The notes under the pieces: generated by a model
Told to the model about the DNA's origin: nothing
Database searches by the model: none
Seen by the model: only the letters and a program-made list of their open reading frames with translations
Part shown: in pieces, positions 1 through 64,000 of the stretch
Layout: each line of letters opens with the position of its first letter
Position numbering within the stretch: position 1 is the first letter of the stretch
Made by a program: the position numbers and the translations under genes
NCBI RefSeq assembly: GCF_001720585.1
Contig: NZ_MABH01000133.1
Coordinates: 1-64,000 of the forward strand
DNA: 64,000 bases
Direction: 5' to 3'
Origin: Cereibacter johrii
GTDB lineage: Bacteria > Pseudomonadota > Alphaproteobacteria > Rhodobacterales > Rhodobacteraceae

Positions 1-898
1 CATCGGGCCGGAACGCGCCGCGGTCCGCGCCCGTCAGGAACCTGTCCCAGTTCTGCGCCACGCGCGGGCCCATCTGCGCCAGCTCGAAATCCTCGCGCAG
101 CCGCTCGGCCGCCTCGATCAGCTCGGCCGACAGGAAGGGCCGGCCGTCCTTGTCCCGCCGCCGTGCGAGCACCGCCACCGGGCTCTCGGCCGCGTTGTAG
201 CGCACGCGCCGCGGGCCGTCCTCGTCGCGGATCTCGCGCTCGGCCCAGTCGCGATGCTGCGCGGCGAAGGGCTGCACCGCCTCGGACAGGCCCCGGCTCC
301 GGCCGCCCTCCTCGGCCTCGACGATCCGGCGCAGGGCCGCGCGCCCGGTGGCCGTGATCTCGTAGGTCGCGATCCGGCCCGGCTTGCGGCAGGCGATCCA
401 GTCCTTCAGCGCGAAGGCCTGCGCGACCGCCCGGTCGACCACCGCCATCCGCGCCGTGCCCCCGTCGGGCAAGGTGCGCAGGACGGCGGCCTTCTCCATG
501 TCCGGGGCCACCGCGAGCAGGGTCTGCGGCTCGGCCAGCCGCCTGAGGATGCGGCGCGCCTCGCGCGTGATGGTGGTCTCGTCGAGCGAGGCCGGCCGGA
601 GGGAGGAAGAGGCGTCGGGGCGGATCGGGGCCGTCATGTCGGATCTGTCCTTTCTGGCTGGGATGGGTCCGCGCCCCTGAGACCGTCCGAAGGCTGCCAG
701 CGCCTCGTCCACCAGAGGATCGTCGCGTCGGCTCTCGCAGCGGCGCACATGGCGCATCACCGTCGAGGCATGGCACCCCTCGCGGCGGGCGAGCGCCCGA
801 AGCGAGAGACCTTCCTCCGTGTGATCGAGGTAGAGCCGAACGGCCTCGGGCAGCCAAGCAGGAAAGGTCGAGGACAAGCGCAGGTCGGTGTGCATCAT
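1..898 (-). CDS. DUF6456 helix-turn-helix protein (partial, C-terminus beyond window)
   Basis: Read on the minus strand from the ATG at 898, this frame stays open to the window edge, so the C-terminus is missing. About 299 residues are visible. The N-terminal 50 residues (LSLRALARREGCHASTVMRH) look like a helix-turn-helix. The distal part contains LREDFELAQMGPRVAQNWDR, which I recognise as the DUF6456 signature of Rhodobacterales. A second ATG follows directly at 895. The DNA-binding role is inferred from the HTH-like segment; no target is known. It is divergent from the DUF6477 gene at 1112, and the two families are commonly neighbours in this order. High GC3 throughout supports coding. Confidence 0.8.
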   Translation of the reverse strand, partial: MMHTDLRLSSTFPAWLPEAVRLYLDHTEEGLSLRALARREGCHASTVMRHVRRCESRRDDPLVDEALAAFGRSQGRGPIPARKDRSDMTAPIRPDASSSLRPASLDETTITREARRILRRLAEPQTLLAVAPDMEKAAVLRTLPDGGTARMAVVDRAVAQAFALKDWIACRKPGRIATYEITATGRAALRRIVEAEEGGRSRGLSEAVQPFAAQHRDWAEREIRDEDGPRRVRYNAAESPVAVLARRRDKDGRPFLSAELIEAAERLREDFELAQMGPRVAQNWDRFLTGADRGAFRPD

Positions 899-992
899 TC
901 CATCCCGTGGCCCCCGCGAGAGGGCGTTGTCCGGCGTTGGACGTTTGCAACCGTCAGGGGCATTGGTTACCTGTTCGTTAATAACTGCGGTG

Positions 993-1022
993 TTGTTGAT
1001 AATTCTTTCTAATTCCTAAACA
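993..1022 (+). promoter_or_regulatory. Possible sigma-70-type promoter of the DUF6477 gene
   Basis: An unusually AT-rich island (about 955-1022) lies between the divergent DUF6456 and DUF6477 genes. It contains TTGTTG at 993-998 and TAAACA at 1017-1022 with an 18-base spacer, about 90 bases before the ATG at 1112. This is a pattern match only. Confidence 0.35.
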
Positions 1023-1111
1023 TTCGAGAAACCTCCGCGCGGTGGAAGGCGCGCGCGCGCAACGCAGGGTTGCAGGGGTCACTCTGTTTCGCCACGACAG
1101 AGGAGACAGCC

Positions 1112-1486
1112 ATGACCGACATGCACGGCCTCCTGACCGAGATCCGACGCCCCCGGCTGCTCATGCGGGCGGCCCGGCTGGGGCTGGCCGACTACCGGCG
1201 CGAGCGGGATCTGCGCCGTCTCGTGCCGGATCCGGAGCCGGGCCGGGCCGTCGCGGCGCTGCTCGCGGAGGAGCGCGACCTCGAACGGCGGCGGCGGGCG
1301 GGGGAGGCCACCTACTCGGTCGCGCATCATGTGGAAGTGCTGATCGCCCTCATCGCGGAGGCGCGTCTGGCCCCGCCGGCGGTCTGTCCGCTCGCGCGCG
1401 GCGCAGGTGGTATGGGCCGTCTGGCGGAGGCATCGCCCGCTCCGGAAAACGACTGCGCGGGAGGATCGGGAGCGTCCCCGTCCTGA
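1112..1486 (+). CDS. DUF6477 family protein
   Basis: This encodes 124 residues from the ATG at 1112, preceded by a GAGGAG ribosome binding site. The segment RRPRLLMRAARLGLADYRRE near the N-terminus and YSVAHHVEVLIALIAEARL near residue 85 are typical of the small Rhodobacterales DUF6477 proteins, whose function is unknown. The last ~35 residues (after EARL) lose GC3 bias, while the reading frame offset by one base keeps it (see findings), so the native C-terminus may be altered. It is divergent from the DUF6456 gene. Confidence 0.75.
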   Translation: MTDMHGLLTEIRRPRLLMRAARLGLADYRRERDLRRLVPDPEPGRAVAALLAEERDLERRRRAGEATYSVAHHVEVLIALIAEARLAPPAVCPLARGAGGMGRLAEASPAPENDCAGGSGASPS

Positions 1487-1555
1487 CCCGTGGCGGACCG
1501 CTCAGGCCAAGGAGGTAAGGCCGCGCCGCTCGCCTTTGGGGAGTGCCATGGCAAA

Positions 1556-1581
1556 GGGCGCGGCCCTGTCGGACCGCGCCC
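1556..1581 (-). terminator. Hairpin terminator after the MttB-family gene
   Basis: An 8-bp perfect stem (GGGCGCGG/CCGCGCCC) with a 10-base loop lies 22 bases downstream of the stop of the minus-strand methyltransferase. It is followed on that strand by TTTG. It also lies in the convergent space after the DUF6477 gene. Confidence 0.55.
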
Positions 1582-1603
1582 CCCGGGCAGGCGGAAGATG
1601 CCG

Positions 1604-3145
1604 TCAGATGAAGGCGTCGGGCATCGACTCCTTCTTGCGGGCGACATAGTCCGCCAGCGCCTCGGCCACGCCCTCATCGAGCGCGGGCTGCTGGTAATCG
1701 CCCAGAAGCTTCTTCACCCGTGCGGTGGCGAGCGTCTCGGTGTCGCGCGCGCCCTCTTCTTCCCAGGTCTCGAAGGGCTTGTAATCGAACAGGTCCGAGC
1801 GCCAGAAGGCGGACTTGAAGTTCGCCTGCGTGTGGGCGCAGCCGAGATAGTGGCCGCCGGGGCCTACCTCGCGGATCGCATCCATCCCCTGCCCGTTCTC
1901 GTCCACCGCCACGCCCTGCGCGAGATGGTGTAGCGTGCCGAGCTGGTCGGCATCCATCACGAACTTCTCGTAGGAGGAGACGAGGCCGCCTTCCAGCCAG
2001 CCGCAGGCGTGCAGCATGAAGTTCACGCCCGAGAGCAGCGCCATGTTCAGCGAGTTCGCGGTCTCGTAGGCGGCCTGCGCATCGGGCAGCTTCGAGCCGC
2101 AGAAGGCCCCGCCCGAGCGGTAGGGCAGCCCCAGACGACGGGCCAGCTGGCCTGCGCCGTAGGTGATGTGCGAGGCTTCGGGCGTGCCGAAGGTGGGCGC
2201 GCCGGAGTTCATGTCGATCGAGGTCACGAAGGCGCCGAAGATCACCGGCGCGCCGGGACGGATCAGCTGGCTGTAGGCCACGCCCGCCAGCACCTCGGCC
2301 AGCACCTGCGTCAGCGTCCCCGCCACCGTCACCGGCGCCATCGCACCGCCCACGATGAAGGGCGACACGATGGCCGCCTGATTGGCCGCGGCATAGACCT
2401 CGAGCGCGCCCATCATCGTCGCATCGAAGGTGAGCGGCGAGTTGATGTTCACGAGCGAGGTCATCACCGTGTTCCGGTCGACGAAATCGGCGCCGAACAG
2501 GAGTTTCGCCATCTCGACCGAATCCTCGGCCCGCGACGGTTCGGTGACCGAGCCCATGAAGGGCTTGTCGCTGAGCGTCATGTGGGCGTGGAGCATGTCG
2601 AGGTGGCGCTTGTTCACCGGCACGTCGGTCGGCTCGCAGACGGTGCCGCCCGAGTGGTGCAGCCATTTCGACATGTAGCCGAGCTTCACGAAGTTGCGGA
2701 AATCCTGCATCGTGGCATAGCGGCGTCCGCCCTCGCGGTCGCGCACGAAGGGCGGCCCGTAGACCGGCGCCAGCACGAGGTTCTTCCCGCCGATCTCGAC
2801 ATTGCGCTCGGCGTTGCGGGCATGTTGCGTGAAGCTGGAGGGCGCGGTGGCGCAGAGCTTGCGGGCGAGCCCGCGCGGGATATGCACCCGCTCGCCGCGC
2901 ACGTCGGCCCCGGCGTCCCGCCAGCGTTGCAGGGCGGCCGGATTCTCGAGGAAGTTGACGCCGATTTCTTCGAGGACCGTCTCGGCGTTCCATTCGATGA
3001 TCTGGAGCGCTTCCTCGTTCAGGATCTCGAAGTTCGGGATGTTGCGGGTGATGAACTTCGCCGTGTCCATCCGGACCGCGGTGCGTTCCGCCCGCCGCGC
3101 CGAGCCGCCGCCGCCCCGCGCCCTGCGTGCCGTGACCTCGTTCAT
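1604..3145 (-). CDS. Trimethylamine methyltransferase (MttB) family protein, non-pyrrolysine type
   Basis: 513 residues, close to full length for the MttB superfamily. Regions such as FGTPEASHITYGAGQLARRLGLPYRSGG and NFMLHACGWLEGGLVSSYEKFVMD belong to the MttB TIM barrel. There is no in-frame amber codon, so this is not the pyrrolysine-containing trimethylamine enzyme. Characterised non-Pyl members demethylate quaternary amines such as glycine betaine onto a corrinoid protein; the substrate here cannot be told. The start is chosen because GGAGG lies 7 bases upstream; an out-of-frame ATG precedes it, and MDTAKF at residue 26 is an alternative. No corrinoid protein (MtbC-like) or reactivase gene is in the window, so it appears alone. 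Confidence 0.85.
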   Translation of the reverse strand: MNEVTARRARGGGGSARRAERTAVRMDTAKFITRNIPNFEILNEEALQIIEWNAETVLEEIGVNFLENPAALQRWRDAGADVRGERVHIPRGLARKLCATAPSSFTQHARNAERNVEIGGKNLVLAPVYGPPFVRDREGGRRYATMQDFRNFVKLGYMSKWLHHSGGTVCEPTDVPVNKRHLDMLHAHMTLSDKPFMGSVTEPSRAEDSVEMAKLLFGADFVDRNTVMTSLVNINSPLTFDATMMGALEVYAAANQAAIVSPFIVGGAMAPVTVAGTLTQVLAEVLAGVAYSQLIRPGAPVIFGAFVTSIDMNSGAPTFGTPEASHITYGAGQLARRLGLPYRSGGAFCGSKLPDAQAAYETANSLNMALLSGVNFMLHACGWLEGGLVSSYEKFVMDADQLGTLHHLAQGVAVDENGQGMDAIREVGPGGHYLGCAHTQANFKSAFWRSDLFDYKPFETWEEEGARDTETLATARVKKLLGDYQQPALDEGVAEALADYVARKKESMPDAFI

Positions 3146-3260
3146 CGCTCATCCTCCAAAGCCGGCTGCCGTCTGCCGCCCTTATGGCGTGTTTCGATGA
3201 AGGTCCCGTCACCGTTTCCGGCGCTTGCCGACGGAAAACGACATGCGCCGGAGTTGGCTC

Positions 3261-3866
3261 TCAGCGGGCCTGCGCCCGCGCCCAGGCCACCGCCTCGCCG
3301 AGCGCCTGCGTGACCGCGGTGTCGAAGGCCACCACCACATCGCCCGTGCTGTCCGAGGCGGCCGGAGCCTGCGCCTCGATGCGCCGCGTCGAGGCGACCG
3401 AGCGGTCGGATTCGCGGATCAGCGTCAGCACCATCGAGACGTGCACGGTGGGCGTCTGACCCGGCGGCACCTCGGCCTGGAAGTCGCGCAGTTCGGTCAT
3501 GAGCGTGTAATCGGGCACGAGGCCCGCCGCCTCGCGCGCGACAAGCCGGAAGCCGCCGCCGTTCTGCAGGGAGCCCACGAGCAGCGTCTGCAGCAGCGCC
3601 GGCGCCGGATCGGACCAGCGCGCATCGGGCAGATAGAGCGCCTGCACCCGCGACGGCTTGATGAGGATGCGGTCGGTGGCGAGCGCCCCGCCGGCGGTGG
3701 CCGTCTCCACCACGATGTGGCGCGAGCCGCCGCCGCCCGTGCCGGGAAGCGGCGACAGGGTGTAGGTGTCGAGTTGCTCGGAGGCACGCGACAGGGACGA
3801 GACGGCGCCGCAGCCCGAGAGCGCGAGGGCCGCGAGAAGGAGCGTCAATCGGGTCAGGGCTCGCAT
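3261..3866 (-). CDS. ABC-type transport auxiliary lipoprotein (PqiC-like)
   Basis: 201 residues. The N-terminus is a lipoprotein signal with lipobox LSGC (Cys19), so it is predicted to be an outer-membrane or periplasmic lipoprotein. The body (YTLSPLPG..., then RILIKPSRVQALYLPDARWSDPAP) fits the ABC-type transport auxiliary family related to PqiC. It is the last gene of the mlaE-mlaF-mlaD operon and probably works with that lipid transporter. The ATG at 3866 has AGGAG six bases upstream. An in-frame ATG at 3872 overlaps the mlaD stop (ATGA) but leaves no spacing for that site. Confidence 0.85.
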   Translation of the reverse strand: MRALTRLTLLLAALALSGCGAVSSLSRASEQLDTYTLSPLPGTGGGGSRHIVVETATAGGALATDRILIKPSRVQALYLPDARWSDPAPALLQTLLVGSLQNGGGFRLVAREAAGLVPDYTLMTELRDFQAEVPPGQTPTVHVSMVLTLIRESDRSVASTRRIEAQAPAASDSTGDVVVAFDTAVTQALGEAVAWARAQAR

Positions 3867-3868
3867 CG

Positions 3869-4834
3869 TCATCTCCTGTAGGACGGTGTCTGGTTGCCGA
3901 GGAAGAACCGCGCCGGATCGCGCGAGATCTGCGCGATCAGCGCATTGAGGTTCGTGACCGTGCGCCGGGTCTCGGCCGCGAGCGTCGCATATTGCGGCAG
4001 GCCGTTGTCGGCGAAGTTGCGGATGCCCGCGACCGACCGCTCGATGCCCGACACCGCGCTGCGGATCTGGGCGATCATCGGCGGCACGTCCCGCTCGACG
4101 ATGCGGTTCACAGTCTCGAACGTGTCGCGGGCCGAGGCCGCAGCACCCTTGCCCTCTTCGAGCGCGGTCTCGAGGCTGGCCAGCGCCACATCGGCCCGGT
4201 CCGCCATCGCATCGAGCCGCGCGGTGAAATCGTTCAGCCGCGAGGTGGCCTCGGCCGCGTCGCGGGTGATGGCCGCGATGTTCTGCACCGAGGCATCGGC
4301 GTTGGTCAGGATGCTCTCGACCGCGGCGCGGTTCTCGGGGCCCGTGAAGGTCTGGATATCCTTCAGGAGCGAGATCGCCTCGGCGAGCAGCGTCGGCGCG
4401 TCGGCCGTCAGCGCCTGAACGGCCGACCGCTCGGACGGGATCACCGGGGGCCACTGGTCACCCTCGGCCGTCAGCGGCTCGGGCGCGGCACCGCCCGAGA
4501 GCGAGACGTAGGAGACGCCCGTGACACCCTGAGAGGCCACCTGCGCCTTGGTGTCGGTCCGCACCGGCGTGGTGGCGGCCAGCTGGATGCGCACCCGGAC
4601 GAGCGAGGGATCCTCGGGATCGACCGCGATGGTGAGCACCTCGCCCACGTCCACGCCGTTGTAGCGCACCGGGCTTGCCCGGCCGAGACCCTCGACGCTG
4701 GTGAACAGGATGTCATATTCCGCATAGGTCCGGTCGAGCTGGACCTTGGCGAGCCAGAGCAGGAACCCGAGCGTGGCGAGGATGCTCGCAAGCGTGAAGA
4801 TCCCGATCAGCACATAGCGGGCGCGCGTTTCCAT
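3869..4834 (-). CDS. mlaD: MlaD-family substrate-binding protein of lipid ABC transporter
   Basis: 321 residues from the ATG at 4834, which has GGAGG upstream and lies 4 bases after the mlaF stop. One N-terminal membrane helix (YVLIGIFTLASILATLGFLLWL) is followed by an MCE domain (FTSVEGLGRASPVRYNGVDVG) and a long helical C-terminal region. Known MlaD proteins are inner-membrane anchored hexamers that carry phospholipid across the periplasm. The extended coiled C-terminus of ~200 residues is typical of alphaproteobacterial versions. A longer frame (to 4867) adds an Arg-rich leader without its own site, so I reject it. Confidence 0.9.
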   Translation of the reverse strand: METRARYVLIGIFTLASILATLGFLLWLAKVQLDRTYAEYDILFTSVEGLGRASPVRYNGVDVGEVLTIAVDPEDPSLVRVRIQLAATTPVRTDTKAQVASQGVTGVSYVSLSGGAAPEPLTAEGDQWPPVIPSERSAVQALTADAPTLLAEAISLLKDIQTFTGPENRAAVESILTNADASVQNIAAITRDAAEATSRLNDFTARLDAMADRADVALASLETALEEGKGAAASARDTFETVNRIVERDVPPMIAQIRSAVSGIERSVAGIRNFADNGLPQYATLAAETRRTVTNLNALIAQISRDPARFFLGNQTPSYRR

Positions 4835-4838
4835 GGGT

Positions 4839-5612
4839 TCAGCCCTCCGCCGCCAGAAGCGCCGCATGGGCGCGCGGACCGTGGAAATATTCGCGGACCC
4901 ACGGGTGATCCACCTCCATCAGCTCGCGGATGGTTCCCGTCACCAGAACTTTCCTTTCGGCCAGAACCGCAATGCGGTCGCAGGTTGCATGGAGCGTATC
5001 GAGATCGTGCGTCACGAGGAACACGGTCAGCCCCAGAGATGTCTGCAGGTTGCGGATCAGCGCATCGAACTCGGAGGCGCCGATCGGATCGAGACCCGCC
5101 GTCGGCTCGTCGAGGAACACGATGTCGGGGTCGAGCGCAAGCGCCCGCGCAAGCCCTGCCCGCTTGCGCATGCCCCCCGAGAGCTCGGACGGATAGAGGC
5201 TGCGCGCCTTGGGCGGCAGACCCACCATGGCGATCTTGAGATCGGCCAGTGCCGCGCGCGTCTCGGGATCGAGCCCCGTGCGCTCGCGCATCGGGGCCTC
5301 GACATTCTCGCGCACCGTGAGCGAGGAGAAAAGCGCACCGTCCTGGAACATCACGCCCCAGCGGTTCTCGACCTTGGCCATCTCGGCCTTCGACGCCGTT
5401 CGCACATCGGTGCCGAAGACCTTGACGCTGCCCGCCCGCGGCGCCTGAAGCCCCACGATCGAGCGCAGGAGCACCGATTTGCCGGTGCCGGATCCGCCCA
5501 CGATGCCCAGCACCTCGCCGCGATGGATGTCGAGATCCAGATCCTCGTGGATCACGTTCGGCCCGAACTGGTTCTTCAGCCCCCGGACCTCGATCAGAAC
5601 CTCTTTCGGCAT
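4839..5612 (-). CDS. mlaF: Lipid-transport ABC ATPase
   Basis: 257 residues. Walker A GGSGTGKS at 39-46, signature LSGGMRKRAGLARAL, Walker B IVFLDEPTAGLD and the H-loop THD are all present. The LSGGM form of the signature is usual in MlaF/Ttg2A ATPases. The start codon overlaps the mlaE stop (ATGA), which suggests translational coupling. It energises the MlaE permease in retrograde or anterograde phospholipid transport. Confidence 0.93.
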   Translation of the reverse strand: MPKEVLIEVRGLKNQFGPNVIHEDLDLDIHRGEVLGIVGGSGTGKSVLLRSIVGLQAPRAGSVKVFGTDVRTASKAEMAKVENRWGVMFQDGALFSSLTVRENVEAPMRERTGLDPETRAALADLKIAMVGLPPKARSLYPSELSGGMRKRAGLARALALDPDIVFLDEPTAGLDPIGASEFDALIRNLQTSLGLTVFLVTHDLDTLHATCDRIAVLAERKVLVTGTIRELMEVDHPWVREYFHGPRAHAALLAAEG

Positions 5613-6712
5613 CAGAGCCCCCAGACCGCGAAGAAGATCGAGAAGAACGCATCGACCACGATGACCAGGAAGATGGCCTGCACGACCGAGCGCGACGTGT
5701 GGCTGCCGAGCGATTCGGCATTGCCCGAGACCTGCATCCCCTGATGGCAGCCGATGACCGCGATGATGACGGCGAAGAAGGGCGCCTTGACCAGCCCGAT
5801 GATCGCATGGGTGACATCGGTATTGGCCAGAAGCTGGGTGCGGAACATGCCCGGCGTGATGCCGAGATCGATCCAGGCCATCAGCCCCCCGCCCAAGAGG
5901 CCCGCGAGCGAGGCGATGAAGCCGAGCGCGGGCAGCAGAAGGACCAGCGCGATCAGCCGCGGCAGCACCAGCCGGTCGATCGGATCGAGACCCAGGACGC
6001 GCATCGCGTCGATCTCCTCGCGCATCTTCATCGAGCCGATGGCGGCGGTGAAGGCCGAGGCGGACCGTCCCGCCACGATGATCGCGGTCAGCAGGATGCC
6101 CAGTTCGCGCAGGATCGAGATGGCCACGAGATCGACCACATAGACTTCCGCGCCGAAGGGCTTGAGCTGCGTCGAGCCCTGAAAGGCCAGCACGATGCCG
6201 ATCAGGAACCCCATGAGCGAGACGATGGGCACCGCATTCCATCCCGCCTCCTGCATGTGATGGACGAGCGGCGTCAGCTTGAGCCGCGTCGGATGCAGGA
6301 CGAGCGCGCCGAGATGGGCCACCACCTCGCCGAAGAAGCCGACGGAGGTCAGGCTTCCGCGCAGGCCCTGCGCCACCTCCTGACCGAGGTTGGCGAGCCC
6401 GTCGTCCGGCCGCCCCGGGATCGTGCGCCGCCGCCGCTCGGGCTCGGGCATGGCCGCCGCGACCGTCTCGAGGAGATGGCGGTGCGACTCGCTCAGATTG
6501 ACGATCTCGAGCGCATGCCCCGTGGCCTCGGCGCGCTTCTGCGCCTGCAGGAGAGCCCAGGCCCCCGCCGTGTCGAGAGCCTCCACCGCGGCCATGTCGA
6601 TCTGTCCCCCGGCCTCGGCCGCGCCGAGGCTGCGCTGCGTCTCGGGGAGCGTCTCGATGGTCAGCCGTCCGCGCAGGGACACGGAAGACGGGGTCGGTCG
6701 ATCTGAAACCAA
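5612..6712 (-). CDS. mlaE: STAS-domain-fused MlaE-type permease
   Basis: About 366 residues if translation begins at the TTG at 6712. The N-terminal ~110 residues look like a STAS domain (LRGRLTIETLPETQ..., ALEIVNLSESHRHLL). The remainder is the MlaE permease with its hallmark LRELGILLTAIIVAGRSASAF and five to six membrane segments. The frame stays open to 6982, but that extension is Arg/Gly-rich and unlike protein. No ATG with a good binding site exists between 6713 and the conserved region, so the exact start is uncertain. It is first in a four-gene operon. Confidence 0.85.
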   Translation of the reverse strand: MVSDRPTPSSVSLRGRLTIETLPETQRSLGAAEAGGQIDMAAVEALDTAGAWALLQAQKRAEATGHALEIVNLSESHRHLLETVAAAMPEPERRRRTIPGRPDDGLANLGQEVAQGLRGSLTSVGFFGEVVAHLGALVLHPTRLKLTPLVHHMQEAGWNAVPIVSLMGFLIGIVLAFQGSTQLKPFGAEVYVVDLVAISILRELGILLTAIIVAGRSASAFTAAIGSMKMREEIDAMRVLGLDPIDRLVLPRLIALVLLLPALGFIASLAGLLGGGLMAWIDLGITPGMFRTQLLANTDVTHAIIGLVKAPFFAVIIAVIGCHQGMQVSGNAESLGSHTSRSVVQAIFLVIVVDAFFSIFFAVWGL

Positions 6713-7195
6713 TGCCTGCAGCCCTGTTCCGCCGCGCCCTCGACTTGCACGGACCGGACGATCGCCCCGCCCGCGCGATGGAACGCCGCGCCCTTCGTTC
6801 CTGTTCCATGGCCGGATCCCGGTCCGGCCCCTGCTCTCGTCCCGCCGCATCCCGGCCGCCGCAGCCGGCGCGCTTCTTCTCATGGAGGGCGGGTGGCGCA
6901 ATTCTCCAGACGTGGCCCCGACATGCAAGCCCTTCCCGGATCCGGGCCCCCGAAGCGGGCGCGGCCGCGCTCTTTCCGCCACGCGCGGAGAGGCCCCTGG
7001 CGAAGCGGACCCTCCATCGCGCGGCGGACGCAGCGCGGGCCGACCCCGCCTCTCGCTTCCGCGGCGGCGACAGGTTCCTTTCAGCTTCGCCCTGTAGCCC
7101 CTCGCTTACGGACGCCGGACAAGCCGCGGGATCGACCCCGGATCCGGCCGTTCCGTCCCTCGGCCCATCCGGACCTCGCCCAGAAAGGAGCCGAC
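6713..7195. other. Intergenic region, no gene recognised
   Basis: This 480-base stretch separates the divergent mlaE operon and the 40-residue peptide gene. Its open frames are Arg- and Pro-rich with no family features. It should contain both promoters, but I see no clear -35/-10 pair. Confidence 0.5.
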
Positions 7196-7318
7196 ATGCG
7201 CAAGATCCTGCTCCTCGCTCCCGCCCTGATGATCGCCGCCCCGGCGCTCGCCTCCGACATCTACCATGCGCCGGCCGACCGTCACCCGCGCGGCGACGTC
7301 TCTACATACCAATCGTAA
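7196..7318 (+). CDS. 40-residue exported peptide of unknown function
   Basis: An AAGGAG site sits 5-6 bases before the ATG. The protein has a classical signal peptide (MRKILLLAPALMIAAPALAS) with an ALA-S cleavage site after residue 19, leaving a mature peptide of ~21 residues (starting SDIYHAPADRHPRG). I do not recognise a family. The good binding site and signal peptide argue that it is translated. It ends about 180 bases before the convergent tRNA-Val. Confidence 0.6.
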   Translation: MRKILLLAPALMIAAPALASDIYHAPADRHPRGDVSTYQS

Positions 7319-7457
7319 CGCACTGCATGACTGTCTTGGGCCCGCTCCGGCTCAGAGGGAGCGAGGCGGAGGCCGGATCGCGGTTCGGTCGCCCCGCCAC
7401 AGGCGGCCCGCTCGGCACCTTTCGGGACAAGCAGACCCGATCTCAGAGGATGAAAAT

Positions 7458-7491
7458 GCAAGATCCGCGGCCGTTGGGCCGCGGATCTTGC
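7458..7491 (-). terminator. Terminator of tRNA-Val
   Basis: A perfect 15-bp stem (arm GCAAGATCCGCGGCC) with a 4-base loop, followed on the minus strand by ATTTTC. It lies 9 bases beyond the 3' CCA of the tRNA. The long stem and T-run make it one of the clearest intrinsic terminators in the window. Confidence 0.85.
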
Positions 7492-7499
7492 GAGAAGGA

Positions 7500-7574
7500 T
7501 GGTGGGCGATAACGGATTTGAACCGCTGACATCTTCGATGTGAACGAAGCGCTCTACCGCTGAGCTAATCGCCC
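7500..7574 (-). tRNA. tRNA-Val (anticodon CAC)
   Basis: The minus strand folds as a cloverleaf. The acceptor stem is GGGCGAT/ATCGCCC, the D-arm includes GCTCAGCGGTAGAGC, the anticodon stem is CTTCG/CGAAG with loop TTCACAT (anticodon CAC, reading GUG), and the T-arm is AGCGG-TTCAAAT-CCGTT. The discriminator is A and the CCA end is encoded. Confidence 0.95.
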
Positions 7575-7829
7575 GATGGCGCGGGTATTACCGTCACTTT
7601 CAGACCTCCGCAAGAGGCTCCGGCGATTCTTTTTGCACCCGGGAAGAGCTTTCTCATCCGGTGTTTGCTGGGCCCGCCTCAGCCTGAGGATCGGCCGGAA
7701 GGAACGCCACCCTCCTGCCCTCGAAGCATCTGCGGCTGATCCGACCGCGGGGCCTCGACCACCTTCCGCTGCAGGCTCGTTGGCGGCACGTCTCGCGCCT
7801 GAAGCCCGGTGCGCCGGGCACCTCGCAAG

Positions 7830-8086
7830 CCTCGAAGGAAAGAGGCACGGCCCTTCGCCGGGCCCCAACGGACAGGGATACGGCCTTCGCCAAACCCCGA
7901 AGGAAAGGGTGCGGCTTCGCTATGCCCCAAAGCAACGGGGTGCGGCCTTCGCCCGGCCTCAAGGGAAAGGATACCGCCTCTGCCAAACTCCGAAGGAAAA
8001 GGTGCGGCTTCTACTACGCCCCGACGGGCCGGGGGGCGGCCTTCGCCAAGCCTCAAAGCAAAGGGGCGCGGCTTTCGCCGCGCCCC
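7830..8086 (-). repeat. Tandem array of eight degenerate ~32-base terminator-like hairpins
   Basis: Eight units of 30-33 bases begin at 7830, 7863, 7895, 7925, 7957, 7988, 8019 and 8051. Each has the plus-strand pattern CCYC, an A-rich linker like GAAGGAAAG, then GG-rich DNA, GCGGC, CTTC and GCC. Each GG-GCGGC-CTTC-GCC-CCYC segment can fold as a hairpin. On the minus strand each hairpin is followed by a pyrimidine-rich TTTCCTTC-like tail. The unit next to lon is the perfect terminator annotated at 8063-8086 and the others are progressively degraded. The region from 7575 to here holds no recognisable gene. Confidence 0.75.
8063..8086 (-). terminator. Intrinsic terminator of lon
   Basis: A perfect 10-bp stem (arm GGGGCGCGGC). 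On the minus strand the loop is GAAA, a GNRA tetraloop, followed by TTTGCTTT. It begins 18 bases past the lon stop. Confidence 0.85.
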
Positions 8087-8104
8087 TCATGATCTGCAAG
8101 CGCC

Positions 8105-10513
8105 TCAGTGCGCCGTCGCTGTCGGAGCGGCCTCGCGCTCGAGCCTCCGGGCGGCGGCGGCGGCCTCCTCGGCCTCCTCGTCCCACTCGACCGGCTCGGG
8201 CATCCGCACCAGAGCCTCGCGCAGCACCTCGCGGACATGGGCCACAGGCACGATCCGAAGCCCCTCCTTCACATTGTCCGGGATCTCGGCGAGATCCTTG
8301 GCATTCTCCTCGGGGATCAGCACCGTCTTGATGCCGCCCCGCAGCGCCGCGAGGAGCTTCTCCTTCAGGCCGCCGATGGGCAGCACGTTACCCCGCAGCG
8401 TCACCTCGCCCGTCATGGCCACGTCCTTGCGGACGGGAACGCCCGTCAGGACCGACACGATGGAGGTCACCATCGCCACGCCGGCCGAAGGCCCGTCCTT
8501 GGGCGTCGCCCCCTCGGGGACGTGGACGTGGATGTCGACCGTCTCGAACTTCGGCGGCTTCACCCCGAGCTCGGGCGAGATCGAGCGGACGAAGCTCGAG
8601 GCCGCGTCGATCGATTCCTTCATCACGTCGCCGAGCTTGCCCGTGGTCTTCATCCGGCCCTTGCCCGGCAGCCGCAGCGCCTCGATCGAGAGGAGCTCGC
8701 CGCCGACCGAGGTCCAGGCGAGGCCGGTGACGACCCCCACCTGATCCTCCTTCTCGGCCAGACCATAGCGGTGGCGCTTCACGCCGAGGAAGCCTTCCAG
8801 CTTCTCGGGCGTCACCTCGACCGACTTGGTGTGTCCCTTGACGATCTCGGTCACGGCCTTCCGCGCCAGCTTCGCGATCTCACGCTCCAGATTCCGCACC
8901 CCCGCCTCGCGGGTGTAGGTGCGGATCGTCTCGGTGAGCGCCTCGTCGGTGACCTTGAACTCGCCCTTCTTCAGACCGTGGTTCTCGATCTGCTTCGGGA
9001 TCAGGTGCTGCTTGGCGATCTCGCGCTTCTCATCCTCGGTGTAGCCCGAGAGCGGGATGATCTCCATCCGGTCCAGAAGCGGCGACGGCATGTTGTAGCT
9101 GTTCGCCGTGGTCAGGAACATCACGTTCGACAGATCGTATTCCACCTCGAGATAGTGGTCGACGAAGGTCGAGTTCTGTTCCGGATCGAGCACCTCGAGC
9201 ATGGCCGAGGCCGGATCGCCGCGGAAGTCCTGCCCCATCTTGTCGATCTCGTCGAGCAGGATGAGCGGGTTGGTGGTCTTGGCCTTCTTCAGCGCCTGGA
9301 TGATCTTGCCGGGCATCGAGCCGATATAGGTCCGCCGGTGGCCGCGGATCTCGGATTCGTCGCGCACGCCGCCGAGCGAGATGCGGATGAACTCGCGGCC
9401 CGTGGCCTTCGCGACCGACCGGCCGAGCGAGGTCTTGCCCACGCCCGGAGGGCCCACGAGGCAGAGGATCGGGCCCTTGAGCTTGGCCGAACGCGCCTGC
9501 ACGGCGAGATATTCGACGATCCGCTCCTTGACCTTCTCGAGCCCGTGGTGGTCGGCGTCGAGCACGCCCTGCGCCTTGGTCAGGTCCTTCTTGGTGCGCG
9601 ACTTCACGCCCCACGGCACGCCGAGGAGCCAGTCGAGATAGTTGCGCACCACCGTGGCCTCGGCCGACATGGGCGACATCGACTTCAGCTTCTTGACCTC
9701 GGCCTCGGCCTTGTCGCGGGCCTCCTTGGACAGCTCGGTCTTGGCGATGCGCTCTTCCAGCTCGGCAATCTCGTTCTGGCCGTCCTCGCCGTCGCCGAGT
9801 TCCTTCTGAATGGCCTTCATCTGCTCATTCAGATAATATTCGCGCTGGGTCCGCTCCATCTGCGACTTGACGCGGGTCTTGATCTTCTTCTCGACCTGCA
9901 GGACCGACATCTCGCCCTGCATATGGCCATAGACCTTCTCCAGCCGCTCGGCCACGTCCAGCGTCTCGAGCAGCGCCTGCTTCTGCGCCACATCGATCCC
10001 GAGATGGCCCGCCACGAGATCGGCGAGGCGCGCGGCATCGCGGGTCTCCGACACGGCGGCCAGCGCCTCCTCGGGGATGTTCTTCTTGATCTTGGCGTAG
10101 CGCTCGAATTCCTCGGCCACGGCGCGCAGCAGCGCGTCGACCGTCGCCTGGTCGCCCGGCTCCTCGTCGAGCCGCTCCGCGCGGGCCTCGAAGAACGAGT
10201 CGTTGCTCAGGAAGTCGGTGATGCGCACGCGGCCCTTGCCCTCGACCAGCACCTTCACGGTGCCATCGGGCAGCTTGAGCAGCTGGAGCACATTGGCCAG
10301 CACGCCGGCGCGGTAGATCCCGTCCGTGGTCGGATCGTCGACGGACGGGTCGATCTGCGAGGAAAGAAGGATCTGCCGGTCGTCGGCCATCACCTCCTCG
10401 AGAGCACGGACCGACTTCTCGCGCCCGACGAACAGCGGCACGATCATGTGGGGAAACACCACGATGTCGCGCAGCGGCAGCACGGGATAGCTGTTGGGGA
10501 GCTGTTCAGTCAT
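8105..10513 (-). CDS. lon: ATP-dependent protease Lon (endopeptidase La)
   Basis: 802 residues, the usual length for LonA. It has the N-terminal LON substrate-binding domain ([22 protein letters not shown]), the AAA module with Walker [10 protein letters not shown] and Walker [12 protein letters not shown], and the Ser-Lys protease domain (catalytic Ser in [11 protein letters not shown], Lys in [11 protein letters not shown]). It degrades misfolded and regulatory proteins in the cytosol. The start at 10513 has an AAGGA site 7 bases upstream; a 24-residue extension to 10585 lacks support. Confidence 0.98.
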
Positions 10514-10589
10514 GTCTTTTCCTTCAATGCAGGAAGGCTCCGGCCCCGGCCATTCGGCAGCACTCGGCCTTCCCCGGACAGTCACTACG

Positions 10590-10619
10590 ATATCTGGTGG
10601 CGCGGCAGCCCGGTGTCAA
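10590..10619 (-). promoter_or_regulatory. Candidate lon promoter
   Basis: On the minus strand TTGACA (10619-10614) and AGATAT (10595-10590) are separated by 18 bases. This places a start about 70 bases before the lon ATG. It resembles a housekeeping promoter; no heat-shock CCCCAT-type -10 was seen in this spacing. Confidence 0.55.
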
Positions 10620-10747
10620 CCTGACCGCCTTTGCGACTTGCCGCAAAGTCTGGACCGCGCCGGGGCGGGCAACAAGCCCTCTTTCGGTGCAAGTTTGTGC
10701 TTCGGCCGCAAGGGATAGGGCGGACGCACCCGCAGCGGCCGGCACGG

Positions 10748-10779
10748 GCCGGACGGCGCCGCAGCGCCGCCCGGGCCAA
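10748..10779 (-). terminator. Imperfect hairpin after the flavin oxidoreductase gene
   Basis: A GC-rich inverted repeat (14 bp with two mismatches, core GGCGC-CGCA-GCGCC) lies just past the stop at 10784. There is no T-run, so the terminator call is weak. Confidence 0.35.
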
Positions 10780-10783
10780 GGGG

Positions 10784-11872
10784 TCAGGCGGCCGGGGTCA
10801 GCGCCGGATAGTCCGTGTACCCCTCGGCGCCGCCGCCATAGAGCCCCTCGGTCGGCAGCGGCGCGAGCGGCGCCCCGGCCTCGAGCCGCTCGGCCAGATC
10901 GGGGTTCGAGATATAGAGCTTGCCGAAGGCCACCATGTCCGCCTTGCCGCTCTCGACCGCCGCCACCGCCATGTCGCGGTCATAGCCGTTGTTGGCGATG
11001 TAGGTGCCGCCGAACCGGTCGCGCAGCGTCTCGAGCGCGCCCTCGGGCCAGTCGCGCGGCCCGCCGGTCTGGCCCTCGACCATATGCAGGAAGGCGATCC
11101 CATGACGGTTCAGCACGTCGATGGCCTTGAAGAAGAGGCCCACCGTATCGCTGTCGATGCCCACATCGTTGGCGTTCGAGAAGGGCGAGAAGCGGATGCC
11201 GGTGCGCCCCGGGCCCATTTCGGCCACGACCGCGCCCACCACCTCGTCGAGGAAGCGCACACGGTTCTCCTGGCTGCCGCCATAGGCATCGGTGCGCTTG
11301 TTCGAGGTCTCCCGCAGGAACTGGTCGATCAGATAGCCGTTCGCGGCATGGATCTCGACGGCATCGAAGCCCGCAGCCTTCGCGTTTCGCGCCGCCTTGC
11401 GGTAATCCTCGACCACGCGGGCGATCTCTTCGGTCCCGAGCGCACGCGGCTCGGACGTGGCCACGAAGCCCGTGCCGTCGAAGGTGCGCGAGGCCGCGGC
11501 GAGCGCCGAGGGCGCCACCGGCTTCTGCCCGTCGAGCAGGCTCGTGTGGCTGATCCGCCCCACATGCCAGAGCTGGATCGCGATATGGCCGCCGCGGGCA
11601 TGGACCGCATCCGTCACCTTGCGCCAGCCTTCGACCTGAGCCTCGGAATGGATGCCCGGTGTCCAGGCATAGCCCTTGCCTTCCGGCGAGATCTGCGAGC
11701 CCTCCGTCACGATCAGGCCGGCGCCCGCCCGCTGACGGTAATATTCCACGGTGAGATCGGTCGGCAGGTCTCCCTTGGGCTCGGCCCGGTTGCGGGTGAG
11801 CGGCGCCATCACGACCCGGTTCTTCAGCGTCAGATCACCGAATGCGATCGGGGTGAAGAGTTTTTCGGTCAT
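10784..11872 (-). CDS. Old Yellow Enzyme family alkene reductase (NemA-like)
   Basis: 362 residues. This is a TIM-barrel FMN oxidoreductase with LFTPIAFGDLTLKNRVVMAPLTRNRA at the N-terminus, HAANGYLIDQFLRE (the His/Asn pair that binds the substrate carbonyl or nitro group), and KRTDAYGGSQENRVRF. These features place it with N-ethylmaleimide/xenobiotic reductases, which use NAD(P)H to reduce activated alkenes or nitro compounds. The physiological substrate is unknown. The ATG at 11872 is preceded in frame by TTG; I take the ATG. tgt lies 107 bases upstream on the same strand. Confidence 0.9.
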   Translation of the reverse strand: MTEKLFTPIAFGDLTLKNRVVMAPLTRNRAEPKGDLPTDLTVEYYRQRAGAGLIVTEGSQISPEGKGYAWTPGIHSEAQVEGWRKVTDAVHARGGHIAIQLWHVGRISHTSLLDGQKPVAPSALAAASRTFDGTGFVATSEPRALGTEEIARVVEDYRKAARNAKAAGFDAVEIHAANGYLIDQFLRETSNKRTDAYGGSQENRVRFLDEVVGAVVAEMGPGRTGIRFSPFSNANDVGIDSDTVGLFFKAIDVLNRHGIAFLHMVEGQTGGPRDWPEGALETLRDRFGGTYIANNGYDRDMAVAAVESGKADMVAFGKLYISNPDLAERLEAGAPLAPLPTEGLYGGGAEGYTDYPALTPAA

Positions 11873-11979
11873 CAATCAAGTCCCTTGAACTGTGTCGCTC
11901 CGAGATAGGGCCTCGCCGGACCGCGACAAAGGGTCCCGCCATGCGCCTGCCGCATGGCCGCCATGGGTCCGGCGCCAGG

Positions 11980-13110
11980 TCAGAGCGGCTCGATATCGCC
12001 CTCGGCCCGCGCGGCATGGAAGGCCGCCACGAACTCCCCCAGCCGCCCGGCCGCGATGGCCGCGCGCAGACCCTGCATCAGCTCCTGATAATAATGAAGA
12101 TTGTGCCAGGTCAGCAGCATCGAGGCGATGATCTCCTGCGCGCGGAAGACGTGGTGCAGATAGGCGCGCGAGTAGCTGCGGCAGGCCGGACAGCTGCAGG
12201 CCTCGTCGAGCGGGCGCGGATCGTCCATGTGGCGCGCGTTCTTGATGTTGACCTGCCCGCGCCGCGTCCAGGCCTGCCCGGTGCGCCCCGAGCGCGAGGG
12301 CAGCACGCAATCCATCATGTCGACGCCCCGCTCCACCGCGCCCACGATGTCGTCGGGCTTGCCCACCCCCATCAGGTAGCGCGGCCGGTCCTCGGGCAGG
12401 AAGCCCGGCGCATAGTCGAGCACACCGAACATCGCCTCCTGCCCCTCGCCCACCGCGAGCCCGCCGATCGCATAGCCCTCGAAGCCGATCTCGCGGAGCG
12501 CGGCCGCGCTCTCCTCGCGCAGATCGCGCGTGACGCCGCCCTGCATGATCCCGAAGAGCGCATGGCCCGGCCGGTCGCCGAAGGCCTCGCGCGACCGGCG
12601 CGCCCACCGCATCGAAAGGCGCATGGATTTGGCCACCGCTTCCTCGGTCGCGGGCAGCGCCGGGCATTCGTCGAAGGCCATCACGATGTCCGAACCCAAG
12701 AGCCGCTGGATCTCCATGCTGCGCTCGGGGCTCAGATGGTGCTTCGATCCGTCGATGTGCGAGCGGAAGGTCACGCCCTCCTCGGTCAGCTTCCTCAGAT
12801 CCGCAAGGCTCATCACCTGGAACCCGCCCGAGTCGGTGAGGATCGGCCGGTCCCAGTTCATGAATCGATGCAGCCCGCCCAGCCGCGCCACCCGTTCGGC
12901 GGTCGGACGCAACATGAGGTGATAGGTGTTGCCGAGCAGGATGTCGGCCCCCGTCGCGCGCACGTTCTCGGGCAGCATCGCTTTCACCGTGCCGGCCGTG
13001 CCCACCGGCATGAAGGCCGGGGTGCGGATCTCGCCGCGCGGGGTCGAGATCACCCCCGTCCGCGCGCGCCCGTCGGTCGCCGTGAGCTCGAAGCTGAATC
13101 GCTGGGTCAT
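11980..13110 (-). CDS. tgt: tRNA-guanine transglycosylase (queuine/preQ1 insertion)
   Basis: 376 residues, standard length. It exchanges guanine-34 in GUN-anticodon tRNAs for preQ1. Visible hallmarks are [24 protein letters not shown], the catalytic region MAFDECPA, and the zinc site [16 protein letters not shown] around residues 303-320. The ATG at 13110 begins the conserved MTQRFSFEL; upstream extension to 13185 is poor. No other queuosine genes are nearby. Confidence 0.97.
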
Positions 13111-13192
13111 GGATGCCTCCGCCTGCCGCGCGCCCTTCTGCGCGATCGCGCCCCGAAAGCCAAGGGCGCCGCCCCTCTCCGGCACGGCGCCC

Positions 13193-13259
13193 CTTTCACT
13201 CTGGAGAAATATCCTCGGGGCGGGGGTCCGGGGGCGGGGCAGACAGCCCCTCCCCCGGC
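13193..13259 (-). repeat. Dispersed 3' hairpin module, copy 1 (after the RND pump)
   Basis: Downstream of the pump stop at 13276, a GC hairpin built from GGGGGC/GCCCC-type arms is followed on the minus strand by GAGGATATTT and AGAGTGAAAG. The same combination occurs at 45003-45055 and 59268-59327. It probably terminates the acrA/acrB-type operon. Confidence 0.7.
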
Positions 13260-13275
13260 CTTTCCTCCGGGGACT

Positions 13276-16200
13276 TCAGGCCGAGGCCTCGCGCGCCTCC
13301 AGCATCGCCCGATGGGCCTGCCATTCCTTGTCCGGCTTCGAGATGAAGGTGTAGAACATCGGCACCACGAACAGCGTGAAGCAGGTCCCGATCAGCAGGC
13401 CCGTGAAGATCACGATCCCCATCGCCTGCCGCGCCTCGGCGCCCGCGCCTTCCGCGATGATGAGCGGCACCACCGCCAGCGCCATGGCGGCCGTCGTCAT
13501 CAGGATCGGCCGCAGCCGCACCTTGGCCGCCGCGACGATGGCCTGCCGCCGGTTCAGCCCGTGCTCCTCGCGCTGCTGGTTGGCGAATTCCACCATCAGG
13601 ATCCCGTGCTTGGTGATGAGGCCGATCAGCGTGATCAGGCCCACCTGCGTGTAGATGTTCAGCGTGCCGAGCCCGAGGTTCAGCGGCAGGATCGCCCCGA
13701 AGATCGAGAGCGGCACCGACATCATGATGATGAACGGATCGCGGAAGCTCTCGAACTGCGCGGCGAGCACGAGATAGATCACGACCACCGCCGCCGCGAA
13801 GGCCAGAAGGATCGTGTTGCCCTGCTCGACCTCGAGCCGCGACTGGCCGGAATAGTCGAGGAAGAAGCCGTCCGGCATCACCTCGTTGGCGATCTGCTGC
13901 AGCTCGGCCAGACCGTCGCCGGTCGAGACGCCGATCATCGGCAGCGCCGAGATCGTGGCCGAGTTGAGCTGGTTGAACTGTTCGATCGAGGCTGCCGAGG
14001 CGCCCGTCTCGAAATTCACCACCGAGGTCAGCGGCACCATCGCCCCGGAGGCTGCGCGCACGAAGAACTGGCTCAGCCGCTCCGGGTTGTTGCGCCAGTC
14101 GCGCGGCACCTGCGGGATGATGTCGTAGCTGTTCGACTCGCGGTCGAACTGCGCGACCGAGGCCCCGCCCACCAGAAGGCCCAGCGTGTTGCCGATGTCC
14201 GAGATCGGCACGTTGAGCGTCGCCGCCCGGTCCCGGTCGATGGTGGCCACCACCTCCGGCGCGTCGAAGGCGAGCGAGTTCTGCACCGCGATGAAGCGCC
14301 CCGAGGCCTCGGCCCGCCGGCGGATCTCCTCCGAGATCTCGAACACGCGGTCGGGCGACTGGATCGATTGCAGCACCATCGAGATCGGCAGCCCCCCGCC
14401 CGTGCCCGGCAGGCTCGGCGGCGAGAAGACGAAGCCCTGCACCCCCGGCACCGGATCGAGCCGCGCCTGCACCTCCTGCTGCACCTCGGCCTGGCTCCGC
14501 TCGCGGTCGGCCCAGTCCTTCAGCGCCCAGATGTAGATGCCCTGGTTGGCCTGCCCGCCGAAGCCTGCGATGGAGAATTCGGTGCGCACCTCGGGAATGT
14601 CCTTGGTCACGTCCGAGATCCGGTCGGTGTAGAGCGTGGTATATTCCTTGGTGGCGTACCGCGGCCCGTTCAGGATCGCGAACATCGCGCCCTGATCCTC
14701 TTCGGGCGCCAGCTCGCTCGTCGTGTTCATGAACATGAAGCCCGTGACCGAGACGAGCGCCGCCACCATCAGGAGCGTCACCGGCCGGTAGTCGAGCGAC
14801 GAGGAGCCCCGCCGTTCGTACCAGTTGGAAACGCCCTCGAGCGTGCGATCGACGGTGCGCTGGAAGCGGGTGCCGGTGCCCGCCTTCAGCAGACGCGCCG
14901 ACATCATCGGCGTGATCGTCAGCGCGACCACCCCGGAGATGATGACCGATCCCGCCAGCGCGAAGGCGAATTCGGCAAAGAGCGATCCGGTGAGCCCGCC
15001 CGAGAAGCCGAGCGGCGCCAGCACCGCGGCCAGGGTGATCGTCATCGCGATGACGGGGCCGGTGATCTCGCGCATCCCCTTCAGCGCCGCCTGATAGGGG
15101 CTCATCCCCTCGTCGATGTGCCGGTGGATGTTCTCGACCACCACGATCGCATCGTCCACCACGAGACCGATGGCCAGCACCATGGCCAGAAGCGACAGGA
15201 GGTTGATCGAATAGCCGAGCGCCAGCAGCACCGCGCAGACCCCGATCAGCGAGAGCGGGATCGTCACGATGGGCATCAGCACCGAGCGGAACGAGCCGAG
15301 GAACAGCAGGATCACCACCACCACGATGGCCACGGCCTCGGCCAGCGTCTTGAACACCTCGTAGATCGAGGCGGTGATCGTCTCGGTCGAATCGTAGACG
15401 AGGTTGATCTCCATCCCCCGCGGCAGCGTGTCATTGATCGCGGGCAGCTCCTCGATCACCGCAGCCGCGGTGGTCAACGGGTTCGCGGCGGGCGTCGGGA
15501 AGATCCCGATGAAGGTGCCGGGCTGGCCGTTGAAGGTCACGATGCTGTCGGGTTCGGCCGAGGCCAGCTCCACATCGGCCACGTCGCGCAGCCGCACGAC
15601 CTCGTCGCCGTCCGAGCGGATCGGCAGCGCCCCGAAGGCCTCGGGGGTCTGCAGCGTCGATTGCAGCTTGATCGAGCGCGCGAAATATTCGCCCTCGGTG
15701 CGCCCCGGCGCCGACAGGAAGTTCGAGGCCCGGATCGCCGTCAGCACCTCCGAGGCGGTCACATTGCGCGCGGCGAGCTTCATCGGGTCGATCCAGACCC
15801 GCATCGCATATTCGGCCGCGCCGATGATCTGGATTTCGGCCACGCCCTCGATGGTGGACATCCGCGGCCGGATCACCCGCTCGAGATATTCCGTCATCTG
15901 CTCGGCGGACATGTTGGGGTTCAGCGCCGCGAGATACATGAGCGCGAAATTGTCGCCCGTGCCCTTCACGATCACCGGATCCTCGGCCTCCGAGGGCAGT
16001 TCGCCCCGCACCTGCTGGACCTTGGCCAGCACCTCGGTCAGCGCCACGTCCGAGTTCGCGCCGAGCTTCATCTGCACCGAGACGACCGAGGCCGAGGGCC
16101 GGCTCTGGCTCGTCACATAGTCGATGTTCTCGGTCGTGGCGACGGCGCGCGCGATGGGGGCCGTGATGAAGCCCTGGATCAGATCGGGCGAGGCCCCCGG

Positions 16201-16353
16201 ATAGGTGGTGGTGATGGTGACGACCGTCTCCTCCACCTCGGGATATTGCCGGACCGGCAGGTTGAAGATGGAATAGAACCCGATCAGCAGGATGAAGCTC
16301 GCCAGCACCGTCGAGGCGACAGGGCGGCGGATGAAGATTTCCGAGATGTTCAT
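13276..16353 (-). CDS. RND efflux pump inner-membrane transporter (AcrB/MexF family)
   Basis: 1025 residues, the normal length for an HAE-1 RND transporter. It begins MNISEIFIRRPVASTVLAS and has the two large periplasmic loops and twelve predicted membrane helices. The TM4 motif LVVDDAIVVVENIHRH carries the proton-relay Asp pair. It exports hydrophobic or amphiphilic compounds using the proton gradient. It is 7 bases downstream of the membrane fusion protein gene. No outer-membrane TolC partner is in the window. The substrate cannot be deduced. Confidence 0.95.
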   Translation of the reverse strand: MNISEIFIRRPVASTVLASFILLIGFYSIFNLPVRQYPEVEETVVTITTTYPGASPDLIQGFITAPIARAVATTENIDYVTSQSRPSASVVSVQMKLGANSDVALTEVLAKVQQVRGELPSEAEDPVIVKGTGDNFALMYLAALNPNMSAEQMTEYLERVIRPRMSTIEGVAEIQIIGAAEYAMRVWIDPMKLAARNVTASEVLTAIRASNFLSAPGRTEGEYFARSIKLQSTLQTPEAFGALPIRSDGDEVVRLRDVADVELASAEPDSIVTFNGQPGTFIGIFPTPAANPLTTAAAVIEELPAINDTLPRGMEINLVYDSTETITASIYEVFKTLAEAVAIVVVVILLFLGSFRSVLMPIVTIPLSLIGVCAVLLALGYSINLLSLLAMVLAIGLVVDDAIVVVENIHRHIDEGMSPYQAALKGMREITGPVIAMTITLAAVLAPLGFSGGLTGSLFAEFAFALAGSVIISGVVALTITPMMSARLLKAGTGTRFQRTVDRTLEGVSNWYERRGSSSLDYRPVTLLMVAALVSVTGFMFMNTTSELAPEEDQGAMFAILNGPRYATKEYTTLYTDRISDVTKDIPEVRTEFSIAGFGGQANQGIYIWALKDWADRERSQAEVQQEVQARLDPVPGVQGFVFSPPSLPGTGGGLPISMVLQSIQSPDRVFEISEEIRRRAEASGRFIAVQNSLAFDAPEVVATIDRDRAATLNVPISDIGNTLGLLVGGASVAQFDRESNSYDIIPQVPRDWRNNPERLSQFFVRAASGAMVPLTSVVNFETGASAASIEQFNQLNSATISALPMIGVSTGDGLAELQQIANEVMPDGFFLDYSGQSRLEVEQGNTILLAFAAAVVVIYLVLAAQFESFRDPFIIMMSVPLSIFGAILPLNLGLGTLNIYTQVGLITLIGLITKHGILMVEFANQQREEHGLNRRQAIVAAAKVRLRPILMTTAAMALAVVPLIIAEGAGAEARQAMGIVIFTGLLIGTCFTLFVVPMFYTFISKPDKEWQAHRAMLEAREASA

Positions 16354-16360
16354 CGAGCCC

Positions 16361-17548
16361 TCACTCCGTCTCGGTCTCGGCGCCGGCGCCGGCGGCGGCA
16401 GGCTGCTGCGCCTGCGCCTGCGGCTGCCCGTTCGCCGGCTCCGGCGCCTCCGCCGGCTCTGCGCCGGCCGGGCTCACCGTATTGTCGATGGTCACCGGCG
16501 CCCCGCCCGACAGACGGTTCTGGCCCGCGTTCACCACCACGTCGCCCGGCTCCAGCCCCGAGACTATCTCGATCAGCCCGCCGTCACGCCGGCCCGCCTT
16601 GACGAAGACCTGTTCGACCACCTTCTGATCCTCCTCCTCGCCGTCGCGGACGACATAGACCGAGTCGCCGTAGAGGCTGGTCATCAGCGTGGTCTGCGGC
16701 AGGGCGATCACCTGCTCCTCGTCGGGCAGTTCGACCCGCACGCGCAGGAACTGGCCCGGATAGATCTGCCCCGTCTCGTTGGCGACCTCGGCCCGGACGG
16801 TCACGAGCCGCGAGTTGGGATCGACCTTCGGTTCGATGCCGGTGATCTTCCCGCTCGCGCGGTAGTCGCCCACCTCGGAGGTGGCCGTCACCGGCATGTC
16901 CGGCCGGATCCGGCTGATCTGCTGTTCGGGCAGGGCGAAATCGACCCGCATCGCATCGAGGTCCTGCAGGGTCGCATAGACGGTGCCGGCGGTGACGTAG
17001 CCGCCCACATCCACCTGCGGAATGCCGATCACCCCCTCGAAGGGCGCCGTCAGCTCCTTCTGCTGCAGCATCGCCTGGATCTTGGCCACCTGCGCCCGCG
17101 CCGAGGCCGCCTGCGCCTGCGCCGTGTCGAGGTTGTTCACCGCCGACACGCCCCGCTCGCGCAGGGTCCGGGCACGATCCAGTTCGGTCTCCGCCAGCTC
17201 GAGCGCCGCCTCGGCCGCAGCCAGATCGGCAAGCTCCTCCCGCTCCGAGATCTGCAGGAGCTTCTGTCCCTCTTCGACATGCTCGTTCGACTTGAACAGG
17301 ATCTGCCGCACCGTGCCCCCCGCCTCGACCGCGAGATCGACGCCCCGCGCGGCGACCGCGGTGCCGATCGCCTCAATCCCCGGCCGCCAGGTGATCGGCT
17401 CGGCCACGGAGGTGGAAACGGTGACCGGCGCCGGCTTCTGGTTGGCGAAGAAGTCGCTGATCATGCTGTCCCGGAACCGGTTGAAGCCCACGATGCCGCC
17501 CACGATCACGGCAAGCAGGATCACGGCAATGATGAGGCGCTTGACCAT
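16361..17548 (-). CDS. RND efflux membrane fusion protein
   Basis: 395 residues. An uncleaved N-terminal hydrophobic segment (LIIAVILLAVIVGGIVGF) is followed by a lipoyl half-motif, a helical hairpin (residues ~90-150, Ala/Glu-rich), a second lipoyl half (LTAPFEGVIGIPQVDVGGYV) and beta-barrel domains. The C-terminal ~45 residues are Ala/Pro/Glu/Gln-rich and low in complexity. GGAGG six bases before the ATG at 17548 fixes the start. It bridges the pump to an outer-membrane channel. Confidence 0.93.
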   Translation of the reverse strand: MVKRLIIAVILLAVIVGGIVGFNRFRDSMISDFFANQKPAPVTVSTSVAEPITWRPGIEAIGTAVAARGVDLAVEAGGTVRQILFKSNEHVEEGQKLLQISEREELADLAAAEAALELAETELDRARTLRERGVSAVNNLDTAQAQAASARAQVAKIQAMLQQKELTAPFEGVIGIPQVDVGGYVTAGTVYATLQDLDAMRVDFALPEQQISRIRPDMPVTATSEVGDYRASGKITGIEPKVDPNSRLVTVRAEVANETGQIYPGQFLRVRVELPDEEQVIALPQTTLMTSLYGDSVYVVRDGEEEDQKVVEQVFVKAGRRDGGLIEIVSGLEPGDVVVNAGQNRLSGGAPVTIDNTVSPAGAEPAEAPEPANGQPQAQAQQPAAAGAGAETETE

Positions 17549-17612
17549 CCGGTCCTCCACAAGGCTGCCGCGAGACTGCATGTCGCGCCGGCGGGGTTTG
17601 ACTTTTCAGCCG

Positions 17613-17642
17613 TTTACTGTACCGTCTGGACGGTAAAGTCAA
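17613..17642 (-). promoter_or_regulatory. Pump promoter with embedded TetR operator
   Basis: A perfect inverted repeat TACCGTC-TG-GACGGTA spans 17620-17635 in the space between the divergent pump operon and the tetR gene. On the minus strand it lies between TTGACT (17642-17637, -35) and a weak -10 (AGTAAA or CAGTAA at 17613-17619). A repressor bound there would block pump transcription, and the tetR start is only 26 bases away, so autoregulation is likely. Confidence 0.7.
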
Positions 17643-17660
17643 TCAGCGAAGGAAGCTGCA

Positions 17661-18263
17661 GTGGCTGACTTAGCACCGAAGCTTCGAAAGAAAATGCCCG
17701 TCGAGACCCGGAAGCGCCTGCTGGACGCCGCCGAACTGCTGAGCCGCACCGTGGGGCCTGCGGGCATGTCGCTCGACGCGGTGGCCGCCACGGCCGGCGT
17801 GTCGAAGGGCGGCCTCCTCTACCACTTCCCCAGCAAGCACGCGCTGCTGCGCGCGCTGGTGCAGAACCACGTCACCGCCTTCCGCGATGACATGGACCGC
17901 CGCTGCCCGGGCTGGACCCTGCCCCAGGACGAGGCCGCCGCCCTCGCGGCCGCGCGGGCCTATGTCGAAGCGGCGCGCGAGACCATGCGCCAGACCGATG
18001 CGCCCTCGTCGGGGATCTTCGCGGCCCTGACAGAAGATCCGCATTTCATGGAGCCCCTCCTCGAGTTGCGGGACGTGGTGCGGCGGATCTTCGAGCGCTG
18101 CCCGCCCGAGGCGATGCTCGTCTTCCACGGCTGCGAGGGGCTTTTCCACGAGCGCATGATCGCCCCCGCGCGCTGGGACGGCGAGCGGGCCGAGGCGCAG
18201 TTCCTCCGGTTGGGGCGCCTGCTCGATGCGCTGGCCGAGGGTCGGGCGCGGTTCCTGTCCTGA
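17661..18263 (+). CDS. TetR-family repressor, probable regulator of the RND pump
   Basis: 200 residues from a GTG start. The N-terminal TetR helix-turn-helix is clear (RKRLLDAAELLSRTVGPAGMSLDAVAATAGVSKGGLLYHFPSKHALL). The C-terminal ligand-binding half resembles TetR_C domains of the CGLF/KGGLLYHF subgroup. It is divergent from the RND pump, and the palindrome at 17620-17635 is its likely operator. The inducer is unknown. Confidence 0.9.
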   Translation: MADLAPKLRKKMPVETRKRLLDAAELLSRTVGPAGMSLDAVAATAGVSKGGLLYHFPSKHALLRALVQNHVTAFRDDMDRRCPGWTLPQDEAAALAAARAYVEAARETMRQTDAPSSGIFAALTEDPHFMEPLLELRDVVRRIFERCPPEAMLVFHGCEGLFHERMIAPARWDGERAEAQFLRLGRLLDALAEGRARFLS

Positions 18264-18309
18264 TCGGCGCGTCCCGAGAGGGTTGGCCAAGGGCGGCGGG
18301 CCGAAGCAG

Positions 18310-18338
18310 ACGCGATAGCAGAGACTGCCATCGCGTTT
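18310..18338 (+). terminator. Terminator of tetR
   Basis: An 11-bp stem with one mismatch (ACGCGATAGCA against TGCCATCGCGT), loop GAGAC, followed by TTTC. It begins 47 bases after the stop. Confidence 0.65.
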
Positions 18339-18756
18339 CGGGTGCCTGCGCATCGCGAGAAGACCGGGCCAGAACCTCGCAGCCATCACCCCGTGCCGAA
18401 CCGCGAGCGTCCTCACCCTCGCGGGGGCCGGATCCGGTGATCGATCCCGGTCCGCAGGGAAATGCCCGTCCCGGCCCGGATGCCGGCGGAGGGGCACCCG
18501 GCCCGCGCGCAGCGCCTGTGCGACCGGCAAGGGGCAGATGCGCCCTGCCCGATCAGTTGCGGCAGACCGGAGGTGGTGGCGGTCACGAGGGCGCCTCGGG
18601 ATCGCGGAGGGGTGCGGATCGGACCTGCGGCCGCGTCCCGGTCTTCGGAGCGGCGGACATCATCGCGCCTCCGCCGGGGCTCGGCCGGAGCCTGCCGAGC
18701 CTCGGCGCCCGCAGGCGGGCATCCGCAATGAACATTGGGGTTCCACGTCAACTGCG

Positions 18757-18788
18757 TTGACAAAAGACACCTCTTGTACCCTTATTAT
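18757..18788 (+). promoter_or_regulatory. Candidate promoter of the activator operon
   Basis: TTGACA at 18757-18762 is followed by an AT-rich CTTATTATT at 18781-18789, which gives a -10 at a spacing of 17-20 depending on register. This lies about 100 bases before the ATG at 18890. It looks like a housekeeping promoter, so the activator itself may be expressed constitutively. Confidence 0.45.
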
Positions 18789-18889
18789 TGCGTCGTGAGC
18801 CTGACCGTGAAAGCCGCCGGCAAAGCGTGGCACCATGGTCGACTGCCGGTTGCGATGCGCAGCCGACCCACGGCTTGGGAGGAGGATGG

Positions 18890-19363
18890 ATGGTCGACCT
18901 CATCTTGAGGCGCGACGGCCCACGTCGTGAAGACGAGGCCGCCCGTCGCCTTATCGACTCGAACCGCGACCGTATCGGACGGCTGGCCGATCAGCTGACC
19001 GGCGGCGGATGGTCCGCCCAGCAGGCGGCCCGCGCCGCAGCGCCCGCCGCGGCCCCGGCAGCGATGCCTGCGGCCGCTCGGCGTCCGGCGGGCGACGCCC
19101 AGCCCTATCTCCGCTTCAGCTCGAACGGGCGCGTGGTGATCGCCTGCGCCAACAGCGCGCGACAGCTGCATTTCCTGGGCGAGCTGCGCCGGCGGGACGG
19201 CAGGCTCCGCTTCGTGCTGGCGACGGCGGAAAACGGGTTCATCGCGCCGCTCGAGGACGCTTTGGCCGCACGGATCTCCGACCTCGACGGCCTGCTTCTC
19301 GCGACGGAGACGGACCGCGAGGCGCTGGAGGTCACGCTTCGCGAGCGGCTCGACCTCGCCTGA
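18890..19363 (+). CDS. Unrecognised 157-residue protein encoded ahead of the sigma-54 activator
   Basis: The ATG at 18890 has a strong GGGAGGAGG site. The N-terminal 40 residues are charged and helical. An Ala/Pro linker (residues ~45-65) leads to a compact domain (YLRFSSNGRVVIACANSARQ, then LHFLGELRRRDGRLRFVLATAENGFIAPLEDALA). I do not recognise a family. It ends 44 bases before the activator and is probably co-transcribed with it, which suggests a role tied to monooxygenase regulation. An in-frame extension to 18788 has no support. Confidence 0.7.
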   Translation: MVDLILRRDGPRREDEAARRLIDSNRDRIGRLADQLTGGGWSAQQAARAAAPAAAPAAMPAAARRPAGDAQPYLRFSSNGRVVIACANSARQLHFLGELRRRDGRLRFVLATAENGFIAPLEDALAARISDLDGLLLATETDREALEVTLRERLDLA

Positions 19364-19407
19364 CCGGCGAGCCCGGATCATGGGAAGACCAACTGGGGAG
19401 GATCGCG

Positions 19408-21345
<1,938 letters not shown>

Positions 21346-21359
21346 TCTTCGAAAAGATC

Positions 21360-21381
21360 AGGGGCGGCCGAAGCCGCCCCT
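21360..21381. terminator. Bidirectional terminator between activator and adh
   Basis: A perfect 9-bp stem (AGGGGCGGC/GCCGCCCCT) with loop CGAA lies in the 40-base convergent gap. On the minus strand it is followed by TGATCTTTTC, and on the plus strand by GCCCTCATTTC. Confidence 0.8.
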
Positions 21382-21385
21382 GCCC

Positions 21386-22480
21386 TCATTTCACCGCTTC
21401 GGCCGTTCGCTCTTCGGCCCGTCGGGTCGAGGGGGCGCCCGGAACGATCACGCCCCGCCCCGTGAAGCGGCGGTTCTTGAAGTCGTCGATGGCCGTGTTG
21501 ATGTCTTCCAGCGCGAATTCGGTCTGGTGCATCTTCACCTTGCCGTCCGCATTCAGCTCCATCAGCTCCACGAGTTCCGTGTAATCGCCGACGAGGCTGC
21601 CGCCGATGCGGATCTCGCGCGCGACAAGCTCGAGGGTCGGGATCTCGATGGTGCCGCCATAGCCCACCATGATGAGATCCCCGCCGTTCTTCAGAAGCTT
21701 CCAGCACAGGTTCTCGACACCGAGTTCGCCCACGAAATCGATCACCACCCGGGCGCCGCCGCCGGTGATCTGGCGCACCTCCTCGATGAGGTCGGGCCCG
21801 CCCGACAGCACCTTGTCCGCGCCGAGCTCCTTCGCCAGCACCTGCGCGCCCGGCTCGCGGTCGACGGCGATGGTCCGGCAGCCCGCCATCTCGTTCAGCA
21901 CCTGCAGCGCGATATGGCCGAGCCCTCCCACGCCGAGGATCAGCGCCCAGTCGCCCGGATCGAGCAGCTTCGCCGCCCGCTTGGCCGCGCGGTAGGCGGT
22001 GATGCCGGCATCGGCCATCGGCGCCACCGAAAGCGGCGTGATCCCCGTGTTCAGCTTGATGAGCGACCGCTCGGAGGTCTTGAAATATTCCGCGAAGCCG
22101 CCGTCCAGCCCGAGACCGGGAAAGAGGTTGTTCTGGCAGTGCATGTCATGGCCGTGGCGGCAGTTCAGGCAGATGCCGCAGGTGCGCAGCGGATGGCAGA
22201 TCACCGCCTCGCCGGGCTTGACCGAGGTCACGCCCGAGCCCACGTCCTCGACCCACCCCGCGTTCTCGTGCCCCATGATGTAGGGCAGCAGGGCGCCATG
22301 GCTGTCCATGATGTCGCGCCAGACGCCTTCGATGATGTGCAGATCGGTCCGGCAGAGTCCGGCCGCCCCCACCTTCACGATCACTTCGTCCGGCCGGTCG
22401 ATGGTGGGTGCCGGAACGTCCTCGATCTTCAGCCGGACGTTCATCGCCGGGTCGTATTCGTAGAGCCTCGCAGCCTTCAT
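21386..22480 (-). CDS. Zinc-dependent alcohol dehydrogenase of the monooxygenase operon
   Basis: 364 residues, a medium-chain dehydrogenase. Catalytic zinc ligands are visible at Cys43 and the GHE motif (His71, Glu72), and structural zinc ligands at Cys101, Cys104, Cys107 and Cys115. The nucleotide-binding motif is GVGGLG. GGAGG precedes the ATG. It is last in the mim-type operon. In related propane clusters the dehydrogenase oxidises the secondary alcohol made by the monooxygenase (2-propanol to acetone); here that substrate is inferred. Confidence 0.92.
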   Translation of the reverse strand: MKAARLYEYDPAMNVRLKIEDVPAPTIDRPDEVIVKVGAAGLCRTDLHIIEGVWRDIMDSHGALLPYIMGHENAGWVEDVGSGVTSVKPGEAVICHPLRTCGICLNCRHGHDMHCQNNLFPGLGLDGGFAEYFKTSERSLIKLNTGITPLSVAPMADAGITAYRAAKRAAKLLDPGDWALILGVGGLGHIALQVLNEMAGCRTIAVDREPGAQVLAKELGADKVLSGGPDLIEEVRQITGGGARVVIDFVGELGVENLCWKLLKNGGDLIMVGYGGTIEIPTLELVAREIRIGGSLVGDYTELVELMELNADGKVKMHQTEFALEDINTAIDDFKNRRFTGRGVIVPGAPSTRRAEERTAEAVK

Positions 22481-22530
22481 GATGTCCTCCCGTTGTGCGG
22501 CCCGCCGGGCGCACCCGGCGGGCCCGGTCT

Positions 22531-24162
22531 TCAGGGCCGGCCGAGCCGTTCGGCGCCGCCGCCGAGTGCGGGGCCTTCGGTCGGATCCTCCGCCTCGTCG
22601 AAATGGCCCACCAGCGTCTCGGTGGTCAGGATTAGCGCCGCGACCGAGGCCGCATTCGCAAGCGCCGCAGAGGTCACGCGCACCGGATCGATGATGCCGG
22701 CCGCGATCATGTCGCGGTGCTGGCCCGAGCTTGCGTCGAAGCCGGTTCCGGGCTCGGCCTCGGTCACGGCCTTGACCACGGCATTCGGGTCGCTGCCCCG
22801 GTTCAGCGCGATCCGCGCAAGCGGCCGCGTCAGGACCGAGCGCACCAGCCGCACGCCCTCGGCCACATCGCCCGAAAGTCCGGTCAGGGTGTCGAGCACC
22901 GGCGCCACCTGCGCCAGCGCCGTCCCGCCGCCGGGCACCACGCCCTCCTCGGCCGCGGCCCGCACCGCGTTCAGCGCATCCTCGACGAGCTGGATCGTGC
23001 GCTTCTGCTCGACGGGCGTCACGCCGCCCGCATGGATGATCGCCGTGCCGCCCGAGAGCTTCGCCACCCTCTCGCGCAGCTTGTCCTGCTCGATGTTGGG
23101 GGGCGCCGCCTCGAACTGGCGCTGCACCTGGGCCCGGCGGGCCGCCACGGTGGCCGGATCTCCCTCGCCCCGCAGGATCGTGGTGTGGCTGGCGCTGGTC
23201 ACCACCTTGCCCGCGCCGCCGAGCTGCGCCCGGCCCACCGCCTCGAGCCGGTGGCCCAGATCGCGCGCCAGCACCTGTCCCCCGGTCAGGATCGCCAGAT
23301 CGTCCATCATCGCGCGCCGCCAGTGGCCATATTCCGGCGGATGGACCACCAGATAGCGCTCGGGCGCCGGCGCCTCGAGCAGCGAGATCACCACCTCGGG
23401 CGAGACCTCCTCGGCCACGATGAGAAGCGGTCGCCCCTCCTCGCGTGCAAGCGCGCGGGCGGCGGTCAGCGCCTCGGGATCCCTGATCTTCTGATCCGTC
23501 ATCAGGATCAGCGGGCGGGCGAGATGGGCCTCCATGCTCTCGGTGTCGGTGACCATGTGGTGCGAGAGATAGCCGCGGTCGAAGGACATGCCCTCGATCA
23601 CCTCGAGCGTGGTCTCGACCGTCACGCCGTAATCGGCCGTGATGACCCCGCTGGTGCCCACCCGCGCATGGGCCTCGGCCACGAGGGCGCCCAGCGTCTC
23701 GTCGGTGGCCGCGATCCGCGCCACAGCGCCAAGGATGGTCTCGTCGGTGGCGGCCGGGCGCGCCGTCTCCTTCAGCGCGCCCACCACGCGGCCCACGGCC
23801 AGCTCGATGCCGCGGCAGAGATCGACAGGCTTCGCGCCCTTCTCGGCCAGGATCACCCCCTGCTGGATCATGGCATTGGCCAGCACGATGGCGGTGGTGG
23901 TGCCGTCTCCCGCCACCTCGTTGGTCTGCATCGAAACCTCGCGCACCACCTGCGCGCCCATGTTCTCGAACCGGTCGGGCAGCTCGATCTCGGACGCGAT
24001 CGAGACCCCGTCGCGCGTCACCAGCGGCGTGCCCACCGGCCGGTCGATCATCGCATTCATGCCCTTCGGACCGAGGGTCGGCTCGACCGCCGCGGCGAGG
24101 CGGGCGACCCCTCGGGCCAGCGCCTTCCGCGCTTCGTGGCTGTGCAGCATCTTCTTCGGCAT
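22531..24162 (-). CDS. mimG: Divergent GroEL-type chaperonin (MimG-like)
   Basis: 543 residues with the chaperonin hallmarks PTLGPKG and GDGTTTAIVLA and the ATPase Asp region near PGGGTAL. It departs from housekeeping GroEL: the N-terminus is MPKKMLHSHEARKALARG, the C-terminus lacks a Gly-Gly-Met tail (it ends GGGAERLGRP), and no groES is adjacent. AAGGAGG lies six bases before the ATG. In the mycobacterial mim operon the equivalent chaperonin is required to fold the large hydroxylase subunit, and I infer the same job here. Confidence 0.9.
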   Translation of the reverse strand: MPKKMLHSHEARKALARGVARLAAAVEPTLGPKGMNAMIDRPVGTPLVTRDGVSIASEIELPDRFENMGAQVVREVSMQTNEVAGDGTTTAIVLANAMIQQGVILAEKGAKPVDLCRGIELAVGRVVGALKETARPAATDETILGAVARIAATDETLGALVAEAHARVGTSGVITADYGVTVETTLEVIEGMSFDRGYLSHHMVTDTESMEAHLARPLILMTDQKIRDPEALTAARALAREEGRPLLIVAEEVSPEVVISLLEAPAPERYLVVHPPEYGHWRRAMMDDLAILTGGQVLARDLGHRLEAVGRAQLGGAGKVVTSASHTTILRGEGDPATVAARRAQVQRQFEAAPPNIEQDKLRERVAKLSGGTAIIHAGGVTPVEQKRTIQLVEDALNAVRAAAEEGVVPGGGTALAQVAPVLDTLTGLSGDVAEGVRLVRSVLTRPLARIALNRGSDPNAVVKAVTEAEPGTGFDASSGQHRDMIAAGIIDPVRVTSAALANAASVAALILTTETLVGHFDEAEDPTEGPALGGGAERLGRP

Positions 24163-24244
24163 ATGGTCCTCCTTGCGCCGCCGCCATCGCGGGGCGTCTG
24201 TGCGTCGCGACCCACCGGTCGCGGCTCCTGTCGAAGCCAGCCGC

Positions 24245-25045
24245 TCAGAGGCGGCTGGCGGCTGCCTCACGCGGGGGAACGCGGTTGAGGATGAAGTCGA
24301 TCAGCTCCGGCTGGTCCGGCGCCGCCTCCGCCTCCGGTTGCGTGCGGTAGCGGGCCGCCTGAAGTCCGCGGCAGAGCGCGCCATTGAACTCCATGTTGAT
24401 CCGCACCGCCCGCAGCCGCGCCATGTGGTCGGGAAGGGTCTCGGGCGTCAGAGCCTCGCCGCCCCAGGTCACGAAGGCAGGATCGCCCGGATCGACCGCC
24501 CGCAAGGTTTCGCGCAGGATGGCGCGGTAGCGCGGCAGCTCCGCAGCCCCCGGATCCTCCCCGAGCCGCACCCGGCCGAGACCGCCGAGCGTCATCCGGC
24601 AGATCTCGTCCGCCCCCATTCCCGCCCGGCGCAGCGCGAGGATTACCGCCTCCTGTCGCCTCTGGAAGGCCTTTTCGGCGAAGATCGCGCGGAGCTCCTC
24701 GAGATCGCCGCCCTCCTCCTCGGCAAAGATGGTTCCGAAGGCCAGGCCCTCGTTCACGCCGCGGTTCACCTTGTCGGCGAAGAGATGGTCGAGCAGGCGC
24801 ACCCGCACCTGCCCGACCCACGGCAGGGCCGCCACCTCGCGCCGGATCCCCTCGGCCATAAGGAAGGCGAAGTTGGGCGAGCACCAGTAGGTGGGCAGCC
24901 GGAAGTCCACCTCGACCGCCCCCTTCTGCAGGCAGAGGCGCTCGATGAAACCGAGCTCGGTCACAGGCTCGTCCAGCTCGGGATCGGCCACGCGGGCGAG
25001 ACGGGCCCAGACGGCGGCCGCCTTTCCTGTCGTCGGCACCTCCAT
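24245..25045 (-). CDS. DUF59/MIP18-like protein of the monooxygenase operon
   Basis: 266 residues. The N-terminal ~90 residues resemble DUF59 iron-sulfur assembly proteins (VADPELDEPVTELGFIERL, then VEVDFRLPTYWCSPNFAFLMAEGI, with a Cys in the position where DUF59 proteins often carry one). The C-terminal two thirds are helical and unrecognised. It lies 4 bases after the amidohydrolase gene. A protein of this kind is found at the same place in mim/prm propane clusters. A role in metal or Fe-S loading of the diiron enzyme or reductase is inference. Confidence 0.8.
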   Translation of the reverse strand: MEVPTTGKAAAVWARLARVADPELDEPVTELGFIERLCLQKGAVEVDFRLPTYWCSPNFAFLMAEGIRREVAALPWVGQVRVRLLDHLFADKVNRGVNEGLAFGTIFAEEEGGDLEELRAIFAEKAFQRRQEAVILALRRAGMGADEICRMTLGGLGRVRLGEDPGAAELPRYRAILRETLRAVDPGDPAFVTWGGEALTPETLPDHMARLRAVRINMEFNGALCRGLQAARYRTQPEAEAAPDQPELIDFILNRVPPREAAASRL

Positions 25046-25049
25046 TGGT

Positions 25050-26072
25050 TCACTCCGCCGCGATCAGGACAGGATGGTCCGCGAAGTCGCGCCGCTTGGC
25101 GTCGACGTCGATGCCGTAGAGCCGCGCCGCGTTCAGGCCGAGGATCTTCTCCTTGATCTCGTCGGTCAGCTGCACGCCCCGCTCGGCCGCGATGTCCTCG
25201 GGGATCTGGAAGTTCCAGAACCGCTCGACCAGCCATTTCGGCGTCCAGATCGCATAGTCCGAGCCGAAGAGGATCTTGTCCGGCCCGAGCCAGAACAGGA
25301 GTTCCGCGATCACCTCTGCGAAATAGCGCGGACGGGTGTGGATGAAGGGCAGCGCCACGGCGAGCCCGCCGAAGACATTCGTCTCCTGCACCGCGATCCA
25401 GCAGAAATCGTCGAGCCGCGGCAGGCCGCAATGTTCGACGATCCAGTTGAGGCCCTGGAAATCGGTGGCGGCATCGTCCACGTCGCCCACCGAGAAACTG
25501 TCCTTGGACAGCGGGATGATCGTCGGGCCCTTGTGGACATGCATGTTGCGGATGCCGAGCTTCTCGCACAGCTCGAAGCATCTGTAGGCGGCGGGGTCGG
25601 TCAGCTTCCAGCCGCGGCTGTCGCCGTGCCACTCGGCGGTGTAGAGCTTCACCCCGGTGATGTCGTGCGTCTCCTTCATGTAGTGGATGTATTCCAGCGC
25701 CTTCTCGCCGTCGCGCGGATCGAAGGCGCCGTTGACGATGAAGCGTCCGGGGTTGCGGGCGGCCATGCGGCTCGACCGCTCGATGCAGCCGAAGCCGGTC
25801 TTGTAGAAATCGCCCAGCACCGTGGTCTGGATGATCGCCATGTCGTCGGGACCGTCCACGAACAGGTCGCGGTAGATGTCATCTTCGGAATATTTCTCGA
25901 AACGCGACTTCTCCCACTTCTCCTCCGGCGGGCTCAGCGCCGAATGATAGGCGTAGAAGCAGTCGATGAACTGCTTGCCGTGGATGTTGCGCTGGTTCTC
26001 GGGGCTGCCGTCCCAGAAATGGGTGTGGGCATCCACCACAAAGATCTCGCGGCCGTCGGCGGTCTTGTACAT
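25050..26072 (-). CDS. Amidohydrolase-family protein of the monooxygenase operon
   Basis: 340 residues of the amidohydrolase-2 fold. The N-terminal VVDAHTHFWDG gives the metal-binding HxH, MHVHKGPTI and WIVEHCGLPRLDDF contribute further His ligands, and FGSDYAIW the catalytic Asp. Equivalent genes directly follow mimD/prmD in propane 2-monooxygenase operons, where the protein is reported as needed for activity or assembly, with no clear hydrolytic substrate. It is 60 bases downstream of mimD. Confidence 0.87.
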   Translation of the reverse strand: MYKTADGREIFVVDAHTHFWDGSPENQRNIHGKQFIDCFYAYHSALSPPEEKWEKSRFEKYSEDDIYRDLFVDGPDDMAIIQTTVLGDFYKTGFGCIERSSRMAARNPGRFIVNGAFDPRDGEKALEYIHYMKETHDITGVKLYTAEWHGDSRGWKLTDPAAYRCFELCEKLGIRNMHVHKGPTIIPLSKDSFSVGDVDDAATDFQGLNWIVEHCGLPRLDDFCWIAVQETNVFGGLAVALPFIHTRPRYFAEVIAELLFWLGPDKILFGSDYAIWTPKWLVERFWNFQIPEDIAAERGVQLTDEIKEKILGLNAARLYGIDVDAKRRDFADHPVLIAAE

Positions 26073-26132
26073 CGCTCTCTCCCTGTTTCGCGTCGTGGGT
26101 GAGGCGGGCCGCGGCGGCCCGCCCCGGCGTCG

Positions 26133-26501
26133 TCAGATGTAGTCCATCACCTCTTCCATGTCGCCGAAGAGGATCACCGTATTGTCGTCCACCCGGACCA
26201 TGCGTCCGTAGTGGGTCGAGGTGTTCACCTCGAACATCTCGGCGGTCATCTCCTTGCCGAGGAATTCGCTGATCTCATCCATCTTGAAGATCAGCTTGCC
26301 CTCGCCGTCGATGCGGATAAGCGCCGGGTTGTAGGTGACGGTGACCTTCGGATCCTGGTCCATGAATTCGGCGATGGCGCGGGCCTCGACCGAGTCGTTC
26401 ATGGTGACCCCGCACTGGTGCGAGATCGTCTGCTCGAAGGTGATGTCCTTCATCGACTTGAAGATGTTGGATTTCGTGCTGTCGCGCGCTGCAACGGACA
26501 T
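26133..26501 (-). CDS. mimD: Monooxygenase coupling (effector) protein
   Basis: 122 residues, the size of MmoB/DmpM-type coupling proteins. Segments CGVTMNDSVEARAIAEFM and KVTVTYNPALIRIDGEGKL match the effector fold that docks on the hydroxylase and gates substrate and oxygen access. The start has a GGAGA-type site 6 bases upstream and lies 11 bases after mimC. Confidence 0.9.
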   Translation of the reverse strand: MSVAARDSTKSNIFKSMKDITFEQTISHQCGVTMNDSVEARAIAEFMDQDPKVTVTYNPALIRIDGEGKLIFKMDEISEFLGKEMTAEMFEVNTSTHYGRMVRVDDNTVILFGDMEEVMDYI

Positions 26502-26512
26502 GTGCTGTCTCC

Positions 26513-27571
26513 TTAGCGGGAAAGGCCGAGCTCGCCGAGGATCCGGCCCACCCGCTCGTGTGAGACGGCGCGGACATCCTCGAAGCTCACGGGTTTGGAG
26601 TGGGGCTGCGACCAGATCGGCTGCAGGGCCGCGGCCGCCTTGTCGGCAAGCGTCGCATGCTTGCCGATCCAGGCGCTCATCAGCGCGCGGTTGGCCTCGG
26701 CATGCCGGTTGTCCGTCGCAAGCAGATACATCAGGTCGATGGTGTTCGCGAGGTTGCGCTCGTAGTCGGCCTCGGCCGCCGAGATCACCGGGGGCGTGAT
26801 GAAATCGTTGTTCGCCGCCGCCGCCTGCATCAGGAAGCCCGACCGGAACAGCTCGCCCACCAGCGGCTCGAAGATCAGGTTGATGGCGAAATACTGTTCC
26901 AGATAGTCTTCCGCCCCCATGATCGTCTCGACCGCCTCGCGGCAGGGCTGCCAGACCGGATCCTCGAGCCAGGCGCGCTTGCCGGCCTCGTCGTCCCAGC
27001 CGTCGATATCCATGCCGATCTCGGCCAGATAGAGCGTGATGTCCTGCGCGAGCCGCATCTTGTAGGAAGCGTTGGTCAGCGTCGCATTGTTGATCATCTG
27101 CGTGTAGCCGTAGCGCTGCGCCTGCATGAGCGAGGTGCCGAGCCCGAACTCCGCATGTTTCCAGGCGCCGAGATGGGTCTGGAGGATCTTGATCCAGGCG
27201 CGGTCGAAGGCCCGCGGCGCGCCCGCCTTGCGGGCATTGGCGATCACCGACTGCACCATGGTCTCGATCTTGGACTGGCGCTGGTAATGGGTGCGCTCCC
27301 ATTCCTGATCGGGCGCCCGGAAGGCGTGCCAGTTCGAGCTCTGCGCCCGGGTATTGTCCTTCGTGTAGGCGCCCTTGCCGTTGTTGAAGCTGATGATCCA
27401 GTCCTGGATCAGATAGCGTTCGGGATCGGGCTGGACGTCGCAGGTGACGTCCTCGTAATGCGTGGCCCGCTTGCCCCGCGGTTCGAAGTAATTGTAGCGG
27501 CGGCTGGCGGAGCCGGCGAAGATCGCCGCGCCCGCGGCGCCGGAGCCCACGGAACTGGAGACTGCTGGCAT
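26513..27571 (-). CDS. mimC: Monooxygenase hydroxylase small (beta) subunit
   Basis: 352 residues. It contains the ferritin-like beta-subunit pattern (RYLIQDWIISFNNGKGAYTKDNT, DWPVNFW-like regions and helical stretches) without the full EExxH iron site, as expected for the non-catalytic subunit. Family motifs around SLMQAQRYGYTQMINNATLTNASYK support the assignment. GGAGG precedes the ATG. It pairs with MimA to form the hydroxylase. Confidence 0.9.
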   Translation of the reverse strand: MPAVSSSVGSGAAGAAIFAGSASRRYNYFEPRGKRATHYEDVTCDVQPDPERYLIQDWIISFNNGKGAYTKDNTRAQSSNWHAFRAPDQEWERTHYQRQSKIETMVQSVIANARKAGAPRAFDRAWIKILQTHLGAWKHAEFGLGTSLMQAQRYGYTQMINNATLTNASYKMRLAQDITLYLAEIGMDIDGWDDEAGKRAWLEDPVWQPCREAVETIMGAEDYLEQYFAINLIFEPLVGELFRSGFLMQAAAANNDFITPPVISAAEADYERNLANTIDLMYLLATDNRHAEANRALMSAWIGKHATLADKAAAALQPIWSQPHSKPVSFEDVRAVSHERVGRILGELGLSR

Positions 27572-27601
27572 TGGTCTTCCTCCCTGATGAAACGGCCGGC
27601 G

Positions 27602-28699
27602 TCAGTGCCCCGAGGCGCCGGAAGTTGTGGTGAAGCGGTCAAAGAAGATCCGCTCGCTGTCGAAATCGAGCATGAAGAGGACGGGCTGGAGCGCATCGAT
27701 CATCGGTGGCGGCCCGCAGGCATAGACATCGCCCTGCCCCTCGAGGCCCTCCTCGCGCAGGATGCGCGAGACCGCCTCATGGACGAAGCCGCGCTCGCCG
27801 GTCCAACCGCAGTCGATCGAGGCATGGGACAGGACCGGGATGAAGCGCACCGACGGATGCGCCTCGGTGAGCGCGCCGATCTCGTCCAGATGGAACAGAT
27901 CTTCAGGCGTCCGCGCGCCGTAGAAGAACAGCACCTCGCGCCCTTCGCCGCTGGCCAGATGATCCTGAAGGATCGACCAGACCGGCGACATTCCCGATCC
28001 GGCCCCCACGAGGATCACGGGTCCGTCCCGTCCTTCCCGCCGGAAGCACATCCCGTAGGGTCCGGTGACGGTGACTTCGGCTCCGAGGCGGATTCCTCCG
28101 CTGTCGAGCTGGTTGGAGAATTTCCCGTCGGGATATTTCTTGATGATGAACCCGAGCCTTTGGGTTTCGCTCGGCGGATTTGCCATGGAAAACGAGCGCG
28201 TAATCGTCTCCCCTTCTTCGGTGGCGACGGTGATGTCGACATATTGTCCCGCCCAGAATTTCAGGGGAGCGTCGATCTCGATCCCCACCCCGCGGATGTC
28301 GTGGGTGAGCCGGTCGAACCTCGAGATGCGGCCCCGGAAGCTTCGGACGGGGATCGATTTCGACAGCACCTCCTCGTCGTAGTTCAGCAGGTCGATGCAA
28401 AGGTCGTCATAGGCCTTCGCCCGGCACATGAGGATATGGCCGCTGTCGCGCTCGCTCTCGTTCAGGGCGAAGGTGGAGTATTTCAGCATCTCCACCTCGC
28501 CCTCGGTCAGCACGCATTTGCAGGCCGAGCACTGGCCCTCCTTGCAGCCGTGCGGCAACGAGATGCCCTGCCGGAAGGCGGCATCGAGGATCGTCTCGTC
28601 CTCGCGGACCTCGAACTCCACACCCACCGGCTCCAGCCGGACCTTGTGGATCTCGACCTCGACGCCGGGCCGCTTCTCCGCTGTGTAAACCTCTCCCAT
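27602..28699 (-). CDS. mimB: Monooxygenase NADH reductase (2Fe-2S/FAD)
   Basis: 365 residues. The N-terminal plant-type [2Fe-2S] domain has ligands Cys52, Cys57, Cys60 and Cys92. An FAD domain follows with RSFSMAN, then an NAD domain with GAGSGMSPVWSIL and YACGPPPMIDA. It transfers electrons from NADH to the diiron hydroxylase. Its place between the two hydroxylase genes (A-B-C-D order) is the mim/prm arrangement and differs from toluene or methane monooxygenase operons. Confidence 0.94.
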   Translation of the reverse strand: MGEVYTAEKRPGVEVEIHKVRLEPVGVEFEVREDETILDAAFRQGISLPHGCKEGQCSACKCVLTEGEVEMLKYSTFALNESERDSGHILMCRAKAYDDLCIDLLNYDEEVLSKSIPVRSFRGRISRFDRLTHDIRGVGIEIDAPLKFWAGQYVDITVATEEGETITRSFSMANPPSETQRLGFIIKKYPDGKFSNQLDSGGIRLGAEVTVTGPYGMCFRREGRDGPVILVGAGSGMSPVWSILQDHLASGEGREVLFFYGARTPEDLFHLDEIGALTEAHPSVRFIPVLSHASIDCGWTGERGFVHEAVSRILREEGLEGQGDVYACGPPPMIDALQPVLFMLDFDSERIFFDRFTTTSGASGH

Positions 28700-28769
28700 T
28701 CGGTTCGGCCTCCTTGCCGTCCGTTCGTCCCTTGCGGTGAGGGGGCCGCAGCCGGCCCCCCGGTCGTGG

Positions 28770-30437
28770 TCAGTGGCAGGGATTGATGGTGAAACCCGCG
28801 CGGTAGTCGGCGAGGTGCTTCTCGCGCGCCTCGGGGCTCATCTCGCGCAGGAGAGTGAGCGGCGAGAGCAGCGTATGGCCGCGCACATCGTCGAGCGTCC
28901 ACATGTCCTTGTCGTCGAAGCGCAGGTGCGGCTGCGGGGTCAGCGTCCTACCGTCATCGCGGACGAAGTTCAGGTCCTTGATGGCGTCGGCCAGATCCCA
29001 GCCGTGATAGAGCGTCTCCCACTCGCGCTTGCCCGAGAAGCGGCCCATCGCCGGGGTCGGCCGGCCCTGATACTCGTCCGAGAAGGCCTCGACGGCCGTC
29101 CAGCGGTCGAGCTCATGGGCGAAGGTGTGGAGCTGCCCGTCGATCTCGTCCACCACCATGTCCTCGCGGATGAGGCAGGGCACGAGGCAGGACCAGCAGC
29201 GGTGCGGATAGACGTAGCCCACTTCCTCGTTGAAGGTGATGACCTTCTGACCGGGCTTCGAGAGCTTCGCATACCAGCGCCAGAACTCGCCGAACTCGGC
29301 ATACCAGCCGGGATATTTCTGCTCGAACCACTCGAAGTCGCGGTCGGTCTGGGCCTCGATCCGCCAGAAGTTCACCGGCCAGCCGACCGCGAAGAACTGC
29401 GCGACCTTGTGGACATAGTGCTTCTTCGTAATCCGGTTCCAGGCTTCCTGCACGTCGTCATGGTGGACCTTGATCCCGTATTTCTCGAGCGGGAGCATGT
29501 AGGTGCGGTAGTAATCCTCGAAGATCCAGCGGTGCCACATCTCCGCGTAGGATTCCTTGTCCTTGTCGCGGTTGGTGGTGCCATATTCGATGAAGGTGCC
29601 GATAGCCGCATCGACGATCGCGTGGTTCTGCCAGAAGGCGTAGCGCAGGTCGCGTTCCAGCAGCAGGTGGTTCTCCGGCTCCTTCAGCGCGGCCATCAGG
29701 AGCGAATGGCCGTTGCCGATGTGCCGGCTCTCGTCCGACTGCACCGAGAGGAAGACCGTCGGCAGCGCATAATCGCCGTTGCGCGCCGCTTCCGAGGGCA
29801 TGGCCACGAAGAGCGTGTTGGTGAAGGCGGTCTCGGCCACCACCGTCAGATACATGCAGGCGGCCGTCATCGTGTCGCCGGTGATGAAGCCCTCGCCGAA
29901 CTGCCGGCCGATGGTGGTCGCGTAGCATTTCCCGAAGGCTTCTTCGGTGATGTCGAACCCGGCCGGGTCGATGTAGTTCTCCATGTACCACTTCTTCAGG
30001 TTCATCTGAATCGTGGAATGGCGGAACTCATCGACCATCTGCATGGTGAAGCCGGTGCGCAGATCCTCGCCGGGGGCAAGGCGGGCCACCATGGCCATCG
30101 AGCGGGCGGCGGAAATCTCCGGGAACGGGATGATCGCCAGGAACAGCTTCATCCATTCGACCCAGCGCGGCTCGACATTGCGGAACATGTCGCCGCGGAG
30201 CGCTGCATCGAGCGCGCCATAGACGCGGTTGTCCTTTTCCTCCTGCATGGGGAAGTAGGACCGCAGCACCTGTTTCATCGGATCGCGCGGCGCCTTCGAG
30301 ATCTTGTAGTCGGTCGGGAAGGTCGCCGCCTCCTGAACATAGGTGGGATTCCACCCGAGGTCGGAGATCTTCTTGGTCGCCTCGCCCACGGAGATTCCGC
30401 GCTGCGAGGTGATCTTGTTCAAGGTGAGGGACGTCAT
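28770..30437 (-). CDS. mimA: Soluble diiron monooxygenase large (alpha) subunit, propane/phenol type
   Basis: 555 residues. The two iron half-sites can be read: Glu108, then DEFRH (Glu137, His140), and Glu202, then DESRH (Glu236, His239). Together with operon order, this places it in the group of propane 2-monooxygenase PrmA/MimA, which also act on acetone or phenol in some hosts. The substrate here is therefore an alkane, ketone or phenol by inference. The ATG at 30437 has GGAGG 8 bases upstream; an upstream in-frame ATG at 30452 overlaps that site. A ~180-base leader separates it from the sigma-54 promoter. Confidence 0.95.
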   Translation of the reverse strand: MTSLTLNKITSQRGISVGEATKKISDLGWNPTYVQEAATFPTDYKISKAPRDPMKQVLRSYFPMQEEKDNRVYGALDAALRGDMFRNVEPRWVEWMKLFLAIIPFPEISAARSMAMVARLAPGEDLRTGFTMQMVDEFRHSTIQMNLKKWYMENYIDPAGFDITEEAFGKCYATTIGRQFGEGFITGDTMTAACMYLTVVAETAFTNTLFVAMPSEAARNGDYALPTVFLSVQSDESRHIGNGHSLLMAALKEPENHLLLERDLRYAFWQNHAIVDAAIGTFIEYGTTNRDKDKESYAEMWHRWIFEDYYRTYMLPLEKYGIKVHHDDVQEAWNRITKKHYVHKVAQFFAVGWPVNFWRIEAQTDRDFEWFEQKYPGWYAEFGEFWRWYAKLSKPGQKVITFNEEVGYVYPHRCWSCLVPCLIREDMVVDEIDGQLHTFAHELDRWTAVEAFSDEYQGRPTPAMGRFSGKREWETLYHGWDLADAIKDLNFVRDDGRTLTPQPHLRFDDKDMWTLDDVRGHTLLSPLTLLREMSPEAREKHLADYRAGFTINPCH

Positions 30438-30627
30438 GCCATGAGCCTCCATCTATGGCGCGGGAGCCTGCTCCCACGGAATGCGGCCGGGGGCCGCCCT
30501 GGGTCTGCGGATCACGGCAAAGGTTCAGGTCATTGCCCCTCGGCGCACCGTGCCGCCGGGCCTCCTCCCTTCGTTCTTGCGCCTCCGGGCCCCGGGGGCC
30601 GTTCGGACTTGTTGTGCTTCTCCTGCC

Positions 30628-30642
30628 GCACAGCCGGTGCCA
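30628..30642 (-). promoter_or_regulatory. Sigma-54 promoter of the mim operon
   Basis: On the minus strand TGGCAC-CGGCT-GTGC gives the invariant GG-N10-GC of sigma-54 promoters, with a perfect -24 element and a one-base-off -12 element. It is the best such match upstream of mimA. The activator gene and upstream palindromes strengthen the call. Confidence 0.75.
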
Positions 30643-30726
30643 CCGGCGGCAAAAGGCCGCGATGAAATGGCTTTTCAAGCGCCAACATTCTGAGGTTAAA
30701 GGAAAGATTTTTTCTGCGGCACGCGC

Positions 30727-30753
30727 GGCAGGGGTGCCTCGCGCACCCCTGCG
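30727..30753. other. Hairpin between upstream sites and the mim promoter
   Basis: An 8-9 bp inverted repeat (CAGGGGTG/CACCCCTG) with a 7-base loop lies between the sigma-54 promoter and the upstream palindromes. An AT-rich tract at 30691-30716 adjoins it and could be a DNA-bending (IHF-type) site. No T-run follows on either strand. Confidence 0.4.
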
Positions 30754-30768
30754 CGTCGCGGCCAGCGG

Positions 30769-30916
30769 TCACGGCCCGTTACAGCTGTAACGGCCACTGT
30801 CACGGCCCTTTACAGCGGCGGGTGCGGCGGCATGATTCGCAGCCGTTTCAACCCTTTCCGCGCCGCAGCGCACCCTTTTGCAGATGCGAAGGTAGCGGGA
30901 CGATACAGCTGTAACG
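30769..30916 (-). promoter_or_regulatory. Upstream activator-binding sites of the mim operon
   Basis: A perfect 18-base palindrome CCGTTACAGCTGTAACGG (30776-30793) lies ~140 bases upstream of the -24 element. Its core TACAGCTGTA recurs at 30904-30913. A near-exact 17-base direct repeat, TCACGGCCCGTTACAGC at 30769-30785 and TCACGGCCCTTTACAGC at 30800-30816, is offset by 31 bases (three helical turns). This is the spacing and symmetry expected for a dimeric enhancer-binding activator. The sites could also serve the divergent operon starting at 31058. Confidence 0.7.
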
Positions 30917-31007
30917 CGGCGCCGTAACATCTTGCGACACTGTCCCGCTCCCGGGCCGAAAAAAGTCATCCCACATGTCTGTAAAAGGTCACCGGAGCCG
31001 ATCCGCC

Positions 31008-31023
31008 CGGCGCGGACCCTGCT
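31008..31023 (+). promoter_or_regulatory. Possible sigma-54 promoter of the divergent small-gene/rpoN operon
   Basis: CGGCGC-GGACC-CTGCT satisfies GG-N10-GC about 35 bases before the ATG at 31058. In DNA this GC-rich such matches arise by chance, so it is only a candidate. If real, both divergent operons share the palindromes at 30769-30916. Confidence 0.3.
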
Positions 31024-31057
31024 AGGCTGAGGGCAGCGGACAGTGCGGAGACAGCGC

Positions 31058-31522
31058 ATGCCAGCCAGCCAGGTTCCCTCGTTCCCGCCCGAAGCCGCCT
31101 CGCGGCGCATCGCCAATGAACTCGTGGCGCGCGCGCCGCAGGATCTAATCTTCACCATGCGCTTTCTGGGCGAGAGCCAGGATCTGCTTCAGGCGCATTT
31201 CCGCGCCTTCCTGACCCGGAGCCTCGCCCAAGCCGGCGCCACGCCCGAGGAGCATCCGCTGCTGCCCTTCTTCGTCGACAGCCACGCGGCCGAGATGCGC
31301 GACTTCGTCTTCACGGGCGCCGCCCTTGCCCGCCCGTTTCACCTGCAGGAGATCGAGGCCCTGACGGCGGATGCCGAGACGATGCTGCGCGTCGACATCT
31401 GGGATGCGATCGCCAGCCTGATCGAGATGGCCGAGGCCCGCTTTGCCGAGGGCATCGGCGCCGTGGTCGAGCGGCTTCGCGAGCAGGAGGCGGCGGTGCG
31501 TCCGCCGCGGCGCGAGCCATGA
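31058..31522 (+). CDS. Unrecognised helical 154-residue protein, first gene of the rpoN-linked operon
   Basis: The ATG at 31058 has GGAG upstream. The sequence is almost entirely helical with no signal peptide or membrane helix; notable segments are RAPQDLIFTMRFLGESQDLLQ and DAETMLRVDIWDAIASLIEMAE. I recognise no family. Its stop overlaps the next start (ATGA). It is divergent from mimA across a shared ~620-base regulatory region, so it may belong to the same regulon. Confidence 0.7.
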   Translation: MPASQVPSFPPEAASRRIANELVARAPQDLIFTMRFLGESQDLLQAHFRAFLTRSLAQAGATPEEHPLLPFFVDSHAAEMRDFVFTGAALARPFHLQEIEALTADAETMLRVDIWDAIASLIEMAEARFAEGIGAVVERLREQEAAVRPPRREP

Positions 31523-31740
31523 GGGAGCGGGCGGGTCTGGTGGCGGAGGTCGCGCGCCGCATCGCCGAGCAGCAGCGGGCGGCACGGCGACTGGCCGGGC
31601 TGCAGATCGCGGACGGGCCGGACGAGGCCATAGCCGAGGCGCTGGCAGAGGTCCGGCAGGCCACCCTGCGCGTCGAGGAGGCCGAAGAACAGCTCGCCGC
31701 CCACGATGTTGCGGCAAACGGCACAGGAGGACGGATGTGA
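31519..31740 (+). CDS. Unrecognised 73-residue coiled-coil protein
   Basis: A short, charged, Ala/Glu/Arg-rich protein predicted to be one or two long helices (VAEVARRIAEQQRAARRLAG, then LAEVRQATLRVEEAEEQLAA). It overlaps its upstream neighbour by 4 bases and its downstream neighbour by 4 bases (ATGTGA junction), so the three genes are translationally coupled. A partner or scaffold role with one of these proteins is plausible; no function is known. Confidence 0.6.
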   Translation: MRERAGLVAEVARRIAEQQRAARRLAGLQIADGPDEAIAEALAEVRQATLRVEEAEEQLAAHDVAANGTGGRM

Positions 31741-32822
31741 ACCAGAGCTTCAGCCCCCGACTTCTCGACCTCCTGGCCCGAAGCTGGCAGCGCCCGGCCG
31801 CCATCGCCGAGGTGATGTTCGATGCGGCCGGCGCCGCCGTCCTCTTCCGGGACGCGGAGGGCGGTCTGGCCCTCGGCGCCGTGGCCGATGGCGAGCCCGC
31901 CTCGGCGCGGATGCGGATGGAGGGCGACGTCGGGCGCATGACCATCCGGCCCCGGCGCCGGGCGCTGCCGACCCTGGTCGAGCCCGAACCGCTGCCCGCG
32001 GTGGCGGCGATGGCGGTGCTGCCCCGCGGCGGCTTCGTCGTGGGCGGGGCGGATGGATCGGTCCATCAGGTCACGCCGCGCGGACAGGTGGTCCGGCTGC
32101 GCGCCGCGGCAGGGGATCCGGTGCAGGCGCTGGCGGTCCATCCCGTCGACGGGCAGCTGGCGCTGGCCCTGCCGGGACGGGGGGTGCTGCGAGACGGTGG
32201 GACCGAAGCCACGATCCTCAAGGCCCATGCGCACGCGCTGGCCTTTGCCGAGGATGGCGCTCTTGCGGTCTCGGCCGCGGACGGGGTCTGGCTTTGCACC
32301 GCGAAGGCTCCCCGTCTCCATCCCCTGCCGTCGGCGCAGGGACCGCTCGCGCTGTCTGGGCGCTGGATCGCCGGGGCCTGCGAGGGTGCGGGCATCTGGC
32401 TCCTGGAGCGGGACAGCGGCCGGCTCGCCCATCTTCCCGGATTTCCGACCGCCTCCCGCTCGGTGCTGCTTGCCTCCGGGCCGACGCTTGTCGCCTCGGG
32501 CGCCTTCCGGCTGGTGGCCTGGTCGCTCGACCGGCCACCCTTCGCGGGCGATCACGGCGGCGCCCTCACCACGGGAACCGCCTCGGCGGTGGCGGTGACC
32601 CGCGCCGCGGCCCATCCCACGCGGGATCTGGTGGCTTTCTCACGGGCCGGAGGCGAGCTGGTTCTGGCCCGGCTCGGCCGACCCGAGGAGCTGGTTCTGC
32701 TTCCCGGCAGCGGCTGCGAGATCACCGAGCTCGCCTTCGCGCCCGGCGGTCGCCATCTGGGCCTCGGCACGGCGAGCGGAACCGCCGCCCTCGTCGAACT
32801 TCCCGACATGATCTTCAAGTGA
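31737..32822 (+). CDS. WD40-like beta-propeller protein
   Basis: 361 residues from a GTG start with AGGAGG six bases upstream. From residue ~85 on it has repeated blade-like units, for example AMAVLPRGGFVVGGADGSVHQV, QALAVHPVDGQLALALPG and ITELAFAPGGRHLGLGTASG. These fit a seven-bladed WD40-type propeller. There is no signal peptide, so it is cytosolic and probably a protein-protein interaction platform. Its position within the tightly packed operon leading to rpoN is unusual. The function is unknown. Confidence 0.7.
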   Translation: MNQSFSPRLLDLLARSWQRPAAIAEVMFDAAGAAVLFRDAEGGLALGAVADGEPASARMRMEGDVGRMTIRPRRRALPTLVEPEPLPAVAAMAVLPRGGFVVGGADGSVHQVTPRGQVVRLRAAAGDPVQALAVHPVDGQLALALPGRGVLRDGGTEATILKAHAHALAFAEDGALAVSAADGVWLCTAKAPRLHPLPSAQGPLALSGRWIAGACEGAGIWLLERDSGRLAHLPGFPTASRSVLLASGPTLVASGAFRLVAWSLDRPPFAGDHGGALTTGTASAVAVTRAAAHPTRDLVAFSRAGGELVLARLGRPEELVLLPGSGCEITELAFAPGGRHLGLGTASGTAALVELPDMIFK

Positions 32823-32851
32823 GACCCGATCGCCAAACGAAAGGACCCGTG

Positions 32852-33043
32852 ATGACCCCCGATGCCAGCCCGGATGCCAGCAAGGACGACTTCTTCGCCC
32901 GTCTCGCCGGGATCTCCGACGAGATGATCGCCGCCCACGGACCGGACTTTGCCATGGGCGCGCTGGTGCTTGCCGCGCGCTTCATCGCTTCCCGCAAGGG
33001 CGGCGAGCCGGGCGCGCCGCCTTCGCCCACGGCGGCCCACTGA
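32852..33043 (+). CDS. Unrecognised 63-residue protein before rpoN
   Basis: The ATG has an AAGGA site ~8 bases upstream. The small protein has a helical core (DDFFARLAGISDEMIAAHGPDFAMGALVLAARFIASR) and a Pro-rich tail. It lies 29 bases after the propeller gene and 19 bases before rpoN. No family recognised. Confidence 0.6.
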   Translation: MTPDASPDASKDDFFARLAGISDEMIAAHGPDFAMGALVLAARFIASRKGGEPGAPPSPTAAH

Positions 33044-33062
33044 GCGCCACCGAGGGCACACC

Positions 33063-34337
33063 ATGGTGTCGATGCAGCTCCGGCTGGGCCAGCGGCTGGC
33101 CCAGCGGGCCGTTCTCGCGCAGCGCGCCGAGATCCTCGAGGCAACCGGAGCGGACTGGGCGGAGCGGATCGCGTCCGAGGCGCAGCGCAATCCGTTCCTG
33201 CGGGTGAGGCTGCCAGCCGCCGCCGCGCCTGTTCCCGAAAGCGCCGCCCTGCCGCCCGACCTGCATGCGTGGCTCGGCTCGCAGATCCGCATGGCCATGG
33301 CCGCGCCCGAGGACCGGGCGCTTGCCTTCCGCCTGCTCGAGGCGCTCGAGCCCTCGGGCTGGCTGGGTCAGCCGCTGTCGCGCCTCGCGCCCGGTGCCGA
33401 GGAGCAGGCGGCGCGGATGCTCCACCGTCTGCAGCAGATGGAGCCCGCCGGCATCTTCGCGCGCGACCTGCGCGAGTGCCTCATGCTGCAGGCCCGCGAC
33501 CGGGGACAGCTCGATCCGGCGATGGCGGCCGTGCTGGATCGCCTCGATCTTCTGGCCTCCCACGGGCCGGCCGCCGTGGCGCATGCGGCCGGGCTGGCCG
33601 AGCAGACGGTGCGCCGCTGCCTTGACCTGATCCGGCGCATGGATCCGAAACCGGGCGCTGCCTTCTCGGCCGAGGAAGCTCCCCTGCGCGAGCCCGACCT
33701 TCTCGCGCGCCGCACCGCCTCGGGCTGGAGCGTCGACCTGAACCGCTCGCTGCTGCCCGAGGTCCGGGTCGCGCCCCTGCCGGACGGCGGCCCGGCCGAT
33801 GTCCGCCGGATGCATCAGGAGGCGCTGTCTCTGGCCAAGGCGACCGGCCTGCGGGGACGGACCCTGCTTGCCGTAGGCGCGCTGGTGGTGGAGCGCCAGC
33901 GCGCCTTTCTGGAGCAGGGGCCGGCCGCCCTCACCGCACTGGGGATCGGCGAGGCGGCCCAGGCGCTCGCGCTGCACCCGAGCACGATCAGCCGCACGGT
34001 CAATGGGTTGCTGATGGCGACCCCGCGCGGCCTCGTGGCGGTGCGCGATCTGTTCTGCGCGCGGCTGGCCGAGGGAACCGGAGCGCTCAGCGCGCCGGCC
34101 CTTCAGGCCCTGATCCGCGAGACGATCGCCGCCGAGAGCGCACAGGCGCCGCTGGAGGATGGCGAGATCGTCGAGGCGCTGGCCCGGCGCGGCATCCATG
34201 TCGCACGGAGAACCGTGGCCAAGCACCGGACGCTCGCGGGCCTGCCGCCTGCCGCCGCGCGCCGCCGGGCGGCCCCCTCGGGCCTGAGGGCGGTGGCCCT
34301 CAGCAGGCACCCTGTCCCGCTCGGAGGCAGGAGCTGA
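33063..34337 (+). CDS. rpoN: Diverged RNA polymerase sigma-54 factor (RpoN paralogue)
   Basis: 424 residues, a little short for sigma-54. Region I (MQLRLGQRLAQRAVLAQRAE) is recognisable but poor in Gln. The core-binding region has PAGIFARDLRECL and RRMDPKPG. The DNA-binding HTH is ALHPSTISRTVNGLLMATPRG (around residue 300). The RpoN box at 381-389 reads ARRTVAKHR, with His388 replacing the Tyr of the nearly invariant ARRTVAKYR. R. sphaeroides is known to have several non-interchangeable rpoN copies; this is likely one of them, though I cannot number it. Its neighbourhood suggests dedication to the mim or adjacent operon. Confidence 0.9.
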   Translation: MVSMQLRLGQRLAQRAVLAQRAEILEATGADWAERIASEAQRNPFLRVRLPAAAAPVPESAALPPDLHAWLGSQIRMAMAAPEDRALAFRLLEALEPSGWLGQPLSRLAPGAEEQAARMLHRLQQMEPAGIFARDLRECLMLQARDRGQLDPAMAAVLDRLDLLASHGPAAVAHAAGLAEQTVRRCLDLIRRMDPKPGAAFSAEEAPLREPDLLARRTASGWSVDLNRSLLPEVRVAPLPDGGPADVRRMHQEALSLAKATGLRGRTLLAVGALVVERQRAFLEQGPAALTALGIGEAAQALALHPSTISRTVNGLLMATPRGLVAVRDLFCARLAEGTGALSAPALQALIRETIAAESAQAPLEDGEIVEALARRGIHVARRTVAKHRTLAGLPPAAARRRAAPSGLRAVALSRHPVPLGGRS

Positions 34338-34453
34338 CCTCCGGCCCGAAGTCTGGGCGAAGAGGGTTCGGCGATGGCGCGTCGCCGCCGCATCTGTGCA
34401 GCCTCCGGCATCGGGTTCGCTGCCGCTGTCGTCCGAGGCTCGTCGGTCGGACT

Positions 34454-34482
34454 CCGTCCCGGGCAAGGGCTGCCCGGGACGG
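34454..34482. terminator. Hairpin in the convergent gap between rpoN and guaB
   Basis: A 12-bp perfect stem (CCGTCCCGGGCA/TGCCCGGGACGG) with a 5-base loop lies 9 bases past the guaB stop and 116 bases past the rpoN stop. There is no T-run, but stem strength and location support termination on both strands. Confidence 0.6.
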
Positions 34483-34491
34483 ACGGGCCCA

Positions 34492-37588
<3,097 letters not shown>

Positions 37589-37643
37589 ACCGCGACAGGA
37601 GACGCGGGCCTTGATGGCCGGCAAGGGAGCGCGCGTTTCTCCC

Positions 37644-38753
37644 TCAGGCCCGGGCGAGCTCCGTCCGGTCGCGGTAGAGCAGCGACTGGCCCTCGTGGAA
37701 GAGATGCAGCCGTGCGGGGTCGGCTCCGAGGCGCACGGTCCGGTGGCGCAGGTCGGCCTGAATGCCGGGCAGCTTCGCCACCACCTGCCCCTCCTCGTCG
37801 CGCGGCACGAAATAGAGAAGCGTCACCTCGCCCAGAGCCTCGGTGATCTCGACTTCGCCCTCGTAGAGGGCGGGGCCATCGGTCTCGACCAGATCCTCGG
37901 GGCGCACACCGAGATCGACCAGCAGCCCCAGATCCTCGGGGCCCGTCGGGATCGCCGTGCGCGCCACGCCGCCTGAATCGAGCCGCACGACCGTCTCGGG
38001 CCCGGTCTCGACGATCTCGCCCGGCAGAAGGTTCATCGCGGGCGAGCCGATGAAGCGGGCCACGAAGGCGTTCTGCGGGCGGGTGTAGAGTTCGAGCGGC
38101 GTGCCCACCTGGCTGATCCCGCCGCCCTCCAGCACGACGATGCGGCTCGCAAGCGTCATCGCCTCGACCTGATCGTGCGTGACATAGATCATCGTCCGGT
38201 CGGGCATCTTCTCCTTGAGCTGGGCGATCTCGATCCGCGTGGCGACCCGGAGCGCCGCATCGAGGTTCGAGAGCGGCTCGTCGAAGAGATAGACCTTGGG
38301 ATCGCGCACGATGGCCCGGCCGATGGCGACCCGCTGGCGCTGCCCGCCGGAGAGCGCGCGGGGCAGCCGGTCGAGATAGGGCGTGAGCTGCAGGATCCGG
38401 GCCGCGTTCTCGACCGCGCGGGCGATCTCGGCCTTCGACTTGCCCGCGATGTTCAGCGCGAATTCCATGTTCTGCCGCACGGTCATGTGCGGATAAAGCG
38501 CATAGCTCTGGAACACCATGGCGATGCCGCGCTGCGCGGGCGGCACGTCGTTGACCACCTGCCCGTCGATCTCGAGCGTGCCGCCGGTGATCCGCTCGAG
38601 CCCCGCGATCATCCGCAGGAGCGTGGACTTGCCGCAGCCCGAAGGCCCGACAAAGACGATGAGCTCGCCCTTCTCGATGGTCAGGTCGATGTCGCGCAGC
38701 ACGCGCACCTCGCCATAGGCCTTCTCGACCCCGGTCAGTTTCAGATCAGCCAT
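37644..38753 (-). CDS. aglK: Sugar ABC transporter ATPase (AglK/MsmX-type)
   Basis: 369 residues. Walker A GPSGCGKS at 36-43, Q-loop VFQSYALYPHMTV, signature LSGGQRQRVAIGRA, Walker B VYLFDEPLSNLD and switch His THDQ are all present. A C-terminal TOBE/OB region (ca. 240-369) is typical of CUT1 sugar importers. It is the last gene of the agl operon, 24 bases after aglG. Confidence 0.93.
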   Translation of the reverse strand: MADLKLTGVEKAYGEVRVLRDIDLTIEKGELIVFVGPSGCGKSTLLRMIAGLERITGGTLEIDGQVVNDVPPAQRGIAMVFQSYALYPHMTVRQNMEFALNIAGKSKAEIARAVENAARILQLTPYLDRLPRALSGGQRQRVAIGRAIVRDPKVYLFDEPLSNLDAALRVATRIEIAQLKEKMPDRTMIYVTHDQVEAMTLASRIVVLEGGGISQVGTPLELYTRPQNAFVARFIGSPAMNLLPGEIVETGPETVVRLDSGGVARTAIPTGPEDLGLLVDLGVRPEDLVETDGPALYEGEVEITEALGEVTLLYFVPRDEEGQVVAKLPGIQADLRHRTVRLGADPARLHLFHEGQSLLYRDRTELARA

Positions 38754-38777
38754 TGTCCCCTCCCTTCCGGAGCTCGC

Positions 38778-39899
38778 TCATTTCACCGACCCCGCCAGCA
38801 GCCCGCGCACGAGGTAGCGCTGCATCGCGAAGAACACGACGATCGGCACCGCGATCGAGACGAAGGCCGAGGCGGCGAGGATCTCCCAGTCGCCGCCGCG
38901 CGACCCCAGCAGCTCGCGCAAGACGCCCGTCATCACCAGCTGCTCGGGCGTGTTCGACAGGAACACGGTGGCCACGAGAAGGTCGTTCCAGGTCCAGAGG
39001 AACTGGAAGATCGCAAAACTCGCCAGAGCCGGAAACGACAGCGGCAGGATGATCTTGACGAAGATCTGGAAGTCCGTGGCGCCATCGACGCGGGCGCTCT
39101 CGATGATCTCGCGCGGCAGGCCCACCATGTAGTTGCGCAACAGGTAGATCGCGAGCGGCAGGCCGAAGGCCGAATGGGCGAGCCAGATCCCGAGGTAATC
39201 CTTGCCGATCCCCACCGCATTGTGGAGCTGCAGAAGCGGGATCAGCGCCAGCTGCAGCGGCACCACCAGAAGCCCCACCACGGCCGCGATCAGAAGCGCC
39301 CGGCCGGGGAATTCCATCCAGGCCAGCGCATAGGCCGCGAAGGCCGCCACGAGGATCGGGATGATCGTGGCAGGGATCGTCACCGTCATGGTGTTGAGGA
39401 AGGCGCGGCCGATCCCTTCGGCAAACAGCACGCGCTCGTAATTGGCGGTCGTGAAGCGCGGCGCGGTATCGACCGCCACGAAGAGCCGCGGGCCGCGTTC
39501 CCCGAAGGGCTGCGCCGCCTCGGCGCGGTAGCTGCCGTCGGCCTCGACCTTCACGCGGCCGCCGTTCGCAAGCTCCCCCGTCTCTCCCGCGGCATGGGCG
39601 AAGGGCGCGCGCGCCGAGGTGCCGAAGCGGTTGAGCGTGCCCTCCTCGATCAGATCGCCCTCGACAACCCACAGATCGCCCTCTTGGCGCTGCTCGCCCG
39701 CCCCGGCGAGCCGCACCACCATGCGCTCCTCCGCCGGAAAGAGCGCGGCCCACCAGCCCGTCGCCGCAATCTGGTCGCGGTCGCGGAAGGACGAGACGAG
39801 GAGCCCCACCGTGGGCAGCGTCCAGAGCAGGACCAGCGCCAGCACGGCCAGATGGACCGCCCAGACGAGGCTCGATCGGGTGCCGGCGATGTTGTCCAT
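38778..39899 (-). CDS. aglG: Sugar ABC permease (AglG-like)
   Basis: 373 residues, long for a CUT1 permease because of a ~120-residue insert between the first and second membrane helices (LFPAEERMVVRL to APRFTTANYERVL). This insert is a feature of AglG. The EAA loop that contacts the ATPase is IIESARVDGATDFQIFVKIILPL. The start overlaps the aglF stop (ATGA). Confidence 0.92.
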   Translation of the reverse strand: MDNIAGTRSSLVWAVHLAVLALVLLWTLPTVGLLVSSFRDRDQIAATGWWAALFPAEERMVVRLAGAGEQRQEGDLWVVEGDLIEEGTLNRFGTSARAPFAHAAGETGELANGGRVKVEADGSYRAEAAQPFGERGPRLFVAVDTAPRFTTANYERVLFAEGIGRAFLNTMTVTIPATIIPILVAAFAAYALAWMEFPGRALLIAAVVGLLVVPLQLALIPLLQLHNAVGIGKDYLGIWLAHSAFGLPLAIYLLRNYMVGLPREIIESARVDGATDFQIFVKIILPLSFPALASFAIFQFLWTWNDLLVATVFLSNTPEQLVMTGVLRELLGSRGGDWEILAASAFVSIAVPIVVFFAMQRYLVRGLLAGSVK

Positions 39900-40891
39900 C
39901 AGCGGGTCTCCTTCCGGGCGTTGGCGATGTTCCAGATCATGATCGGCGTCACGAGCACCATGATGACCAGCGCCACGGCCGAGGCCCGGCCCGCGTCGTT
40001 GCCGCGAAACATCCAGTCGAACATGAGGTTGGCCAGCACCTGCGTGCCCCACTGTCCATTGGTCATGGCCAGCACGATGTCGAAGACCTTGAGCACGAGG
40101 ATGGTGATCGTGGTCCAGACCACCGCGATCGTGCCCCAGATCTGCGGCACCTTGATCCTGAGGAAGATCTGCAGGGGCGAGGCCCCGTCCAGAACCGCGG
40201 CCTCGACCGTCTCCTCGGGGATGCCGCGCAATGCGGCCGAGAGGATCACCATGGCAAAGCCCGTCTGGATCCAGATCAGCACCGCCATCAGGAAGAAGTT
40301 GTTCCAGAACGGGATGGCGAGCCAGGTCTGCTCGGTGCCCCCCAGCGCCTCGATCACCGCGTTCAGCAGGCCGATCTCCTCGCGCCCCTCGCCCCGGTAG
40401 TCGTAGATGAATTTCCAGATCACCGAAGCGCCGACGAAGGAAATCGCCATCGGCATGAAGATCAGCGCCTTGGCGAGGTTGCCCCAGCGGATCCGGTCGG
40501 TCAGCGCGGCCGCGACCAGCCCGAAGAAGGTCGAGGCCGCGGGCACGACGAGAAGCCACAGGAAGTTGTTGCGGATCGACTCGCGGAACTTGCTGTCGTT
40601 CACCAGCCATTCGTAATTGGCGAGGCCCACGAACTCCTCGCCGCTCGCATCGCGCAGCGAGAGCCAGATCGAGACGAAGACCGGATAGACGAGATAGATG
40701 CCGAGCAGCAGGATCGCGGGCAGGAGGAAGAGCCAGGGCCGGATCGCGCTCGCCCGGGAGATGTTGGCGCCGGCCCGGGGGCCTTTGGCGGGATAGACCG
40801 CATCGAGGATCAGGTTGGCGGCGAAGAAATAGGCCACGCAGCCGAACACCCCCACCACGATGGTGCCCCCCGCCATCATCAGCTGGTCCAT
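39899..40891 (-). CDS. aglF: Sugar ABC permease (AglF-like)
   Basis: 330 residues with AAGGAGG five bases before the ATG at 40891. It has eight predicted membrane segments; the first two (MMAGGTIVVGVFGCVAYFFAANLI and PWLFLLPAILLLGIYLVYP) form the AglF-type N-terminus. The EAA motif is ETVEAAVLDGASPLQIFLRIKVPQ. A longer frame to 41020 has an Arg/Gly-rich leader and is rejected. Confidence 0.92.
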   Translation of the reverse strand: MDQLMMAGGTIVVGVFGCVAYFFAANLILDAVYPAKGPRAGANISRASAIRPWLFLLPAILLLGIYLVYPVFVSIWLSLRDASGEEFVGLANYEWLVNDSKFRESIRNNFLWLLVVPAASTFFGLVAAALTDRIRWGNLAKALIFMPMAISFVGASVIWKFIYDYRGEGREEIGLLNAVIEALGGTEQTWLAIPFWNNFFLMAVLIWIQTGFAMVILSAALRGIPEETVEAAVLDGASPLQIFLRIKVPQIWGTIAVVWTTITILVLKVFDIVLAMTNGQWGTQVLANLMFDWMFRGNDAGRASAVALVIMVLVTPIMIWNIANARKETR

Positions 40892-40967
40892 GCCGCCTCC
40901 TTCCTCCCCGCGGAGCGCGCCGCCTGCCGCCCCGGATCGCCGGGGCGCTGCGCGGCCGCCCGCCGCC

Positions 40968-42320
40968 TCACTTGAACGTATCCCAGGTCCGCTGGATGTC
41001 GGCGCCCACACGCTCGGCACCCTTGCCGCCCATGTAGTCGATCATGCCGGTCCAGAAGGCTCCCGCCCCCACGGCGCCCGGCATCAGGTCCGAGCCGTCG
41101 AAACGGAAGGTCGTGGCATTGAGCAGGATCTCCCCCATCTTGCGCAGCGTGGGATCCCCGTAGACATCGGTATTCACGCCGGTGAACGGGGTGAGGAACC
41201 CGGTCTGCGCCATCCAGACCTCGTGCGCGATGGGCGTCTTCAGGAACTCGAGGAAGGCGCGCGCCACCGGCGTGTCGCGGGTGAGGCCGAAGACCGTGCC
41301 CGCCCCCAGCACCGGCTGGCCCAGATCGCGGTCGGCATAGGCCGGCAGATAGAAGAAATCCGCATCCTCGCCGATCACCGTGCCCTCGGGGAAGAACGAG
41401 GGGATGAAGCTCGCCTGCTTGTGCATGAAGCACTGCGGCGGCGCGGAGAACAGGCCCTTCGGACTGTCGCGGAAGTCGGTCGCGGCCACGGCATTTGGGC
41501 CTCCCGCCACGAAGTCGGGCGTGCGGGCGAACCAGCCGAATTCCTCGATGGCAGCCACCACCTGCGGATCGTCGAACGGGATCTCGTTCGAGGTCCATCG
41601 ATCGTAGACCTCGGGAGGGTTGATGCGCAGCATCATGTCCTCGACCCAGTCGGTCGCGGGCCATCCGGTGGCCCCGCCCGAGGCGAGGCCCACGCACCAG
41701 GGCGTCACCCCGTCCGCAACCATGCGCTCGGTCAGGGCGCGCAGCTCCTCCATCGTGGCGGGGATCTCGTAGCCGAAGTCCGCGAAATTCTCGGGCACAT
41801 ACCAGACGAGCGATTTCACATCGATCTTGTAGAAGAAGCCGTAGAGCGCTTCGGTGCCGTCTCGCCCGGGAAAGGTCCCGAGGCTCACCCAGCTCTCGCC
41901 CGCGGCATAATTCTCGCGCAGCCAGTCGGCCGTGGCCGGATCGAGCGGCGCGAGCTGCCCCTTCGAGGCCAGATCCCGCGCCAGACCCGGCTGGGGAAAG
42001 ACCGCTATGTCGGGAGGCGAGCCCGCGCCCGCGTCGATCACGATCTGCTGCTCGAAATTGTCCGAGCCGTTGTAGGTCACCTCGGCACCGGTCGCTGCCT
42101 CGAAATAGGCGATGACCGAGTCGAACAGCGCCTTGTCGGGCCCGAGCCAGGGCCCGAGGATCGTCAGCCGCTGCCCGGAGAGGTCCTGGCCCTTCAGCGC
42201 CTCGAAACTGTCCCAGTGAAAGCGCGCATCCGCGCCCGGGGGGAACTTCAGCTCCTGCCCCGCAAGCGGGCCGGAGACCAGTGCCAGCGCGGCCGCAATC
42301 GCGGGACCCCTCGCCTTCAT
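40968..42320 (-). CDS. aglE: Sugar ABC periplasmic binding protein (AglE-like)
   Basis: 450 residues with a Sec signal peptide (MKARGPAIAAALALVSGPLAG). The body is a cluster-B solute-binding protein (GPDKALFDSVIAYFEAATGAEVTYNGSDNFEQQI) matching AglE-type alpha-glucoside binders. GGAGG precedes the ATG. It is the first gene of aglEFG-K. The usual intra-operon alpha-glucosidase aglA is absent and a GH1 gene is divergent instead, so the transported sugar may be a beta-glucoside. Confidence 0.92.
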   Translation of the reverse strand: MKARGPAIAAALALVSGPLAGQELKFPPGADARFHWDSFEALKGQDLSGQRLTILGPWLGPDKALFDSVIAYFEAATGAEVTYNGSDNFEQQIVIDAGAGSPPDIAVFPQPGLARDLASKGQLAPLDPATADWLRENYAAGESWVSLGTFPGRDGTEALYGFFYKIDVKSLVWYVPENFADFGYEIPATMEELRALTERMVADGVTPWCVGLASGGATGWPATDWVEDMMLRINPPEVYDRWTSNEIPFDDPQVVAAIEEFGWFARTPDFVAGGPNAVAATDFRDSPKGLFSAPPQCFMHKQASFIPSFFPEGTVIGEDADFFYLPAYADRDLGQPVLGAGTVFGLTRDTPVARAFLEFLKTPIAHEVWMAQTGFLTPFTGVNTDVYGDPTLRKMGEILLNATTFRFDGSDLMPGAVGAGAFWTGMIDYMGGKGAERVGADIQRTWDTFK

Positions 42321-42633
42321 CGCGTCCTCCCCACCAGATACACAAGAGATCGGGCTCTCCGCGGGCTCCCGCCTGCCCCTCCCGTGGCAGGAAAGCCCAA
42401 CCGCCGGCGGCAGATGCCCGGTTGCCTCGAAGTCGCAACGTCGCCCGGCGGCCCCCGGTTCCCCTCTCGGCGGAACCGCCGCCGCCGGACGGCCGTTCGA
42501 GAAGGGCCGGGGATCATCCGTTCGGGCAGCGGTCCGGCATGTCCCGCCTTCGGGGACCCCTCCCGCCCGCCCGCCGCCGGCCCGCCCCGATCCGCGCCGG
42601 CCTCGCCGCACGACAGCCTTGACGGAGCCTTCC
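42321..42633. other. Divergent control region between aglE and the beta-glucosidase
   Basis: A 313-base GC-rich region that should carry both promoters. The only symmetric element I note is GTTGC-N8-GCAAC (42421-42438), which could be an operator for a LacI-type regulator, but no such regulator gene is in the window. Confidence 0.3.
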
Positions 42634-43956
42634 ATGACCTTTTCCCGCGCCGATTTTCCCGCCGATTTCCTGTTCGGAGTGGCCACCTCGGCCTATCAGA
42701 TCGAGGGCCACGGCGCGGGAGGCGCGGGCCGCACCCATTGGGACGATTTCGCCGCCGCCCCCGGCAATGTGGCCCATGCCGAGACTGGCCGCCGCGCCTG
42801 CGACCATTACCACCGGTGGGAGGAGGATCTCGATCTCGTGCGCGATGCGGGCTTCGACAGCTACCGCTTCTCGGCATCCTGGGCCCGGGTGATGCCCGAG
42901 GGCCGTGGGGCGGTGAATGCCGAGGGGCTCGACTTCTACGACCGTCTGGTCGACGGACAGCTCGCCCGCGGACTGAAGCCCGCCCTCACGCTCTACCACT
43001 GGGAACTGCCCTCGGCGCTGCAGGATCTGGGGGGCTGGCGCAACCGCGACATCGCGGGCTGGTTCGCGGATTATACCGAGGTGCTGCTCGGGCGCATCGG
43101 CGACCGGGTCTGGTCCACCGCGCCCGTGAACGAGCCCTGGTGCGTGGCCTGGCTGTCGCACTTCCTCGGCCGTCACGCGCCGGGGCTGCGCGACATCCGC
43201 GCCGCGGCCCGGGCGATGCACCATGTGCTCCTCGCCCACGGCGCCGCGATCGAGACCGCCCGGGGGCTCGGCGTGGGCAATCTCGGAGCGGTCTGCAACT
43301 TCGAGCCTGCGATCCCCGCCGACGGCAGCGAGGCCGCGGCCGCAGCGACCCGCCGGCACGACGCCCTGATAAACCGCTGGTTCGTCTCGGCCCTCTTCAA
43401 CCGTCAATATCCCGAGGAAGCCCTCGACGGGCTCGCGCCGCACCTGCCCCGCGGATGGGAGAAGGACCTCGACCGCATCGCCCAGCCGCTCGACTGGTTC
43501 GGGATCAATTACTACACCCGCAAGCTGGTGGCGGCCGCACCCGGCCCCTGGCCCGGCCTGTCCGAGGTGGAAGGCCCCCTGCCGCGGACGCGGATGGGCT
43601 GGGAGATCCATCCCGAGGGCCTCAGCGACATCCTGCTTCGCATTCACGAGGGCTACACCCGCGGTCTCCCGCTCATCGTGACCGAGAACGGCATGGTCGC
43701 CGCCGACCGGCTTCAGGCGGGCAAGGTGGAGGATACCGACCGCATCGCCTATCTCGAGGGCCATCTCGCCGCGGTGCGGAGGGCGATGGCTCAGGGCGTG
43801 CCGGTCCGGGGCTACCATGTCTGGTCCCTTCTCGACAATTTCGAATGGGCCTTCGGTTACGACCAGCGCTTCGGCCTGGTTCATGTCGACTTCCAGAACT
43901 TGCAGCGCACCCCGAAAGCATCCTATCACGCCTTGGCCCGCGCGCTGGCGCGGTAA
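42634..43956 (+). CDS. Family 1 glycoside hydrolase, beta-glucosidase
   Basis: 440 residues, standard GH1 length. The N-terminal signature is DFLFGVATSAYQIEG. The acid/base Glu167 lies in VNEPW and the nucleophile Glu351 in TENG. There is no signal peptide, so it is cytosolic and acts on imported glucosides. The ATG at 42634 has GGAG seven bases upstream. It is co-directional with glucokinase (18-base gap) and divergent from the sugar importer, giving a complete uptake-hydrolysis-phosphorylation unit. Confidence 0.94.
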   Translation: MTFSRADFPADFLFGVATSAYQIEGHGAGGAGRTHWDDFAAAPGNVAHAETGRRACDHYHRWEEDLDLVRDAGFDSYRFSASWARVMPEGRGAVNAEGLDFYDRLVDGQLARGLKPALTLYHWELPSALQDLGGWRNRDIAGWFADYTEVLLGRIGDRVWSTAPVNEPWCVAWLSHFLGRHAPGLRDIRAAARAMHHVLLAHGAAIETARGLGVGNLGAVCNFEPAIPADGSEAAAAATRRHDALINRWFVSALFNRQYPEEALDGLAPHLPRGWEKDLDRIAQPLDWFGINYYTRKLVAAAPGPWPGLSEVEGPLPRTRMGWEIHPEGLSDILLRIHEGYTRGLPLIVTENGMVAADRLQAGKVEDTDRIAYLEGHLAAVRRAMAQGVPVRGYHVWSLLDNFEWAFGYDQRFGLVHVDFQNLQRTPKASYHALARALAR

Positions 43957-43974
43957 GCCTGTCCGGAGGACGCC

Positions 43975-44928
43975 ATGGCCGACGCCCCCCTTTGCCTCGT
44001 CGCCGATATCGGTGGCACGAACACCCGTGTGGCCCTGGCGGAGGGAGCCCGGCTGCGGCCCGAGACGACGCGCCGCTTCCGGAACGCCGGTTATCCGGCC
44101 CTGGCGCCGGTCCTGCGCGACTTCCTCTCCGTCGTGGGCAGCCCCGAGATCGACGGCACCTGCGTGGCGGCCGCGGGCCCGGTCCGCGACGGGGTGGCCC
44201 TGCTCACGAACCTCGCCTGGACCGTCGACGGTGCCGAGCTGCAGCGCGCGACCGGCGCGCCGCGCGTGGCGGTGCTGAACGATCTTCAGGCCCAGGGCCA
44301 TGCGCTGGGCCATCTGGATCCGGCCAACCTGCGCGTCCTGATCCCGGGGCCCCATCCCCGCCGCGCAGGTCCGATGCTCGTCGTGGGCGTCGGCACCGGC
44401 TTCAACGCGGCCCCCGTCCACGATGTCGCGGGTCTGCGCCTGGTGGCGGCCTCCGAATGCGGCCATGCCGGAATGCCCGTCCGCACCCCACAGGATCTCC
44501 GGCTCGCGGAGTTCGTCCAGACGGTCCACGGTTTCGCCGGCGTCGAGGATGTGCTGTCGGGCCGCGGTCTCGAGCGGCTCTATGCCTTCACCGCGGCCGA
44601 GGCCGGCCTCGAGGACCGCAAGTCGGCGGCCGAGATCATGGCGGCCATTGCAGAACCGGGCCCGGCGCGCGCGGCGGCCGAACTCTTCGCCCGGCTTCTC
44701 GGCGCAGAGGCGGGAAATCTCGCACTGATCCACCTGCCCTTCGGTGGCCTCTATCTCTGCGGCGGCGTGGCCCGGGCCTTCGCCGCCCATCTGGGTCCGA
44801 TGGGGTTTGCCGAGAACTTCCGCGACAAGGGCCGCTTCTCGGCCTTCATGGACGATTTTCCGGTCTGCATCGTCGAGGACGATTACGCGGCCCTCACCGG
44901 CTGCGCGGCCTACCTCGCCACCCTCTGA
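43975..44928 (+). CDS. glk: Glucokinase
   Basis: 317 residues of the proteobacterial ROK-independent glucokinase family. The phosphate loop DIGGTNTRVAL, NDLQAQGHAL (catalytic Asp), VVGVGTGFNAAPV and ECGHAGMP are visible. It phosphorylates glucose released by the GH1 enzyme to glucose-6-phosphate. GGAGG lies five bases before the ATG. Confidence 0.95.
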   Translation: MADAPLCLVADIGGTNTRVALAEGARLRPETTRRFRNAGYPALAPVLRDFLSVVGSPEIDGTCVAAAGPVRDGVALLTNLAWTVDGAELQRATGAPRVAVLNDLQAQGHALGHLDPANLRVLIPGPHPRRAGPMLVVGVGTGFNAAPVHDVAGLRLVAASECGHAGMPVRTPQDLRLAEFVQTVHGFAGVEDVLSGRGLERLYAFTAAEAGLEDRKSAAEIMAAIAEPGPARAAAELFARLLGAEAGNLALIHLPFGGLYLCGGVARAFAAHLGPMGFAENFRDKGRFSAFMDDFPVCIVEDDYAALTGCAAYLATL

Positions 44929-45002
44929 CCGCCCGCCGCCGACCCCTCCGCGCCCGGCCCGTCCTGCCGCTCCAGCCCGCCCGCCGGAGCGGCTCCTCCC
45001 CC

Positions 45003-45055
45003 GCTTTCACTCTGCCCAAATATCCTCGGGGGTCCGGGGGCAGACAGCCCCCGGC
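45003..45055 (-). repeat. Dispersed 3' hairpin module, copy 2 (after coxM)
   Basis: About 40 bases beyond the coxM stop, the hairpin CCGGGGGC-AGACA-GCCCCCGG-like stem is followed on the minus strand by CCGAGGATATTTGGGCAGAG and TGAAAG. It sits in the convergent gap with glk and can terminate both. Confidence 0.75.
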
Positions 45056-45095
45056 GGCTGGCCTGAGGCGCGCCCCCGGCCCGGATCGCTGCGGT

Positions 45096-45881
45096 TCAGG
45101 CCGCGGCGACCGCCCGTTTCGTCAGGACCTTCACGAGATGCGCCCGATAGGCCGGCGTCCCGTGCAGATCGCCGAGCAGCCCCTCCGCGGAGAGGCTCAG
45201 GCCCTCCACCGCCTCGGGCCGGAAGTCGGCCGACAGGGCCCCCTCGGCCTCGGTCCAGCGGAAGACCCCATCCTCGCCCGCCCCCGTGACCGCGACCCGC
45301 ACCCCATCGGCAAACTGCGCCACGAACACACCCACGAGCGCGAAGCGCGAGGCGGGCTGCGCGAATTTCATGTAGGCCGCCCGCTCGGGCAGGGGAAAGC
45401 GGACCGAGGTCACGATCTCGCCCTCTTCCAGCGCCGTGGTGAAGAGGCCCTGGAAGAAGTCGCCGGCCGCGATCTCGCGCCGATCGGTGACGATGGTGGC
45501 CCCCGACGCCAGCGCCGCCGCCGGATAGCAGGCGGCAGGGTCGTTGTTGGCAAGGCTGCCCCCGATCGTGCCGCGCGCCCGCACCGACGGATCGCCGATC
45601 TCGCCCGCGAGCCAGGCCAGCGCCGGATAATGCGCCTTCGCCTCGCGCGCCACCACCCCGTGGGGTGTGGCCGCTCCCACGACGAGACCCTCCTCGCCGC
45701 GGCAGACCCCCTTCATCTCGGCGATGTCGGTCAGGCTCACCAGCCGCTCCGGCGCCGCCAGCCGCTGCTTCATCGAGGGCAGCAGGGTCTGCCCGCCGGA
45801 CAGCGCCTGTGCGCCCTCCGACCCGAGCGCCGCGACCGCCTCCGCCACCGACGAGGGTTTCACCAGGTCGAAATTGTGCAT
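45096..45881 (-). CDS. coxM: Molybdenum hydroxylase FAD subunit (CoxM-type)
   Basis: 261 residues. The FAD-binding motifs of the xanthine dehydrogenase medium subunit are visible: ALSGGQTLLPSMKQRL near residue 30 and the second flavin loop TIGGSLANNDPAA near residue 107. GGAGG precedes the ATG and the gene is 10 bases downstream of coxL. It passes electrons from the Fe-S subunit to an acceptor. Confidence 0.93.
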   Translation of the reverse strand: MHNFDLVKPSSVAEAVAALGSEGAQALSGGQTLLPSMKQRLAAPERLVSLTDIAEMKGVCRGEEGLVVGAATPHGVVAREAKAHYPALAWLAGEIGDPSVRARGTIGGSLANNDPAACYPAAALASGATIVTDRREIAAGDFFQGLFTTALEEGEIVTSVRFPLPERAAYMKFAQPASRFALVGVFVAQFADGVRVAVTGAGEDGVFRWTEAEGALSADFRPEAVEGLSLSAEGLLGDLHGTPAYRAHLVKVLTKRAVAAA

Positions 45882-45891
45882 GATCCCCTCC

Positions 45892-48264
45892 TCAGCCCTG
45901 CATCGCCGTCCAGACGCGCGAAGGCGTCAGCGGCATGTCGATATGGGTGATGTGATCGTGGCCCGCGCGCCGCAGCGCATCGACCACCGCATTGACCACC
46001 GCGGGCGGCGTGCCGATGGCCCCTGCCTCGCCGCAGCCCTTGGCGCCCAGCGGATTGTGGGTGCAGGGCGTGACGCAGGAATGATCCACCGTGAAGGAGG
46101 GCACATCGTCCGCACGCGGCATGGCGTAATCCATGTAGGAGCCGGTCAGCAGCTGGCCGTCCTCGTTATAGACCACCCCTTCCAGAAGCGCCTGCCCGAT
46201 GCCCTGCGCCACCCCGCCATGCACCTGGCCCTGGACGATCATCGGATTGATGACATTGCCGAAATCGTCGGCGCAGGTGAAGCGCACGATATCGACGCCG
46301 CCCGTCTCCGGGTCCACCTCGACCTCGCAGCCATAGGCGCCCGCGGGATAGGTGAAGTTCGCCGGATCGTAGAAGGCCGTCTCCTCGAGCCCCGGCTCCA
46401 GCGTCTCGAGCGGGTAGTTGTGCGGCACATAGGCCGAGAAGGCGATCTCGGCGAAGCTCTTCTGCCGGTCGGTGCCCGCGACCGAGAAGCTGCCGTCGGT
46501 GAATTCGATGTCGCCCTCGGCCGCTTCGAGCATGTGGGCCGCGATCTTCTTGCCCTTGTCGATGATCTTGTCCGCGGCCTTCATCATGGCCGAGCCGCAG
46601 ACGGCGAGGCTGCGCGAGCCGTAGGTGCCCATCCCGAACGGGATCTTCGACGTGTCGCCGTGAACGATCTCGACCGAATTCGCATCCACCCCCAGCTTCT
46701 CGGCGATCAGCTGGGCAAAGACCGTCTCGTGCCCCTGCCCATGGCTGTGCGCGCCGACCAGCACCGAGATGTTGCCCGTGGCATTCACCCGGATGGTCGC
46801 AGCGTCGTAGAGGCCCACGCGGCAGCCGAGCACCCCCACGAGGTTCGAGGGCGCGATCCCGCAGGCCTCGATCCAGGTCGAGAGGCCGAAGCCGCGCAGC
46901 TTGCCGCGCTGGCGGCTCTCCTCGGCCCGCGCCTCGAAGCCCGCCACGTCCGACAGCTCGCGCAGCTTGTCCATCGTGGCGTGATAGTTGCCGGTGTCGT
47001 AGACGAGGCCCACCGGCGTCGTATAGGGGAAGGCACCGGGATCGATGAAATTCCTGCGCCGGATCTCCCACGGGTCGATCCCGAGCTCGTCGGCCGCCTT
47101 GTCGATCACCCGTTCCAGCGAATAGGTGGCCTCGGGCCGCCCTGCGCCGCGATAGGCATCGACCGGCACCGTGTTCGTCAGCACCGCCTTCACATTCACA
47201 TAGACGAGCGGCGTCCTGTAGGGGCCGGCCATCAGCGTGCCATGCAGGAAGGTGGGCGTGCAGGTGGCGAAGTTCGACAGATAGGCCCCCATGTTGGCCA
47301 GCGTCTCGGTCCTGAGCGCGAGGAAGTTCCCCTCGCGGTCGGTCGCGAGCTGGATCTTCGTCACATGGTCGCGGCCATGGGCGTCCGACAGGAAGGCTTC
47401 CGAGCGGTCGCAGACCCATTTCACCGGCCGGTTCAGCCGCTTCGAGGCCGCGAGCACCGCCGCCTCCTCGCCGTAGTGATAGATCTTCGAGCCGAAGCCG
47501 CCGCCCACGTCGGGCGCGATCACCGTCAGCTTGTTCTCGGGGATCCCCATGACGAAGGCCGAGATCAGAAGCCGCGTCAGGTGCGGGTTCTGCGAGGTGG
47601 TATAGAGCTTGTAGTCGCCCGTCCCGCTGTCGAAATCCCCGATCGAGGCGCGCGGCTCCATCGCATTGGGCGAGAGGCGGTTGTTCACCAGTTCCAGCGT
47701 CGTGACATGCGGCGCGGTCTCGAAGGCGGCATCGACGGCGGCGCGGTTCTCCTCGATCCAGCCCCAGTCGAAGACCACATTGTCCTCGATCTCGTCATGG
47801 ACCCGGTTCGAGCTGTCGGCCACCGCCTGCGCCATGTCGACGATGGCGGGCAGCTCCTCGATATCGGCCTCGATGGCCTCGCAGGCGTCCTTGGCCTGCT
47901 CGTAGGTCTCGGCCACCACCATCGCATAGGCATCGCCCACATGGCGGACCTTGCCATGGGCCAGAACCGGGCGCTTTGGCTCTTTCATCGTGGCGCCGTT
48001 CCGGCTCTGGACCAGCCAGCCGGTCGGGTTGCCGCCCACTTCGGTGAAATCCTCGCCCGTCAGCACCGCAAGCACGCCCGGCATCTCCTCGGCGGCGCTG
48101 GTGTCGATCGAGCGGATGCGGCCATGCGCCACTTCCGAGCGCAGGAAGCAGGCGTGGGCCTGTCCGCGCAGGCTGATGTCGGCGGTGTAGCGGCCCTTTC
48201 CGGTCAGGAACCGGATATCCTCGCGGCGCAGCGTGCTCGCGCCGATGCCTCCGTCCTTCGGCAT
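45892..48264 (-). CDS. coxL: Form II CO-dehydrogenase-like molybdenum hydroxylase large subunit
   Basis: 790 residues. Molybdopterin-domain motifs [22 protein letters not shown] and [10 protein letters not shown] are present. The active-site loop AYRGAGR is that of form II (putative) CODH; genuine CO-oxidising form I enzymes have AYRCSFR. I therefore do not predict CO oxidation, and the substrate is unknown. GGAGG lies six bases before the ATG at 48264; the frame to 48324 adds an unsupported leader. Gene order here is coxG-S-L-M. Confidence 0.93.
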
Positions 48265-48292
48265 GAAACTCCTCCCTTTCTTGCTGGCCCGC

Positions 48293-48775
48293 TTATTCGG
48301 CGGCGAGCTTCCGGCTGTCGGCACCCGCGGCGGCCATGACCGCCTTGACGATATTGTGGTATCCCGTGCAGCGGCAGATGTTGCCCTTGAGGTAGTGGCG
48401 CACCTCCTCCTCGGTCGGGTTCGGCTTCTCGTTCAGCAGCGCCGCCGAGATCATCACCATCCCCGGCGTGCAGAAGCCGCACTGGAGGCCGTGATGATCC
48501 TGAAAGGCCTGCTGGATCACCGAGAGCGAGCCGTCCTTGTTCGCCATCCCCTCGATCGTCGTCACGCTCTTGCCGGCCACGTCCTGCGCCAGCACGGTGC
48601 AGCTCTTCACCGGCTCCCCATCGACATGGACGGTGCAGGCGCCGCATTGCGTCGTGTCGCAGCCGACATGGGTGCCGGTCAGCCCCAGCCCCTCGCGCAG
48701 GAAGCTGGAGAGGAGCGTGCGCCCCTCGGTCTCGGCGGACATGGGTCTGCCGTTCACGGTCATCGTGACTTTCAT
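48293..48775 (-). CDS. coxS: Molybdenum hydroxylase 2x[2Fe-2S] subunit (CoxS-type)
   Basis: 160 residues. The N-terminal plant-type cluster has Cys39, Cys44, Cys47 and Cys59. The C-terminal helical cluster has Cys99, Cys102, Cys134 and Cys136 (QCGFC and ICRCTGYHN). Size and motifs are standard. GGAGG precedes the ATG at 48775; an in-frame TTG lies immediately upstream. Confidence 0.95.
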
Positions 48776-48803
48776 CAATACCCTCCCTGATACCGTCTCG
48801 GGT

Positions 48804-49334
48804 TCAGCGCGAGATCATGCGCTTGAACCAGCCCTTCTTCGCGGGCGCCTCGCCCTCGGCGCCAACGGCCACAGCCTCGGGCTCGTCCTCGGCGGGGCCT
48901 TCCACCGCGGTCTGGAACCGCTCGAAGAACTGGTCGGCCATCTTGCGCGAGAAGCCGTCGATGATCCGGCTGCCGAGCTGAGCGAGCTTGCCGCCGACAT
49001 GGACATCGACCTCGTAGGACAGGAGCGTGCCGCCCTCCGACGGGCTCATCGCGACCTTGGCCGAGCCGCGCGCATGGCCTGCGGCCCCGCCCTTGCCTTC
49101 GCCCGAGATGGTGAGCGACCGACCGTCCACGATGTCCGACAGCGTGACATGGCCGGTGAACCGCGCCTTCACGGGCCCGACCTTCTGGGTCACGATCGCC
49201 TCGTAGCCTTCGGAGGGGCTCCCCGTCAGGCTCTCGCACCCGGGAATGCAGACCCTCAGCACCTCGGGGTCGAGGATGGCCGCCCAGACCGTGGCAGGGT
49301 CCGCGGCAATGGTTCTCTGATCGGCTAGCAGCAT
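48804..49334 (-). CDS. coxG: CoxG-like SRPBCC protein
   Basis: 176 residues. The fold of carbon monoxide dehydrogenase subunit G (START/SRPBCC) is recognisable in [20 protein letters not shown], and in [20 protein letters not shown]. The C-terminus is an acidic linker followed by a basic tail ([11 protein letters not shown]). CoxG homologues recruit the hydroxylase to the membrane through the C-terminal tail; the basic tail fits that. It is first in the cox operon, 140 bases downstream of the kinase stop. Confidence 0.88.
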
Positions 49335-49418
49335 GGCAGATCCCCCTTATTGCGCCGAGAGTAGGACCAAACCTGACGCTGCGGCTATGTGACCTTGGTC
49401 GTAGTGACGCGGACCTGA

Positions 49419-49446
49419 CCGGGCGGGGGCCGCCTTTCCCGCCCGG
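49419..49446 (-). terminator. Hairpin after the hybrid histidine kinase gene
   Basis: A perfect 9-bp stem (CCGGGCGGG/CCCGCCCGG) with a 10-base loop lies 28 bases past the kinase stop. There is no T-run. It separates the kinase from the coxG promoter region. Confidence 0.5.
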
Positions 49447-49474
49447 CGGCCGTGTGGCGGCGCTGCGGGCGGCC

Positions 49475-51676
49475 CTAGAGGGCGCGCAGGAACTCTTCCA
49501 GCACGCGGGCGTCGATGGGCTTCTGGATCAGCCGGATGCCCGTCTCGGCGCAGAGGGCGGCCACCTCGGGGCGGCGGGCGGCGGTGACGATGCAGGCGGG
49601 CACCGGCCCGTGCCGGTCGCGCATCGTGCGGATGAACTCCACCCCCGTCATCCCCGCGCCGAGCTGCTGGTCCACGAGGAAGAAGTCCGGCAGGATCCCG
49701 ATCTCCTCGATCAGCGCCAGCGCCTCCTCGCCCGAGGGCGCGTCGAGCACGCTCACGCCCCATTTCTCGAGCAGAAGTCCCATCGCCTGACGCAGATCGT
49801 CGTCATTCTCGACGAGGAAGGCGATCTTGTCCTGCACCGCCACCTTGGCCTGCGCCCGCACGGCCGAGGCATCGGGCACGGCGGGGGCAGGCGCGCTTTC
49901 GGCGCGGGGCACCTGCAGCATGAAGCAGGTGCCCCGCCCGATCTCCGACCGCAGCCCCAGCGGATGGCCCAGAAGCCCGCAGGCGCGCTCGACGATGGCA
50001 AGGCCCAGCCCCATGCCCTCGGCGGGCGAGGCGGGCGCGTCAAGCCGATGGAACTCCTTGAAGATGGCCTCCTGATCGGCCTCGGCGATCCCCGGCCCGG
50101 TGTCCCAGACCTCGAGCCGCACCATGCCCGCGGTCATCCGCGCCCCCACGAGCACCCTGCCCGTCGCCGTGTAGCGGATCGCATTGCCGATCAGGTTCTG
50201 CAGGATGCGCCGGAGATAGGTCGGGTCGGAGGCCACGACCGCGCTCGAGGGCAGCACCGTGAGCCGGAGGCCGCGGGCCGCGGCGATGGGCGCGAATTCG
50301 TCGGAGAGCTGCGCCATCAGCCGGTCGAGGCGCACCGGCTGGATCGAGACGGCCGCCCGGCCCGACTCGAGCTTCGAGATGTCGAGAAGCGCGCCGAGGA
50401 TCCCCTCCACCGAGTCGAGCGCCTTCTGGGCCTTGGTCAGCGCCTCGCGGCTCTCGGGCGCCACCGCCTCGTCGCCGATGGTGGCAATGAAGAGCTTGGC
50501 CGCCGACAGCGGCTGCAGCAGATCGTGGCTCGCCGCCGCCACGAAGCGCGAGCGCGAGGCATTGGCGCGCTCGGCATGGGCCAGCGCATCCTCGAGCTCC
50601 AGCGTCCGCGCCATCACCCGCGCCTCGAGCGTCTCGTTCGCCCGGCTCAGCGCCTCGATGGCGGCCCGCTCGGCGGTGACGTCGGTGAAGCTCATCACGA
50701 AGCCGCGGTCGGGCATCTCCTGCGCGAAGACATCGAGGATCAGCTCATCGTGGCGACGCAGCTCGAACGAGAGCGGCGCGCGTTCGTGGCGGGCCTGGAC
50801 CCAGGCCTCGAGATGGGCCGCATCCATCCCTTCGCCGAACCGGATCTCGTGGGCGAACCGTTCGAGCAGGTAGCCGAAGCTCACGCCCAGCCGGAAGCGG
50901 TTCATCGGGATCGCGAGCAGCGAGCCGAGGCGTTGGTTCCAGCCGACGAGCCGCCCCTCGGCATCGAAGATGCAGACCCCCTGATTGATGTGATCGAGCG
51001 TCGCGCGGATCACGCGGGCCTGATCGTCGAGCATCTTGCCGCGCTCGAGCCGCTCGATGCGGATGAGGTCGGTCACGTCGGTCTGCAGGATCACCGTGCC
51101 GCCATCGGCCGTCCGGTGCTCCGAGACCTGCAGCCAGCGGTCCCAGATCAGCCGGACGTTGAAGATCGAATGCCGGTCGTAGTGCCGACGCTTGCGCCGG
51201 ACCGCCCAATCCTCCGGCGTCTCCGCCTCGGGCAGCGCCAGATAGCGCGAGCGGCTCACGCGGTCGATATAGCCGCCGAAGGAGAGGCCGGGCTTCAGAT
51301 GCTCCTGAATGTCGAGCATGTGCATCCCGAAGCGCGAATTGCACAGGACGAGCACATCGTCGGCATCGAAGAGCGCGAAGCCCTCCTGCACCGTCTCGAT
51401 GGCATTGGCGAGGTTCTGCCGCGCCTCCTCGGCCGCGCGCGTGGCCTCCGCCAGCCGCTCGTTCGAGAGATTGAGAAGCTCCAGCGTGCGCTGGAGATCC
51501 GCCGTGCGCTCGCGCACCTGATCCTCGAGCATGGCCGCGCGCTGGAACTGGGCATAGGCCGCGCCGCCGTCGTCGGTCGTGCGCTCCACGCGCGCCATCA
51601 GCGCGCGCACGATCTCGAGAAGCTTGTCCCGCTGGCGCTCGGGCGGATCGCTGGGATCGATCAGGGCCAGGTTCAT
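49475..51676 (-). CDS. Soluble hybrid histidine kinase with PAS domains (NahK-like)
   Basis: 733 residues with no membrane helix. Domains in order: N-terminal coiled coil (~20-90), two PAS domains (~90-210 and ~220-350), HisKA with phospho-acceptor His near 384 (AASHDLLQPLSAAKLF), HATPase (LQNLIGNAIRYT, DTGPGI, GMGLGLAIVE), and a C-terminal receiver (LVENDDD, FLVDQQLG, final Lys in QKPID). It is directly downstream of a FIST protein. This matches the known NosP-NahK pairing in which NO-bound NosP inhibits the kinase. Confidence 0.88.
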   Translation of the reverse strand: MNLALIDPSDPPERQRDKLLEIVRALMARVERTTDDGGAAYAQFQRAAMLEDQVRERTADLQRTLELLNLSNERLAEATRAAEEARQNLANAIETVQEGFALFDADDVLVLCNSRFGMHMLDIQEHLKPGLSFGGYIDRVSRSRYLALPEAETPEDWAVRRKRRHYDRHSIFNVRLIWDRWLQVSEHRTADGGTVILQTDVTDLIRIERLERGKMLDDQARVIRATLDHINQGVCIFDAEGRLVGWNQRLGSLLAIPMNRFRLGVSFGYLLERFAHEIRFGEGMDAAHLEAWVQARHERAPLSFELRRHDELILDVFAQEMPDRGFVMSFTDVTAERAAIEALSRANETLEARVMARTLELEDALAHAERANASRSRFVAAASHDLLQPLSAAKLFIATIGDEAVAPESREALTKAQKALDSVEGILGALLDISKLESGRAAVSIQPVRLDRLMAQLSDEFAPIAAARGLRLTVLPSSAVVASDPTYLRRILQNLIGNAIRYTATGRVLVGARMTAGMVRLEVWDTGPGIAEADQEAIFKEFHRLDAPASPAEGMGLGLAIVERACGLLGHPLGLRSEIGRGTCFMLQVPRAESAPAPAVPDASAVRAQAKVAVQDKIAFLVENDDDLRQAMGLLLEKWGVSVLDAPSGEEALALIEEIGILPDFFLVDQQLGAGMTGVEFIRTMRDRHGPVPACIVTAARRPEVAALCAETGIRLIQKPIDARVLEEFLRAL

Positions 51677-51749
51677 GTCCGCTCCCGGTCCGGCCGGAAC
51701 AGGGCTCCGCCCCCGCGGGCAGGCGGGGCGCCCCGACGCAGGCCCGCGC

Positions 51750-52922
51750 TCATCGCTCCTCCGGCGGATAGATCGCGACTCCGGTCATCGTCTGGTTCAC
51801 ATGCATCCCGTTCAGCTGCTCGCCGTAGGTCGAGAAGCCCACCACCCGATGCCGCCGCAGAAGGGCCGACACCGCCCCGATGGACTGGCTGTCGAGCGCC
51901 TCCATCCGGCGCAGCACGCAGTCGCAGGCGACGATGGCCGAGGGCTGGCACTCGCGCCCCAGCGCCGCCAGCTCGTCCGTCAGATGCCCCACGAGATCCT
52001 GCGGCTCGGCCAGCGCAAGCACCAACCCCTCGTCGATGGCGGAAAAGAAGATGAGATCGCCGTTCGGCGCGACCTCGCGGATGGCCCGGACGTGATGCTT
52101 GCCGCCGATTCGCACCACGACCGGATGGGCCGCGAAGGTGAAGCTGTCGAGCTGCCCCGGATCCTTGCCGAGCAGCCGGGCATATTCCTGCGCCGCGGGC
52201 TCGGCATTGATCCGGCGCACGATCCGGCGCGCGGGATCGGCCTCGGTGACGACCATGCGCTGATCGGTGGGGCGGAAATGGTCGAGGTTGAACACCCGCA
52301 CCCGGCAGTCGCTGCGCACCAGCGCCAGCACCGCCGCATCCCTGAGGACATGGGCGCCATGGATCACGAAGGTCTCGCGGAAACGCACGCCGTCGGCGGC
52401 CGATCCGCCGAAGAGCGGCACCGGCCCCAGTCCCGCGGCGAGCGTCGAGGCCAGTTCGTCCTCGCGCGTGGACAGCCCGTCCACCATGAGGAAGGCAAAC
52501 TCGCTGCCCCAGTCGGGCCGCTCGCGCGCCAGCGCATCCCGTTCGCGGATGAGGCGGCCGATCAGCTCCTCGCGGTCGAGTTCGGCCAGCGCCCCGATCA
52601 GGATGGGCCGGACATGGAAATGGGCGGCAGGCAGCGCCACCGCCACCACCTCGCCTTCTGTATAGCCCTCCGCGCTGATCTCGCCGGCCGTGGTGCAGCC
52701 GATCACCGGCACCCCGCCGAAGGCTTCCTGCGCCCCGAGGGCGAGGGCCGGCACGTCGGTCTCGGGCGTCACGAACAGGATCACGAGCGCGAACGGCCCC
52801 TCGCCCAGAGCCTCCGCAAGCCGCTCTGCGGCTGCGGGCACATCCCCGGGCAGATGGGCGCTCCGCACCAGCGGCGCGCCGTTCCGCTCCGCCGCGACCG
52901 CCCGCTCGCGCAGTCCTTCCAT
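51750..52922 (-). CDS. FIST-domain protein, NosP-like nitric oxide sensor
   Basis: 390 residues. FIST_N (e.g. FGGVPVIGCTTAGEISAEGY, LFGGSAADG) and FIST_C (RMEALDSQSIGAVSALLRRHRVVGFSTYGEQLNG) are clear. FIST proteins paired with a soluble hybrid kinase include the heme NO sensor NosP. The heme ligand cannot be verified by eye, so NO sensing is inference from context. GGAGG precedes the ATG. The kinase follows after 73 bases. Confidence 0.87.
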   Translation of the reverse strand: MEGLRERAVAAERNGAPLVRSAHLPGDVPAAAERLAEALGEGPFALVILFVTPETDVPALALGAQEAFGGVPVIGCTTAGEISAEGYTEGEVVAVALPAAHFHVRPILIGALAELDREELIGRLIRERDALARERPDWGSEFAFLMVDGLSTREDELASTLAAGLGPVPLFGGSAADGVRFRETFVIHGAHVLRDAAVLALVRSDCRVRVFNLDHFRPTDQRMVVTEADPARRIVRRINAEPAAQEYARLLGKDPGQLDSFTFAAHPVVVRIGGKHHVRAIREVAPNGDLIFFSAIDEGLVLALAEPQDLVGHLTDELAALGRECQPSAIVACDCVLRRMEALDSQSIGAVSALLRRHRVVGFSTYGEQLNGMHVNQTMTGVAIYPPEER

Positions 52923-53029
52923 CGCCGTCCTCCCAGCCAGGAAGCCTAATCTGCCGCCCGCGCCACTGACAAGCCGTTCGACAGGGCCCGATGCGCGCGC
53001 CGCCGCCGCCCGACCGGCGCGACGCCCGG

Positions 53030-53710
53030 TCAGGAATTTTCCGGCATCAGGCTCGCGAAGCTCGCCTCCTGCACCATCAGCACGGCCTGGGTCCGGCTCT
53101 GGACGCCGAGCTTGCGCATGATGGCCGTGACATGGGCCTTCACGGTCGTCTCGGCGATGGTGAGGTCATAGGCGATCTGCTTGTTCAGCCGCCCCTCGCA
53201 GATCAGCTGCAGGATCTTCGCCTGCTGCCGCGTGAGCAGCGCGAGCCGCGCGATGGCTTCCTCGCGCTGGCTGGCGGGCGCGCCGGGCGAATGGGGCGTG
53301 AATCCCTCGGGCAGGTAGCTGCGCCCCTCGCGGATCGCATCGAAGGCCGCGCGGAACACCTCGCGGCGGGAGTGCTTGGGCACGAAGCCTGCCGCACCCG
53401 CCTTCAGCGCCGCCCCGATCACCCGGTTGTCGGCGAGGGAAGAGACCACCACCACCGGCACCGCGCCGAGGCTCGCCTTCAGACGGATGAGGCCGTCGAG
53501 CCCGTTCACGTCCGGCAGGTTCAGATCCAGCACCACCACATCGAACGCCGGTTGCAGGTCGAGCCGGGCCAGCGCCGTCTCCAGCCGGTCGGCGGATTCG
53601 ATGTGGGTCAGCCCCGCCACCGCCTTGAGCGTCATCGACAGCGCATCGCAGAAGAGCGGGTGATCGTCGACGATCAGCGCGGACTGGAGCGGGCGGGAAG
53701 GTTCGATCAT
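53030..53710 (-). CDS. LuxR-family response regulator
   Basis: 226 residues. The receiver domain has the acidic pair Asp15/Asp16 (VDDHPLF), phospho-acceptor Asp62 (VVLDLNLPDVNG) and a Lys in GFVPKHSR. The C-terminal LuxR HTH reads TRQQAKILQLICEGRLNKQI then AYDLTIAETTVKAHV. It is first in a three-gene set with the FIST protein and the hybrid kinase and is the likely phosphorelay output. Its targets are unknown; the downstream cox operon is a candidate. Confidence 0.9.
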   Translation of the reverse strand: MIEPSRPLQSALIVDDHPLFCDALSMTLKAVAGLTHIESADRLETALARLDLQPAFDVVVLDLNLPDVNGLDGLIRLKASLGAVPVVVVSSLADNRVIGAALKAGAAGFVPKHSRREVFRAAFDAIREGRSYLPEGFTPHSPGAPASQREEAIARLALLTRQQAKILQLICEGRLNKQIAYDLTIAETTVKAHVTAIMRKLGVQSRTQAVLMVQEASFASLMPENS

Positions 53711-54034
53711 GGCGGTCCCATACGTCTTTTCACGAGGCTAGCACATCCGCCTGACCCGATAACCCGGCCAAAGGTCGAAGCACCCGCGCCCTTGCCGCTT
53801 CGGCGCGCCGGCCTGTGCCGGCCGGGGGCGCCCGGGAGTCTCCGCCCCCTGGCGCGCGGCGCCGCGCTTCCCATCGGGGCGGAGCGGTCCGTGCATCCTT
53901 CGGGCGGGAGGCCGGCCGGAGCACCGCTCCGCCGGCGGGGCTCGCCTTCTGCGGAGCGGTCGAGGGGAAGGCCCGGCGCGCCTTCCCTGTCCGTGGGGAA
54001 GGCGGTCCGCCGGGCGAGGCCGGGGCCCCGGGGC
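53711..54034. other. Intergenic region between the regulator and pgm
   Basis: About 324 bases with no gene seen. It holds a hairpin at 53965-53987 (GGGAAGGC/GCCTTCCC, loop 7) and a GC palindrome near 54022, which may terminate the pgm transcript. The promoter of the regulator should also lie here. Confidence 0.45.
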
Positions 54035-57776
<3,742 letters not shown>

Positions 57777-57780
<4 letters not shown>

Positions 57781-59213
57781 GCCATGAGCTCCCGGTAAAG
57801 CGCGGCATAGGCCGCGGCCGAGGTCTCCCAGCCCACCGGATGGCGCATCGCATTCCTCTGCACCGTCTCCCAGGCCGCGGGATCGGCATGGAGATGGATC
57901 AGCCTTCTCAGCGCCTCGGCAAAGGCGGGCGGCTCGGTCGGGTGGAAGGTGAGGCCCGTCGCACAGCCCGCGGCCATGGCGGCCGGATTGGCGTTGATGA
58001 TCGTGTCGGCGAGCCCCCCGGTCAGGGCCACCACCGGAACGGCCCCATAGCGCAGCCCGTACATCTGCGTGAGCCCGCAGGGCTCGAAGCGCGAGGGCAC
58101 CAGAACCGCATCGCCGCCTGCGAACATCAGATGCGAGAGCCCTTCGTCATAGCCGATCCGCACGCCGACCCGCCCCGGAAAGCGCACCTCGAGCTCGCGC
58201 ATCGCCGCCTCGAGCGGCGCGTCGCCCGTGCCCAGCACCGCAAGCCCCCCGCCCGCGGCGATGAAGTCCGGCAGGACCTCGGGGATCAGGTCGATGCCCT
58301 TCTGATAGGTCAGGCGGCTCACGAGGATCGCAAGCGGCCCCGGCACCGACAGTTTGAACGCCCCCGACAGCACCGCGCGGTTCTCCGCCTTGGCCTTCAG
58401 GCTCGCGGCATTGTAGGGCCGCTCCTCGACCTCGGGCGACCAGATGTCGGTGTCGACCCCGTTCAGGATGCCCGTCACCTGCCCGGCCCGCTGGGCGATC
58501 ACGCCCTGAAGGCCCATGCCGAACTCGGGCCGCATCAGCTCGCAGGCATAGGTGGGCGAGACGGTGGTGATATGGTCGGCCGACACCAGCCCCGCCTTCA
58601 GCGACGAAAGCCCGCCGTAATATTCGAGCGCGGCCGGATGGAACTCCTGCGGCGGCAGGCGCAGCGCCGACAGAAGGCTCGCCGGCGCCCAGCCCTGAAA
58701 GGCGATGTTGTGCACCGTCAGCACCGAACTCGCCCCGCCGCTGCCCCAATAGTCCATGTAGGCCGGCGTGAAGCCCGCCTGCCAGTCGTGCGCATGGACC
58801 ACATCCGGCCGCCAGCCGTCCCCGAGCCCCTCGCGCGCGATCCGCGCCCCGATCCAGGAGAGCGCCGCGAACCGCTGGGCATTGTCGCCCCAGTCGCCGT
58901 CGGGCCCCGCATAGGGGCCGCCCTCGCGGTCGTAGAGATGGGGCGCATCGAGAAGCAGCATCTTCCGACCGGCCACCTCGCCCGCCATCACCCGCCCCGG
59001 GCCCCCGAAGAGATCCGCTTCGGCAAAGCCCTCCTCCATCTCCTCGAGCCGCCATTTCAGCGGCCGGTAGCAGGGCATCAGCACCCGCATCTCCCAGCCT
59101 TCCGCCGCCAGCGCCCCCGGAAGCGCGCCCACCACGTCGGCGAGCCCCCCGGTCTTCAGCAGCGGCACGCATTCGGAGGCCACCGACAACACCCGTCCGC
59201 GCGCCGTCTCCAT
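57777..59213 (-). CDS. glgA: Glycogen synthase (ADP-glucose dependent)
   Basis: 478 residues, a GT5 enzyme. The N-terminal KTGGLADVVGALP loop binds ADP-glucose, HAHDWQAGFTPAY and the C-terminal PSRFEPCGLTQMYGLRYG are conserved. I take METARG at 59213 as the start, with AGGGA upstream; an in-frame ATG at 59231 is possible. It follows glgC after a 114-base gap that holds a copy of the dispersed hairpin module. Confidence 0.96.
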
Positions 59214-59267
59214 CCTGTCCCTGTCCTTCATCCGCTTCCCGTGCCGCGGGCGATCCCGCCCCCGGCC

Positions 59268-59327
59268 TCTTTCACTCTGTCCAAATATCCCGCGGGGGTG
59301 CGGGGGCGCGAAGCCCCCGCCGGGGCC
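59268..59327 (-). repeat. Dispersed 3' hairpin module, copy 3 (between glgC and glgA)
   Basis: It starts at the glgC stop. A strong GC hairpin (CGGGGGC/GCCCCCG arms) is followed on the minus strand by GCGGGATATTTGGACAGAG and TGAAAG. Unlike the other two copies it lies inside an operon, so it may attenuate rather than end transcription, or stabilise the upstream mRNA. Confidence 0.75.
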
Positions 59328-60599
59328 TCAGTTCAGCGCCCGCGCCCGGGCGTCGAGCATGTCCTGCGTCACCAGCACGATGCCGCCCTCCGAGCGGCGG
59401 AACCAGCGCGCATCTTCCTCCGCATCCTGCCCGATCACCAGCCCTTCCGGCACCACCACGCCGCGGTCGAGCACACAATTCGTCAGATCCGCCTTCCGGT
59501 TCACCGTCACATGCGGCAGCGCCACCACACGGCTCATCGACGAATAGCTGTGCGTCCGGCAGCCGGTGAAGAGGAGCGAGCTGCGGATCTCGCTGCCCGA
59601 GACGATGCAGTCGCCCGAGACGAGCGACGAGATGGCCGTGCCGCGCCGGTTCTCGCTGTCATGGATGAACTTGGCCGGCGGCACGATCTGCGAATAGGTC
59701 CAGATCGGCCATTCGCGGTCGTAGAGATCGAGCTTGGGCGTGAATTCGGTGAGGTCGATGTTGGCCTGCCAGAAGGCATCGATCGTGCCCACGTCGCGCC
59801 AGTAGGGCTCGGTCTCGAGGCCGGTCATCACGCAGCTGTCCGAGAAACGGTGCGCCATCGCCTTGCCGTTCTTCACGATGGCGGGGATCAGGTCGTGGCC
59901 GAAGTCGTGGCTCGAGTTCGGATCCGCGGCGTCCCGGATCAGCAGGTCGCGCAGGAACGCCCAGTCGAAGACATAGATCCCCATCGAGGCAAGCGCATGG
60001 GCCTCGTCGCCCGGGATGCCCGGCGGGTCGGCGGGCTTCTCGAGAAAGTCGGTGATGCGCAGGTTCGCATCCACATGCATCACGCCGAAGGCCGTGGCCT
60101 CGGCCCGCGGGACGGTCAGGCAGCCGATGGTCACATCCGCGCCGGTCTCGCAATGCTGACGCAGCATGATCTCGTAATCCATCTTGTAGACGTGATCGCC
60201 CGCGAGGATGATCACATACTTGATGTCGTAGCTGTCCACGATGTCGATATTCTGGGTCACCGCATCGGCCGTGCCCAGATACCAGCGGTTCTCGTCGACC
60301 CGCTGGCTCGCCGGCAGAATGTCGAGATATTCGTTCCGCTCCTCGCGGAAGAAGTTCCAGCCGCGCTGGATGTGCCGGATCAGGCTGTGGGCCTTGTACT
60401 GGGTGGCGATGGCCATCTTGCGGATGCCCGAATTCATCGCGTTCGACAGAGCGAAGTCGATGATCCGGGCCTTGCCGCCGAAATAGACCGCGGGTTTCGC
60501 ACGCCGGTCCGTCAGTTCCTTGAGCCGGCTGCCGCGGCCGCCGGCCAGAACGAAGGCCATCGCCTGTGCGGTCAGCCTGAGTGGGGGTTGCGCCTTCAT
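59328..60599 (-). CDS. glgC: Glucose-1-phosphate adenylyltransferase
   Basis: 423 residues. The nucleotide-binding loop [34 protein letters not shown] and the substrate motif GTADAVTQN are present, with a C-terminal left-handed beta-helix. It makes ADP-glucose and is the usual control point of bacterial glycogen synthesis. GGGAGG precedes the ATG. Confidence 0.97.
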
Positions 60600-61377
60600 T
60601 CCGTCCTCCCGTGTCGCGGGTTGACCCCGCTCTTGAAGTGCCTGCTCCGGCCGGATCGGACTCGCCCCTGCGCAAGTCAGGCCCGCCTGAAGATCACCGT
60701 AGACAGCGGCAGGAGCGTGACAAGCGCCGATTGCATCCGACCCTGCCAGCTCCCGGGCTCAGAGAGGACGCGGCGGGACTTGCAACGGTTCCCGCCGGCG
60801 CGGATATCGGCAAGGGTCGGGCGTACTTCCCGCCCCTCCCGACCCCCGAAAGGCCGAGGCGTATCCACCATTCGACGGGGTGGAGCTCCTGCCGGCGCAG
60901 CCATCCTCGGAGGGCCTCGACCGTGCAGGCCGACCGTCAGGCCGGAGGTCCGTTCGGAAAGGACATCAAGTCGGGATGAACGAAGCCCCCTGTCGCCCGC
61001 AGGATCCACGGGATCGGGCGCAAGCCGGGGGCAGGATGACATGCCCTCGCCCGCCTCCGACTGCCGAGATGGGCCTTGCAGAGCGGGATCGGCGCTCCGA
61101 TGTCGCGCCGCCCGCCGGCCATCACGCGCGTCGGCGAACTTGCCACATGCTGGAGATGCAGCTCGGCGGAGGAAGCGCCACCGCAGAAGCTGGCCCGAGG
61201 GCCTCGAACCTGTCGAGGGGTCATCGGTGCGCGGCGCCCCGTCCGAGGTGGACGTGGCCCACCTGCGACAGGCGCTCGCCTCCGGCTGATGGAGCCGACG
61301 GACGCGCCCTGCGCCCCTTTCCGATGCCCGTGCCGAAGCGTCATGGCGACTTCGGCACCGGGGGGCGTGCCCCCGGG
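60600..61377. other. 778-base gap between glgP and glgC without a recognisable gene
   Basis: In many relatives glgB (branching enzyme) lies here. I find no branching-enzyme motif in any frame. A plus-strand stretch ending in a stop at 61289 (tail EVDVAHLRQALASG) has good GC3 for its last ~30 codons and could be a gene remnant, but it is Arg-rich and featureless upstream. The left end should carry glgC control sequences; the right end carries the glgP terminators. Confidence 0.5.
61330..61376 (-). terminator. Tandem hairpins after glgP
   Basis: Two adjoining inverted repeats follow the glgP stop at 61378: CCGGGGG-GCGTG-CCCCCGG (61358-61376), then GTGCCGAAG/CTTCGGCAC with an 11-base loop (61330-61358). 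No T-run is present. Stacked stems directly after the stop suggest termination or protection of the mRNA end. Confidence 0.6.
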
Positions 61378-63783
<2,406 letters not shown>

Positions 63784-64000
63784 GGTCCGTAGCAAAGCTG
63801 TCCGGGGTGCCGGACGGCGGGGTTCGACGTGGTTTGCCGTGCCCCTGCGCTTGGGTCAAGCGCAGTGGTCCGGCATCGGCAGGAGGCCACACAAGCGATC
63901 CGCGCCCTTTCGGCGGGGCTCACAGCCTCCGGCACATCAGGATGAGCGCCCGGGTTCTGGTTCCGCCGGCACGCTGCACAGGTCTTCGCAAGGTGACGCT
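63784..64000. other. Region upstream of glgP, to the window end
   Basis: It contains a perfect 7-bp inverted repeat TGCGCTT-GGGTC-AAGCGCA at 63846-63864, which overlaps a TTGACC (-35-like) on the minus strand and may be an operator for glgP. No gene is supported in the last 140 bases; a short plus-strand frame from 63942 and a minus-strand tail ending near 63919 run off the edge and cannot be judged. Confidence 0.35.

Follow-up and report, generated by a model that had tools for sequence, protein, structure and literature searches.

The closest described systems are the MimABCD/PrMO operons with the GroEL-like MimG, such as those of Mycobacterium and Methylocella. The chaperonin MimG was reported to be necessary for an active MimABCD enzyme (PMC7570240), and the Methylocella PrMO was assigned to group 5 and linked to acetone and 2-propanol (PMC7660913). 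The locus described here resembles these operons in having genes for a hydroxylase, a reductase, a beta subunit and a GroEL-like protein, and the mim loci of Azospirillum and Methylocella have, as this locus does, a sigma-54 activator gene. Unlike it, the loci of Methylocella, Azospirillum and Rhodococcus have no local rpoN and none of a set of four genes, here called A, B, C and D. In a full-text literature search, judged by titles and the openings of abstracts, no published account of the A-D block or of a mim-linked rpoN was found among the papers listed.

The other system that bears on the locus is the sigma-54 repertoire of Cereibacter (Rhodobacter) sphaeroides, for which four rpoN genes were reported, along with five bona fide activators; RpoN1 is assigned to nif, RpoN2 to fla1, and RpoN3, with the receiver-domain activator AprX, to xrpA (PMC11999139). 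The passages of that paper used here give no role for RpoN4, and report that RSWS8N_04525 was tested and not found to be needed for xrpA (PMC11999139). The genome studied here is alike in having four rpoN genes and, among 12 loci examined of 15 matches, five activators whose loop reads exactly GAFTGA or GSFTGA. The difference is that the rpoN-activator pair of the present locus lies beside a monooxygenase.

The whole stretch of DNA analysed, here called the window, is 64,000 nucleotides of contig NZ_MABH01000133.1 of Cereibacter johrii. The features of the locus, with the basis for each in brackets, are:

19009 to 21345, plus strand: sigma-54 activator of GAF-AAA-Fis type with a GAFTGA loop (domains, loop read)
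21386 to 22480, minus strand: zinc alcohol dehydrogenase (sequence)
22531 to 24162, minus strand: operon-specific GroEL-like chaperonin (Pfam, NCBIfam)
24245 to 25045, minus strand: iron-sulfur assembly-like protein (PF01883)
25050 to 26072, minus strand: amidohydrolase family protein (PF04909)
26133 to 26501, minus strand: MmoB/DmpM-type coupling protein (locus comparison with relatives)
26513 to 27571, minus strand: hydroxylase beta subunit (locus comparison with relatives)
27602 to 28699, minus strand: monooxygenase reductase (name from the annotation of relatives)
28770 to 30437, minus strand: mimA-type hydroxylase alpha subunit, with a longer start possible at 30452 (Pfam, sMMO homology)
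30627 to 30643, minus strand: candidate sigma-54 promoter of mimA, GTGGCACCGGCTGTGCG (identical in the same-genus genome G051)
30777 to 30792, no strand assigned: inverted repeat CGTTACAGCTGTAACG, candidate activator site (partial copy at 30904-30916)
31058 to 31522, plus strand: A, 154-aa predicted helical protein with no family match over the cut-off (Pfam/NCBIfam, AlphaFold2, dN/dS)
31519 to 31740, plus strand: B, 73-aa small protein, fast evolving (sequence comparison, profile, dN/dS)
31737 to 32822, plus strand: C, predicted 361-aa WD40-type beta-propeller with a GTG start (Pfam, PDB profile, AlphaFold2)
32852 to 33043, plus strand: D, 63 aa, the most widespread of the four, with SKDxFF...H(G)KDFxxGxxVLxARxxA (homologues, dN/dS)
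33063 to 34337, plus strand: rpoN paralogue (sigma-54), 424 aa (Pfam domain matches)

Soluble diiron monooxygenases carry two ExxH iron-ligand motifs. MimA of the window matched Phenol_Hydrox (PF02332) at 2.4e-61 and sMMO alpha chains at 1.5e-63, and its translation contains DEFRH and DESRH, fitting the two motifs. By these matches MimA is a predicted alpha subunit of a MimA/PrMO-like soluble diiron monooxygenase, and from this kinship we infer that the substrate may be propane or acetone.

The earlier note, written from the letters of this DNA, had described A-D as tightly coupled genes ahead of rpoN. That arrangement was verified throughout, i.e., the frames, the two 4-base overlaps (ATGA between A and B, GTGA between B and C) and gaps of less than 30 bases (29 bases between C and D, 19 between D and rpoN). 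When the window was compared with G051, the differences at codon positions 1/2/3 were 2/0/20 for A, 2/4/16 for B, 26/15/59 for C, 0/0/11 for D and 23/14/74 for rpoN, and the dN/dS values were 0.07, 0.13, 0.27, 0.00 and 0.19, respectively. Because the changes are mostly at third positions and dN/dS is low, these are coding frames and not chance frames; A, B, C, D and rpoN are thus confirmed as five real protein-coding genes. Long frames on the opposite strand were taken for GC-rich shadows.

The note had also called A helical and C a propeller, and the models agree with it on both. Its putative coiled coil in B and the apparent lack of signal peptides were read from the sequence. C matched ANAPC4_WD40 (PF12894) of Pfam at 4.3e-5, over the cut-off, while WD40 (PF00400) stayed below its own cut-off; a PDB profile search with C matched WD40 propellers. 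The AlphaFold2 model of C (pLDDT 91, pTM 0.90) matched mostly propellers among the PDB structures listed, including the eight-bladed Tako8. C is accordingly modelled, with high confidence, as a WD40-type propeller with a closed fold. It is like the WD40 beta-propellers, such as bacterial PkwA and the eight-bladed designed Tako8, by profile and fold, but it fits no specific WD40 subfamily and has no extra domain. The AlphaFold2 model of A is helical with medium confidence (pLDDT 74). No significant fold match for A was found in the PDB (best Foldseek E 1.8), and a fold identity from a second structure comparison was rejected, its best Z of 6.9 being within the range common for helical models.

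No known family scored over the cut-off for A, B or D in Pfam or NCBIfam, as the note's lack of a family link for them would suggest. Nor was an enzyme signature found in A, B or D in these two collections. For D, the best Pfam E-value was 0.1 when 28 members were scanned, three D proteins gave no NCBIfam matches, and a profile search by sequence gave none in the PDB. Ten positions are invariant in 28 D sequences: K11, F15, M25, H29, F33, G36, L40, A42, R43 and A46. The relatives of B outside the genus have 91-130 aa (11 full-length sequences), as against 73 aa in the window. Outside the genus, identity to the window is 29-43% for C and 39-67% for A, as against 91-95% for the full-length MimA proteins of the same loci; judged by such sequence comparison, the rate of change of A, B and C is far above that of the hydroxylase.

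Scanning GTDB genome contigs with A yielded 18 loci, whose sources include Gemmobacter, Fuscibacter, Paracoccus, Rhizobium, Ensifer/Sinorhizobium and Rubrimonas. Each of the 18 carries C and an adjacent divergent hydroxylase gene (cut by a contig end at two loci). B was found at 18 of 18 by a profile made from 14 sequences, 6 of which came from these loci, and D at 17 of 18, the last contig ending before D. Since this set was selected by A, searches independent of A were added. In the family, mimA was found in 8 of 248 genomes, always at 91% identity or above, with B, C and D adjoining in all eight and A in four; searching these 248 genomes with A itself also gave four. In the class, the mimA search found 3 of 385 genomes, namely the window genome, G592, with B and D only, and G273, with none of A-D; the A search found one of 385, the window genome itself. 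The D search of the phylum found 6 of 349 genomes, four of the matches adjoining an intact mimA and one (G927) a mimA fragment. The sixth match, in G855 (7.2e-4; 57% over 23 residues; 1e-5 with our own D profile), was judged by eye to be due to chance, as the surrounding frame is unlike D and no mim gene was found in the stretch.

Plasmid records were searched as well: mimA (E 1e-100) is carried by 21 and D (E 1e-3) by 13, and 11 of these have both. Of the ten that have mimA but lack D, four are from Azospirillum, three from Rhodococcus, two from Methylocella and one from Indioceanicola. The other two D records, which lack an intact mimA, are broken loci, one a Phyllobacterium plasmid in which C and D are flanked by transposases, the other from Rhizobium CB3171, in which the mim operon is there with mimA reduced to a remnant. 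Relatives of A were not found on viral contigs among 27 pattern stretches. A-B-C-D are almost certainly linked to the monooxygenase, and the mimA linkage searches thus support the monooxygenase as a partner, which had been one of the suggestions made for these genes. On these linkages, the block goes with the divergent monooxygenase operon and not with rpoN.

The layout of the block varies. A-B-C-D is divergent from mimA in the window, Gemmobacter, Rhizobium and others. The order B-C-D, rpoN, mimA, all in one direction, is found in G239, G125, G080, G082 and Ponticoccus, and the betaproteobacterium Caballeronia has adh-B-C-D-mimABCD, again in one direction. In Bradyrhizobium A-B-C-D, with B recognised by profile, comes directly after the activator gene. 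G592 has B and D only, in one direction with adh, and Skermanella has D alone, behind groEL. The combinations seen are therefore D, B-D, B-C-D and A-B-C-D, and the block reaches across the Alpha- and Betaproteobacteria. On a tree of 36 hydroxylases, whose loci are a non-random sample, A is present at 23 and absent from 13, B at 31 and from 5, C at 30 and from 6, D at 32 and from 4, and rpoN at 15 and from 21; the fewest changes on the tree are 3 for A, 3 for B, 2 for C, 4 for D and 3 for rpoN. In sum, A-B-C-D is a modular set that is co-inherited with the hydroxylase operon. None of A-D was found at the mimA loci of Azospirillum, Methylocella, Rhodococcus and G273, so that not every enzyme of this kind requires the set. 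The earlier note had proposed a five-gene system and had held that finding the genes apart in relatives would speak against it. This was found in part, as A-D and rpoN vary across the 36 loci, and the five-gene block is not conserved, with rpoN at only 15 of them. What stands of the proposed system is an undescribed, co-inherited set; the idea of five genes as one indivisible block does not.

Upstream regions were scored against the sigma-54 consensus. At 16 of 17 loci without a local rpoN, a strong -24/-12 site lies 161-317 bases upstream of mimA. At the remaining one, that of Caballeronia, the site before mimA is weaker and a sigma-54-like site precedes adh, and in G592 a sigma-54-like site precedes adh with B-D. 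G273 scored low for a sigma-54 site and was kept apart from the 17. The loci of Gemmobacter, Paracoccus, Fuscibacter and UBA1943 that have a local rpoN show a changed -12 box, CTGC, in 8 of 8 cases; where this Gemmobacter/Paracoccus group has the base C, the loci without a local rpoN have T in 17 of 17. CTGC is followed by CTGCATGTATCCC in seven of the eight and by CTGCTTGTATCCC in G. aquatilis. Because the eight loci are close kin, they represent one event and not eight. Five such genomes each have a single match to the pattern YTGGYACNNNNYCTGCAT, situated on the contig of the mim locus, and none to reversed-pattern controls. A separate genome-wide pattern, in which the spacing of the boxes was short by a base, serves as a wrong-spacing control and gave 0-2 matches per genome. 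As YTGGYACNNNNYCTGCAT was built from these promoters, one match is expected, and the informative point is that there was no second. Five Roseobacter-type loci have weaker or different sites, except that of G082, which is canonical despite a lone local rpoN; thus a changed promoter is not always tied to a lone local rpoN.

In the window itself, the candidate GTGGCACCGGCTGTGCG is weak, scoring 5.0 bits with p about 0.6 versus shuffled sequence. Another GG-N10-GC candidate, TTGGCGCTTGAAAAGCC, was dropped, being broken in G051 (TTGACGC). Among the 15 loci that have a local rpoN, 14 show 1-6 half-sites of the form TGTAACG/CGTTACA upstream of mimA, where 0.00-0.08 per region are expected by chance; G082 has none and 18 other loci have 0-2. 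These half-sites are candidate activator sites. No strong sigma-54 site was found before the block at loci where it is divergent, and hence the block may not be co-induced.

RpoN of the window matched the core-binding domain PF04963 at 1.3e-37 and the DNA-binding domain PF04552 at 3e-39. The activator-interacting domain PF00309 scored 18.7 bits with the protein and 22.8 in a genome scan (cut-off 23.8), and the NCBIfam equivalog rpoN_sigma 267.6 (cut-off 277.35). All 15 local rpoN genes are in Rhodobacterales records or in the window's own family. Sigma54_DBD genes were counted in 22 mim-bearing genomes, 12 of them with a mim-linked rpoN, and rpoN matches were assigned to mim loci via contig coordinates. 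In six of the 12 the mim-linked rpoN is the sole sigma-54 gene over the cut-off: Paracoccus haematequi, Gemmobacter caeni, G. serpentinus, G. nectariphilus, G082 and G080 (completeness is 99% for each of the latter two, and G080 has an additional 31-residue sigma-54 match below the cut-off). The other six have two sigma-54 genes (G125, G239, Fuscibacter), three (G. aquatilis) or four (the window genome, G051), and each of ten genomes without a local rpoN has a sigma-54 gene elsewhere, G592 with two adjacent matches. In an RpoN tree the mim-linked rows fall on one side of a branch; its support is only 54/61, and a single origin of the mim-linked rpoN is therefore not established.

For the six lone-rpoN genomes, all 33 Sigma54_activat matches at E 1e-20 or better were inspected. 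Six have an exact GAFTGA loop, one per mim locus, and none was found among the other 27, one of which could not be aligned. There are near-variants, namely GAFPGA in G. caeni (1), G. serpentinus (1) and G. nectariphilus (2) and GAFAGA in G080 (1), and looser forms such as GALPG; the other activators of P. haematequi and G082 have nothing close to GAFTGA. With near-variant loops in four of the six genomes, the argument from a lone activator is weakened, and the activators with GAFPGA or GAFAGA might also use sigma-54.

The origin of the C. sphaeroides RpoN factors is reportedly the subject of a 2011 FEMS paper. Of the other three rpoN genes of the window genome, one is placed among flagellar genes (C171) and one beside nifS (C147), while the last (C37) has a tRNA selenouridine synthase gene and a recombinase in its vicinity. 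Given their neighbours, the C171 and C147 genes would be RpoN2 and RpoN1, leaving RpoN3 or RpoN4 for the rpoN of the window; RpoN4 is the better guess because the neighbouring activator carries a GAF domain where AprX has a receiver domain. By elimination, then, it is probably RpoN4, paired with RSWS8N_04525. We consider it likely that the mim-linked rpoN is dedicated to the mim operon. Modulation of the sigma factor by the propeller, as the note had suggested, found no direct support, as C, D and mimA also occur without a local rpoN.

The reading we prefer, with a probability of about one half, is that A-B-C-D is an accessory set of one MimABCD-type clade, and that in the Rhodobacterales sigma-54 transcribes the operon. 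The four proteins would come together on the propeller C as a cytosolic complex, and this complex would help to assemble, stabilise or tune the hydroxylase, alongside the operon's GroEL-like chaperonin. Such a protein-level role, as an assembly or tuning complex of the hydroxylase, is proposed tentatively, at a little under even odds. In the Rhodobacterales, the cassette's sigma-54 and the GAFTGA activator of the same locus would transcribe the monooxygenase operon, the GAF-type activator binding the half-sites and, with the local RpoN, opening the mimA promoter. The accessory role is favoured because the block shares sigma-54-like sites with enzymes in Caballeronia and G592. Against it, related enzymes manage without the set, the faster evolution of A, B and C is unlike that of a tightly fitting subunit, and the position of the Bradyrhizobium block directly after the activator gene could mean regulation.

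Regulation is the basis of one alternative, that A-B-C-D is a cytosolic sensor complex controlling the activator or RpoN, and hence the mim operon. It would fit the fast evolution of A, B and C, the divergent block that has no strong sigma-54 site of its own, and the contiguity of the block with rpoN (window, Paracoccus) or with the activator gene (Bradyrhizobium). We nonetheless regard it as unlikely: D, B-D and B-C-D are found where there is no local rpoN; in Caballeronia and G592 the block stands behind sigma-54-like sites together with adh or mim; the activator already has a GAF domain of its own; and a sigma-54 activator gene stands next to mim in Azospirillum and Methylocella, which lack the block. 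Somewhat less likely again is a block that serves a neighbouring metabolic step or cell protection, e.g., with the amidohydrolase and the iron-sulfur assembly-like protein, and not the hydroxylase. Every B-bearing locus of the 36 does have an amidohydrolase, and neither B nor C is present at the proteobacterial loci without one (Azospirillum, Methylocella, G273, Skermanella); yet Rhodococcus has the amidohydrolase and no block, and no enzyme signature was found in A, B or D in Pfam or NCBIfam. That the genes are unrelated and were left adjoining by chance might be argued from the loci that lack A or rpoN, 13 and 21 of the 36, respectively. This is very improbable, being contradicted already by the locus survey of A-D beside mimA and by a gene order that is conserved across Alpha- and Betaproteobacteria, in both orientations to mimA, and on plasmids.

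An accessory set for the hydroxylase would give four genes, three of them of no known family, a partner and a testable role, and the last C. sphaeroides sigma-54 that has no known role would gain a proposed target. In the Gemmobacter/Paracoccus group, sigma-54 may be kept for one operon. A further reading, at a little under even odds, is that the whole is a mobile cassette with a private sigma-54, a GAFTGA activator, a promoter dialect and an undescribed multi-protein accessory complex, and that it is the cell's only sigma-54 system in some Rhodobacterales, where a global sigma factor would serve a single operon. Confirmation would make the Gemmobacter and Paracoccus genomes that have a single rpoN natural minimal sigma-54 systems, and such genomes would be useful for studying sigma factor specialisation and the co-change of promoter and sigma factor. 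For biocatalysis, B-C-D may be the missing parts in foreign expression of this clade's proteobacterial enzymes.

The interval between mimA, the hydroxylase alpha-subunit gene, and gene A of the window contains a palindrome and a partial second copy of it, and two further genes lie beyond rpoN:

30777-30792, palindrome CGTTACAGCTGTAACG, between mimA and A
30904-30916, partial second copy of the same palindrome, between mimA and A
34492-35502, IMP dehydrogenase gene, downstream of rpoN and convergent
36135-37109, SLAC1-type transporter gene, downstream of rpoN and convergent

The palindrome and its partial copy are likely candidates for activator sites. The IMP dehydrogenase and SLAC1-type transporter genes have, on inspection, no apparent relation to the A-D block.

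Second activator or activator-like genes were seen at some other loci. In two Gemmobacter loci (L018, 14587-16371, and L020, 14584-15360; by similarity) an extra activator-like gene is convergent to rpoN, and where it could be aligned its product is without the GAFTGA loop of sigma-54 activators. In two Rhizobiales loci (L022, about 14214-16016; L025, about 14233-16038) the second activator, with the loop GAYTNA or GAFTNA, adjoins adh, and a sigma-54-like site is found upstream of that adh gene.

Several loci are, or may be, broken or interrupted. An IS5-like element, ISPam1, is inserted between the mim reductase and beta-subunit genes on Paracoccus aminophilus plasmid pAMI4 (L053, 5436-6365). 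Rhizobium sp. CB3171 has only a short mimA remnant, adjoining a truncated C, with the other mim operon genes retained (L049, about 10974-11967). On a Phyllobacterium zundukense plasmid, C and D lie between ISL3 transposases (L048, 10770-21093), and the surrounding 15 kb has no mim genes. The second half of Sinorhizobium sp. 8-89 A (L031, 9968-10750) is unlike other A proteins, with a single frame continuing throughout; a frameshift is possibly the source of the divergence.

In G592, another genome of the class, with B and D beside mimA, a small protein resembling, by eye, CDGSH-type iron-sulfur proteins is encoded between adh and B (L046, 7391-7633). Immediately downstream of D at two other loci (L042, 10412-10870; L010, 15123-16244), opposite-strand proteins share, again by eye, an SPQLLARV-like stretch near the N-terminus; these proteins may be an additional cassette member.
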